Assembly: GCF_032854445.1 (NCBI RefSeq)
Contig: NC_088304.1
Span: 1,924,001 to 1,988,000 of the forward strand
Length of the DNA stretch: 64,000 bases
Direction: 5' to 3'
DNA from: Liolophura sinensis
Lineage: Eukaryota > Mollusca > Polyplacophora > Chitonida > Chitonidae
A program made the position numbers and the translations under genes. Numbering within the stretch: position 1 is the stretch's first letter; each line of letters opens with the position of its first letter. Positions 1-64,000 of the stretch are shown one piece after another. The notes under the pieces were generated by a model. The model searched no databases. It was not told where the DNA came from and saw only the letters and a program-made list of their open reading frames with translations.

Positions 1-480
1 AGGATGGCGGGCCATAATGGAAAGTGGTGTTAAACAAAATGATTACTGGTGTTGTCAGCTGAAGATGACACCCTCTTCCTGTTGCAGTCTTTCATTTATT
101 GAAGGTAATCCTTCACACAAGATTTGGATTTGGTTCGGGGATGCCCTACTTTCTCTTTACACAGAACTCATAATCTCAATGAATTATTCTCTCTGTGGAA
201 AATAGCAGCAGACTTTGATATCTGAAAGTCGAAAATCCTGGAGTTGCTTGGTTCAGAGCTGGCACCAGACTGTCATGTCTATGTGAATGTGACTCGCCAA
301 AAGCATACTTCAGTCACCAAATGATCACCGTCGTGTCTCGTTGCTGATGCAATATAATGATTTAAGCCAGTAAAAATTCCTATGATTTTATCATTACAGT
401 TAGCATTAAATTCTTTTGCAAATCTCGGAATTGTTTCTCCATCTATTTATTTTCATTGATATTTATCCTCCATAGTGAAT

Positions 481-655
481 TGATTTATTTATTTATTTGA
501 TTGGTGTTTTACGCCGTACTCAAGAATATTTCACTCATACGACAGCGGCCAGCATTATGGTGGGTGGAAACTGGGCACAGCCCAGGGAAACCCACAACCA
601 TCTGCAGGTCGCTGGCAGACCTTCCCATGTACGGCCGGAGAGGAAGAGAGCATGA
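481..655 (-). mobile_element. tRNA-derived SINE, 5'-truncated
   Basis: Reverse copy of the window's common SINE. It has a TTTATTTATTTGATT tail start, the core GTTTTACGCCGTACTCAAG, then the CCAGCATTATGGTGGGTGGA block. It ends before the tRNA-like head. Confidence 0.8.
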
Positions 656-952
656 CAATAGTGAATTGAAGCAGTGAGGCTGTTTTTATACCAATAAGCT
701 AAAAACAAAAAAAAAAGCTGTTGTATTTTAAAAAATATATACACTACAATAAGCCAGAAAAAACAGACTTTTCAGAACAGTTCAATACTCCAATGCACTG
801 TGTGACAATTGTTTGGTTAGTCAGAGGATGCCCTGGTTTGTAACCACATCAAACAATCCAGTGACTTTTTTTCTGCAAAGGTTCAGGGAGCGAAAGTAGG
901 AACCTCTGAATACATATGGAGAGCTGATAGGTACTTCAACATGTGTATTTAC

Positions 953-1051
953 CGTTGTCACTATGGCAACCTGATACTCCTGTAAATGCCACTCACACCT
1001 CACAGCAGGGGAGAGAACTGCCAACAACATCATCTCAAAAGCATCAGTAAC
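953..1051 (-). CDS. SVOP-like exon: first transmembrane helix
   Basis: Exon of 33 codons on the minus strand. The acceptor is TTGTACTTGCAG just before 1051 and the donor is ACG|GTAAAT at 953/952. It enters and leaves in phase 0. It reads VTDAFEMMLLAVLSPAVRCE and then WHLQEYQVAIVTT. The DAFEMM motif and the Cys-Glu-Trp after the helix are diagnostic of the SVOP/SV2 family. Joined to the upstream exon it gives LGLLT-VTDAFEMM without any gap relative to the family. Confidence 0.88.
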
Positions 1052-4000
1052 CTGCAAGTACAAACACAGCAGTTCTGGAGATGTCAAACTAACAGGGCTA
1101 TTGCCTGTTACGATCTCCAAACACTGACATACCAGCAGACATAAACACCCTGGAAGACTACTCCACTCCATCTTATTCCCAGACATATTTGGTGAAAATC
1201 AAACCCTGTGGTTCCAGAGCTACTAAGGCCACACCAATTTAAATTGTCGTTATACAGGCAGAATAAATTGTTGTTTTACAGAATAAATCTTTTTCTCAAT
1301 GTCAGAGAAGGATATAAAAATAAAATTTCAACATAATATAATTTATGGAAAACGTGGACTATCCCAGCAATTTCCTGTGAGACATGTTTACATGATCGGA
1401 AAGCCTTATAAAATAAAAAAAAAGATCATAAATATATCATGATCGGACAAACTTAACAACTTAACCCACAAACAAAAATGGTGTTTCCTAAGCAGACAAG
1501 TGAACACAGAACATCACAAACACTGTCTGTCTCTTGCAACACAATATAACAGAGATGTAACAACATGAAACTTTGAAAATGGCAGTAGGACCACTGGGTA
1601 ACATCCTATTTAAAGGTGGAGAAGACATGAAAATTATGGGAAAAGTTTAGATGAAAAAGTGTGAAAAGTTTTCATTGTTAACATGGTCTTCACATTTTCT
1701 TTGATTTTTGTCGACAGCGAAAAAGACATTTTTGGGACCACCTACTGAAATATAGTGTCTTTACATAGTGTTCTACATGAACATGTGATGGAAGTCTAAT
1801 AAATACATTTGTCCCAGGATTTGGTCTTTTCAGTTAACAGTTGTGCTCAACTGGACTTTCATCATATTTATATGTTTAATATATTCATAAATACTATCAT
1901 AATTTGCATTTGGATATACACAACAAATTTACATTCAAATAAACTTTTTAGACATGTATTACATTCTCATTTTGAAATTTATTATAAAATTACAGCTAGT
2001 CTCACGAGGTGCTCTCAAACAGCCACCATACAAAAAGAAACTAATCAGGGAAAATATTAAAGACCATATTTGCAAATACATGTAACTTTTCAAGCTCTTT
2101 CTTCTGGTATTTGCATCATATTCATTCTTCTTGCTCCAACTCTTACGCCATTTTCCACATTTAAGTGTCTTAGCTCAGTAGTCAGTTGAACCATACCACC
2201 ACAAAAAGTGGTGAAGTTTCACAATCTCCAACACAACTCACCGTGAGGAGCCCCAGATTACAATAGAGAAGCATCTGGAAACGGCCGAATCCGATCTTCT
2301 CGACAGCCTCTTCCACGGTGAACGTGGGCCCTTGAGTGTCTTCCACCCCATTCTCCTGAGTGACATCTTCCATGGCCACACCCCCATCCTGAAGTGGTTC
2401 CAAGTCATCCCCTACAGAATGGGATTATTTACTTATCTGACTGTAGCTTAGCGCCATACTAATGAATATTTCACTTATACAATGATGGTCAGCTTTACAG
2501 GTGGAGGAAACCAGAGTGTCTCACATAAACCATCGACATTTGGCAATTTACTGATGAACTTTCTCACAGGTGATGTACAGATAAGCACACCATATCACTG
2601 TTGTTGGAAGACAAGTGGTTTTCAACACATGTTAGACTGTGTGAACAGCTACAAGCAGGAGTCGTTGATGGCTTATTGTCCCGAATACAGACCTGGCATA
2701 TCTGGCATCACGTGCATGGCCCGAAGGTGGCTGAAACGTACATTAAGAATGGGTGTATGTCCATTATTGACATACACTGCAACATGAACACAGAGATGGC
2801 AATGTGGTATTCATACACATGGCCAAGTGGTATTCACACACATGGTAACATGGATTTAGAGATAGCAATGTGGTTTTCATACACATGGCAACATGGTATT
2901 AACATACATTGCATCATGGATATAGAAGGAGCAATGTGGTATTAACATACATGGCAACATGGAAATAGAGGGGGCAATGTGGTATTGACATTCATGGCAA
3001 CTGTGAAATAGAGGGGGCAATGTGGTATTAACATTCACGGCAACATTGGAATAGGAGGGCGAATGTGGTATTAACACACGTGGCAACATGGATATAGAGG
3101 GGGCAATATGATATTAACATACATGGCAACATGGATGTGTAAGGAGCAATGTGGTATTAACATATATAGAAACCTGGAAATAGAGGGGGTAGTGTGGTAT
3201 TAAAACACATGGCCACACGGACATAGAGGGGGCAATGTGGTATTAACACATCTGGGAACATGGAAATAGGGGGGGGGCAATGTGGTATTAACATGTATGG
3301 CAACATGGAAATAGAGGGGGCAAGGTAATATTCACACACATGGCAATGTGGTATTAACATGTATGGCAACATGGAAATAGAGGGGGCAAAGTAGTATTCA
3401 CATACATGGCAATTTGGTATTAACATGCATGGCAACATGGATATAGAAGAAGCAATGTGGTATTAACATACATGGCAACATAGAAACAGAGGGGGCAATA
3501 TGGTATTAACATTCATGGCAACATGAATATAGAGATGGCAATGTGGTATTAACATACATGGAAACAAGGATACAGAGGTGGCAATGTGGTTACAGATTAC
3601 GGCATGGATGTAGAGGCGGCAATGTGGTATTTACATATGTGGCAAAATGAAAATAGAGGTGGCAATGCGGTATTAACAAGCATGGCAACATGGATATAGA
3701 AGTAGCAAATGTGATATTAACAAACATGGCAGCATGTGGTAAAAGAGAAGATCCATTATGCTGTAGGAAACCCTCATAAAGATATCATGTAGTATGTAAA
3801 TGGCAAAATTAAAATAAGCGATGTGGAAATAGGAGTGGCAATTCACCTGTGTTTAATTATCATGGAACAGTAACAGATGCGAAACTGCAGAATGGACATC
3901 CAGGAAAATATGGTACAGCAAGCAGTAATATCCACTAAAGTTGGAGTAATAAAATGGATCACTCTGAGAGTATCTGACATACTAATATTGATCCAAACTT

Positions 4001-7000
4001 AAAAGCCATCACATTACAAAGTGGCAGCCTTTTCATGTCGCTAACACTTGCACTTACATACACACAAGCATACCAAATGATAGAGATACTACCCATGACC
4101 AACCCAGCATAATAGCTGAACTTCTACCTCGCTGCACGGCACAGGTGCTACATACTCCACACTACCTTGTACAAATGTAAATGAATGAAAGCATTTCTTA
4201 ATTAAATGCTTCATGAAAAGTAATTCAAACATGAAGATTTTGGTTACCATTCTAAAATTTCATTTCTTTTGGTGTGTTTCATGTCTCAAAATCATGAAGA
4301 GTTATCCAAAATATGTTGCAGAACTGTGCACAAATGTCTCAGCATGTGTACTGACCACATCTTTACAGGAATTAAGTATTGTGTATCTCATATGCAGCGA
4401 TCTTTGCTGATATGGTAGCTAAACTGATACAGTGTGATAATCGGGTGCACAAGTCAGAACTTAACTGATAGGGTAGCTAAACTGATCCAATGTGATAATC
4501 GGGTGCACAAGTCAGAGCTTAACTGATAGGGTAGCTAAACTGATACAGTGTGGTAATCGGGTGCACAAGTCAAAACTTAACTGATAGGGTAGCTAAACTG
4601 ATACAGTGTGATAACCGGGTGCACAAGTCAGAACTTAACTGATAGGGTAGCTAAACTGATACAGTGTGATAACCGGGTGCACAAGTCAGAACTTAACTGA
4701 TAGGGTAGCTAAACTGATACAGTGTGATAATCTGGTGCACAAGTCAGAACTTTGCTGATAGGGTAGCTAAACTGATACAGTGTGATAATCTGGAGCACAA
4801 GTCAGAACTTTGCTGATAGGGTAGCTAAACTGATACAGTATGATAATCGGGTGCACAAGTCAGAACTTTGCTGATAGGGTAGCTAAACTGATACAGTGTG
4901 ATAATCTGGAGCACAAGTCAGAACTTTGCTGATAGGGTAGCTAAACTGATACAGTGTGATAATCGGGTGCACAAGTCAGAACTTTGCTGATAGGGTAGCT
5001 AAACTGATACAGTGTGATAATCGGGTGCACAAGTCAGAACTTAACTGATAGGGTAGCTAAACTGATACAGTGTGATAATCGGATGCACAAGTCAGAACTT
5101 AACTGATAGGGTAGCTAAACTGATACAGTGTGATAATCGGGTGCACAAGTCAGAACTTTGCTGATAGGGTAGCTAAGCTGATACAGTGTGATAATCGGGT
5201 ACACAAGTCAGAACTTTGCTGATAGGGTAGCTAAACTGATACAGTGTGATAATCGGGAGCACAAGTCAGAACTTTGCTGATAGGGTAGCTAAACTGATAC
5301 AGTGTGATAACCGGGTGCACAAGTCAGAACTTTGCTGATAGGGTAGCTAAACTGATACAGTGTGATAACCGGGTGCACAAGTCAGAACTTTGCTGATAGG
5401 GTAGCTAAACTGATCCAATGTGATAATCGGGTGCACAAGTCAGAACTTTGCTGATAGGGTAGCTAAACTGATACAGTGTGATAATCGGGTGCACAAGTCA
5501 GAACTTTGCTGATAGGGTAGCTAAACTGATACAGTGTGATAATCTGGAGCACAAGTCAGAACTTTGCTGATAGGGTAGCTAAACTGATACAGTGTGATAA
5601 TCGGGTGCACAAGTCAGAACTTTGCTGATAGGGTAGCTAAACTGATACAGTGTGATAATCGGGTGCACAAGTCAGAACTTAACTGATAGGGTAGCTAAAC
5701 TGATACAGTGTGATAATCGGATGCACAAGTCAGAACTTAACTGATAGGGTAGCTAAACTGATACAGTGTGATAATCGGGTGCACAAGTCAGAACTTTGCT
5801 GATAGGGTAGCTAAGCTGATACAGTGTGATAATCGGGTACACAAGTCAGAACTTTGCTGATAGGGTAGCTAAACTGATACAGTGTGATAATCGGGAGCAC
5901 AAGTCAGAACTTTGCTGATAGGGTAGCTAAACTGATACAGTGTGATAACCGGGTGCACAAGTCAGAACTTTGCTGATAGGGTAGCTAAACTGATACAGTG
6001 TGATAACCGGGTGCACAAGTCAGAACTTTGCTGATAGGGTAGCTAAACTGATCCAATGTGATAATCGGGTGCACAAGTCAGAACTTTGCTGATAGGGTAG
6101 CTAAACTGATACAGTGTGATAATCGGGTGCACAAGTCAGAACTTTGCTGATAGGGTAGCTAAACTGATCCAATGTGATAATCGGGTGCACAAGTCAGAAC
6201 TTAACTGATAGGGTAGCTAAACTGATACAGTGTGATAATCGGGTGCAAAAGTCAGAACTTAACTGATAGGGTAGCTAAACTGATACAGTGTGATAATCGG
6301 GTGCACAAATCAGAACTTTGCTGATAGGGTAGCTAAACTAATACAGTGTGATAATCAGGTGCACAAGTCGGAACTTTGCTGATAGGGTAGCTAAACTAAT
6401 ACAGTGTGATAATCAGGTGCACAAGTCGGAACTTTGCTGACTGTGTAACTCACAGCTGCTGCGAATTTGCCCTTGTTTATCCATAGATTTATAGTGAATT
6501 ATTTTCTGCATACATCAAAATTATTTTCTAACTTGCAGTATATTGCCATAAATCATAGTTTCTAGACAACTTGTACTCTAGCAAACGGTTCATTTTCTGA
6601 ATACACTTACATGGTAGATCACGTACCAATGTTACAGAAGAGATCATGAGGACAAACGTGCCTTCTGAAAATAATCATGTACAAATTGCAATAACTGAAC
6701 CCACGATCATCTGTGATGTCATCTTTGCCCAAGCTGTTGGATAAAATTCACCCAGTACCATAACAGCTATGGCTACTGCTTCTTGACCGATCATGGGATC
6801 AAATCCAGTTTGGGTTGACAGGATTAGATCTTGTCACAATTGTAAAGACACATGTTTATTGCCCCGGTTTCAGTTGACTTAAATTAGTTTGTGGTTTTAT
6901 GGTGGAACCCAGCGCAGTGCCTTATAATGAATGAAAGAATGCTTGGGCTTAACGTCGTACTTAACAATTTTTCAGTCGTATGATGATGAGGAATCATTGG

Positions 7001-7388
7001 GTGTATAAATTCAGTGGAATAGTAGCCATGGTTTTTGTTGCGACATGTTGAGAAAAGTTATCGACCACTGACAACCAGATGGACAAATAGACCAGACTGC
7101 TATATCCGAGAAAATGTGTACATGATATGACATAAGGGTAGAAAGATGAACAATAATAAAGTATTATACAAGCCAGTTGTAGGCATTTAAGTTTATCTAC
7201 ACACAAACACACCAAGGGACGATTTTCCAGCTGTTCCCCCGTTACTGATATGGATTTACGCTCACCACAATAACGAAACATCAATACAGCTTACCTGCTT
7301 TCCTTTTCACCAAATTCACCAGGTGTGACATCAAACTTTCAGCCGCTTTTGCTTCCTTGTTTGAACTTTCAGATTTCTCCTTCTCCAT
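953..7388 (-). CDS. SVOP-like: SVOP-like MFS transporter, 5' part (3 exons; continues beyond left edge)
   Basis: Partial gene on the minus strand for a synaptic vesicle 2-related protein, a 12-helix major facilitator superfamily transporter of the SV2/SVOP group. The proposed exons are 7388-7295, 2411-2242 and 1051-953, with phase 1 then phase 0 junctions, giving about 121 residues. The N-terminus is hydrophilic and acidic. It is followed by the family hallmark TVEEAVEKIGFGRFQ, then the first membrane helix with DAFEMMLLAVLSPAVRCEW and QEYQVAIVTT, which align with SVOP 'DAMEMMILSILAPQLHCEW'. All junctions have GT donors and AG acceptors. The next expected exon (second helix, GxxxGRK loop) is not visible in 1-950, so the rest lies outside. 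SV2-family members sit in synaptic or secretory vesicles; the substrate of SVOP is unknown. SVOP versus SVOPL cannot be separated from this fragment. The assignment of the two conserved exons is firm; the first exon is inferred. Confidence 0.82.
1190..2180. other. Non-coding: SVOP-like intron
   Basis: AT-rich intron sequence between the exons at 953-1051 and 2242-2411. I see no repeat array, RNA gene or other exon. Confidence 0.5.
2242..2411 (-). CDS. SVOP-like exon: cytoplasmic N-terminal hallmark
   Basis: Minus-strand exon between acceptor CATTCTGTAG (exon begins at 2411 with GG completing a codon) and donor CTCACG|GTGAGT at 2242/2241. It encodes DDLEPLQDGG, an acidic linker, then PTFTVEEAVEKIGFGRFQ and the start of helix 1 (MLLYCNLGLLT). 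The (T/M)VE(D/E)AVExIGFGxFQ string is the signature at the cytoplasmic edge of helix 1 in SVOP and SV2. There is no ATG at its 5' end, so it must be an internal exon. Confidence 0.9.
2435..2525 (-). mobile_element. Degenerate SINE core
   Basis: Weak copy: GCGCCATACTAATGAATATT, TTCACTTATAC and GGTGGAGGAAACCAGAG follow the SINE core in reverse. It lies just upstream of the SVOP-like exon at 2411. Confidence 0.5.
2800..3745. repeat. 43-bp minisatellite (about 20 diverged copies)
   Basis: Unit contains GGCAATGTGGTATTAACATA followed by CATGGCAACATGGATATAGA. Copies vary by indels and G-run length, and the array decays after about 3600. It lies in the intron between the SVOP-like exons at 7388 and 2411. 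Short open frames here are by-products. Confidence 0.9.
4408..6438. repeat. 58-bp minisatellite, about 35 copies with higher-order structure
   Basis: Unit begins TGATAGGGTAGCTAAACTGA and ends CACAAGTCAGAACTT plus AAC or TGC. Rare variants recur at a fixed distance: GGATGCAC at 5081 and 5719, AGCTAAGCTG at 5171 and 5809. Both are 638 bases (11 units) apart, showing block duplication. Intronic in the SVOP-like gene. Confidence 0.95.
7295..7388 (-). CDS. Probable first coding exon of the SVOP-like gene
   Basis: Minus strand, ATG at 7388, donor AAAGCAG|GTAAGC at 7295/7294. It encodes 31 residues, MEKEKSESSNKEAKAAESLM followed by SHLVNLVKRKA, and leaves one base (G). That base joins the GG opening the 2411 exon to make a glycine codon. 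The phase match, the strong donor and the charged cytosolic composition support it. An in-frame ATG lies three codons upstream (7397), so the start may be there. No paralogue sequence is recognisable in this tail, so the link to the downstream exons is inference. Confidence 0.55.
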
Positions 7389-7399
7389 ACTGAACATAC

Positions 7400-9075
7400 A
7401 CCTCACACAATGTTCTTCACCACAGATATGTAAATTCACAATGTATCACAGAACAAAATATACTGTGTCTTTTTCAGGGCTTTTTCTTTGTTGAAGTTTT
7501 TTAAGTAGGCATCAATATACACGCAAGCAGAATGTACACAGTCCAGAAAAACACATGTTATACCGATAGCACATATATTTCCTGGCTTAGCTAACTGTTT
7601 GAAAAAATGTTATTAAATCTGAAATCTTTTCCAAAACAATGTGTTTTTCCAGCAGGAAGAAATGCTTCTGTATAATCTCTTCTGCTTTTTCAGCAAATGT
7701 AACACGTCACAATTTTATCACACATACATGTGGGATGCTCTCTGGTTTAGCCATCGAAACAACCCCCTGTGCAAGCATATCTCCAGCAATTGTACTCTTC
7801 CATGCAAATTCATGTCTGCTTGAGTAATTAGCCCGGCAGCTACTATATACCCTGAATTAATGAGGTATTTAAAGTACCAGCATGTAGTCCAAATCTATGT
7901 TCTATTTATATCATCAATTATCTTCAACATTTTCTCTTTTAAACCGTTTTTCGTCGAGCTAACTGTTTCAGATAAATATCATTTTCGATGAAACGTGTAG
8001 TGGAACACATGAAAAAAAAAAGATAAAAATCAGCTGGTAGACTTAATGCTTGGCTACATCTGTTTGGCATGGTTTGTCTAAGACATTACAACTGTGAACA
8101 TGAAGGCAGGCACGCATGTAATCAAATTGGCTTGGCATATTTATCTCCTTCTAAATCCCTAGAGCAAAATAATTCCATTTACATCTAACAATTGTAATCC
8201 ATTTACAATTAATCTCATCTATCAGATTCAAATGAAAAAAAAAACAACAAAAAACCATAAAAAAACAAAAATAATCCATGTATATAATTTAGTTCCACTT
8301 ATACTAAACTACTACAGAAATCTCCATTTGTATGATACATGTATTAGTACCCAGATGGTAAAATTGTAATATATAGGCCACACTTTAATGATGCCGTAAA
8401 TAAATATTATTATTACTTTATTTTATTTTTCTTTCTGTTAACATCTCAAGAGAAAAAAAGAAGAAAAATAAATAAAACCACCAATAAAGCTTCGAGAGAT
8501 AAATCAATTTCCAAGTCAGTACCAGGACTGAGTTTGGAACTCTTCTTTGGAAAACTTGTTGTGTATAGTATATGAATATAACACATGTAAGAAGTCTCTA
8601 CTGGATAACCAACATGTGTCCGGAAGACCACACTAACCAATTTGAAAGTGAATTTTTCCTGCAGTTTTTTTTACAACATTTTGAATAAAGTCAATATTTA
8701 TTTTACCAATTCCTTAGGCACAAATCACATGATATACATGTACAAAAGAGCACATCTGCAAGTTCTTGTACACTCCAGAGTTGTCAAACACAACATAAGC
8801 TCCCAGAAAGAAGTGTGACACTCCGTAAATGTCATAAACAGATCATTCCCGCAGCTTTTCTTTTTATTAGGGCAGTTGTGCTGGTGGGGCATTTAACACA
8901 AGGTCACTGTTTGCCCTCTGTAGACGTTACATGTATCTGGGAGACTCACATCGACAAACTCATTCAACCACTGACCAGTTTCAATGTGACTTCGTGAACA
9001 GTTGACAGAGATTCTCTATCCTAAGTCTGGGTGCATAAAAGGTCAAGTCTGAATGCAAATTATACCAAGAAGGTG
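7400..9075. other. Non-coding, A/T-rich, no recognised feature
   Basis: Upstream of the candidate SVOP-like start. Poly-A/T runs (8014, 8233-8275) only. It may contain a promoter, but no diagnostic motif was found. Confidence 0.4.
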
Positions 9076-9078
9076 TTT

Positions 9079-9361
9079 GGTGGATTCAAACTGGCTGCCC
9101 ATCACAGGTTTGGTATACTCACAGAGGATGCTCATCAGAGATTGAAATTGGCAGATTCAAACAGGCTGCCCACCACAGGTTTTGTATACTCACACAGGAT
9201 GCTCATCAGAGATTGAAATTGGTGGATTCAAACAGGCTGCCCATCACAGGTTTTGTATACTCACACAGGATGCTCATCAGAGATTGAAATTGGTGGATTC
9301 AAACAGGCTGCCCACCACAGGTTTTGTATACTCACACAGGATGCTCATCAGAGATTGAAAT
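9079..9361. repeat. 71-bp tandem repeat, 4 copies
   Basis: Units open GGTGGATTCAAACAGGCTGC and end CTCATCAGAGATTGAAATT. The last three copies are nearly identical; decayed fragments continue to about 9470. Confidence 0.9.
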
Positions 9362-10619
9362 TGCTCACCAAAAATTTTGAAGACCGTTAACTCAAATAGC
9401 ATGATCAACACAGATTCTGAAATTGCTTGATCAATAAAACAGGCCATTCACCCACAGGTTTTGAAGCAGGAACCCTGTTGATCCCACGATTGAGAAGTTG
9501 AGAAGTACAGAGCTGCATAGTTCACTTACAACACATTCACAGTAGTTCCTCAGTTAAGAACTGCAAAAATGAAACAGTTCACACTGCAGACAATAAAACT
9601 GCCAAAATCAAACACATGGCAAGCTTCCAAAGAGAAAGCCAGCACAATGAATTGCTCTCAAGATGGAAAATTTGCGTTCTAAAGGTTCAAAAGCAACATC
9701 AGCCATGATTCACGTCCACGTTGAGTGTGTCCATGTCGAACATTAAAACATCTGTCTGATGTACATCTCTTTTATCAAAACTAACTTTATCACTGTAGGG
9801 AATGTTCCTCTGCACAGAAGATAACAACTCTTATCTCCCCCATATGGTTTGAGTCACAAAGCTATTAAAGTGCAACATGTGGCAGCTTGGCCCTAATGCA
9901 CATCTCTATATAGGTATAGGTATATATATGTATATATAAAGTTTTAACTTGAAATCAATATTCGTAATCTGTTCCCTGAGTGGCATGATCCCTTTTACCC
10001 AATACTGGGCTGATGTGCGTTTCAAGTATTGACTGTGCCCTGTGAGATGTAATCTATCTGCTGAACATACATGTAGATCCAGGTGAATTTCAGGCACTAC
10101 AGCTCGAGGCAAGGCAAAGTTGTACGTATTTCAAATGGACATACAAAGGCAGTTACAGTTTAGGAGGTGTTCTTATATCCACTTGAGGATGTCGGCCAAT
10201 CAGCAACATTCCAGCTTCGCCATGGAAAACTTGACAACATTGGATAAAGTCGGAAAAATCAAGTGAGTGCAAATGAATGATAACTGTTCATTGTAACAAT
10301 ACCTATTCTGTATTTGAGACCGTCACAAGCAACAGATGCATGCAGATCTGGATGACTTCTGTGCCTCTACATGGCAAGTTTTATTCACTTTTATTCACAC
10401 AGTGTAGGTGGGCAAGAACAAATCCTATCAGGGGTTAGTCTACCTATATTGTAGGGGCAGATATCTGGCCCAGGGATCTCAAAGCTTAGTCTTGAGTTTA
10501 AAATAGTTCACTGCACTAAAATTGTGAATTCCTTTAGAAACTTTTACTTTAACATGTACATTTTTTTTTTCAAGATAAAATGGAAAATCGGTGTTGACGT
10601 AGGTATAAAACAGCTTGTT

Positions 10620-11258
10620 AGCCTGGGGTCTGATTTACGAATTCCCAGCCACAAATGTCCGAACTGGGGGGTCTGATTTCCGAATTCCCACTCACAAATG
10701 TCCGAACTGGGGTCTGATTTCCCAATTCCCAGCCACAAAAGTCTGAACTGGGGTCCGATTTCCCATTCCCAGTCACAAATGTCCGAACTGGGGTCTGATT
10801 TTCCAATTCCCAGCGACAAATGTCCCAACTGCAGTCCGTTTTTCCCAATTCCCACTCACAAATGTCCGAACTGGGGTCTGATTTCTCAATTCCCAGCCAC
10901 AAATGTCCCAACTGGGGTCTGATTTCCCATTCCCGGTCACAAATGTCCAAACTGGGGTCTGATTTCTTAATTCCCTGCCACAAATGTCCCAACTGCAGTC
11001 CGTTTTCCCAATTCCCACTCACAAATGTCCGAAGTGGGGTCTGATTTCCCAATTCCCAGCGACAAATGTCCCAAATGCAGTCCGTTTTCCCAATTCCCAC
11101 TCACAAATGTCCGAATTGGGGTGTGATTTCCCAATTCCCAGCGACAAATGTCCCAACTGCAGTCCTTTTTCCCTATTCCCACTCACAAATGTACGAACTG
11201 GGGTCTGATTTCCCAATTCCCAGCCACAAATGTCCCAACTGGGGTCTGATTTCCCAAC
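10620..11258. repeat. 41-bp minisatellite, about 15 copies
   Basis: Unit is built on GGTCTGATTTCCCAATTCCC plus AGCCACAAATGTCCGAACTG. Because 41 is not a multiple of three, a read-through passes through all frames. Frames on both strands remain open (GNQTPVRTFVSGNWE on minus), producing several overlapping spurious ORFs of 67-160 codons. Confidence 0.93.
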
Positions 11259-11269
11259 ATGTAACATAA

Positions 11270-12310
11270 AAGGTCATTTTGGATATTCACACTACAGTAT
11301 TTAATACTCGAGCCAATATTATAAAATATAATATTACAATTCCTTAGTATTTGATAGCCCAAACAAAGATACAGGTGAGTGGGATGCACAGTATAGGCCT
11401 ATCATGATGTTACAAAGGGGGGATAACTCATGCAGGTCTGCTTCAGATCAAAGAATAAACACAAAACTGACTACAGGTACTAACATTTCTGAGATGGACA
11501 TTTATGCTAGCATTAAGCACAAATAACATCCAGTTGTCAAAAGATTGTTGAGCCAGGTCATAGTATGTTGCCATAGTAACTCAGAAAAAAATAGAAGTCT
11601 TTTATATAGCAACGACATGTAAAAGAGTATTAAGCAATAAATGCCACAATGAGTGTTTTGTATATAGCAGAGGCATTACGTGAACTTTTGTTATGGCCAG
11701 ATTGAATACTATCCACGGTAGTGCCACCCATTCATTTGCAACAAAACTGCAGCAAAGTTCACGTAATCTGGCTTTCAGACATACACATCAGACAATAACA
11801 TGCAAGTTCCTATGATATGCACTGTTCCAATTCTGATGGCAAAACCATGAAATATACAGCAGGGCATGCAAAGTTAGCATTAGCGAAACATTTTTTTGTT
11901 TTGAAAAGCGACAAAACCCTGTGATAAAAATCCCGAACAAAATGTACTTTCTCTTGCTCAAGTTATCTTCACAGTTTACTTTCCTTTTTTATTTTAGTTG
12001 GTTGGTGTTTAGTTACATGAAGAACTATGGCTGCAAATTAGTTTAGGATATTAGGAACGAAATTCCGGATATTGAAGTCAATATGATACACATGTAAGTT
12101 ACCTGTGTGTTGAGAATGGTATATATGGGGATATAAACCCTGTGATGCAGGTGAAGGGTTAAAATTTCACACCCAGGGTTTAAATCCCAATAGACCCTTC
12201 TCAATACGTGGATAACGGTTTTGTTTATACAATATTTATCAAAGAGAAAGCCAGTATCGCATACGAGTTAAGAACAATCATGCTCTCTGTGTTGGCAGCC
12301 GACTGCAGTC
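11270..12310. other. Non-coding stretch, no recognised feature
   Basis: Unique-looking AT-rich sequence between the 41-bp and 28-bp arrays. Confidence 0.4.
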
Positions 12311-12312
12311 AG

Positions 12313-12573
12313 ATGTCACAATGACATGCCATGGAATGCAACGTCACAATGACATGCCATGGAATGCAACGTCACAATGACACGTCATGGAATGCAACGT
12401 CACAATGACATGCCATGGAATGCAATGTCACAATGACATGCCATGGAATGCCACGTCACAATGACATGCCATGGAATGCAACGTCACAATGACACGCCAT
12501 GGAATGCAACGTTACAATGACATGCCATGGAATGCAACGTCACAATGACACGCCATCGAATGCCACGTCACAA
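12313..12573. repeat. 28-bp minisatellite, about 9 copies
   Basis: Unit is CACAATGACATGCCATGGAA plus TGCAACGT. Variation is mainly ATGCC/ACGCC and AACGT/CACGT. Confidence 0.93.
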
Positions 12574-13120
12574 AAATGTTTGAGGTCAGTGTGCACAGCA
12601 GTTCAGCTCTGCTGGGTATAAACCTCATACCCCTCATGGGCATCGCATGCAGCTCTGACAAGTGGATGTCAACATCCCGTGATAATCGAGAATCAAGGAT
12701 GACAATAAACCTAGTAGGGACAATATCCTATATTTTGGCTTACTATGCCGCCATCATCAGGAATATGTGCTTATTTAAAACACATACCCATGAATACCTT
12801 ATTTATGGCCATCAGGTTATGGGAGGAGGAAACCAAAGCACAGGGGAAACCACATGAAGCATGGGGGTAGCCAAGAATAGCCTGGGAGAAACCAGCACAG
12901 GCACATGATAAACTTCCTAAACAAAGACTGAGGGAAACCAAGCAAAGTACATGGGAAATCAAGCCAAGCCTAGTGGAAAACAACACAAAGAAGGCAGGTA
13001 CATGATAAACTTCCTCATCTAAAGCCACAGCCATGACCCAAAAAATAAAAACAGTAGGCCACCATAAAGATTAAGCAACAAAATTGATGCACAAAAATAA
13101 ATGCTCTTTAATCTGTGCTC

Positions 13121-13336
13121 AATGGGCCTCTGTGGCTGAGTGGCTTAGCATGCCAGCATGCCACTGACCCAAGAGCCTCCCAACAATGCGCTTGCTGAGA
13201 GTTCAAGCCTAGCTTATGCTAGCTTCCTGTCCAGTCGTACACGGGAAGGGTTTCCAGCAACCTGGAGATGATTGGGGGTTTCTACCCAGTTTCCTCCCAC
13301 CATAATGCTGGCCGCGTATAAGTAAAATATTCTGTT
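13121..13336 (+). mobile_element. tRNA-derived SINE, diverged, tail lost
   Basis: Starts GGGCCTCTGTGGCTGAGTGG (A-box-like), has GAGAGTTCAAGCC as B-box remnant, then the CCAGCAACCTGGAGATGATT and CCTCCCACCATAATGCTGGC blocks. It ends before the CGTAAAACACC tail. Confidence 0.8.
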
Positions 13337-13386
13337 GTATTGACTCTAGTGATTCCTTCGTGAACAAAGAGTTTAGGTTCTCAATA

Positions 13387-13462
13387 TATATATACATATA
13401 CATACATACATACATACATATATATACATACATACATATATATACATACATACATATATTCC
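13387..13462. repeat. Microsatellite (ATAC/ATAT)n
   Basis: Mixed ATACATAC and TATATA runs; simple sequence just after the SINE. Confidence 0.9.
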
Positions 13463-13769
13463 TATTTGTATAGTACATACGGAGCAGATACAGGGAACCT
13501 AGTTACAATGGCAACCACGTAAATAGACAAAAATTAGGCACGACACATAAATTGTATATTTATGTATCCACCAAAAACTGAAGCGGCATTATACTTAGTC
13601 CACTTATGATGTCATACCTATTCATAATGTATTGTAGGCATAGGGAAATGGGCAATCTGGCTACCATGGCAACTGTAAAAAATGGACAAATGTCATGCAT
13701 CTATGCATCCCCCAATAATTTGAATAGTAGCCTGGAGACCTGAGATCTTATTTGGTCTTGATCGTGCAC

Positions 13770-14165
13770 GCAACACTACGTGCATGTAACTAATATGGTG
13801 ATGTAATACGTACAGTACTGGTTACCATGGAAGTTACATGCACGTAACTAACAATGGTGATTTGATACCTACAGCACTGGTTACCATGGAAGTTACATGC
13901 ATGCAACTAAAAATGGCGATGTGATACCTACAGCACTGGTTACCATGGAAGTTACATGCATCATGCATGTAACTAACATCGTGATGTGATACCTACAGTA
14001 CTGGTTAACATGGAAGATATGTGCACGTAAATAAAAATGGTGATGTGATACCTACAGTACCGGTTACCATGGAAGTTACATGCATGTAATTAACATGGTG
14101 ATGTGATACCTACAGTACTGGTTACCATGGAAGTTACGTGCATGTAATGATACGTGTGTATGGTT
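13770..14165. repeat. About 60-bp tandem repeat, 6 copies
   Basis: Units contain GTGATACCTACAGTACTGGT, then TACCATGGAAGTTACATGCA and TGTAACTAA. Length varies slightly from unit to unit, and one copy has a TGCATCATGCATG insertion. Confidence 0.88.
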
Positions 14166-15067
14166 AAACAGACCCATGGACACAGTCATGCCTGTCTATA
14201 TACTGAATATATATGTGGGCTTACCATGGTAACCATGGCAACTACACATGTATGTAACTGGATAAATATGAGGCGCAGCACATTTTCACATTTGCAGCTC
14301 TATATGTCCAGCCACAACTAAGTGTACATAGAAAACAAATGGAGATACTGCTTGGCCACAACTATGAACAGACGAACAGACAGAGAAGACAAACGGAAGA
14401 ACAGATGGACACAAACATCATACCACAATACTCTCCACCTAACGGTGAGCATAGGAAAATCAGACCTACATGTTTTCATCTGAATCTGTTAGTTGCTTTC
14501 AAATCTGCCACACTGAGCAAAACTCTGGCTGAGCACAAATGATGAAATGACTTGATAAGGTTTTAGGACAGGATATGAACACAAGGACAGAGTAGAAGGG
14601 GTAAGGTGTGCAGTGCAGATACATCATCATGTGCTCTGGTCAATCCCAGCAGTTACCTCAGATATCCATGTGCTGTAAGTTTTATACTGAGAGCTTTGTA
14701 CAGCTTTGGACTCGTAATCATATAACATTTGGTGTCAATATCACACTGGATCATGAGACTAAAGACTAGAGAAATGTTCATGCTAAATACGGTGCAAGGT
14801 GCAAATGTGAAGTCAGAAAGTAGATGCAAATTTTTTTTTTTGAAAACACCCCTTGGAAGAGAGTGGTAAACACCCATACTGTTCATTTTATGTAATACTG
14901 AACCATGCTTTAATTATACTTGGGTCATACCACTTTATGAAAAAAAATCCCAGGTACCTACTGTGTGCGGGTTTGATTCTGTGCAAACAAACGCACACAC
15001 ACAAATCAACAGACAAATCCAGTTAACACAAAGTGCATGTCAATCTCAGACGATGACCTCCACATAC

Positions 15068-15178
15068 CTTTTGAGGGTCTGAACACCACCCTGGCTGCGT
15101 CAGTTACCCTCACGATAATCCCCTTAACTATCGTGGTTTCCTCCTTTGGTTTACCAGTGTCCTCTGTTGCCATGACGG
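15068..15178 (-). CDS. Candidate unassigned minus-strand exon
   Basis: Open segment in a local rise of GC content, read on the minus strand. The donor is TCAAAAG|GTATGT at 15068/15067. Two acceptors are possible: GATTGTAG before 15178, or CCATGGTAG about ten bases further upstream, preceded by a pyrimidine stretch. It reads VMATEDTGKPKEETTIVKGI and then IVRVTDAARVVFRPSK, leaving one base (phase 1). The phase would allow splicing to the SVOP-like exon at 2411. With the acceptor at 15178 it would also accept the segment at 23498-23603. I recognise no domain. It may belong to the SVOP-like gene, to another gene, or be chance. Confidence 0.35.
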
Positions 15179-16399
15179 CTACAATCTCCTACCATGGAGG
15201 AAACAAAAGGTTGCAGCATGATGTCAAGATAAGGATGGATTACGCAGTTAATCTCTGTATGCTGAGAAAACTCATCCTTTATGACAGTGTGTGTGTCTGT
15301 GGAGGGGGGAGGGGGCGGGGAACCATAATACTCAACTTGGACCTTTATCATGCAGACAGAAAGGAGTTTTAAGAGTTCTCCATTACAAGCCAGCAATAAC
15401 TTATTTGATATTAAAGGTACAATTTACATACGTCTATATGTATAAAATTATCTCCATTCCTTTTTTCTCAAATCACTTCACTTTAAATGTTTGCACTGAA
15501 TCTCCTTAATGGTGTTCCAAACTTTTGTAAATTTTACATATTAAAAGTTTTTTACATCCCATATTTTTATTCATACTATATATTAATCCAGATTACACTT
15601 ATGTTATGGAATGTCATTAAAACTCCAGACCTATCAATATTATTACATACCCATCATTATGTTCATTATGTACATGTCACATGTCATCATTATTAAAAAT
15701 GTGTTCACATTATAAAACTTTGAGTGCGACTGACTCACTTAACAGCTTCGCATAACAGGCAAACACAGTATATCTATAATATCCTAAATTCTAAATGTTC
15801 AAAAATGTCTAAAAATTCCAAAAATGTCACAAATTAGCAATTTGTTATAATTTCACATAGCCTGAGACCTCGTTCTCAGGGTGGTTTACACGTACTGAAA
15901 CGCGGGACCACCCTTAGCCCCAGAATTATGTGGACCCAATTCCCGTATAATGGGACCCCTTGGTTCAACAAATTGTGGTCTTCTTCCTTCTGCTTCATAG
16001 CCTTCAGACAATTGCAAAATTCGCGCCTCCTCAGTAACATGACTTTATTGGAAAGGTATTTTGAGATTTGCTTGGAACACAGGGATGATATTTTACTGGA
16101 ATATTAGAAGTTTCAGGGTTTCAGGGCCAAAAACAATATTTTGTGAAATTTATCTGCCTCTAAAAAATGCCTGAAGGAAAGATTTTCTTTCATTTATGAC
16201 TATTCAAATTTAAAATTTCACTAAAAAAAATCACCATTACATATTACTTTCCAGTGGGTTATCATCTCACTTTTCCCTATAAACAACAGAAACACCTTTC
16301 TAAGATTTCCAGACCTTGAGATTGACAAACAATTCTGATACACTACATGTACTTGGTGACGTTTGGAACCAGGCGGTGCTGCGGAACAAACATTAATGG

Positions 16400-17760
16400 C
16401 CAGGTGAGAACTGGTATTGTATTCCAGGCCAAAACCAACTCAACTGGGTAAATATATCATTAAGTTAGTTTTGCTACCTGTTGTGGTTAATTCATAAGTG
16501 TAAGAATGAAATCTACACCTATCTGTCCTGACTCACCACTGTAAATTAATTTACTGATGTACCTTTATGTGTAGAAAAACTGAAAAATACATTTCCACAA
16601 AATATCCCGCATGCACCTGTATGCATGATCCATCATATCAATGTGACAATAACACAGCATACATTCATAGACAAATCAATAAATTTAATTCAGATTCATG
16701 AACAAAATTAAGTGGAGCCAGATTTATGGATGTATTCAGATATGAATCAGACAGGTAATATGCTTTGAAATTACACAGGTGTAAACCAGTAACTACTACA
16801 CAGACGTCCTGACAACAGCTTTATATCGCATCCCTGACCATATAGGAAGAGAAATTAACATCTACCTGTCTGTCAACTGTCAATCAATAATCAGGCCACA
16901 TCTATCCCAGGTAAACTGCAGTCTCAGGTGACCTGCTTTGTTCACAGGTAGGAATACCTGTCTGGGGCACCGGTGGGCTAATGGGAGACACCTGTGGTTT
17001 TACCTGACCATTAAACACACTCTGTCATGTATACAGTCTACTGTAAATAGCACTTCAACATGTACCTATTGCCAGGAAATAAAAATTTGTCAATAAGGCA
17101 GCTGGTCAGCTGATAGGAAGTGTCTATAATAAAGCATTCTGGGTAATCATGCATGCATGAACCGCAGAAAAATTGAAGATGGTGTAAGCTACAACTTGTA
17201 GTATGATCACCACAGCTCTACTACTCTACTAACTACACTATACATACTCTAACATATCCACCTGCTCCTCTGCTCATGCTTCACCGCTCATAGGACAAGC
17301 ATGGCTAATTACTACCCGTGAAACTACCAAGAACTTAATGACCTACCAGTATTTAGTTTCTTACACAGAATCCATTTTTCCTGAAACAAAGCAGAATCTT
17401 TGTGCTAATCTGAGAAAACATTTAAGTACATTTGAGTAGCTTAAACAAAGCAGTTGTGTAGCCATATTTGGATGTAATTTTTCTGGTTTTCTGACAGGTA
17501 TTCTGCTGCAATCTGCCACACACTACGTTCTATAGTTTTCACAAAGACTGGAGGATGTTCTGCTCTGCATCCCCCCCGCCTCTCCGGCCACCCCCCACAA
17601 TCTCCAATGTCTATGAATTAAAAAAAAGAAAATGTTTTCCAGTATTGCTGGAAAATGACATTACACGTGATAATGACAGTCCATAGAACTACAGCTTTGA
17701 ACTTGTCAACATTTGACCTACATTATATACCAAACAGCCAAACTGCCTGAACAGGTAGCA
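16400..17760. promoter_or_regulatory. Cluster of CAGGTA/CAGGTG E-boxes
   Basis: CAGGTA, CAGGTG or their complements occur at 16401, 16614, 16752, 16776, 16863, 16908, 16925, 16945, 16955, 16989 and 17001. A few more lie out to about 17755. Nine fall within 255 bases. Chance would give roughly one per kilobase. No tandem repeat explains them. Such E-boxes are bound by ZEB/Snail and some bHLH factors. The role as an enhancer or silencer is inference. Confidence 0.35.
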
Positions 17761-18009
17761 CAATTTGCATAAAATTCAATGTCCTTTATCCTGGCACTGG
17801 CATATCAAATTACACTGCACACTCACGCCTCACTGAGAGACACAGGGTTGTAAATAACCAAAGCCTCAAACAATACGACGTCTTCATTTGCTGTCAACCT
17901 TCAACTATCCACTGCACCGATTATCTCTAAAATACCAGTGTCAGGTTTAGAGTACACTGTATGTATTATTTACCTCTTTTTGCAAACAATGAATTAAAAA
18001 CAACACTGA

Positions 18010-21000
18010 TGCCTGATAACCGTTTACATCGTTATGTAACCGTTCCCTGTTCCCTGAGGCTTGATAACAGCTTACATCGTCATGTAACCGTTCCCTGACT
18101 GATGCCTGATCACTGCTTACACTGTCATGTAACTGTTCCCTGACTGATGCCCGATAACAGCTTACATCGTCATGTAACTGTTCCCTGACCGATGCCCGAT
18201 AACAGCTTACATCGTCATGTAACTGTTCCCTGACTGATGCCCGATAACAGCTTACGTCGTCATGTAACTGTTCCCTGACCGATGCCCGATAACAGCTTAC
18301 ATCGTCATGTAACTGTTCCCTGACCGATGCCCGATAACAGCTTACGTCGTCATGTAACTGTTCCCTGACTGATGCCCGATAACAGCTTACGTTGTCATGT
18401 AACTGTTCCCTGACCGATGCCCGATAACAGCTTACGTCATCATGTAACTGTTCCCTGACCGATGCCCAATAACAGCTTACATCGTCATGTAACCGTTCCC
18501 TGATCGTTGCCCGTTAACAGCTTACGTCGTCATGTAACTGTTCCCTGACTGATGCCCGATAACAGCTTACGTTGTCATGTAACTGTTCCCTGACCGATGC
18601 CCGATAACAGCTTACGTCGTCATGTAACCGTTCCCTGACTGATGCCCGATAACTGCTTACATCGTCATGTAACTGTTCCCTGACTGATGCCCGATAACAG
18701 CTTACGTCGTCATGTAACTGTTCCCTGACTGATGCCCGATAACCGCTTACATCGTCATGTAACTGTTCCCTGGCTCATGCTTGATAACAGCTTACATCGT
18801 CATGTAACTGTTCCCTGACTGATGCCCGATAACAGCTTACGTCGTCATGTAACTGTTCCCTGACTGATGCCCAATAACAGCTTACATCGTCATGTAACCG
18901 TTCCCTGACCGTTGCCCGATAACCGCTTACATCGTCATGTAACTGTTCCCTGACTGATGCCCGATAACAGCTTACGTCGTCATGTAACTGTTCCCTGAAT
19001 GATGCCCGATAACAGCTTACATCGTCATGTAACTGTTCCCTGACTGATGCCCGATAACAGCTTACATCGTCATGTAACTGTTCCCTGACTCATGCCCGAT
19101 AACAGCTTACGTCGTCATGTAACTGTTCCCTGACTCATGCCCGATAACAGCTTACATCGTCATGTAACTGTTCCCTGACTGATGCCCGATAACAGCTTAC
19201 ATCGTCATGTAACTGTTCCCTGACTGATGCCCGATAACAGCTTACATCGTCATGTAACTGTTCCCTGACTGATGCCCAATAACAGCTTACATCGTCATGT
19301 AACCGTTCCCTGACCGTTGCCCGATAACCGCTTACATCGTCATGTAACTGTTCCCTGACTGATGCCCGATAACAGCTTACGTCGTCATGTAACTGTTCCC
19401 TGACCGATGCCCGATAACAGCTTACATCGTCATGTAACTGTTCCCTGACCGATGCCCGATAACAGCTTATGTCGTCATGTAACTGTTCCCTGACTGATGC
19501 CCGATAACAGCTTACATCGTCATGTAACTGTTCCCTGACTCATGCCCGATAACAGCTTACGTTGTCATGTAACTGTTCCCTGACCGATGCCCGATAACAG
19601 CTTACATCGCCATGGAACTGTTCCCTGACCGATGCCCGATAACAGCTTATGTGGTCATGTAACCGTTCCCTGACCGATGCCCGATAACAGCTTACGTCGT
19701 CATGTAACTGTTTCCTGACTGATGCCCGATAACAGCTTACGTCGTCATGTAACTGTTCCCTGACTGATGCTTGATAACAGCTTACGTCGTCATGTAACTG
19801 TTCCTGACCGATGCCCGATAACAGCTTACATCGTCATGTAAATGTTCCCTGACCGATGCCCAATAACAGCTTACATCGTCATGTAACTGTTCCCTGACCG
19901 ATGACCGATAACAGCTTATGTCGTCATGTAACTGTTCCCCGACTGATGCCCGATAACAGCTTACATCGTCATGTAACTGTTCCCTGACTCATGCCCGATA
20001 ACAGCTTACGTTGTCATGTAACTGTTCCCTGACCGATGCCCGATAACAGCTTACATCGCCATGGAACTGTTCCCTGACCGTTGCCCGATAACAGCTTACG
20101 TCGTCATGTAACTGTTCCCTGACCGATGCCCGATAACAGCTTACGTCGTCATGTAACTGTTCCCTGACTGATGCCCGATAACAGCTTACGTCGTCATGTA
20201 ACTGTTCCCTGACTGATGCCCGATAACAGCTTACGTCGTCATGTAACTGTTCCCTGACCGATGCCCGATAACAGCTTACATCGTCATGTAACTGTTCCCT
20301 GACTGATGCCCGATAACAGCTTACATCGTCATGTAACCGTTCCCTGACCGTTGCCCGATAACCGCTTACATCGTCATGTAACTGTTCCCTGACTGATGCC
20401 CGATAACAGCTTACGTCGTCATGTAACTGTTCCCTGACCAATGCCCGATAACAGCTTACATCGTCATGTAACTGTTCCCTGACTGATGCCCGATAACAGC
20501 TTACGTCGTCATGTAACTGTTCCCTGACCGATGCCCGATAACAGCTTACATCGTCATGTAACTGTTCCCTGACTGATGCCCGATAACAGCTTATGTCGTC
20601 ATGTAACTGTTCCCTGACTGATGCCCGATAACAGCTTACATCGTCATGTAACTGTTCCCTGACTCATGCCCGATAACAGCTTACGTTGTCATGTAACTGT
20701 TCCCTGACCGATGCCCGATAACAGCTTACATCGCCATGGAACTGTTCCCTGACCGATGCCCGATAACAGCTTACGTGGTCATGTAACCGTTCCCTGACCG
20801 ATGCCCGATAACAGCTTACGTCGTCATGTAACTGTTTCCTGACTGATGCCCGATAACAGCTTACGTGGTCATGTAACTGTTCCCTGACTGATGCTTGATA
20901 ACAGCTTACGTCATCATGTAACTGTTCCTGACCGATGCCCGATAACAGCTTACATCGTCATGTAAATGTTCCCTGACCGATGCCCAATAACAGCTTACAT

Positions 21001-21738
21001 CGTCATGTAACTGTTCCCTGACCGATGCCCGATAACAGCTTACATCGTCATGTAACTGTTCCCTGACTCATGCCCGATAACAGCTTACGTGGTCATGTAA
21101 CTGTTCCCTGACCGATGCCCGATAACAGCTTATGTCGTCATGTAACTGTTCCCTGACTGATGCCCGATAACAGCTTACATCGTCATGTAACTGTTCCCTG
21201 ACTCATGCCCGATAACAGCTTACGTTGTCATGTAACTGTTCCCTGACCGATGCCCGATAACAGCTTACATCGCCATGGAACTGTTCCCTGACCGTTGCCC
21301 GATAACAGCTTGCGTCGTCATGTAACTGTTCCCTGACCGATGCCCGATAACAGCTTACGTCGTCATGTAACTGTTCCCTGACTGATGCCCGATAACAGCT
21401 TACGTCGTCATGTAACTGTTCCCTGACTCATGCCCGATAACAGCTTACGTCGTCATGTAACTGTTCCCTGACCGATGCCCGATAACAGCTTACATCGTCA
21501 TGTAACTGTTCCCTGACTGATGCCCGATAACAGCTTACATCGTCATGTAACTGTTCCCTGACTGATGCCCGATAACAGCTTACGTCGTCATGTAACTGTT
21601 AACTGACCGATGCCCGATAACAGCTTACATCGTCATGTAACTGTTCCATGACTGATGCCCGATAACAGCTTACATCGTCATGAAACTGTTCCATGACTGA
21701 TGCCCGATAACAGCTTACATCGTCATGTAACTGTTCCC
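18010..21738. repeat. 45-bp satellite array, about 83 copies
   Basis: Unit contains GATGCCCGATAACAGCTTAC, ATCGTCATGTAACTGTTCCC and TGACT. The most variable position is ACATCG/ACGTCG/ACGTTG. Each unit holds TTACATCGTCATGTAA, an inverted repeat with 6-bp arms. Marker variants recur at 1124-base spacing (CGCCATGG at 19608 and 20732; a one-base deletion at 19801 and 20925), so blocks of 25 units were duplicated. As 45 is divisible by three, the minus strand carries 15-residue repeats (VREQLHDDVSCYRAS) in broken frames; these are not genes. Confidence 0.97.
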
Positions 21739-21922
21739 AGATATGAATGAAATACATTTTACCAACACCCCGGAGTTGAGTTTTAATCAACAACTGAATT
21801 AATTTGTTTCACTGTAAAGATTAAAAAAATCTCTATTGTTTTCATACTGATCTTCTTTTTTTCATGTTATTTTTTTTACATTATTGTATACATGTACATT
21901 TGTTGCTAACAAATATAAATTT

Positions 21923-22203
21923 GGGGGCCTCCGTGGCTCAGTTGGTTAGCGCGCTAGCGCAGCGTAATGACCCAGGAGTCTCTAACCAATGCAGTCGCTG
22001 TGAGTTCAAGTCCAGCTCATGCTGGCTTCCTCTCTGGCTGTAAGTGGGAAGGTCTTCCAGCAACCTGCGGATGGTCGTGGGTTTCCCCTGAGCTCTGCCC
22101 AGTTTCCACCCGCCATAATGCTGGCCGCCGTCGTATATGTGAAATATTCTTGAGTACGGCGTAAAACACCAATCAAATAAATAAATGAATAAATAAATAA
22201 ACC
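21923..22203 (+). mobile_element. Full-length tRNA-derived SINE
   Basis: Best intact copy. The head GGGGGCCTCCGTGGCTCAGT resembles a tRNA 5' half with A box (TGGCTCAGTTGG); the B box is GAGTTCAAGTCC. The core runs through GGTCTTCCAGCAACCTGCGG and CCGCCATAATGCTGGCCGCC. The end is TTGAGTACGGCGTAAAACAC plus an (AATA)n tail. Short flanking repeats TAAATTT (21916-21922 and 22204-22210) may be the target-site duplication. It is transcribed, in principle, by RNA polymerase III and mobilised by a partner LINE. Confidence 0.9.
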
Positions 22204-22984
22204 TAAATTTTAATTGTTTACTTTTTGTTTCGTACTTTTAATTTCAAATTAAGCACATGTTTACATAAATTTAAGAAGGTAGGTTAGCCTTCATGAATTT
22301 AATTAAATTTTATATTTATTTACTTAAAGCCTACATGAATAGGAACTCTGAAGCTGAAGATCAGGGTTTTATGAAAGATGAAGAAAATTATACCCCTTCC
22401 CCCACCACTTCCAATAAAAAATTTCACTTCTGCAATATTCCAAACTGTTTTTTTTAAATTTATGTTAAACAAGCAACTTTTAAATACTGCCTATGTCTTA
22501 AGCCTAATCCTGTGGTTGAGATACAGCACACGTGTCCCACATACCTACACATATAAAGATTAATAACGCAGAATACGACCTGAATATCACAGGTCACATT
22601 ACATCAATATATTAGCGAGGGATAATTATGTTTACATCTATCAACATGTTCACTTAAGCCTTCACAAGTTCCTTATAAAATAGCACAGGCTTATTAAGCT
22701 GTTATTATTAGGTCATGTGGCTTCACAAACACAGGGTATGTTTACCAGCCATAACCACACATAACGTCACAGGTTGTTATAATTACCTGTGTACCTGGAT
22801 CAGCTGACACGTGTATACAGTGAATAAATTATAAACAGCAGTTAGCTGATGACTACCAAAACAAATCAATGCTGCCACAAGGCTGTTTACGCTTGCCAAC
22901 AGATAGCACAGTTTGTACAGAAGAGATTACAGTAGCTTTACAGAAGAGTTTCCAACTGCCATAAGATTACAGTTTGCAATAAAT

Positions 22985-23265
22985 AGCTTACTGTTCCTTT
23001 TAGATCACAGCTGTAAATGAAGAGTTCACAACTGCCACAAATGAAGAGTTCACAGCTGCCACAGATAAAGAGTTCACAGCTGCCACAGATAAAGAGTTCA
23101 CAGTTGCTACAGACAGAGTTCACAGTTGCCACAGATAAAGAGTTCATAGTTGCCTCAGATAGAGTTCACAGTTGCCATAAATAAAGAGATCACAGTTCCC
23201 ACAAATAAAGACATCATAGCTGCGTCAAACAAAGAGTTCACAGATGAAGAGTTCACAGCTGCCAC
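22985..23265. repeat. 24-bp repeat with embedded CAGCTG and AGATAA
   Basis: About 11 imperfect copies of AGTTCACAGCTGCCACAGAT plus AAAG. Central copies are best; flanks are degenerate. Each good copy contains the E-box CAGCTG and the GATA core AGATAA. Confidence 0.85.
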
Positions 23266-23497
23266 AAGAAACGGTGTACAGTGTCCACAATATAGCGTGA
23301 TAATGAATGGTACACTGAATGCAGTGACTAAAAGATAAACCACACTATGTACATGTACATCATTTACTTGTCTGGAAAAACATCATGAAATTTTCAGAGA
23401 TACATTGTACATGTGTTCATAACAAAAAGAATTCTGACTGAAAAGAAATTCTCGCTGAAATTAAAACTTTTCATTAATTACAGAGCTGATTACTCAC

Positions 23498-23603
23498 ATG
23501 TGTCTTCATCTTCTTTGGTAGTGTTATTTTTTTTCCATCTAACGCGATACTTGTCAAGTTTTTCTTGGATCAGCGTGGTATCGCCTCTTTCCGTCCACGA
23601 CAT
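23498..23603 (-). CDS. Candidate small first coding exon, minus strand
   Basis: ATG at 23603 on the minus strand opens 35 codons ending in donor ACAT|GTGAGT at 23498/23497. The residues are MSWTERGDTTLIQEKLDKYR then VRWKKNNTTKEDEDT, a charged, helix-prone sequence with phase 1 at its end. The donor and composition are exon-like. It could be an upstream alternative first exon of the SVOP-like transcription unit, whose exon at 2411 needs exactly this phase. No family is recognised and the call rests on splice signal and composition only. Confidence 0.33.
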
Positions 23604-24079
23604 CCTTCCAGCGTGCAGTTGCACATCTATCAATAACTACCTTGACCTTTAACCTTTGCATTCATGTTTGGTGTGGTTTTGAATGAAGGACTGGTCCATC
23701 TGCAAAAGGAAAAAATAATGGCACTGATGTATAACTGACGTAAAAATACTGAACACAGTATCAAGTGAGCTCAAAAAGTAAAATTACTTAAAGGGGAAGA
23801 AAACCTTAAAAAATGACACTATAGGCTGAAAAGAGCACATTTTTTTCTATCTGGTGGTGCCTGCTGCATAATTTTGCGATTTTTCCTAGCCATACACTTA
23901 AAGCCTGAAAACAACAAAGCTGGCATAAATCGCTGAGTTCATCGCGTCTTCCATCTTTAACACCCTGTAATTATGCTACGGTGTGTTGCCTCTCAGCCAA
24001 TGAAAGTCGTTAAAACTGCCGGCTTGTTCGTGTAAACTCGGAACATACGTCCAACATTCCGGTTTACCGATCGTCAAGC

Positions 24080-26235
24080 GGAACTTCATACCTTCCACTG
24101 TAGAGGGTGACAACCTCATACCTCTCCAATGTAGAGGGTGACAACCTCATACCTCTCCAATGTAGAGGGTGACAACCTCATACCACTCCAATGTAGAGAG
24201 TGATAACCTCATACCGCTCCAATGTAGAGGGTGATAACCTTATATCACTCCAATGTAGAGGGTGATAACCTCATACCACTCCAATGTAGAGAGTGATAAC
24301 CTCATACCACTCCAATGTAGAGGGTGACAACCTCATACCTCTCCAATGTAGAGGGTGACAACCTCATACCACTCCAATGTAGAGAGTGATAACCTCATAC
24401 CGCTCCAATGTAGAGGGTGATAACCTTATATCACTCCAATGTAGAGGGTGATAACGTCATACCACTCCAATGTAGAGAGTGATAAACTTACATCACTCCA
24501 ATGTAGAGGGTGATAACCTCATACCACTCAAATGTAGAGGGTGACAACCTCATACCTCTCCAATGTAGAGAGTGATAACCTCATACCACTCCAATGTAGA
24601 GGGTGATAAACTTACATCACTCCAATGTAGAGGGTGATAACCTCATACCACTCCAATGTAGAGGGTGACAACCTCATACCTCTCCAATGTAGAGAGTGAT
24701 AACCTCATACCACTCCAATGTAGAGGGTGATAAACTTACATCACTCCAATGTAGAGGGTGATAACCTCATACCACTCCAATGTAGAGAGTGATAAACTTA
24801 CATCACTCCAATGTAGAGAGTGATAACCTCATACCACTCCAATGTAGAGAGTGATAAACTTACATCACTCCAATGTAGAGGGTGATAACCTCATACCACT
24901 CCAGTGTAGAGGGTGACAACCTCATACCACTCCAATGTAGAGAGTGATAACCTTACATCACTCCAATGTAGAGAGTGATAACCTCACACCACTCCAATGT
25001 AGAGGGTGATAACCTCATACCACTCCAATGTAGAGGGTGATAACCTTATATCACTTTTATGTAGAGTGTGAAATCCTCATACCACTCTAATGAAGAGCGT
25101 GATAATCTCACACAGAGGGTGACAACCTCATACCACTCCAGTGTAGAGCATGATAATCTCACACACAGGGTGATAACCTCATAGGGTAGTGTAGAGCATG
25201 ATAATCTCATACACTCCAATGTAGAGAGTGATAACCTCATACCACTCCAATGTAGAGAGTGATAACCTTATATCACTCCAATGTAGAGGGTGATAACCTC
25301 ATACCACTCCAATGTAGAGAGTGATAACCTTACATCACTCCAATGTAGAGGGTGATAACCTTATATCACTCCAATGTAGAGGGTGATAACCTCATACCAC
25401 TCCAATGTAGAGAGTGATAACCTTACATCACTCCAATGTAGAGGGTGACAACCTCATACCACTCCAGTGTAGAGCATGATAATCTCACACACAGGGTGAT
25501 AACCTCATAGGGTAGTGTAGAGCATGATAATCTCATACACTCCAATGTAGAGGGTGATAACCTTATATCACTCCAATGTAGAGGGTGATAACCTCATACC
25601 ACTCCAATGTAGAGCGTGATAATCTCACACACAGGGTGACAACCTCATAGGGTAGTGTAGAGCATGATAATCTCATACACTTTAATGTAGAGAGTGATAA
25701 CCTCACACCACTCCCATGTAGAGGGTGATAACCTCATACCACTCCAATGTAGAGGGTGATAACCTCATACCTCTCCCATGTAGAGCATGATAATCTGACA
25801 GAGAGGGTGACAACCTCATACCACTCCAATGTAGAGCATGATAATCTCACACAGAGGGTGATAACCTCATAGGGTAGTGTACAGCATGATAATCTCATAC
25901 ACTTTAATGTAGAGTGATAACCTCATACCTCTCCAATGTAGAGGGTGATAACCTCATATCACTCCAATGTAGAGCATGATAATCTCACACAGAGGGTGAT
26001 AACCTCATAGGGTAGTGTACAGCATGATAATCTCATACACTCCAATGTAGAGTGATAACCTCACACCACTCCAATGTAGAGAGTGATAACCTCACACCAC
26101 TCCAATGTAGAGGGTGATAACCTCATATCACTCCAATGTAGAGTGTGATAATCTCACACAGAGGGTGACAACCTCATACCACTCCAGTGTGGAGCGTGAT
26201 AATCTCACACACAGGGTGATAACCTCATATCACTC
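24080..26235. repeat. 31-bp minisatellite, about 65-70 copies
   Basis: Unit is built on GTGATAACCTCATACCACTC plus CAATGTAGAGG. Variants with TTATATCAC, CTTACATCAC and a derived block (AGCATGATAATCTCACACAC, AGGGTAGTGTAGAGC) appear in the second half in repeating order, implying larger-scale duplication. Confidence 0.95.
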
Positions 26236-26239
26236 CGCC

Positions 26240-29200
26240 TGATGAATGTTGTCGTGCCTCATTAGACTCAAATCATGCTGTTGACAAACCACATGGATGG
26301 TAAACTCAACAGCCACACTGTACCTACATGTGCAATAGGACAGCTTTTCTCCGAGAATCCTCACTGCTCTTCACACAACTATTCTGAAGACCTACAAAAT
26401 CTTACCTCAAAATATACTGACTGTATGATCTGAATTATAAAAGTGTTGATGGAATCGCTGATAAAAATGTCCTTTTTTTTAAATAAATGAGCTGAGTTAT
26501 CTTGATACATCTCATAAACATTCATGTCAAGGTGACATCTGCAAGGTATATTTCTCTCATTGTCTCTGTGCAGGAACATGTAATGTAATAGATGACATGT
26601 CTTAGCCTGCAGGGGATGAAATATAATAATTTTTTTCCACCTCTGGCATGTGACAGGTAATGTTTTTTTCAAACATCCACCTGAACACAAACCTGTCTCA
26701 GGTCTGAACATGACGCTTATTTCACACAAATTTCACACAAAGTTCTATGACTACAAAGGCAGCTTGGATTTGCAGAATTTTTTCACATAAAAATAATTCA
26801 CAAAATTTCCATTAATGAAAAGCTACAATATTTGATAGGTAATTTTGGTGTGTGTGAGCGGGGGCAAGAGACACTTTTACTCTGACCTGTGGAACTTTAA
26901 AACAAATCTAGAAACGCATGAAGATCAGATGAATAACATGGGGAAATTCTGGCTCAGGGCAGCCATTAAAACCTCACTGGTCATGTGACCCACCAGATGG
27001 TGGTGAGCAAGATCACAGCAGGAGGCACCTGTGGGTGGCATGGGGCCTCTCTGTTTGAAGCTCGCTGGTGATCAAATAGGTTATGGGTCAAATACCACCC
27101 TAAATTACGGTAAATCCTGCTTCCTCTTAAAACAAATGTAAACATAATTTAATTATTATGATGTACAAGGCTAGATTTATTTGACAAGTGTTTTCAGCAA
27201 CATACTGACTGTAGCTGACACACCTGTAAACATGAGGGTGATTGTGTATATGGGTGGAGGAAACCGAAGTGCCAGAGTAAACAATTTTCCTTCACCTGCA
27301 CGCACCTCACAGTGAATACTGGGTTCGAACGCTGTACCTCAATGGTCAAGTGCCTCACAGTGCCTCACAGTGCCTACAAGCCAGCGCTTCAACAGTGCTG
27401 AGGCGGCAAGCCTAAAAATGAGTCATATGGCCACATGTCAAAAGTACAGTATATGCTAGAGAACACGATACAGATCAGAGGCTTCATAGATAGTTTACTG
27501 TAGCAGTCCTGTGGGCCATCATGAACGTCGACATGACACCTGACTACTGCAATTAGTAGTACATTACTTCATGCGTATTTCACTCTGCCCCTAGAAAGTC
27601 AAGTTCACGGGGAAGAGGAAACAGCTAGGGAAGAGAGCCCAGGAAGAGACCACTTTACCTCAGAGAGATGCATCTGACAAACCTTGTGATGTGAGACTGA
27701 AACAGGGCCTATGCGAAAGAAATTTGACTGCTAGGCCAGAGATTTATTTATTTACCTCTTTGGCATTTTACCCAAGAATATTTCACTTATACGACCACTG
27801 CCGGCATTATGGTAGGAGAAAACCGGGCAGTCCCCCCGGGGAAACCCCTCCACCATCAGAAGGTTGCTGGCAGACCTTCACAACTACAACTGGAGAGGAA
27901 GCCAGCATGAGCTAGAGTTGAACTCTCAGCAACCGAATTGGTGGGAGGTTCCTGGGTCATTGCACCATGCTAACCACTTGGCCTTAGAGTCCCCATTAAG
28001 GCCAGAGAACCAAACTGCTCATATATCCACACGAGGACCTTAAATATACCGTTCAGCTATGTTACGTGATATACCAGGCACTGCAGAAGTTAATTTACAA
28101 AATGATTTAAACATGTTGGTGGAGCCCATTAAAAATGAAGCCAGACCAGACACGGCAAACGTACAGCCCAACTTCTCAGGTACACAAGGTGTCAATAGGT
28201 TAAGCAGATCAGCTACATGTAACGGTTTGCTTTGTTTTTCTAATTTTTTTGCTTCATTTTCTTTAGTTTCTTGCAGCATGGCTCAGTGGAAATGAAGTAT
28301 CATATCTGAGGCTTAACTGTACATCATGCAAATCCAACGACTCTCCCTCGCATCATCGTTTACATGTAAATAAATACTCGGAGAAAGCCAGCAGGTAGCT
28401 GAGGTGGGTAAATAAAATTGTTAAAAATAAAAACACAATTGTTTTAAATGGACCTCAACGTTCAATTTAACTACCTCGACCCACATGCTAGCCACAGCTT
28501 GCATTCAAGTTGTAATGTTCATGGGGGATTTGAGTTTCTAGTCAAGCAGCCAATACAGATTCTATCATGAATGATTCCACTGCGTGTATTTACATGTACT
28601 TTCAGTTGACAGGTGACATATCTGTTGAACTGTCTGCACGCACAAATGGCGACTCAAAATGAAGCTTTTGTTTTCGGAGTTAAAACTTATCAGTGGATCA
28701 ACTGACCAAGGGTACTGGGCTACAGATTGCCAGGGTGGGGGAAAGTGTTGTCAGGAAATCCAATCCATAGACCGTGTCTTCACGTTACAATCCAAACAGC
28801 ATAATTTAACAGATTCATCTAAAAATTGTGTGATTCATCGACTGGCTTTTCTACTACGTCCACCCTGCCCCGCGGGCATAGCGGCATACGTAAGTGAAGT
28901 TGTTGAGGTAGTCAACACGTGTCACTGCGATCAATGCATAGTGTTAGTGCAATGTTTTTAATGTTACATGAACGCTTCACTTATAAACACCATGTATCCA
29001 ATACCCCTGATCCCCGCACACATAAGCCAGATTATGAAGTGCGGAAAGATGTCGAACGATCAATCGAAAGAATACGCAAACACGTTGATATGCAACCCGA
29101 ATGATAATGTCTACGACGTCAATGACGGCTAATGTGCTGACGGCAAGTGTGTAACAGCCATCAGCTTGTTCGCCAAGCTCTCGAACTACCTCCGTTCAAG

Positions 29201-30030
29201 CGCCAATCCTACACACAAACACACGAATATACGAATAGCGGCTTACTTTTTCTGTTTGTTCAGCTGTGTATAAGTAAACAATGCCCAGCAAAAACTTGTC
29301 AACCTTCATCGACCAGTTTTCCAATGTACTTACCTAGTTTTTGCTGCAGCCAACTCACAACATGCGCGTGGGCCAGTTGTCAGCCTTTAAAGATAAGGGG
29401 CTATCTTCAAATATCTTAAAATTAAATTTCGCATGAAGGTAATGAACTTGCTACTGGGCTCAAAATTTAATAACCAATGCGTTAACGCATTTAAGATATT
29501 AAAACCAACCACGGGAATATAGAAGCAGCATTTGGGACACTGTCATTTATATCGTCTTTGAACTTCCAAAAAAGAAAAAAACAATAAACAAATAAACTTG
29601 AAAAAAAAAATAGATTAATGAAAAGAAAAGAGTAAAAAGAATGACATTTACTTTTATGTTCCAGTTACAACTTTCAACTTACAGCTAACAATGATGATAA
29701 ATATTGTGGCCATATAACCAAACTCAATAACATCCCGTGACACTAAATTAAACTCTTACTTAGGAATTTTTATTTAAATCTAAAAATTTAATGTTACTAA
29801 ACAGGTACACACATCAAACCCACACAAGTCATCAAAAATGAATTTGTCATGTTAAGGCCTTAGTAAAGATCCATGCATAGCTTGAATATGGCGACATTCG
29901 ATCCAAATTCAGGTTCATTTTGCTGTTTTATCTTGTGGTTGTTGTTTTTTGTTTGTTTGTTTTTTCTTTCGTTTTTTTTTTGTTTGTTTGTTTTTTTAAT
30001 TTGAATTCACTCACATAAAATTATTCCGGG
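26240..30030. other. Intergenic sequence before the RPUSD4-like gene
   Basis: Contains one SINE (27742-27997) and A/T-rich simple sequence near 29570-29640 and 29935-30000. At 28640-29150 GC content is higher with several short open frames, but no splice-consistent exon or domain was recognised. The stretch separates the minus-strand SVOP-like unit from the plus-strand RPUSD4-like gene. Confidence 0.4.
27742..27997 (-). mobile_element. Nearly full-length SINE, diverged
   Basis: Reverse copy from a TTTATTTATTT tail through AAGAATATTTCACTTATACG, the CCGGCATTATGG block and GGTTGCTGGCAGACCTTC. It reaches the tRNA-like head at CACTTGGCCTTAGAGTCCCC. Confidence 0.85.
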
Positions 30031-30077
30031 ATTTGAATTATGTTTGTAATTTGTATATAGACCCTAATAAAATAAAA

Positions 30078-30089
30078 ACTTCCGGAAGT
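30078..30089. promoter_or_regulatory. Palindromic ETS-family site upstream of RPUSD4-like start
   Basis: ACTTCCGGAAGT is a perfect 12-bp palindrome 21 bases before the ATG at 30111. It contains the GGAAGT ETS core on both strands. ETS factors of the GABP/NRF-2 type drive many nuclear genes for mitochondrial proteins and often act close to the transcription start. The position suggests the start site is near here, with a short 5' UTR. Factor identity is inference. Confidence 0.5.
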
Positions 30090-30110
30090 AACGAAAGTGA
30101 GGTCGTAAAA

Positions 30111-31554
30111 ATGGCTGCGCCCATGTCAGTGCGTGCTACTGCAGCACTTCGTTGGTATTTATTGTCAAGTCAGAGAGATTTCATTTCAAATCGAGTAACT
30201 GGAACTACAAGATGCCTGCCAAGACTTTATTTCAACATCTGCAACAGGTGTTTAAGCTCTAAAATAGATGACAAACAGAACTCGCCGCATTCTACCACAG
30301 AGGACGGAGAAGCAAACGTTAACAACAACGACGTCAACGAAAGGGAGGCAGACGACTTTTTCGGAATCCTAGAAAACTTGAGGACTCCGGATCCTGTGTT
30401 TTCCGGGGACACTGAAACTCACGAATCTCTTGTCACTGAAAGTGAACATTTAAACCAAGAGCGGGTTTTAGATGTCCATTTTGGTTTTATTCGGCGTGAT
30501 GCGGACAACCCGGCATTACCTCGAGATAATCGCGGACGGATTAAACTGAGGAAGAGTTCTTCTGGTGTGCGCCAGAATACTCATGAGTCTGCAGACTACT
30601 TCTCTCGACTCCTAGGTCATGAGCAGGAATCAGATTCTGGATCAAATCAAAGCGATGTAGGCTTAAAGTCAAAGTCCACTTCCAGTCAACATAACGACAG
30701 TGCTATTGACAATAGTAGACCCATATTGCAAAAACAGGGCCACATTAATTTAGTCCAGTCTGATGAACCTGTTTTGACTCATGTGGATGTTGATATGACA
30801 GAACCAAATTTTATTGACAAGCAGTATTTTGATAGTAAATACTTAGGTGATACAGGAGATGTTAGAACTAAAAGTCTGAATTCTGTGAAGGTTTCAGAAG
30901 GAACAAGCAGTCTCAGGCAAGAACACACAGTAAATAGGGTGAAAGATGATGCATGTATTTCTGGAGGGAAAGATACCGTAAGCTTTATTGATGAGCAGTA
31001 TTTTGTAAAAAGTGATGATCAAAGTAAAAATGACATCTCACTACATCTGAATGATGTAAGTCAAAATGATTTCAAAAGCTTCCCAAAAAATATTTGTGAG
31101 AAACATGAAAATGCTGAGAGTGACTTGCATTTTGTTGATGATCAGTACTTCAGTACAATCAAAATCACAAAGAACAACTCTGAAGGAACCAGTAGTGTTG
31201 ATAATAAGAAGTCAGACAATGTGAAGACCATGCCTGGTTTTGAGAAATTTTCACCAGAGTATAAGCATTCAGATGAAAATTCGGAGAGTACATTAAAATA
31301 TCAGATTATGAAGAAGATGTCTCAGGACTCTGTTCGTCACAGGACCCAATCTTCCGAATATGATAGTAACGTAGGTGAATCGGAGACAAGTAATGAGGAC
31401 ATTATCATAAGCAAGATAACACGCCAATCTGAGCGGCTTTCGAAAAAGGTGAAACCAAACCTGGAAGAGCCACAAACAGCTTATGATATGGCCATGAAAA
31501 TTAGGCTGGAAAATGCTGGAAGAGTTACTAGTGTACAGGTGAAGAATGAGAAAG
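30111..31554 (+). CDS. RPUSD4-like exon 1: presequence and long N-terminal extension
   Basis: Encodes residues 1-481. After the presequence-like start comes a hydrophilic, Ser/Asp/Asn-rich, probably disordered region. The motif (F)(I/V)D(K/E/D)QYF occurs three times, at 30810-30830, 30984-31004 and 31131-31151 (about residues 234, 292 and 341). The frame stays open to TAA at 31617, so an unspliced product would end there. An AATAAA lies at 32049. Donor AAAG|GTAAAG (31554) pairs in phase with acceptor GATGTTTCAG (32310). A second in-phase pair is CAG|GTGAAG (31538) with TTTCCAG (32234). The region is not in vertebrate RPUSD4. Whether it is really spliced to the enzyme is inferred from phase and position. 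Confidence 0.72.
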
Positions 31555-34500
31555 GTAAAGCATTTCCATCTGACATTGAGAGTAGTTTTGAGGAAATGTT
31601 ACTGGCTGCATTGCCTTAAGTAGACCTATTTCTAGGGGCATGTACATGTGATCTTACATGAAGTTTTAAAAGAATTAAATCTGAACATCCACAGTTTCTG
31701 GTTCTTACGCTGCCCAACTCATTAGTCAGCCAGTGATACTGAGCATGGGGTCATGGGGTCATGGGGTCATGGGATGCACCCTAAATGACCTAGAATTTCA
31801 TCCATGACGAAATTGCTCATTTTTCCAGATTCTGGGAGTTCTGTTGATTTTAGAAAGGTGTTTTCAGAGGTGTTTCAAATGTAGCATTATGTCCTACTGG
31901 TAAAATGTAGCACCAGAAGTAATATCTCATGACATTTGTTTAACTCTAAAAATGCTTTTTTGTGGTCGAATTTGTAGATCATTTAGGGTAATCTGATTTA
32001 CTAAGAGCTATAGGCCTGCAGGATGAGAATTTTATGATGTTAGACATTGAATAAAAACTTCACTTTCTTCACACCAGGACACTGTTGTTTTCATTGTTTA
32101 TGTTAATTAGAGTCCTGTGGGCTTGATTTTTTTAAATTCGTGATTGCATTGTTCTATATATATGTACATTAGTTTTAATGTCATTAGGAGTTCCTTATTG
32201 AATCCATTATCCAGTATTCAGCTGTTGTTTCCAGGAGTTTTGTATTTGTAACTTTCTTGCGGAGGACATGATATGTCTTGTTAACGAAGGAAGGAAACTT
32301 GATGTTTCAGGTGTACCGACTACAAGATCAGGGAAGAAACTGGACAGCAAAGGCTTTCGGATTTTGAAGGATCAAGTACCAGATTGGACTTACACACCTA
32401 AGGAAGTTTTGGCAAAAGTGTTAAAGGACAGCATAATTTATGATAACAGTAAGTCGTATGAATGTTATCCTATGACACATTAATTTATTCACTAGTTGCA
32501 AAATTCTACACATGTTTCTAAAGATTATGTTTCTATGCCAACTGAAGAAAATTATGCCCCGGAATATTCGGTGAAAAGATTTCATTTTGGGGGAAATTTT
32601 ATACCTGTTAATTACCTTGCTATATTATGCATATTTTCCTTCAACGGTCAGATTTTTTCAGACATTACGTCATCGTTGATCTAGCTCAGAACCCTGTGGC
32701 ATTTCACTTCTATGACTTTATTTTTTATCAGTTAAGGTGAGGCTGGTATTGAGTTTATAAGCTTCAGGTAGATTCTAGTGCTCTAGTGTTAAGCTTATAA
32801 GCCTCAGGTAGATTCTAGTGCTCTAGTGTTAAGCTTATAAGCCTCAGGTGGGTTCTAGTGCTCTAGTATTAAGTTTATAAGCCTCAGGTAGATTCTAGTG
32901 CTCTAGTATTAAGTTTATACGCCTCAGGTATCTTCTAGTGCTCTAGTATTAAGTTTATAAGCCTCAGGTAGCTTCTAGTGCTCTAGTATTAAGTTTATAA
33001 GCCTCAGGTAGCTTCTAGTGCTCTAGTATTAAGTTTATACACCTCAGGTAGCTTCTAGTGCTCTAGTATTAAGTTTATAAGCCTCAGGTAGCTTCTAGTG
33101 CTCTAGTATTAAGTTTATAAGCCTCAGGTAGCTTCTAGTGCTCTAGTATTAAGTTTATAAGCCTCAGGTAGCTTCTAGTGCTCTAGTATTAAGTTTATAA
33201 GCCTCAGGTAGCTTCTAGTGCTCTTGTATTAAGTTTATAAGCCTCAGGTAGCTTCTAGTGCTCTTGTACTAAGAGATTATCCCGCTAGCTTTTACGTGTA
33301 AGTTCCACGTATTAAGGCTTTCCTTTCTTGTCCAGTACGTGGGAACTGCTGTTAAGTTCAAGTCTCAGGTAGCTTACAATATGCTTTCCAATGAGACTTT
33401 ACTTGTGAAGAACCTTCCAAGTTAAGTTAATAACACTGCAGACCACGCATGGAATGATTAAAATTACTTTATACCAGATATATCCAGTTTGTCAGCTTGG
33501 AACTGAGAAGTGGTTTCTTTTGTATTCTTCCTTGTAAGGTTTGAAATATTGTGGCATTGCTGAACATTAGCTTAAACTGAAATGACTGGGTACTGACTCC
33601 TGACGTGTCAGTGTTGTTAGGCGGCAGGCCATTTTTAAAAAATTCTTTGCTGTGCGTAACCCGATCCTCTGAGAAAATATAGTAGGTTGAACAGACAGGA
33701 ATTTTAAGGAAATTAGCATGGCAAAGAAAAACTTGCACCAAAATCCCAGTAAGAACAAAATATTTTTTTGGTTGGGTGATAATAACTAAGCATGTTTTTA
33801 ATGATGGCCTTTAGGCTTCGTTGATTGGATAATTTTATAAAAGATTTATACTTGTATTGTCAGTATAGTGTAACACAGTAAATGAATATACATCAAGTTT
33901 TTCTGTTTATGTGAAAAGAATAATAAAAATTCTCTGGGTTTTTTATTTCAGATGATATTGTTGTGATAGATAAGCCATACGGCCTACCCTCCCATGGTAA
34001 GATGTTTCGGCTACTGTCTGTATAGGTTCTGTTAATTAACAAATTACCTTTAGATTGCAGTTACAAACTTACTTGTGCTGTTGTGAGAAATTGAGGAAAA
34101 ATTTGTCAGTGTTACTTGCTGCATCTGTAATGGTGTCCTCCTAATTTTTTTTCGTTATTTCAGGGTTAAGTTGGGAGCCTCTGTGGCTGAGTTGGTTAGT
34201 GCGCTAGTGCAGCGTAATGACCCAGAAGTCTCTGACCAATGAGGTGGCTGTGAGTTCAAGTCCAGCTCATGCTGGCTTCCTCTCGTGGGAAGGTCTGTCA
34301 ACAACCTGTCGATGATTGTGGGCTTCCCCTGGGCTCTGCCCGGTTTCCTCCCACCGTAATGTTACTGCATTATAATGTAGCAAGTGACGGTTGGAAAGCA
34401 AAAAGAAAATGGATTAAAAAAGTTGGTGTTCTCATTGAATATATTAATATCCATAAAGAGTTAGGAGTTCAAAAATGTCATGGTGTTTCTCTTTGATTTG

Positions 34501-37500
34501 CAGGGGGTCCTGGAGTAGCTTCTAGTGTTGGTCAGATGACCCCTCTTCTAGCTCAACTATTGGACAGAACTGGAAAGCTTGAAGACCTGCACCTGATTCA
34601 CAGACTAGACAAGGAGACCACAGGTGTTATGATTCTGGCCAGGTACATGAAATCAGGTGGAATGACACGATGATAGGATTTTCAATGACATTCTTGAACA
34701 AGTTGATTCAAATTATTTCCTAATCCTCTCTATATGGCTCATAAGACCTACCAAAGAATTCAGATATTTGATGGTATTAAAGAAAGCTACAAAAAGTATT
34801 TTCAGGACTTTTTTGAATACATTTTCTAATGATGTTTCTGATGATGAATTTTCCTTCACGTTGAAGCAGAAGAAGCCAAGGTTTTCTGATATTTCCTGAC
34901 AATATCCTTTTTTTTTTTATTTTTGTGCATAGCTATTAATAGAAACACATCACAAGTCTAATATGGGTATTGAAGGTAAATTTTACCAGCAATTTATGAA
35001 TATTTGTCTCTGATTTGATCAGGCCAGTCAATTGCATCTAATTCTAATGCATCTTGTATTCCTCAAGGGAGTTAACACAGATTTTGTATTGGGACAAACA
35101 TGTCATCATGGAGTGAACTCCCCTTTTTCTGTTGGCCACAGTTCACAATTGATACATGTTAATGTTTTGCCTCACAACACGGTCCCCGCACCCTGGTCCT
35201 GATAATCTTTGTATCCTAAGACAACACCCGACAAATTCCTGACAGGCTGAAATTTTTCACATAATTGACAATTAGCTGACAGGTGTCAAACGGAGATGAA
35301 ACGGCACTTTTCACCACTTTTTTTGCATAGTTTGAATCCACCTCCACTTCCTAGAAGACACATAAACATGCACATAGAAGGAAACCTCCTCCTACAATAA
35401 TGCCGTACTAAATGATACCGCCTTACAAGCAGCCTTGAGGAGTGAAAGAAATTATATCTATTTATTAATTGTGGTGTGTAGCAAAATGTAGGGCGCAGTT
35501 CAATCATTTCACACGTTAATACACGTTTTTGTTTATAGAAGTGTATTTTGAGGACAATAATCTGTGGAGAGTGATAAAACCATACAATGTTTTGATGCTC
35601 TGTAGATCAGTAAAAAAGTCCTGGTCATTTATCTTTGTATTATGATTTTAAAGGGGCCAAGGGTGTTAGCATGCCAAGGAGACGTATTGACCCATGAGCA
35701 ACTCACCCTAGTGGTTGCTGTGAGTTCAAGTCCAGCTCTTGCTGGTTCCCTCTGCGGCCATACATGTAAAGATTTGTCAGCAACCAGGCAGTTGTCGTGG
35801 GTTTCCCTGCCTCTCCCACCAAAATGCTGGCTGCTGTTGTTTAAGTGAATTATTCTTGGGTACGACATCAAACACCAATCAAATATATAAATGAATAAAT
35901 ATAATTTTAAGGTCAATAAATTGTAGATGAAGTGGTGAAAATATTGCATAATGTTCCTGACTTGAGGCATTGAAAGAGATAAAGATTTAATCAGGCTGTG
36001 AGTCAGGTTGTGACCGAGTGATAAAGATTTTAATCTTTGACTCACTATGACAAGGGGTGATGGTTCAATCCCAGCTTTGGGCAATTGTTTTAATGAATTT
36101 CTGTATTTCACCTGTAGGTTAGTATTTTTTAAGTGAAATGTTTTGCATGATGCTAACTGATTCACCCATCTTGTAAGGCTACTGAAGATATTTTTGTGAA
36201 CTTTCATTAATTTCTTATCAAAAACGTACACAACGGCATCAAAAGTGTCATTGCAAAATCTTTTGCTTCTAAAAAGTGCATTCTTACATTCCAAACTTGA
36301 AGTGAAATGAAGTATATTTGTGGAATTATTGAGCTTTGTTCTTTATATACATTTTTTTTTATCTCAGAACCCCCCAGATGGCTTCTCAGTTGAGAGAACT
36401 GTTTCGAAAAAGAAAAGTCATCAAGAAGTATTGGCTAATTACTAAAGGAATCCCCAACCCTGCTGAAGGTAAGGACACACAGAGTTTTGCCCAATGAAGT
36501 TTGTCATCCTTTGTCATGCTCACTGTAGTTACATGGTGTACCTTCTCAATATGATATTCTGAGAACACTTTATTTGACCTGTTAGAAATTATGTAGATAA
36601 AGCAGTTAGTCATCTTATAGATAAATCAGTCAGTCATGCTGTAGGTAAATCATTTAATCATCTAGTAGATAAATCAGCTGGTCATCTTGTAGATAAATCA
36701 ACTGGTCATCTTGTAGATAAATCAGCTGGTCATCTTGTAGATAAATCAGTCGTCTTGTAGATAAATCAGTCATCTTGTAGATAAATCAGTCATCTTGTAG
36801 ATAAATCAGTTAGTCATCTTGTAGATAAATCAGTCGTCTTGTAGATAAATCAGCTGGTCATCTTGTAGATAAATCAGTTAGTCATCTTGTAGATAAATCA
36901 GTCGTCTTGTAGATAAATCAGCTGGTCATCTTGTAGATAAATCAGTCGTCTTGTAGATAAATCAGTCAGTCATCTTGTAGATAAATCAGTCAGTCATCTT
37001 GTAGATAAATCAGTCATCTTGTAGATAAATCAGTCAGTCATCTTGTAGTTAAATCAGTCGTCTTGTAGATAAATCAGTCAGTCATCTTGTAGATAAATCA
37101 GTCATCTTGTAGATAAATCAGTCAGTCATCTTGGAGATAAATCAGTCAGTCATCTTGTAGATAAATCAGTCATCTTGGAGATAAATCAGTCAGTCATCTT
37201 GGAGATAAATCAGTCATCTTGTAGATAAATCAGTCGTCTTGTAGATAAATCAGTCGTCTTGTAGATAAATCAGTCATCTTGTAGATAAATCAGTCGTCTT
37301 GTAGATAAATCAGTTAGTCATCTTGTAGATAAATCAGTTAGTCATCTTGTAGATAAATCAGTCGTCTTGTAGATAAATCAGTCAGTCATCTTGTAGATAA
37401 ATCAGTCGTCTTGTAGATAAATCAGTCATCTTGTAGATAAATCAGTTAGTCATCTTGTAGATAAATCAGTCGTCTTGTAGATAAATCAGTTAGTCATCTT

Positions 37501-40500
37501 GTAGATAAATCAGTCATCTTGTAGATAAATCAGTCAGTCATCTTGTAGATAAATCAGTCATCTTGTAGATAAATCAGTCGTCTTGTAGATAAATCAGTCA
37601 GTCATCTTGTAGATAAATCAGTCGTCTTGTAGATAAATCAGTCATCTTGTAGATAAATCAGTCATCTTGTAGATAAATCAGTCGTCTTGTAGATAAATCA
37701 GTTAGTCATCTTGTAGATAAATCAGTTAGTCATCTTGTAGATAAATCAGTCAGTCATCTTGTAGATAAATCAGTTAGTCATCTTGTAGATAAATCAGTCA
37801 TCTTGTAGATAAATCAGTCATCTTGTAGATAAATCAGTCATCTTGTAGATAAATCAGCTGGTCATCTTGTAGATAAATCAGTCAGTCATCTTGCATTTTG
37901 CCTGGTGTTTTGAGGTTAGTTTGGAAGGTGCAACTATATCTTGCTGGAAGTTTTTTAGTTTCTATCCCAAAAGTAATATTTTCAAACATTTAAAAACATT
38001 TCTAAAACTGGACTGTTTTGGAAACAATAGGTCAAATACTGTAGTACACAGATTTTGTACACAGAATTTAAATAATATCTTTGTAACAAACCTTTTGAGG
38101 GATTATCAGATGTTTTTTGTGGGTTTGGGTGAAGAAGGGTGGGTTGGGTGGGTGGCAGAGAGATGGCCTTATTGGCTCAGTTATGTAAAGCACCAAACAA
38201 TTCAGTTTCTGTCATTCATTAAAGTGAACATAAAGTCTGCCACTATTCATCGAAGAAATGATATAGGACACAATTATCACAGAAAAATGTGTAAAAAATT
38301 CTATAAAGTTTTGAAAGCTGAGAAGATGAAGTTCAGCACTGGGGAAATGGTACTGATGGACAATTCACTCCAAGTACCCATTTTGTAGAAGCCCCGACGA
38401 ACTTGGCCAATCACTACCGCTGAAAGCGTCACATGATAATTGGCTGTCACGTCAAAAACCTATTAGCTCCCGATTGTCGGTGTGGTTTTTTACAGTGGAT
38501 AGACCGATATCGATGCAAAAAATTGGATTTTGCAGTTAGTTTAAGTGTTGAACTGATGCATTTTGAACCAGACATTTATGATCAGGGAGCTGAGAACGGC
38601 TGCTCATGTCATAATGCGTACATGTTAGCCAGAATACTGCGGTAACCTGTCAGGGTGAGCTGACAAGAAAACCATCTCAGGAGAGTCATAACTGGACGAA
38701 AAATATTGTGACTTTGCATTATTTTTCCTTAGCAAAGTCAGATTTATTACGAAAATATCTTCCCAAAATCTGAGTGAAAGAGTGTGTTATCAATCAGAAG
38801 GACCCACAATGTTTGGTAAATTACCTGAAGTCGGTAGAGCCTGCTAGGCTAAAAACTTACACATAGGACTGCTAAAACACAACGGTTGTGTCCACGAACA
38901 TCGCTCTGACCGAGGGCCACACTAGAAGAAATATTGAACAGAGCTGATACTCTTTGGTTGCTTTGGTTGGGTATCAGTTATTCTTGTTAGTATTTTCTTA
39001 TTAACTTAAAGGACATTAATGGAATATGTACATAAGTTTACATTAACTTGAAATCACTTGCAAATATTAAAGCAGAGGAAGAAAAAAAGTTGAGTTGTTT
39101 GGAAATGATGAACATTGGTTTTGTTGACGTTGTAAATTACATGACTGTATGATAATTTTATAATTCTTGTGTTGTAGGCATCATAGATATCCCTATAGGA
39201 GAAAGCACAAGTCAGAAATTTTACAAGGTAATTTCCATAAGTTATGTTGTTCTTTCTGTCGTCGTAGGCAACACCAATTTGATTTGATTTTTGAGGGGAG
39301 AGCCAACAATAAAGTATTCAAAAACGTAGTAAATATAAAGTTGAAAATTCAGGTATTTATTTTATGGTCTTTCGTGGGAAGGTCTGTCAGCAACCTGCAG
39401 ATGGTCGTGGGTTTCACTCGGGCTCTGCCCAGTACTGGCTTCCATCGTGTAAGTGAAATATTTTTGAATATGGCGTAAAACACCAATCAAATCAATAAAT
39501 AAATAAAATTTATTTTGCAGTTGTCCAATCACATGTCCGTTGTTTGTTTCCTGCTGTTCAAGGTTTTTCGATCACATATATGTGTCTTGAACAGGAACAA
39601 CTACTGAGACAGTCCACATTTTCTACAAATTTGGAGCTTTTTCATTTTTATTTTTATTTCCATACCTTCCTCCGACGTTGAAAAAAGATTCAATTTGCCA
39701 ACGTTTGGCCAGAATTTCAGTTTGCACAGAATGCTGGGAAATTTACTAGAGGTTGGCCCTTATGTCTAAACTGCTGGATTGAAATAGTTAAACCCTCATG
39801 TCCACATCAAAACTTAGATTAGAATTCTAACTTTATTCAGCTTTATTGTAAACTGCCCTAATTGTTCTAAAATTTGGGACAGATATTAGCAGTGTTGAAA
39901 ACAGAATTTTACATTTCTTTACCAGCCTTTTGCAAAACTAAAGATATGCGTATATTGTTCATCAGATGGTCTAACCATGTGAGAAAAAAGAACCTCAGTA
40001 TTCCCTCGAAAATTACATATATATTGGCAAAAATGAGCAAACCAGGCACTCCAGATTTTAGAAGAAATAGCATATGTCAGATTTATGTCACTGACTTGTG
40101 GAAAACATTCTGTTTGCTTGCAGATGTGCCTGCGACCAGAACACAAGGAAGAGACGAAGTTAGTAACAAGAAAGAGCAGTTTGATTGGTCATGATGCGGT
40201 GACACAGTATCGAGTGTTAGATAGCCATCATCAGTGTGCCCTAGTCGAGTGCCAGCCATTCACCGGTGAGTGTAAAACACCTATCAAATGAATAAATCAA
40301 ACCCTAGTGCAACATTTATATAAAGGATGAAATATATGCCGCACAAAAGAATTCAACTTCCCAACTGCCTTTACTGACACAAGTGTGGCTTTATTTTTGA
40401 CATTATTTTCTATGTAATTAGCCAGCCAGTCTGTCAGCAACCTGCGAATGGTTGTTGGTTTCCTAGGCGCTACCCAGTTTCCTCCCACCCTAATGCTGAC

Positions 40501-43500
40501 TGCCAGTGTACAAGTGAAATATTCCTTATATAATATATAATAAATAAATAAATCTTTGTTATTGAAACTGGTGTGTCGGAACGATGCAGTGACCCAGGAG
40601 CCTCTCACCAGTGCGGTCGCTGTGAGTTCAAGTCCAACCTTTATCAGAGAAAAAGCCATTAATACAGTATGTTTTCACCAAAGGGGCAACTTTGTCCTTG
40701 TTACATAACACTGCTTTATGAACAGCTGCGAGGGTTTTCATGTTGTTATGAGTTTATATTTCATGTGGCACTGTGTTCCCTCCTTTTTGTTTTGTTTGCA
40801 ATTTAATGGAATTATTAACCTTGTGAATTGAGGTTAAGATCATCATTATCTGGACAAATGCCAAATTGGTAGGTAAGTCATCAAATCTTGTAAGTTTCAG
40901 AAGACATGAAGGTTTGTTTTCTGTGACCTTGAGCACAAGTATGTATGAAGAGGGCTTTTTTGAAGTAAACTATTTATGTCAGATGTCAACATGATCCCTC
41001 GCCTGGTGAACATATGAGTTTGATTGACGGTACATCATCAACTGAATTCATCATTCATGGAGGCCATTTGTGAACTACCGTTAGGGACCATCCTAACATT
41101 ACAAAAAAATGTGCAAATTTGTGAAAGAATCCAGTTGTTGTGTCACAGATTCAGGGTTGCCACAGTCATGACAAAAACAACAGAATACTCATATTAGACA
41201 AATATCCCAGTTATGAATTGTCTGAAAGATTTTAAATTTTGAACATTTTTGGTGAAACTGTTGAAAAAGTAATGAATTTTCCTTTTGTGTGAACATTTTC
41301 TAATGACTAATGTAAGTACAATAAATCACCTAAAATTTCATGTGATTTTTAACCGATTAATCACTGTTTTGGAGTACAGAAAGGAGACAGCTGTTTTGAC
41401 CTTTTTGCAAGTTTGCAGAATGTTTAATCAAGAATACTCTGAAGGCATTCTTCTTTGTAGACTATTAAAATTATACTGTTTTCTGAAGCCCTGAAACTGG
41501 TCAATGAAATTGATGTAGTAATCAGATTACAAATATGCATAAATTGCACTTTAAGTTGCTCTTTCACATGCGAAAAGGTTGAGGAAATCGGGTAATTGGT
41601 GAGAAATCATAACATAGTACAATTATAGTTGGCACAATTTGTTATTGGTGGAAAAATCCATAACATTGCAGGTAATTTACCACATATACTGCAAGTGACC
41701 TAACTTTTCACCCCCAAAACAGTTATTTTGTAGAGGCAGTTAAATATCATAAAATATTACCTTTGGTGTTGAAACTGATATTTTTCCAATAGGATATGAT
41801 ACTACATCAGAAAGCAACCTCAACATATCTCATTAAGATTGTAATAAGCCCATAATCAGCAATCAGGTCATTTCACATGGTAGAAATGAACTGTTGTCAA
41901 ATTTAGTCATTAAACTTCATGAATTTAATCTTTGAAATATCTGTTCCAACCCTGTAGATTTCAGTTTGCCCAGCATAGACATTTTCAGAGGGTTTACTGA
42001 ATAATAACATGACAGTGCATGGAACAGCTGTATGTGAACCATGTATTTCTATAGGGTGTTGTTATTTGAGGATGGCCCCTGTTTATTCTGAGCCCTTAAG
42101 TTGGCATGTGCTGAGGAAGCTGAGGCTGAGGCCTAAGACAATGACAGGTGGCAAGAACATCTAAGTGGTAAACAGCAAGAACATTAACTTCAGGGATCAG
42201 CTGCTTCTACCATTATTATATCATCAGCTCCGTAGTTTGCCCACAAGCTTCTCCGCTGTCTAGCATCTTTAGCGCTGAATGACTGCTGTCTGCCAAAGCT
42301 TACAACAACACTCTGCTAGTTGTGCAAACTCCCGTGTCTTGTTACAAACGGCTAGACAACTGCTTGTTACGTAATTCCTGTGTTAAGGTATGACTGGTCG
42401 ATTGATAGATTGCCTGTTTATATTAGGGGGAAATGGTTACAGAAAGAGAATGTTTCCAGGCCCATGTGATATTCGGTGTGTTGTGGGAAGATCAGTAACA
42501 CAACTGTGCAAATGTCATCTGAGCAGCAGAATGGAATAAATTCCTTCTCAGATATCTCGTTATGTCAATCTGTTCAAAACTTAATTTATTATTTTCATCG
42601 CTCATTGCTTCTTCAGCAGTGTCATCTGATTCTGATACCCTTTTATACCGTGCATGTGCTGCCGTCTACATCACTTTACATCACTGCCACCACCAGACAA
42701 GCTTGACCTTTGGAGCCTGGGTAAAGGCTTAATCTTACCACAGATGTCCTTGGATGGAACTATTTAATCAGCATTCAGCAGTAAAATTGTTTCATGCCTG
42801 GGTCAGAATCATGCTGTGTATACTTTAGATAAAGAAGTATTTTTAGAGACAAAGTTTGAATCTGTGTTTTTGAGCTCATCACTGTGACCCCAGTGACCCC
42901 GGTGACCCCAGTGACCCCAGGATTTGACTGCAGTTTCAAGGCAGGAAGTACAGTACCTGTCAGAGGCTGGTGGTTTTTGCTGGCTACTGTGAATTCCTCC
43001 TCCCATAAAGATTCTTTTTGGTAATTAAAGCTTGTGTATAGGTCACTACACAGCCTCATTGTGTTTTGCTGGTCTGAATACAGAAGGCAATCAATCAAGC
43101 TGTCCAAATAACCCCTGAATCTGTTTTATGCCCTCAGGGGTGAAGCACCAGCTGAGGGTACACATGGCGCACGCCCTGAACACACCCATCTTGGGAGACC
43201 ACAAGTACTCTCACTTCAATAAACTGGCACCTCAGGTGAGATACAGCAGGACAAGCTACCTTTACTTCTCTCTATAAGCCTGTCCTAAAGGATGGATGAA
43301 ACAGCGAATTTTTGTGTCTGTATTTGCAGTAAATGAAGTGGCCTAACATAAAAAGGTACACAAAAACTTGGCTTTCTTCTTGAGGTGTAAAAATGGCCAT
43401 AAACAACTGGTTTCTGATAATGCCCCGTGGATCTGTCAGAAAATTAAGTAGCCAGCTAGGATGATGTTAACAGTGATATACAGCGCAAAATTGTGGACCA

Positions 43501-43876
43501 GATGAACTCTGTCAAAGCATCGCCGTATATTGTTTATACTGTTATATTGTTAATTATAGAATATTCTGAAATTGTTCCTCTGGCCCAAAGTTGAAAGTGC
43601 GAAATGTTCAACATGAACCTCTGTGCTAGATTAAATTATACTGAACACTTGATAAATATCTATTTTTTTCTTTCTTTGTAGAAACTCTATCCTGAAATTT
43701 TGCAAAGACTGGGAATTCGTCAAAGCAAAGTTCGTTACCTTGCCATGCATCTGCACGCCAAACTTATTGTTCTACCAGAATTTCTTGATGGACGAAACTT
43801 GGTTTTGTCTGCTTACTTGCCAAGACACTTTGTGGCTAACATGAAGAAACTCAAGCTGAACCAACCCTCCAAGTGA
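30111..43876 (+). CDS. RPUSD4: Mitochondrial RNA pseudouridine synthase RPUSD4-like (9 exons)
   Basis: Complete gene. Exons: 30111-31554, 32311-32448, 33952-33996, 34504-34642, 36368-36468, 39178-39227, 40124-40265, 43138-43235, 43682-43876. All have GT/AG borders, the phases agree, and the total is 2352 nt or 783 residues plus stop. It belongs to the RluA/RluD family, which isomerises uridine to pseudouridine; vertebrate RPUSD4 acts in mitochondrial RNA granules on 16S rRNA and tRNA. Residues 482-783 follow human RPUSD4 closely: [13 protein letters not shown], the catalytic loop [11 protein letters not shown] (Asp about 578), [16 protein letters not shown], the KHQLRVH motif and the [14 protein letters not shown] region. 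The start [18 protein letters not shown] is basic and hydroxylated without acids, like a mitochondrial presequence. An in-frame ATG 26 codons upstream (30033) reads through non-presequence-like residues and is less likely. The protein is about twice the length of the human one because of its N-terminal extension. Confidence 0.9.
31748..31775. repeat. 8-bp repeat GGGGTCAT, 3-4 copies
   Basis: Short perfect run GGGGTCATGGGGTCATGGGG in intron 1 of the RPUSD4-like gene. Confidence 0.85.
32311..32448 (+). CDS. RPUSD4-like exon 2
   Basis: Reads [20 protein letters not shown] then [25 protein letters not shown] and ends in donor AACA|GTAAGT. The segment [14 protein letters not shown] aligns with 'VLAKALTRGILHQDKD' of human RPUSD4, just ahead of the catalytic domain. 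The exon may instead start at 32235 (acceptor TTTCCAG), adding about 25 residues in the same frame. Confidence 0.8.
32753..33272. repeat. 40-bp minisatellite in RPUSD4-like intron 2, 13 copies
   Basis: Unit is GCCTCAGGTAGCTTCTAGTG plus CTCTAGTATTAAGTTTATAA. The first three copies differ in a shared way (GATTCTAG, GTGTTAAGC); later ones are almost identical. Confidence 0.95.
33952..33996 (+). CDS. RPUSD4-like exon 3 (45 nt micro-exon)
   Basis: Fifteen codons, [15 protein letters not shown], between acceptor TTTTTTATTTCAG and donor CATG|GTAAGA. This is the beta strand and KP(Y/A)G(L/M)P(V/S)H motif that opens the RluA-type catalytic domain. It enters and leaves in phase 1. Confidence 0.92.
34167..34365 (+). 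mobile_element. SINE in RPUSD4-like intron 3, 3'-truncated
   Basis: Sense copy from GGGAGCCTCTGTGGCTGAGT through GAGTTCAAGTCCAGCTCATG to CCTCCCACCGTAATG. It ends before the CGTAAAACACC tail. Confidence 0.88.
34504..34642 (+). CDS. RPUSD4-like exon 4: catalytic aspartate
   Basis: Encodes [20 protein letters not shown], then [20 protein letters not shown] and GVMILAR. HRLDxxT(T/S)G is motif II of the RluA family; its Asp is the nucleophile essential for pseudouridine formation. Acceptor TTTGATTTGCAG, donor GCCAG|GTACAT. Confidence 0.93.
35655..35905 (+). mobile_element. SINE in RPUSD4-like intron 4
   Basis: Diverged sense copy with a broken head, B-box region GTGAGTTCAAGTCCAGCTCT, TCAGCAACCAGGCAG, and an intact CAAACACCAATCAAATATAT tail. 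Confidence 0.85.
36368..36468 (+). CDS. RPUSD4-like exon 5
   Basis: Encodes [20 protein letters not shown] then [14 protein letters not shown]. It aligns with 'MAHQVQELFRTRQVVKKYWAIT' of human RPUSD4. Acceptor TTTTTTTTATCTCAG, donor GAAG|GTAAGG. The following intron opens almost at once into a 20/24-bp array. Confidence 0.92.
36590..37892. repeat. 20/24-bp mixed minisatellite in RPUSD4-like intron 5
   Basis: Alternates 20-bp units (TAGATAAATCAGTCATCTTG) and 24-bp units with an extra CAGT, TAGT or CTGG. About 55-60 units in all. The array begins about 120 bases after the exon 5 donor. Confidence 0.95.
39178..39227 (+). CDS. RPUSD4-like exon 6
   Basis: Encodes [17 protein letters not shown] and matches the 'GVVDIPIVE' strand of RPUSD4. 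Acceptor TTGTGTTGTAG, donor ACAAG|GTAATT, leaving phase 0. Confidence 0.9.
39370..39512 (+). mobile_element. SINE 3' half in RPUSD4-like intron 6
   Basis: Contains CGTGGGAAGGTCTGTCAGCA, GATGGTCGTGGGTTTCACTC and the ATGGCGTAAAACACCAATCA tail. Confidence 0.88.
40124..40265 (+). CDS. RPUSD4-like exon 7
   Basis: Encodes [20 protein letters not shown], then [20 protein letters not shown] and VECQPFTG, aligning with 'AVTQYQVLSSTLSSALVELQPITG' of RPUSD4. Acceptor TTTGCTTGCAG. Donor ACCG|GTGAGT lies directly at the start of what looks like a SINE tail (see findings). Confidence 0.92.
40267..40302 (+). mobile_element. SINE tail remnant abutting the exon 7 donor
   Basis: GTAAAACACCTATCAAATGA plus ATAAATCAAA matches the SINE tail at most positions. 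It starts within the donor of RPUSD4-like exon 7. Confidence 0.55.
40428..40640 (+). mobile_element. SINE fragments in RPUSD4-like intron 7
   Basis: Two pieces in sense order. The first is a core and tail (GTCAGCAACCTGCGAATGGT to AATAAATAAATAAAT, 40428-40553). The second is a head piece (GATGCAGTGACCCAGGAGCC, GTGAGTTCAAGTCC, about 40575-40640). They are probably two insertions or a rearranged one. Confidence 0.75.
42884..42922. repeat. 9-bp repeat TGACCCCAG, 4 copies
   Basis: TGACCC recurs at 42885, 42894, 42903 and 42912 in RPUSD4-like intron 7. The spacing equals nuclear-receptor half-sites separated by three bases, but simple tandem growth explains it equally well. Confidence 0.8.
43138..43235 (+). 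CDS. RPUSD4-like exon 8: motif III
   Basis: Encodes [20 protein letters not shown] then [19 protein letters not shown] is the conserved motif with the arginine that contacts the catalytic pocket in RluA-type synthases. Acceptor ATGCCCTCAG, donor CTCAG|GTGAGA. Confidence 0.93.
43682..43876 (+). CDS. RPUSD4-like exon 9 and stop
   Basis: Encodes [20 protein letters not shown], then [20 protein letters not shown] and the end [24 protein letters not shown]. '[12 protein letters not shown]' matches 'SKARYIPLHLHA' of RPUSD4. Acceptor TTTCTTTGTAG. The TGA at 43874-43876 sits inside the first copy of a 20-bp tandem repeat. Confidence 0.92.
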   Translation, partial: KLYPEILQRLGIRQSKVRYLAMHLHAKLIVLPEFLDGRNLVLSAYLPRHFVANMKKLKLNQPSK

Positions 43877-43958
43877 TTCAGGAGACCTCCAAGTGATTCA
43901 GGAGACCTCCAAGTGATTCAGGAGACCTCCAAGTGATTCAGGAGACCTCCAAATGATA
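43862..43958. repeat. 20-bp tandem repeat starting at the RPUSD4-like stop codon
   Basis: Nearly five copies of CCTCCAAGTGATTCAGGAGA. The first copy supplies the final Ser-Lys codons and the TGA stop; the rest form the start of the 3' UTR. Confidence 0.92.
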
Positions 43959-44616
43959 CAGCAAATGTGTGCAAATGATCAAAGGATCCTTCACTTCACA
44001 AAAACCCAAATCGGTATGTTTATCAAATTTAAACCAGGACCATTTGCCTCAAGGGGTCTTGGGGTCTTCATTTTTGTGAAGAAGGAAACCATTTATGTGA
44101 AGGAAGAAACATGTTCATCACATTTACTATGACTGCTTCCCACAAGGGATGATGGAAGTCTTTATGTATGTGGAAACCTCCCCACTAGGAAACCTCTTCA
44201 TCAAACCAAAAAAGTTCCCTTTGTCAGAACCTGGGACCTTTCTTATATACATGTACCGCTAACATTTTGAGGGGGAATGATGTTGGCATGAATGTTATGG
44301 CTAATTTTGTAAGATTTTTCTCTTTCTGTTGTTCAGCTGAACGTTTTCCTGATGCAGTAAGACTATTAGTGCAAAGAAATCTGAGAGAGGTATCACTTTT
44401 TTGGCGTTAGAGATCAGCCAGACATGTGTCCTGTGCCTGAAATGTTTGGTATAAAGAGAAACTTTGACCTTGAAGAGAAACTTTGCAGTAGATCTACAGT
44501 GCTACTCTCAACGTATTGTTAGTCTTCTTGTCTAGAAATACAAGATACATTTTGTTTCATACTAAAGACATATTTGTTTCACCATATTTTCTGCCCATTA
44601 CTGACACTAGTAACTA

Positions 44617-44697
44617 CTACCCACCATAATGCTGGTCACCGTGGTATAAGTGAAATATTCTCGAGTACAGCGTAAAACACCAATCAAACAAATAAAG
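44617..44697 (+). mobile_element. SINE 3' fragment in or near the RPUSD4-like 3' UTR
   Basis: CTACCCACCATAATGCTGGT through GAGTACAGCGTAAAACACCA to CAAACAAATAAAG. Confidence 0.85.
44691..44696 (+). promoter_or_regulatory. Candidate polyadenylation signal supplied by a SINE tail
   Basis: This is the first AATAAA I can find after the RPUSD4-like stop (43876), about 815 bases downstream. It lies in the tail of a sense-oriented SINE fragment (44617-44697). Weaker signals nearer the stop cannot be excluded. Confidence 0.35.
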
Positions 44698-45139
44698 TAA
44701 CTACTAGAAATAATGGGAGATTTTGTAAGATACTCAGACATATTCATACATGTTCATTGTCAGAGAAATAAGACTGTATCTTCTATACTCATAACACAAT
44801 GAGTCATGTAACTCTACGGGTATCTCTGACATATCAACCCGGTTTCCCCTACTCCCAAATTTACCTACTCCTAAAAAGGAAAAGACCTCGAAAAATCAAA
44901 GTAGGCATTACTAAATAGACGACTTAAAACTATGCATAGATATACTTTCATTTATTTTATTAGATTTTTTCTGAAAAGAGATAAAGGCGTTCAAACATTT
45001 GAATTCTAAGGTGGGCTTTATGGACCATGCCATCAGAGTTGAGGAACTCTGACGTCACGGGAAGCTCCCATTTGTTGGTGTGTGACTAGAGCTAAAAAAA
45101 ACTGCGATTGCTTAACAAATAAAACACATACTTGTTTGA

Positions 45140-45715
45140 TAATGTCGTACCGGAGGTTTTTGACAAAAAAATCGATTAGCACAAACCAGTCGAATTTTGC
45201 TATTATATTAGAATAGCCCCAAAACACCTTTTACAAAACAAGAGCCGTCTGTGCACGCGATACCGCTCAAAACCTGTTGGAAAGGTTGTTCATTTTGTAA
45301 TGCGGATCGCTTTATTACTGACGTATCTGATATTTACCGAAAGGGAATAGTTTGAGATATTCTTGGTAAATAAAGAAAATTTGATTCCATTATCGTATAT
45401 GGGTTTTTAACCCAAAATCGCCGTTATACAATTATAGCCTCTGTGAATTTACCCTTTTCTCGGTAACAAATACTATCTGATATTCCGGTGTACATGCATT
45501 GTGACGCCATGCAGGGGTAGACCACTGTCCACTGCTGTAGTCTTTTTTTTTTCTTAAAAAACAAAAACAAAACAACAACACCGTTTTAAACAGGCTATGC
45601 CGGAAATTTTTGGCAAAATAATCGATTAGCGCAAATTCGATCGAATTTTTCCTGTCTTAAAATAACCCAACTAATTATACCTTTAATAAAAATATCAGCC
45701 ACGTCTGCACGTATT
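45140..45715. repeat. Diverged direct repeat of about 115 bp
   Basis: A segment near 45145-45250 (GTCGTACCGGAGGTTTTTGA, ATCGATTAGCACAAACCAGT, CGAATTTT) is echoed near 45597-45710 (CTATGCCGGAAATTTTTGGC, ATCGATTAGCGCAAATTCGA). Both continue into a CGTCTGTGCACG/CGTCTGCACG block. The period is about 455 bases. Confidence 0.55.
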
Positions 45716-46194
45716 AACGTTGAAAAGCGTCAATAAAGTCCCTGAACTTCATAAATCGGGCCGCATTGTGACTTTTTCGAACATTAGGATCAGTTAAGCC
45801 GTATAAATAATATTAATATCTCCTTGGCCAGAGGACCGTAGCTGAAGGTCTACTCAACAACCGCCGGTAGATTAGTACGCTCTGGCCTGGAGAGAGAGTA
45901 GAATAATTCAGGCATGAGGCTGATACATGTATTTTTTATTGAAAAAAAAAACTTTGGCACACCATGTGTCGGTGAAGTTTGCAGCAACATAGTATGTGAA
46001 TCTCCATACCTTCATAAATTTAACAAAAAATGGATAACGTAGTTGTAAGCTGAACACATTTTTGCGAAGCGCGTGTTTAGAAAGGCCCAGCCATGGATAT
46101 ACAGTGCCGCAGGATCAGCACACTTCAAAACTGAAAACTCTTATCTTAAGCTTAGCTCCTCGATTTAGTAGATTTAGTAGTGTTTGGCACGTAA

Positions 46195-46376
46195 GTGCCA
46201 GTGTTAGTGTCAGCGTCTGCGTTAGCATCAGTGTCAGTGTCAGCGTCTGTATCACCGTCATTGTCTGCGTCTGCGTCAGTGTCGGGTTCTGCGTCTGTGT
46301 CAGCGTCTGCGTCAGTGTCAGCGTCTGCGTCAGCGTCTGCGCCAGTGTCAGCGCCAGCGTCAGCGTCAGTGCAACA
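46195..46376. repeat. Hexanucleotide-type repeat (GTCAGC/GTCTGC/GTCAGT)n
   Basis: All frames stay open through this period-6 run, giving Ala/Ser/Val, Leu/Thr and Asp/Ala/Thr polymers on the two strands. They are not considered proteins. Confidence 0.92.
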
Positions 46377-46397
46377 ATAGACCAGTTGATGAGCCAC

Positions 46398-46675
46398 TGT
46401 ACCTCCGTCATTCTGTATATATCACACTATAATTACATACATATGCGTCATTCAGTATATATCACACTATTATTACATGTACCTCAGTCATTCAGTCTAA
46501 ATCACACTATAATTACATGTGCCTCCGTCATTCTGTATATATCACACTATAATTACATGTACCTCCGTCATTCTGTATATATCACACTATAATTACATAC
46601 ATCTGCGTCATTCTGTATATATAACACTATAATTTCACACTATAATTACATGTACTTCCGTCATTCTGTATATAT
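46398..46675. repeat. 40-bp tandem repeat, about 7 copies
   Basis: Unit is CCGTCATTCTGTATATATCA plus CACTATAATTACATGTACCT. It directly follows the period-6 array. Confidence 0.9.
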
Positions 46676-46967
46676 CAAGCAAAGATGTACGTTGTGCATT
46701 GCTTTCATCACATTAAATTGGGTAACGTAGACTACATACCGACAATACATAACCGTTAGAGTGGTTAATATGTTTGTCTTTAAGTCGCAAAGACAAACGA
46801 GCTTCAGTTTCAAATTCACACATTCGACAAAATTTCTACATGCCCTCTCTCTCACTGAGACAAGCCTTGAAGACAATGAACAGTCGACTACACTCCTGTG
46901 GCATTTGTGCTGTCCGTACATATAAGGTTCGTTGAACACGACTTAATTTTCACCAAATATGGCGGCG

Positions 46968-47122
46968 TGCAAGTCTGTGGGAAAGTTTGTCAGTAGCTTT
47001 TGGCGGTCGGTGGTTTAACCTGAGTTCCCCTGTGTCCTCGTCCTCCCATAAAACTGCCTACCGTCGTCCATATGAAAACTTCTCGAGAATGACGTGAAAC
47101 AGTTAATGATCAAATAAACAAG
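46968..47122 (+). mobile_element. Old SINE 3' half
   Basis: Diverged: GTGGGAAAGTTTGTCAGTAG, CTCCCATAAAACTGCC, ATGACGTGAAACAGTTAATG, ATCAAATAAAC. Confidence 0.7.
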
Positions 47123-47877
47123 CACAGTATAATGTTTTACACCATTGGAAAATCCAATACTGACTTTTCGACATATAATTGGTGATTAAGGTTCTTGTAT
47201 ATGGATCGTAAAATTATCAATTCTCACATTTAGCCTTACATGGAGTGCAAGTCTGCGTCTTGGCGTCGCACTAGACATTTGTACATCAGTCGTCAACCGT
47301 TATGGGCGTTCTGAAATGTACCTGCGAGACCATTCTCCATATCTAAGTTCAAAACAAACCTCGGGACAAGTAGGAAAGTATACAAGAAATTGTTTCCTAA
47401 TATAGCTCTGTTTCCTTTGATTTGTTAAAATGAAGTGAACAAAGGACGGATTGATGTAAACAGAAGCAGTCAGTGGCATTTAATCTGTGTAAAATTGAGC
47501 ACACTCTGCTAGTTTATATGTAAATTGAGGGTTATCCAAAATATTGATCTCGGTTGCACCTTGTTTGTATCTGTTCATGTATCAAAATTATACTCATAAC
47601 ATTGTAGAATTTAAGAAATTTAAGTGAAGGTGATTGCATGAGGGAGTATTTTACACCAAGACTTATCCCTTGTTTGATGGCGATAAGATGAGTGGAGGAA
47701 TGGGCAGTGTTCGGAGTAAACCGACAAAATTGTAATTTCCAAAGCCCTAAAAATAAGCTGTAAGATCGTATTTCAAATGTTTGCTGTAGTCAGAAAAGGC
47801 TTTGTTGAATTGACCACTGGTACTAAAAGCAGTATAAGACACTCAGATGTTATAGTCAAGTCTATAGATTATTCTAG

Positions 47878-48032
47878 CTTCCTCTCTGGCCTTAGGTCTA
47901 CGTAAGAGAGTCTAACAGCAACTTGTGAACGATCATGGGTTTCCTGTGGGCTTCGGCGGGTTTCCTCTGGCCGCCGTCGTATAAGTGAAATATTCTTGAG
48001 CACAACCTAAAACGCCGACTGAATAAACAAAT
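47878..48032 (+). mobile_element. SINE 3' half
   Basis: CTTCCTCTCTGGCC, TCTAACAGCAACTTGTGAAC, CCGCCGTCGTATAAGTGAAA, TTCTTGAGCACAACC, AATAAACAAAT. Confidence 0.82.
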
Positions 48033-48654
48033 TTATTAGAGGCTGTTGTGAGTTTATGTTTTTCAAAATAACTGTACTTAGAAAGCAGAATATTTTAAGG
48101 CCGTCGACATCACATAATACTGAAACAAGCCGATTTGCTCTCACCAACATATACCCTTACATGATTTAACACCCAGTGCTATTGCGGAGGGAATGAAAGA
48201 CAACCGCTTTCCAGCTCTATGAGTATATACCTGTATAACACACCTGTGCGATCAGAAAGGCGGGCTAGGTTTACATATCAAAAGGCTGTTCTGCCAGTGA
48301 TAAAGGCCTTAACCCCAGGTTGGGATTTCAAACTAGTCCATCAGTAAGCTGCTGAACCCTGTACCGAAATGTCACAGGTGACGTCACAGGTTAGCGAGTC
48401 GGACAGCAAGCTGAGCTTTGGGGTATAGGGTAATGCTACCGGCGAAATGCTGATAACCTTGAGTGATGAGTATGTCGACTGTTCATCTGTTACCCTCCCT
48501 TTCCTCTTTATCTGGTATCCCTGCCTTCCTCCCACCAGCCCCTACCCCACCCTCAATTCCCCCTGCTCACAACAAACCATCACCTGGAGGTAGCAGACTG
48601 TCCGCTTAGATGTGCTCGTGCTGTATTGCAGAGCGCTCTTGATGTTCTGTGTGA

Positions 48655-49115
48655 ATGTTTGCATTGTTTTAATGTTATAGCGTGTTAAATGTGATGACTA
48701 CACAGCATGTTGAGTAATTCTAGACCAGTGACGTCTAATAAATTGCAATTAACGTCACTGCATTTTTATACCTAATTCGTGGTAAATGGGAAGGGCTGCC
48801 AGTAACCTGTGGATGGTCGTGGGTTTTCCCCGGGCTCTGCCCGGTTTCCTCCCACCATAATGATGGCCGCCGTCGTATAAGTGAAATATTCTTGAGTACG
48901 GCGTAAAACACCAATCAAATAAATAAATAAATACCTAATTCTTCTTAAGGCATGGTGCTAGGGGCATGTAAATTGCTACTATTTATGCATTACATGGACA
49001 GTTAGAATAAAATCCTACCTAAGGTAAATTGACAAGAGGCCATATTTCACTGGTTACATGTGACCATTTGCCAGCAATCACAATGTCGTTGCTCGGGTTT
49101 TACTTTCTATGCTGA
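48655..49115 (-). mobile_element. Unclassified dispersed element, copy A (host of a nested SINE)
   Basis: Reverse copy of an unnamed repeat also found at 50056-50345, 53290-53560 and 59277-59450. It runs from the ACAGCATGTTGAGTAATTCT region through TAATAAATTGCAATTAACGT, and CAAATGGTCACATGTAACCA read in reverse at about 49050-49080. The end is TTTTACTTTCTATGCTG. It is interrupted by the SINE at 48779-48930. No ORF is seen, so it is non-autonomous. Terminal inverted repeats were not found by eye. Confidence 0.6.
48779..48930 (+). mobile_element. 5'-truncated SINE nested in dispersed element, with 11-bp target-site duplication
   Basis: ATACCTAATTC occurs at 48768-48778 and again at 48931-48941, exactly flanking the insert. 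The insert starts GTGGTAAATGGGAAGGGCTG and ends in (AAAT)n. The paralogous copy B at about 50130-50165 shows the unoccupied site. This fixes the SINE's 3' end and shows it was recently active relative to the host element. Confidence 0.9.
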
Positions 49116-49327
49116 ACGTCTTTAATTATATTATGCCTATGCTCCGATCTGCAGTCACTTATCTCCGCACATTTAGAACTCTATTTTGTGACCATTTTTC
49201 CAGGCCGAGACATCGTTGGACTTCAGGTTGTTTTGGAAATGGATTTTGCGATTATCGACTTGGAACGCGCCATGGTTTTAGTGCTATACGACTGTCGAGC
49301 TTGACGGTCAGATTCAGTCCTGGAAAT

Positions 49328-49445
49328 GTATGTTAGATGTAATGCTAACACAGCATTTTGAGTAATTACATACCAATGAAGTTCATATTTTGTTATTGAC
49401 AACTCATATTCTAGCATGGTATACGATCTGAATACTGATTTCACT
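49328..49445 (-). mobile_element. Partial copy of the same dispersed element
   Basis: AACACAGCATTTTGAGTAAT resembles the start of copies A and B; similarity fades after about 49400. Confidence 0.4.
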
Positions 49446-49604
49446 CAGTCGCCTAAAGCATTCCTTGCGTCTTTCCAACATCAGTGAAAACTAATGACCG
49501 CTTTTGACAAGTCCTATTTGTTTTGTATTAGAACAAAACTGGTGTTAAGATTTCGGCCTTTTTACTCTCACTGACGTAGTCTTTTATATTGCATTTCTGC
49601 ATAA

Positions 49605-50048
49605 ACCAGGATTTTGCTGGTGCACCTAGCTGGTGGACCTAGCATGCCCGAGACCCAGGATTTTGCTGGTGGACCTAGCATCCCCGAGACCCAGGATTTT
49701 ACTGGTGGACCTAGCATCCCCGAGACCCAAGATTTTGCAGGTGGACCTAGCATCCCCGAGACCTAGGATTTTGCTGGTGGACTTAGCAATCTCGAGACCC
49801 AGGATTTTGCAGGTTGACCTAGCATCCCCGAGACCTAGGATTTTGCTGGTGGACCTAGCATCCCCGAGACCTAGGATTTTGCTGGTGGGCCTAGCATCCG
49901 CGAGACCTAGGATTTTGCTGGTGGGCCTAACATCCCCGAGATCAAGAATTTTGCTGGTGGATTTAGCATCCCCGTGACCTAGGATTTTGCAGGTTGACCT
50001 AGCATCCCCGAGACCTAGGATTTTGCTGGTGGACTTAGCCCCGAGACC
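49605..50048. repeat. 36-bp minisatellite, about 12 copies
   Basis: Unit is AGGATTTTGCTGGTGGACCT plus AGCATCCCCGAGACCC. As 36 is divisible by three, both strands have 12-residue periodic ORFs (DLASPRPRILLV on plus, GDARSTSKILGL on minus). There is no start context, splice signal or non-repeat domain. Confidence 0.94.
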
Positions 50049-50055
50049 TGGTTTC

Positions 50056-50345
50056 CTTTTCATGTTATTGTTCATTAAATATGATGACAACACAGCATTT
50101 TGAGCAATTCTAGACGAATAAATTGCATATACCATCACTGCATTTCTTATCCGCTAATTCTTCTTAAGACATGGCCCTACCGGTCATACAAGCTGTTATA
50201 CTACTTAAGCATTTACATGAACTGATGGAATAAAACCCTGACTGAACTGAAAAGAGGCAATATCCACTGATCCTGTATGACCATGTGCCAAATATCGCGC
50301 TGTTGTCGCAGCTCTTTTTACTCTATATGCTGCCGCATTCAAGTC
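50056..50345 (-). mobile_element. Unclassified dispersed element, copy B
   Basis: Aligns with copy A from AACACAGCATTTTGAGCAAT through GCTAATTCTTCTTAAGACAT and TGTATGACCATGTGCCAAAT to TTTACTCTATATGCTG. It has no SINE insert, so it serves as the empty-site reference. Confidence 0.6.
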
Positions 50346-50459
50346 GCATAAAAGCGTCATTGTAGAAATTTGAGGAAGGCTGACAGGTTATATTTTTGGA
50401 TGAGATACTTATTTCTTTAATACTTTTTCTTCATATATAAAATATTACGGCATGGAGAG

Positions 50460-51085
50460 TAAATTAGTACAGCGACGACAGTGTGATAGCTGTCAAATGG
50501 TCACACGTAACCGGTGATATACGACTACAGCACAGAGAGTAAAACCAAAGCAGCGACGACAGTGTGATGGGTGGCAAATGGTCACACGTAACCGGTGAAA
50601 TACGGCTACAGCACAGAGAGTAAAACCAGAGCAGCGACGAAAGTGTGATGGGTGGCAAATGGTCACACGTAACCGGTGATATACGACTACAGCACAGAGA
50701 GTAAAACCAGAGCAGGGACGAAAGTGTGATGTCTGGCAAATGGTCACACGTAACCGGTGAAGTACGTCTACAGTATAGAGAGTAACACCACAGCAGCGAC
50801 GACAGTGTGATAGCTGTCAAATGGTCACACGTAACCGGTGAAATATGGCTACAGGACAGAGAGTAAAACCAGAGCAGCGACGACAGTGTGATAGCTGTCA
50901 AATGGTCACACGTAACCAGTGAAATACGGCTACAGGACAGAGAGTAAAACCAGAGCAGCGACGACAGTGTGATAGCTGTCAAATGGTCACACGTAACCGG
51001 TGAAGTACGTCTACAGTATAGAGAGTAACACCACAGCAGCAACGACAGTGTGATAGCTGTCAAATGGTCATAAGTAACCGGTGAA
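50460..51085. repeat. 81-bp tandem array derived from the dispersed element
   Basis: About 7.5 units containing GAGAGTAAAACCAGAGCAGC, GACGACAGTGTGATAGCTGT, CAAATGGTCACACGTAACCG and GTGAAATACGGCTACAG. The same segment occurs once, reversed, in copies A (about 49035-49110) and B (about 50270-50335), and forward at 59285-59330. Since 81 is 27 codons, a 199-codon minus-strand frame is open (27-residue period); it is judged spurious. Confidence 0.92.
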
Positions 51086-51159
51086 ATACGACCTCTTGTT
51101 AAGTTACCTCAGCGGGGTTTGTACCGTAACTGTTCATTTATTTATTGGTTTTATATATA

Positions 51160-51412
51160 TATTTATTTATTTGATTGGTGTTTTACGCCGTACACAAGGA
51201 TATTTCACTTATACGACGGTGGCCAGCATTATGGTGGGTGGAAACCTGGCAGAGCCCGGGGGAAACCCACGACCATCCGCAGGTAGCTGACAGACCTTCC
51301 CACGTACGGCCCGAGAGGAAGTCAGCATGAGATGGACTTGAACTCACATTGGTGGGAGGCTTCTGGGTCATTACACTGCGTTACCGTGCTAACCATCTGA
51401 TCCACAGTGGGG
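51160..51412 (-). mobile_element. Nearly full-length SINE
   Basis: Reverse copy: TTTATTTATTTGATTGGTGT, TTTACGCCGTACACAAGGAT, GCCAGCATTATGGTGGGTGG, CAGCATGAGATGGACTTGAA, then head CTAACCATCTGATCCACAGT. Confidence 0.88.
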
Positions 51413-52598
51413 GCTGGGTTGGGGGGGAGGGGGAAGGGCTGTAACTGTTCATGTAAATGGTGTAGATGTTGGAAATTACACGTTCCTTATATAAAGCCAG
51501 TTAATTCCGTTCTGGATTCGCCCGGCTTAGAGCTTTCTTTATTGTTTACATTATGCCTGGTCTTACATTATAAGAGGAAATTTTGTATAATAATACGAAT
51601 ATGAACTCAAAGTTTGAAACCGGACTACGTTGTGGATTTCGTATGTCCCTCCGACACCGGAAACTGTTCATTATTCCTACTTTCAGGTAACTACCTTCTG
51701 TTATTGTTTTACCGGTTGACGACGTGAAATGTGAATTTGCATATTTCCCATAAGTATTATCACGATTATCCAAAATAAAGTGATCTTATCTAACTTTACA
51801 AGTGTGCGCAAATCTACCAATGCTTTTTTGAGATTTTCTCTTCGGTATTTAGTATTGTCTGTATAGACAGAACACTACGCGCCTACACATGCTGATGGGT
51901 ATATGTACTTTACAAAGATATGCTGACACGCTACAAAAGTTTTACCCCTGCTTCCTCAACAACACAGTGGAAAAAAGATGGCTTCAAAAACCAACTATCA
52001 ATGACACGGTTTTGACACTGATAGACATAAACTGTCAAACAGAACATCATTTACAAGTTCCATACCTCTTGCCTCAATGGGCACCTCTTTGATAGCACGT
52101 TATTGCTCACAGATGGGGCTTGTCCATAGTTGTCAGTCGGGGGTGTGCAGCACCACCGCGCGGACGAGAACACACGTTTCCATGTACAAGAAGAAAGTTC
52201 GCTGGCAACATGCCAACAGAGAAAGAGAAAAACTTGTGTGAAATCTCATTGGTAGATATCACGCCAGACCTCCTGGCCGATTCGGCTGGAATACCGGGGA
52301 TATATGTAACGTTAGTTTGAGGAGTTTTTCCGGTCCGTGCAGCCTGACGGTTGAGAGAGAGAGTGAGACAGAGAGTTGGGGGCTAAAATATCGCCTGCTC
52401 TAAACTCAATGTGTCGTCTGCTCCCCTTGGGTTCATTCTTACTTGTTTCGGAGTTCATTTCAGATTGGGAAAAGGAACACTAACAAGTTTGTCGTCTTGA
52501 TTTTTGTCTTCTTTAAAAAGCACTCTTTATTTCCACTGGAAGGAACCGCTGTGTAAGTTTTTACTCGGAGGAAGGTTTATCAAGAGAAAGTTGTCACA

Positions 52599-52800
52599 AT
52601 GGCGAGTCCTGGAGTGACACAGATGGAGGAGCAATTAGAGCAGGTGGAGGATGTGGTAGAAGACGTCTTCCCGGCCCTGGTGGGTACCGTGGTGATCTCA
52701 GCCTTGCTGCTGGTCATGTTTGTGGTAAGGGTGTACTGCCGATGGGCCGTGCCTTGTCCCAGCAACAATCGACTAGACGGTAAAACAGTGGTTATAACAG
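52599..52800 (+). CDS. Short-chain dehydrogenase, first exon (retinol-dehydrogenase-like)
   Basis: ATG at 52599 (context CACAATGG) opens 67 codons ending at donor AACAG|GTGAGT (52800/52801). After an acidic start (MEEQLEQVEDVVEDV), residues about 25-46 form a membrane helix (LVGTVVISALLLVMFVVRVY). A short basic linker follows, then NNRLDGKTVVITG. The last string is the first beta strand of an SDR Rossmann fold, cut just before the TGxxxGIG coenzyme loop, which is a usual intron site. An N-terminal anchor followed by LDGKTVVITG is typical of RDH11-14-like and related microsomal SDRs that reduce or oxidise retinoids or lipids with NADP(H). No exon with GANTGIG or YxxxK was found in 52.8-64 kb, so the intron exceeds 11 kb or the locus is broken. 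The exact SDR subfamily is unknown. Confidence 0.72.
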
Positions 52801-53289
52801 GTGAGTACGATCGGAAGCAAAAATGGACCTCCTTCACTTCCAGTTAGCAATAGTAACGCCTCAGATACCAACAAAAAATGTTCCTCAAGACTTTTTCTGA
52901 CAAAGTTGAATTGTTATGTGAAGGAAGGTATTCAGGTAATTTCGTACAAGTTTACAAAGTACAGGGAGATGGTCGGGGTTGCACCTGGTTAATTGTTGAC
53001 AATAGTTTTGGACAAAAAATTCGGACAATATTACTTATCAACACTAAATGCGCTGGTCGAATTCGAACTCCACATTCACTTTTGTAGGCCTCTGGTTCAG
53101 TTAAGTGTCGACCTGACTGAGTCTTATAACAGATCGTTGAACCTCCGAAGACTCGGTGTGATGTCATACAATTCCGAAAGCTACGTCATGTCGCGTGAGC
53201 CAACTCCCACATATCGCATGACGTTTACTTCATCTACATAATACTCAGTGCATGAGTGAATTGCTTCAGTCAAATTCTCCAACGTCACA

Positions 53290-53560
53290 GCTGGATAAAT
53301 GACCTTCAACGGTCACAGTTGGATAAATGCATCACACGACACAAAATGTTAGGTGGAGAATATTATTCTCCGAAATAAAATAGAATACCGGAGACAACTG
53401 CGTGCTAGGAAACGGTCTCGCGAAACAACAGTTAGGGTTTTATTCTAAATGTTAATAAAAATGCTTAATACTACATCAACTTACTCGCCCTCCTCCACAC
53501 ACACATTCCTCCCGCCACCAGCACCACGGCTTAACCAGAACATGATGCTCTTTACCACCC
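53290..53560 (+). mobile_element. Unclassified dispersed element, copy C (degenerate)
   Basis: TTAGGGTTTTATTCTAAATG, AAATGCTTAATACTACATCA, ACTTACTCGCC and CACCACGGCTTAACCAGAA follow copy D in the same order and spacing. The array-like 5' part is mostly lost. Confidence 0.5.
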
Positions 53561-54100
53561 AGCATAAAGAGTCAGACTCAGGCTGAAATGCTCATTGTTC
53601 TTCAACAATGCAAGTTTTTTTTACCAGTTTGCGCAGAAATCGTCATCGTCATTCTTGAAATGAGCAAAACACTATACTGCTGCATGGGCCCTTATTACTT
53701 TGAGCAGAAAAGGTGTCTCGTTAGGTAAGGGTACGAAGTCTCTCACAGAGCTGTTGGCGCATGGCGCATGTGTAAGGGACGTGTTGGTGATAGATAAGGA
53801 TCCACGGTTAATATCCTTGCCGTTATCTCCGTTTGCGCGTCGGGAATATGATGGACTTCTTATCAGCCGTTGAAATGCTCTGGCGTCTTTGCCGTGAATA
53901 TGATCTCTGACAACAACAGTGATACTGGTATTTGCTTAGGAGTACGGTTTTCACTTGTGCGTTTCTTGGTGGGTGAGATAGAAAAAGATGCGAACAAAAA
54001 AAGAGATATAATACCTTCATGGACTTCACTTATATAGTTGAATGAGCCTTCCTACTGCACAGCGTGTAAAGGAACTCAATCAGTAGCAGTTCTGCAATGA

Positions 54101-54368
54101 TTTATTGATTTATTTGATTGGTGTTACTCACGCCGTACTCAAGAATATTTCACTTATACGACGGCGGCCAGCATTATGGCGGGAGGAAACCGGGCAGAGC
54201 CCGGGGAAAATCCACGACCATCCGCAGGTTGCTGCCAGACCTTCCCACGTACGGCCAGAGAGGAAGCCAGCATGAGCTTGACTTGAACTCACAGCGACCG
54301 CATTGGTGAGAGGCTCCTGGGTCATTACGCTGCGCTACCGCGCTAACCAACTGAGCCAGGGAGGCCCG
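54101..54368 (-). mobile_element. Full-length SINE with 12-bp target-site duplication
   Basis: Flanked by GTTCTGCAATGA at 54089-54100 and 54369-54380. It runs from TTTATTGATTTATTTGATTG through GCCGTACTCAAGAATATTTC, CGGCGGCCAGCATTATGGCG and GCATGAGCTTGACTTGAACT to head ACCAACTGAGCCAGGGAGGC. The perfect duplication and high similarity to the 21923 copy indicate a young insertion. The spurious ORFs over this region are SINE translations. Confidence 0.94.
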
Positions 54369-54389
54369 GTTCTGCAATGAAGTTGTATT

Positions 54390-57300
54390 TGTCATGCGAT
54401 TATGATAAAAATTAACAGTGTTCTAATTTCTCAACCTTCGCGTATGAAAGAGCAACTTTCGGTACAATTTATGCACCTTTTTATTTTAATTTTGGAGACA
54501 AAGCTATATTGGTTGGGTTGACTAGTTTCAAGGGTTCACAAGAAGCATACTTTTTTCAGGTACACAGAACAGTGCCTTCAGAATATGCTTGAACAAACAC
54601 CTTGCAAACATGCAAAACGGTTGAAGAATTACAGTATAAAGCAAATATATCTGCGTGTGGATAACAGGGGAATCCATGGTTGTATACTTTTTAACTGAAA
54701 AGGAAAATTTAGCAAAATATGCTTTAGCCAACGATAACCAGGACATTACCAGTATCAGTGAGTTTTGAAGCCAGGCCAGACTCACAGGCAGAAATGGTTG
54801 CGATTCTCTAGGCCACTCACTTGTACAGGGATGGGAGTGGGTGATTGGTGGGGGGGAGGAAGGGGAGGTTTGTGGGGAGGGGATGATAAGGTAGAAAAAA
54901 GTAAGAAATTTGCGAGTAGAAAACGACATTTGTTTGGCATATTGCCCTAGTTTTCTGTTAATTGAGGAAATTATAATAGAAACAGTTCAGACAAACTGAT
55001 TGTCTGACATTAACTACCATGCTAATTTAACACACAGAGTCAGCAGAGGGAGGGAAACAGCTTGCCCTATTCCACATCTGGTTTATTTCTCCTCAGCAAA
55101 ACTGTGATCAGATCCAGCCGAAATTAGACTGTGCTACATTTCATTACTAAATTTCACGGCAAGAATGAATTTTAAAAGAGCCGATTTCATCATTAAATTT
55201 GACATTCCCTCATCACCATAAATAATAGTTTTCTCTGAATCTTACAGATACAAGCATTATTTTTATCCAACACATTGAAATACCAATGGTCCATCACACA
55301 GTAGATGTCGCAGTTTCTAGTTTCTGAAAACGTGGGGCATCAGAAACTATCCGTTTTTCATGCCAAGGAGAATCTGTCGGCAGTTTTACATGTTCACATT
55401 CGATGTTCCACGTATCTTGTTCATTGTAAAAGTTTTGTATCCGGGACCATACTGTTCAAACTATTGCACAGGGATATGTTTTAGCAGCTCTCTCTCTCTC
55501 TCTCTATTTTTATTACATTTTTAACAAAGGTTATTGTGCTTGGGAGCCTGTAGTACACCGGATTGATTGTTTAACAAAATTGCATTTCTCTTTACTGATG
55601 TGTATGTGGGAAATTCAGTTGGCGTTATTCAACTGTTTTGGCGTTAAACCCCAAGCACTCACCCACTCACTCAACTGTTTTGGCAACATTGATTTTTTTT
55701 TTCACTAGTGATTTTTTTGCGATTTGGATTTTGAACTTGGTCTTTCCGATCGACGTACGAGAACGTAATACTGCCTCTTCACGCCGTATATTCTGCATTG
55801 GCACTTTTGGTGTACTCGTTATTTGAATCTGCAAACTGCAATCTGTTTTACTTTCTTCTTCATACAGGAGAAAAAGTTTTCTTACAAGCGGCTGATGTTG
55901 TGTATGCACTATAGATTTAATTATCATCTGGGAAGGAGCGGGTACTCTACAATTTCGTTTTATAGTCTCCCATCTGGTCACCGTCAATGATGCGCTTATG
56001 GCAGACAAGGAGCCACATTTGGCAAGGTACCAGCAAGCAAGGTACAAGATAGATACGATAGTTGAGCCCAGTGATAACCGCGTGTGTTCATATTCTGGTG
56101 TTTTATCTTCGGATAGGCGAAATTTTCTTGCACCCATGTGCTGCATGGTGATGCAGCCTTCTGTATATAGCACAGAGAGACGGGTTCCAGATGCGCTGTT
56201 TGTGCAGGCCCCTCTCGACCCTGACAGTACCCTTGTGGGTGCGGGTTGCCAGGATGCCCTGCTTTATCCACATTCCTTTGTAGCGCGAGGTCTGCTATTG
56301 TTATCAGCCTCGGTGAAGTCCGCCTGTGATCGGCAGGAGGTCTTCGACACTTTCCGCAAGGCTGTGCGTTCTCCACAAAGTATGTTTTATATATAAAATA
56401 TACCTGTAGATGCTACCTGCAATTAACCTGAGGTCTGTATGGTATATCCACGTGAATGATAAGTACATCATCGCACATATGTGAATATAATAAATGAAAA
56501 GCCAACTGGGTATTAAGTATACACCTTTTCGCTATCAATCTTATCAACTGCAGGGCTAATTTCAAAGACAATGGTCACCTACCAATCTGAGCCGTCAGAA
56601 TAATGGGTATGCCAAATCTCACAAAAACGGCCAACAATTTGAACTTCATCCCAAATTTCTCATAATAAAACCATGCATCAAATTTCATTTCTATATAATG
56701 GGCCATTTTGAGAAAAAAAAATACATCAAACCGTCAAAGTACAAAACCAGGACAAAAACGGCCATAATTTTGTCGAATATGATCGAAATGCTGCAAACTC
56801 TAACTTGATCTGTTACTTGTCATGATGAAGCCTTACACCAATCCGGGAAACGAGCTTCTCTGCGGACATGGTCACTTGCGTTATGGCTGACACGTTCTAT
56901 ATAATATGTAATGTATATATTTACATATATATAAATACGCGCCTCGAGAACAAACTTGAAGACTATGCAAGGTCTATTGGTTTTCTTATTTACCTAGAAT
57001 ATTCCTTGCGTCTTTCCAACATCACTTGAAACTGCGGACTGCTTCTCTTTACATGGTTCTGTCCTAATTTCGTACTTTATATACATGTACTTTCTTACTT
57101 CTTTGGTCATTTCTGTCAAAGGTCGTTTTGGGAATTGGCCTTGCAATTATAAATTGACCTGGTACGTTCTTACTGCTTGGCGGCTGGCGTATGAATGTCT
57201 GTTTCGACGAATGAATTTGTATGGCGATATTCAGACTTTCGTGCTAATGTTCACGGGAACTTCATGTAAAAGACCATAGATCACTCACTCTGTGAAATGG

Positions 57301-58860
57301 AGCACACATATGTACGGCTGTGAACAACATTGTGGGAAACTCATCAAAGCCAAACCACATATATACATATATTTGGAACACTAAAACGTTTTGACGGTCT
57401 GCTTGGGCACCCATGTTCCAAGCTACACTTTTCACCGTGCCACAAACATTTCCCCATCAAGACCCCGAAGTACTGTACTGCAGCAATGCTGGTAACCCAC
57501 TCACCGGTTCTGTGATTTTTGCTCATGGCGATAGACCACAGAAGCCCAGTAAAACATAAAAAGTAATTGTTCTTCGACTGGATCTCTGTTTTTTATTTGT
57601 TTTTATTTTTTATTTTGCCCAAATATTAGCGTTAGCACTGTAGTTCCTAATAACATGGCTTTAGAATGATTTAGAAGAAAGAGTGTTTTCTCGTGTGCAG
57701 ACCTGGATGACGTCTCCTGTGTTTGGAGGCATAAATGCAGTACGATGCATGATAGGACCTGAGTAATCTGCAAGTCTGTAGGTTAAAAGGGATTTTCGTG
57801 CAGGTGGTAAGCCCAGTTGACACTATGCCACTAAAGAAAATGATACAAAAGGAGTTTGACAGACTGCCTTGAGTTTTCAGTTGTTAAAATATCACATTTG
57901 TGACATAATTCTCTAAACAATGAGGGTAAAAGGACCTATGGCAATCTAGTTAGAGACTGAGGTAAAGTACCGAGGTAGCATGTGTTCTTTGTTAAGCATA
58001 TAGCTTGCACGTTCGAGGCCTGGAAGGAAATGGCCCAGAGAAGCTGTGAGATAGCCTGGAATCTGTATCAGGAAAATGCATTTTCTCTGTCGTTGAAATG
58101 TTGGGGTTTTCAGCGAACATTCCTTACTGACGTGATATATCATAGGTCAAACCCTGCCAGAGATACTGTCAGTATAACTCATCAAAGCGGAAGACCCATT
58201 CGGGGAGCATCGTGTGTTTCCGCCGTAGCTCCGATTGGCCTCGGAACCAGACAAACAGCCTCTAGCGCTGCAGAAGGTCGAGTAAATGTTTTAGTCAGCT
58301 TCTTAGGAAGCTCCGATGTACAACCATGGGACTGTTTAGTCGACAATTTATGGTGTAGATATAAAGGCTTTTACACGGCGCAGCACCGACGCACATGAGT
58401 ACCAGAAGGATGCACTACTACAGCAAATCTGGAAAACTGTGTGTTTGTTCAAGGTGATAGTTCCCCCACAAAGCGTGTAATGATGGTCAGAAAATAGTCC
58501 CTTTGGGCAAGGGTTTCTTTAGGGCACTAAGGCCGCAGTCATATCAGTTAAAACCTATGAAATAGATAAATAAATGATGGAAGTGGCGACAGTTTAATTG
58601 ATGCAAATCTCCGTGAGCATGTCTGCTGATAAACAGCTTCTCAACCGTAAAAAGACTTCCCAATCAAACAGGAGCCAGACGCACTTTATTACGAACATTA
58701 CCACTATTTCATTGCTATCACAGAGAAGCAGTCATCAGGTTTACATGGTTGGTCATGTTTCTGACAGTATTCTGTGCAATTTCAAAATCAGTTTATGTGT
58801 GAATGTCTCCTCCTATGAAGCTGAACGTCAGAGACCTTGAACGTGATGTCTTTATTTGCC
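54390..58860. other. Probable SDR intron, mostly unassigned
   Basis: Contains a (TC)n run near 55490. A GC-richer block at 55960-56400 is open on both strands but unlike any family I recognise. A stretch at 57000-57240 shares a 24-base word with 49460-49483. No SDR exon seen. Confidence 0.4.
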
Positions 58861-58865
58861 AACAA

Positions 58866-59010
58866 TAATTTTTATTTATTTATTTGACTGGATTTTTACG
58901 CCGTACTCAAGAATATTTTAGTTATACGACGGCGGCCAGCTCTGATGGGAAGAAACCTGGCAGAGCCCAGGGGAAAACAATGATCATCCATAGACTGCCA
59001 ATAATCATGA
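58866..59010 (-). mobile_element. SINE, 5'-truncated
   Basis: TTTATTTATTTATTTGACTG, TTTTTACGCCGTACTCAAGA, ACGACGGCGGCCAGC, then it decays after CCATAGACTGCC. Confidence 0.85.
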
Positions 59011-59276
59011 TATATACTTGCACGTTAATTCAAGAAATTAAATTTTTAAGAGCTTATGAATATTGTACAAAGTTAAATGAACGCGTGTTATATAGGCCTA
59101 TATCTTGCAAGAAATGGACATTCTAACCTGAAACAGGATCGTCTCTATTGTTTAATGACAGAATCTCTCGATAGCAAGGGCATCATGTGCCCTCGAAAAT
59201 CCACACTTTCAAAAGTAAATTACATGATCAAACATTTGACTGGTAGATCCCAATGTTTAGAATATACTAAAAGACT

Positions 59277-59455
59277 TACAGAATAGAGAGTAAAGCAAGA
59301 GCAGCGACGATGGTGTGATAAATGGCAAATAGGGGTTTTATTCTGATGTTACAGGTAAATGCTATAACAACAGCAACTTACCTGGCCCCTATCACCATGG
59401 CTTAAGCAGAATGGGGTAAAAATTGCAGTGATGTTAACTGAAGTTTATTAGATGT
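59277..59455 (+). mobile_element. Unclassified dispersed element, copy D
   Basis: Contains in order a single 81-bp-array-like unit (AGAGAGTAAAGCAAGAGCAG, TGTGATAAATGGCAAAT), GGGGTTTTATTCTGATGTTA, ATGCTATAACAACAGCAACT, CACCATGGCTTAAGCAGAAT, and GCAGTGATGTTAACTGAAGT reading into TTATTAGATGTCAATGGTCC. It gives the uninterrupted order of the element's segments. Confidence 0.6.
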
Positions 59456-59459
59456 CAAT

Positions 59460-61940
59460 GGTCCAGAAAACATTTAATATACAAGGAAATACAGAAACTC
59501 TCCACATAATGATTTGTGTTGAGCAGTTCAAACTTTCTACTTTATGCTGGCACTGAGGCTTTTTGTGAATCTCTATGAATTCTGAACTGAACAAAATTTA
59601 GACTTCAAGACTTGAATCTCTACACACTAAAAACACTTAAGCCTACAGAACAGAGCAAGATGGCCACCAAAAGAGCACAGCCCTATAGTATTACCTACGT
59701 CTAGTACCGGAAGCTAGGTGTCTTGGTCAATTACACATATGGGCCTCCACCCTCGCAACTGATCGCGATATATTTAACTGACAGCAAAAATAAGCTCATT
59801 TTCGTGACGCAAGGTGACAATTTTTAATACCCCATAGTTGGAGGTATCAATAATATTGAACAATGACATAAATAAATACATAAAAGCCGGCAAGAGATAC
59901 CAAAGTAAGCAAGCCCTGAACTGCCACGTGTTGACGAACCTGTTTTATGTAAACAATTACGGGTTAATGTATCCACAAATAGCTAAATAAAACTAGGCTC
60001 AGGTTACGAAAGTGTACTACAACCTTTCGAATTTCGAAATCACTGCTTCTCCCACGCTAGACATATTTACAAAGGAAAAAGAAAAGACAACACATGTATG
60101 GTGTATATGTCTGTCACGTGTCAATTTTGTGTTTATTACAGACAGATGCTGCAAATTGAATTAAGTACAACTTACGTCATGGAGGTTTGAAATTAACATT
60201 ATCTCGTTCATATTGAGAAGGTGTCTCCTTTTAGCAGGCCGAATCCTATACTTACATATGGATGTAGTGCTGCCTCACTGGAACGTCATACCTTAACAAC
60301 CAGACCAGACAGCTCGCCTTGCAAACCCCGTGCAACGGTATAGAACACGAAACTGACCTTAATGTGGCGTATCGTCTTATGTCAGTGTTAAACACAGACA
60401 CATATCTTGATACATACTGAACAAGGTGTGTGGAACGCTGACACCCGACCATCTACTATACGAACGCAGCACTCGTGAAATTAATACTTTCTTTTCCTTA
60501 TAGCAGATTTTTCCCATTGTCGACATACTTGTAGTGCCGCCTTACTGTAACAGCATGCGAAAACAAGCTGTTTGACCAAGATGGCAACGATAACATCTTG
60601 TCGAATGATGGTAATGACGAGCTATACATAATGTCATCTCTCGGCCTGTATGTGTACTATTCTAACCTCCATGTGCAGTATAGCCATCAACTTTATATGA
60701 CTACTCATCAATTAAGTGATCGTTGCGAAAAAAACATTTTTTTATTTATGTATGTAGACTTAATAGTATTTAATTGATACTCAGGAATATTTTACTGGTA
60801 CGACGTCGGCCAAGTTTGTGAATGGAGAAAACCGAACATTGTGCGTGATGGAAGCGATTGCGCTTCGCCCATAGCCTCATATCTCATTGGTCAAGGGCAA
60901 TATTAGGCCACAATAAATCATTCATTAACTGACGAAGGGCAGATTAGCCTCGGCCACAACAAAGTGCCTTAAGTAGCAGGTTAAGCTAGGGAGCCACCCA
61001 TCCACCCGTTAACCCCCCTCCCCCTTTGGACATATCCCTCTCAACGGTTAATACAAGTACGTCTCAACCGCACGATGCGTTGTTCAAAGTATTTTAGGGC
61101 TCAAACTGCTGCCGGTGAAGCTTTCTAGCAGGCACCAGTAGATGGGACTGTAAGGCCTAGAAATGACCTAGGTGCCAATTTTCATCACCTCGTGCCGAAT
61201 TCGAGGTCGGAATGTCAATTAACACAGCTATCTTAAAATAGAAGATATCGCTGAAAGCTATATTCTGTTCTATTTGCATTCGCCTTTACGAGCCATTATA
61301 GATCCTGAATTAACTATGGACTTGGTATCAGGTTTCCAAAAGCTAATGGAAGTATTTTTCCATGCTAAATCTCTTCAGGTCCAAGCTGTGTAGTAAATGC
61401 TTCATTCCTCTGATATTGTCGTTTTCTACTTCATTTTACTGGTTAAAAGGTGAAAGTCAAAAGTAGGCATCGCGGCGTCATATATAAGAGAGGAGAACGT
61501 CAAAAACTTGCAGTTTAGCAAACAACCAAATATATTTTCACGTTATTCCATTCAAATAGTGACAAAGCATTCTTTGTAGATCTAATGAAATATCCCAGAG
61601 CCACTTTAAATCTTGAGATTACTTTCACGTTTAGCTCGCCGCAAAAGTCAATTGACCCGGCGTTTGTGTATTGTGATTTAATGTCATATCTGGTGTCTTC
61701 CATATGATGTTTCACTGATGCAGTACTATAAGTACTTCGACAACGTGAACTGCAAGAAGACGCTGTCGTCATATGCACCCCACCCACCACCTCTAACCTC
61801 CCATCAAAAAAAATATGTGGAAACCGAAAGTATCCAAACAGATGAAATATATCCCTGACTGACGTAAAATATTAACGATCTTAACCCTGACTGATGTATT
61901 TATCATATTCAGGGCAGTGTATATGTTATTGATTATCTGT
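59460..61940. other. Unassigned sequence, no gene recognised
   Basis: No domain-bearing frame or array, apart from the degenerate SINE near 60.8 kb. Confidence 0.4.
60745..60860 (-). mobile_element. Very degenerate SINE core
   Basis: ACTCAGGAATATTTTACTGG, TACGACGTCGGCCAAG and GGAGAAAACCGAAC resemble the reverse core only. Confidence 0.4.
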
Positions 61941-61947
61941 ATCATCA

Positions 61948-62072
61948 TCTGGTTGCTGCCAGACCTTCCCACATATAGCCGGAGAGGAAGCCAGTATGAG
62001 CTGGACTTGAACTCACAGCGATCGTATTGACGAGAGTCTTTTTAGCCATTGTGTTGCGCTAGCCAGCTAACT
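61948..62072 (-). mobile_element. SINE head fragment bordering the 23-bp array
   Basis: GGTTGCTGCCAGACCTTCCC, GCCGGAGAGGAAGCCAGTAT, GGACTTGAACTCACAGCGAT, then GCGCTAGCCAGCTAACTCC. It stops where the tandem array begins. Confidence 0.82.
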
Positions 62073-62073
62073 C

Positions 62074-63226
62074 CGGTAATGGTGCAGTAAGTGATGTGAT
62101 AATGGTACAGTAGGTAATGTAGTAATGGTAGAGTAAGTGATGTGGTGATGATACAGTAGGTGATGAGATAATGGTACATAAGTGATGTGGTGGTGGTACA
62201 GTAAGAGATGCGGAAATGGTAGAGTAAGTGATGCGGTAATGGTACAGTAAGTAATGTGGTAATGGCACAGTAAGTGATGCCATAATGGTGCCGTAGGTCA
62301 TGTGGTGATGGTACAGTATGTGATGAGGTAATGATCAAAAAGTGATGTGGTAATGGTACACTAAGTGATGTGGTGATGGTGCCGTAAGTGATATGGTAAT
62401 GGTACACTAAGTGATGTGGTGATGGTACAGTAAGTGATGTGGTAATGGTGCAGTAAGTGATGTGGTAATGGTGCAGTAATTGATGTGGTGATGGTACAGT
62501 AAGTGATGTGGTAATGGTGCAGTAAGTGGTGTGGTAATGGTACAGTAAGTGATGTGATAATGGTACAGTAAGTGATGTGGTGATGGTACAGTAAGTGATG
62601 TGGTGATGGTGCCGTAAGTGATGTGGTAATGGTACAGTAAGTGATGTGGTGATGGTACAGTAAGTGATGTGGTGATGGTACAGTAAGTGATGTGATAATG
62701 GTACAGTAAGTGATGTGGTGATGGTACAGTAAGTGATGTGGTAATGGTGCAGTAAGTGATGTGGTAATGGTGCAGTAAGTGATGTGGTGATGGTACAGTA
62801 AGTGATGTGGTAATGGTGCAGTAAGTGATGTGGTAATGGTACAGTAAGTGATGTGGTAATGGTACAGTAAGTGATGTGGTGATGGTGCAGTAGATGATGT
62901 GATAATGGTATAGTAAGTGATGTGGTAATGGTGCAGTAAGTGATGTGGTAATGGTATAGTAAGTGATGTGGTGATGGTGCCGTAAGTGATGTGGTAATGG
63001 TACACTAAGTGATGTGGTGATGGTACAGTAAGTGATGTGGTAATGGTACAGTAGGTGATGTGATAATGGTATAGTAAGTGATGTGGTAATGGTGCAGTAA
63101 GTGATGTGGTAATGGTACAGTAAGTGGTGTGGTGATGGTACAGTAAGTGATGTGATAATGGTACAGTAAGTGATGTGGTAATGGTGCAGTAAGTAATGGT
63201 ACAATAAGTGATGTGGTAATGGTGAA
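62074..63226. repeat. 23-bp minisatellite, about 50 copies
   Basis: Unit is TAATGGTACAGTAAGTGATG plus TGG. Variation is mostly TAATGG/TGATGG and TACAG/TGCAG. The minus-strand frames of 80-265 codons (Ile/Thr/His/Tyr-rich) arise because no stop occurs in any of the three reverse frames of the unit. Confidence 0.96.
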
Positions 63227-64000
63227 TACCTGATGAAAGCGACCTACTTTGTACTGTCCATCAAGCAAATGACCGATCATTGCATTGGGCGTTTTGATCA
63301 GAGAGTACCTGCTTTAGGTATGAGGCTCTTTTCTCTGAGGTATATCCAAGATTCAACACATTGTTTTTGATGTTTCCGTTGAAAGCAGCAGCTTCCCGTG
63401 ACTTATACCAATAAACCCTGGCTTCAAACACCGCCATTGGCCCTGCTTTATTACACCACTCTCAGTATGTTTTTCTAAGAAAGTCTGAAAAAAATGAAGC
63501 TGAGACCCATTCTAAAACATCCGCGTTTCCGGTAAAACACATGCCTAATTTAAGCTAGTAATAACTCTGGTATAATCATTAACCAAAATTTGGTGAGTAA
63601 GGCAGGTGCATAAACATCATACACTATTAGTCAACAAAATATTGTACAGGGTAGCTGATATTCGTATTAACTCATGGTAATTTGCTAGCTTATGAATCTG
63701 TTGTTGTTGTTTATGCATCACGAATCATTCAAATCAATCAACATATGTTTATCAATTTATATATATGAACCATTTAAAATACGGTTTGAGCCTTTGTGGC
63801 ATTCATAAATGTTACTGGACAATAGAGCTTACCTATGGAAGCTGGGTAAGGCCATCATGGTACCATTGTTCCATCGCCCGCTGCCTTATTCGGCTTCCAC
63901 ACATAGCCTATATATAGACTCAAACCATGTTTCAAACGTGCCTATCCCCAAAATAATGCCGAAAAACTGTCAGCTATATACATGAGCATTTATGATGTAA

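Follow-up and report, generated by a model that had tools for sequence, protein, structure and literature searches.

The birth of satellite DNA from transposons is already known, and the repeat family described here, from the chiton Liolophura sinensis, can be compared with several described systems. A constant end combined with 5′ truncation is the pattern given for LINEs and Penelope-like elements, and the chiton family further resembles Penelope-like elements with pseudo-LTRs in that a full copy stands in tandem with a 5′-truncated one (PMC8969392). It differs from them in having no open reading frame longer than 81 amino acids (in three dimer loci) and no detected hammerhead, and neither a family copy nor the family 3′ end was found at seven GIY-YIG loci (of 10 GIY-YIG matches). 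Metazoan retrozymes, described in mussel, coral, and axolotl, are likewise low-GC tandem monomers occurring as dimers upwards, with monomers of 150–450 bp (approximately 350–390 bp in mussel; PMC7229834); the type I hammerhead that defines them, one in each monomer, was not detected in the chiton family. The Cg_HINE elements and pearl non-autonomous Helentrons of bivalves are also short dispersed elements with satellite-like arrays and no target duplications (PMC7492417), but a HINE consists of a central array between two end modules, whereas the chiton family is truncated at one end and its arrays, in five registers, derive from two separate segments. In Lathyrus, the 3′UTR repeats of Ogre similarly represent a retroelement region that has given rise to many tandem families, and some of these expand (PMC7004042); unlike the repeats of this plant LTR retrotransposon, which vary in sequence and monomer length, the chiton arrays come from one 379-bp monomer. 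A mollusc satellite from a truncated non-autonomous retroelement is described in the limpet Patella caerulea, where PcH-sat derives from Nin-SINE (PMC11121367); by this description, PcH-sat is one 179-bp pericentromeric satellite, which sets it apart from the several dispersed minisatellites of the chiton. No paper on the chiton element itself appeared in the literature listings that were searched.

Copies of the family in the window

The analysed window is a 64-kb stretch of the L. sinensis genome; the host is thus a chiton and not a bivalve, the setting in which a sequence-only reading of the window had placed the element. Copies A, B, C (a short one), and D and an array-bearing copy belong to one dispersed, apparently non-coding family with a monomer of approximately 379 bp and a GC content of approximately 40%. 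The copies noticed at 48–60 kb were recovered by both self-BLAST and a profile HMM, which gave no matches at E ≤ 0.01 in a reversed control of 336,811 bases. As regards a tRNA-derived SINE, which would have a tRNA-like head with pol III boxes, no tRNA was found within the 64-kb window, and the element had no Rfam match.

Copy A, on the plus strand (the inferred RNA sense), comprised a distal part (48658–48778; HMM 318 to 196; nhmmer E 7.4e-31) and a proximal part (48932–49131; HMM 205 to 1; E 1.5e-55) with the constant 3′ end, as aligned with other copies. A degenerate fragment on the same strand (49321–49397; HMM 303 to 226; nhmmer E 3.2e-9) had been overlooked earlier. Copy B (49595–50332, plus strand; HMM 373 to 18) was matched by nhmmer at E 4.3e-59 over 50015–50332 and by a terminal match at 49595–49655 (E 1.6e-5). 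The 36-bp array of 11.4 copies (49629–50039, plus strand; TRF), formerly thought to be flanked by copies A and B, sits within copy B and is an amplified piece of the element (approximately HMM 326–362, with unit matches of E 2e-5 to 0.006 each in nhmmer).

The array-bearing copy lay on the minus strand (50439–51138; HMM 9 to 142; nhmmer). The proposed amplification of an internal segment by approximately 7.5 times at 50.46–51.08 kb was borne out by TRF and nhmmer, which delimited an 81-bp array of 7.7 copies (50470–51090, minus strand; 91% matches) with each unit corresponding to HMM 16–96. Copy C, claimed at 53.3–53.56 kb, is a member of the family but is shorter (53428–53541, minus strand; HMM 113–199) and weaker (nhmmer E 1.4e-9) than had been stated. 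Copy D (59263–59468, minus strand) matched HMM 2–69 and 120–258 (nhmmer E 6.2e-11 and 1.8e-25, respectively), with HMM 70–119 missing.

The 81-bp unit matches copies A and B. The segment CAAATGGTCACACGTAACCG, which had been placed once each in copies A, B, and D, was scored locally against shuffled sequence (maximum 11, mean 7.0); it was near-intact in copy A (score 17), diverged in copy B (9), and absent from copy D (7). The segment can be accepted in copy B solely on the HMM match of the whole copy, because a score of 9 falls below the shuffled maximum, and it is gone from copy D because that copy, although retaining the first part of the 81-bp unit, lacks HMM 70–119 and with it most of the segment.

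Two copies, A and the one with the 81-bp array, have each been interrupted by the insertion of a SINE-like repeat, and a clear target duplication marks both insertions. The insert in copy A (48779–48932, plus strand), which we take to be SINE-like, has self-BLAST matches at many further sites of the window and is surrounded by the 9-bp duplication ACCTAATTC (48770–48778 and 48933–48941). The insert in the array-bearing copy (approximately 51138–51440, minus strand; self-BLAST) is surrounded by the 12-bp duplication GTAACTGTTCAT (51126–51137 and 51441–51452), and the copy seems to resume beyond it, with a probable continuation at 51440–51489 (minus strand; HMM 129–178) matched by nhmmer at E 0.0082 only.

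Dispersal, ends, and dimers

Matches throughout the genome confirmed a dispersed element of the mobile type. The 81-bp array query gave at least 110 matches over many numbered contigs (best 40 of 3,761 first-look candidates scored), and the family was found on many different large contigs, so it is more than a local segmental duplication. The terminal 19-mer had 332 exact genome matches (control, 0) and was exact in nine of 70 sampled ends, which corresponds to approximately 2,600 3′ ends, including those within dimers. This figure is probably too low, because the sampled copies were well-preserved ones, and the genome probably holds thousands of copies. Densities in the flanks (two in 58 kb, nine in 66 kb, none in 29 kb, and five in 40 kb) were too noisy to derive a copy number.

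The aligned loci shared one fixed end and had unrelated flanks. The loci L047 and L048 represent a segmental duplication, because their outer flanks are the same; L048 was therefore omitted from the end counts, the target-duplication test, the tail comparison, the register and junction counts, and the sampled ends. A longer element extending into the 53-bp minisatellite upstream of both was rejected, as the outer flanks were identical too. Opposite-strand matches to HMM 240–287 in L086, L088, and L089 (E 0.03–0.93) were judged to be chance.

Of 79 copies, 57 started within HMM 15 (45 of these within HMM 5), while the opposite end was scattered over HMM 54–374 and only three reached HMM 370 or beyond. 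This constant 3′ end with 5′ truncation of variable length is a trait of non-LTR retroposons. The constant end was duplicated in copy L003. It is not universal, since 16 of the 79 copies started beyond HMM 25, some of them because they are broken up by inserted repeats and internal deletions. Target-site duplication, which is usual but not obligatory for non-LTR retroposons and lacking in Helitrons and HINEs, was not observed in 43 copies (longest shared string, 4.26 versus 4.30 in the control), unlike the clear 9- and 12-bp duplications at the two SINE-like inserts.

A head-to-tail monomer junction was present in 17 of 85 sources, and the junction 23-mer had 42 exact genome matches versus none for the control. 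The dimers consist of a partial and a full unit head-to-tail, the outer unit being truncated, as in Penelope-like elements; the longest copy seen (L050) comprised two monomers and approximately 20 bp. No inverted-repeat pair linking both ends, as expected of MITEs and TIR elements, was common to three near-complete copies; one imperfect 17-nt pair in L024, of which one arm lies at the truncated end, was absent from L035 and L027. The two intact terminal modules, subterminal inverted repeats, and 3′ palindrome of HINEs were likewise not found, the other end being scattered. The inverted-repeat or Helitron ends envisaged by the sequence-only reading were thus not supported, and the ends better fit a 5′-truncated retroposon.

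Tandem registers

Five tandem registers (81, 48, 35, 36, and 39 bp) were identified from two parts of the element; those of 48 and 81 bp adjoin the 3′ end, and those of 35, 36, and 39 bp lie close to the opposite monomer end. Among 85 sources, most of which were fetched for resemblance to parts of this family, the 81-bp register occurred in 17, the 48-bp register in 11, the 35-bp register in seven, and the 36- and 39-bp registers in one each. The 36-bp register, with 11 junctions, was confined to the window locus among these sources; the array registers were constant from locus to locus. The suspicion that the family repeatedly seeds minisatellites therefore has a stronger case than was first thought. 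The view of the window locus as the birthplace of a satellite holds in that the array derives from a segment of the element, but the event is not restricted to this place, as the same 81-bp junction occurred in 17 of the 85 sources.

For 144 units from 15 arrays of 81 bp, similarity was 0.934 within arrays and 0.859 between them (0 of 300 permutations), and the nearest neighbour came from the same array for 126 units; expansion was therefore mostly local. In 12 of the 15 arrays, two to six changes relative to the single-unit consensus were fixed (in at least 80% of units), not all of them private, since they were also present in zero to seven of 29 single units; three arrays, including that in the window, had no fixed private change. 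Local homogenisation was thus evident in most of the arrays tested, all of 81 bp. The 48-bp array set was mixed with 81-bp arrays (15 of 24 listed), and its within/between figures were set aside. A single subfamily of array-bearing copies was considered and is not favoured: their eight tails were no closer to each other than to 65 others (difference −0.036, reached by 978 of 1000 shuffles), a comparison that, with its small sample, speaks against a single array lineage.

Origin of the family and its arrays

The family is probably a short non-autonomous 5′-truncated retroposon that forms dimers and seeds arrays. Its anatomy is most like that of Penelope-like elements or retrozymes; a retroposon is suggested because one end is constant, the other is scattered, target duplications are lacking, and the dimers combine partial and full units. 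We infer a scheme of reverse transcription, including the identity of the enzyme and the way in which the first duplications form. The RNA sense would be the strand ending in ...GTACGTCTTTAATTATATT, and reverse transcriptase working at a nick in the genome would start each copy from this 3′ end. Reverse transcription would halt at scattered points, leaving 5′ truncations and no target duplication. Copying past the start of the monomer would run into a second monomer, producing dimers of a 5′-truncated and a full unit as in Penelope-like elements; this would require either a multimeric or circular template or an enzyme that jumps from end to end. Short internal duplications (48/81 bp; 35/36/39 bp) would originate either in the source copies or in the copying process, be carried to new loci, and there lengthen and homogenise in place to form minisatellites.

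Searches for a partner enzyme or a functional RNA covered several candidates. RVT_1 loci with a matched stretch of approximately 645–756 nt, which we take to be of the non-LTR type, provided 14 reverse transcriptase loci (of 150 RVT_1 matches listed), and none carried the family 3′ end in the correct orientation; L064 and L068 hold family copies in the orientation opposite to the reverse transcriptase. No hammerhead was detected with Rfam (E ≤ 1 on 18 loci and E ≤ 10 on two dimers), and a motif scan found none in the consensus and a loose match in one scanned copy (L011). An alignment of 42 of the 49 listed references over the 3′-terminal 115 nt yielded no predicted conserved pairs.

A non-autonomous Helentron or Helitron of the HINE type, with tandem repeats and mobilised, like its counterparts in the Pacific oyster, through rolling-circle replication, is a rather unlikely source. 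It would be consistent with copies without target duplications, arrays inside the element, and head-to-tail copies, and a rolling-circle DNA element copied from a fixed end would likewise yield dimers of a full and a partial unit without target duplication. The L. sinensis genome contains Helitron Rep proteins (nine matches); Cg_HINE elements carry arrays likewise, and Helitrons can repeat in tandem (PMC7492417). However, nearly all chiton copies are truncated at one end, which three of 79 reach, and no inverted-repeat pair joins the ends of the three near-complete copies. Helitrons as a rule end in TC...CTRR, and the aligned family ends do not. It is quite doubtful that the copies are truncated 3′ portions of a conventional CR1/L2-like LINE with two monomers in its 3′ UTR: the constant 3′ end and 5′ truncation would agree with this, and target duplications may be absent under the LINE mechanism (PMC2881922), but 10 long copies share no 5′-adjoining sequence (except the duplicated L047/L048), the second monomer too ends at scattered places, L050 starts a third, and the family 3′ end is absent from the 14 reverse transcriptase loci.

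Ordinary satellite DNA spread by recombination, with no mobile element involved, is highly improbable; the tandem arrays and their local homogenisation, the 379-bp units joined head-to-tail, and the L047/L048 copies within a segmental duplication accord with it, whereas the fixed end with unrelated flanks at aligned loci, the many different large contigs, and the lack of any run of adjoining 379-bp units in 40 scored places (713-bp query) do not. Within the retroposon reading, an unlikely variant is a Penelope- or retrozyme-like element copied from circular or multimeric RNA without a known ribozyme, whose reverse transcriptase would return to the 3′ end of the template after a fixed short stretch of approximately 48 or 81 nt and so write the duplications from which minisatellites grow; if true, the transposition enzyme, and not later recombination alone, would be the engine of satellite birth.

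The origin of satellite DNA is an old question, for which the chiton family provides an example series of possible beginnings. It is an unusually rich case, in which several different pieces have turned into arrays, some at many places. One assembly probably holds thousands of copies with one, two, a few, or tens of units of the same register, and registers seen once stand beside recurrent ones; thus, the steps of seeding, spread, and expansion could be separated and dated. Unclassified repeats constitute 14% of the L. sinensis genome (PMC11068029), and we conjecture that the family may explain part of this fraction.

Window copies and ends of the element

The window belongs to a contig of 36.6 Mb in a 609-Mb genome with 632 contigs; the published Liolophura assembly report gives 632 scaffolds, an N50 of 37,343,639, and a total of 609,495,693 (PMC11068029). 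The sequence-only reading had set the repeat in a bivalve context; the host is a chiton, as the published assembly and its authors' later correction of the species to L. sinensis (PMC12441733) indicate. Copies A, B, and D and the 81-bp array, with weaker pieces, were detected by self-comparison of the window, and a profile HMM made from 14 near-full-length copies at other genomic loci matched the window copies with E-values from 1e-9 (copy C and a fragment) to 1e-59. A reversed-sequence control of 336,811 bases gave no HMM match at E ≤ 0.01. According to the HMM, the quoted segment that had been assigned to copy D is absent from it, and the 36-bp array described as flanked by A and B is part of B. 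A weak match at window 7218–7263 (HMM 25–73, E 0.0037) was left out of the copy list. Copy A and the copy bearing the 81-bp array were each split by an inserted repeat, presumably SINE-like, with a plain target duplication at both; no tRNA genes were detected in the window.

Alignment of 18 copies and A revealed a sharp end, AATATAATTAAAGACG in HMM orientation, in most copies, with unrelated flanks past it and additional tandem units at this constant end in L017, L023, and L030. The other end lay at scattered positions. Among 79 chains, which omit same-locus duplicates (L001, L002, L037, L042, and L045), the duplicated L048, and chains ≤40 bp from a locus end, and in which insertion- or deletion-split copies, window A included, count more than once, starts fell at HMM ≤5 in 45, 6–15 in 12, 16–25 in 6, and later in 16, and three ended at HMM ≥370. 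Read in the opposite direction, the element has a constant 3′ end (...GTACGTCTTTAATTATATT) and is truncated at the 5′ side. Target duplications were not found at the element ends in 43 copies; they are still detectable in copies of this kind, since the two repeats inserted in window copies show them. Inverted terminal repeats were absent from three near-complete copies, and no long ORF was found (maximum of 81 aa in three dimer loci). About 2,600 3′ ends, probably an underestimate, were computed from an exact 19-mer count, and the first-look candidate counts of 1,609 to 9,171 are rough.

The window is also dense in minisatellites with other units (58, 45, 31, 24/44, and 23 bp) at 4402–6440, 18005–21738, 24082–26156, 36592–37893, 62075–63198, and other positions; these five had no element-HMM match at E ≤ 0.001. 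The flanks of many examined loci are likewise minisatellite-rich. Between repeats, an open frame at window 52600–52800 (+) is one that we take, by eye, to resemble the beginning of a retinol dehydrogenase-like short-chain dehydrogenase.

Dimers, registers, and their origin

Copies crossing the monomer boundary usually ran on into another monomer, and the dimers mostly comprised one full and one truncated monomer. The junction of GGAATACA with ATATAATT was present in 17 of 85 sources, and a 23-mer spanning it had 42 exact genome matches versus none for the control. L050 contained two monomers and about 20 bp; as exceptions, L024 went no further than the boundary, and L035 ended some 20 bases past it. 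Five dimer matches, several near-equal in score, lay within about 100 kb at C11 7.62–7.73 Mb, possibly as a larger repeated unit. In L046, related 44-bp and 42-bp arrays (103–978 and 2410–2659) lay either side of the dimer.

With ≤3 substitutions permitted, five junction types were found in the 85 sources: 81-bp (unit HMM 16–96; 17 sources, 137 junctions), 48-bp (about 13–60; 11 sources, 174 junctions), 35-bp (about 318–354; 7 sources, 127 junctions), 36-bp (window only, 11 junctions), and 39-bp (L082 only, 33 junctions); these counts are not genome frequencies, because most sources were picked via searches for 81-, 48-, or 36-bp arrays, tails, or dimers. Among 20 loci (L017–L036) selected because they resembled the single-unit tail or the distal part, L017, L023, and L030 carried a tandem 3′-terminal segment. 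The 5′ truncation points of four 48-bp loci differed (159, 182, 252, and 266), suggesting that array-bearing copies are separate insertions.

Short multi-unit forms were seen in L030 (one junction) and L050 (two, at the locus edge), and the registers common to many loci suggest that such forms travel with the element. The tails of array-bearing copies form no subfamily, which favors either a source whose unit number varied or recurrent formation at the same points; the existence of the 36- and 39-bp registers shows that new registers do form. The 48-, 81-, and 379-bp repeats all re-enter ≤16 bases from the constant end, which suggests a possible template jump back to the 3′ end of the RNA.

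Relation to known systems

The dimers resemble the full-plus-truncated tandem arrangement that curators describe for Penelope-like elements (PMC8969392), and metazoan retrozymes consist of tandem monomers of comparable size (PMC7229834). Hammerheads were found neither by Rfam search (18 loci, E ≤ 1; two dimers, E ≤ 10) nor by a consensus motif scan, and no partner enzyme was found among 14 reverse-transcriptase and 7 GIY-YIG loci examined; the element is thus likened to both systems in its apparent mode of working and classed as neither. Satellites derived from transposons are documented for oyster HINEs (PMC7492417), limpet PcH-sat (PMC11121367), and Lathyrus Ogre elements (PMC7004042). No prior description of the element was found in the literature searched, and, as far as that literature extends, the combination of a Penelope-like anatomy that lacks a long ORF and any known ribozyme with five tandem registers from one 379-bp monomer is new.

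Probable expansion or homogenization of arrays in place

The 81-bp units (15 arrays, 144 units) had a mean identity of 0.934 within arrays versus 0.859 between, a difference reached by none of 300 permutations, and the nearest unit was in the same array for 126. Twelve arrays had 2–6 positions fixed (one base in ≥80% of the units) for a base unlike the single-unit consensus, and these bases were also present in 0–7 of 29 single units; no such position was fixed in L006, L009, or the array of the window itself. L010 kept a period of 80 bp along the whole array. In the 35-bp group (13 runs from 9 sources, 36- and 39-bp runs included), identities were 0.885 within and 0.817 between, and the nearest neighbor lay in the same run for 84 of 147. 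The higher identity within arrays, same-array neighbors, and fixed bases argue that most arrays have grown or been homogenized after insertion, a reading that covers the 81-bp and 35-bp groups.

L047 and L048 (C13, about 1.37 Mb apart) are a segmental duplication in which an element dimer lies beside a 53-bp minisatellite with about 30 copies at one locus and about 49 at the other, and the pair provides a natural test of change in array length.
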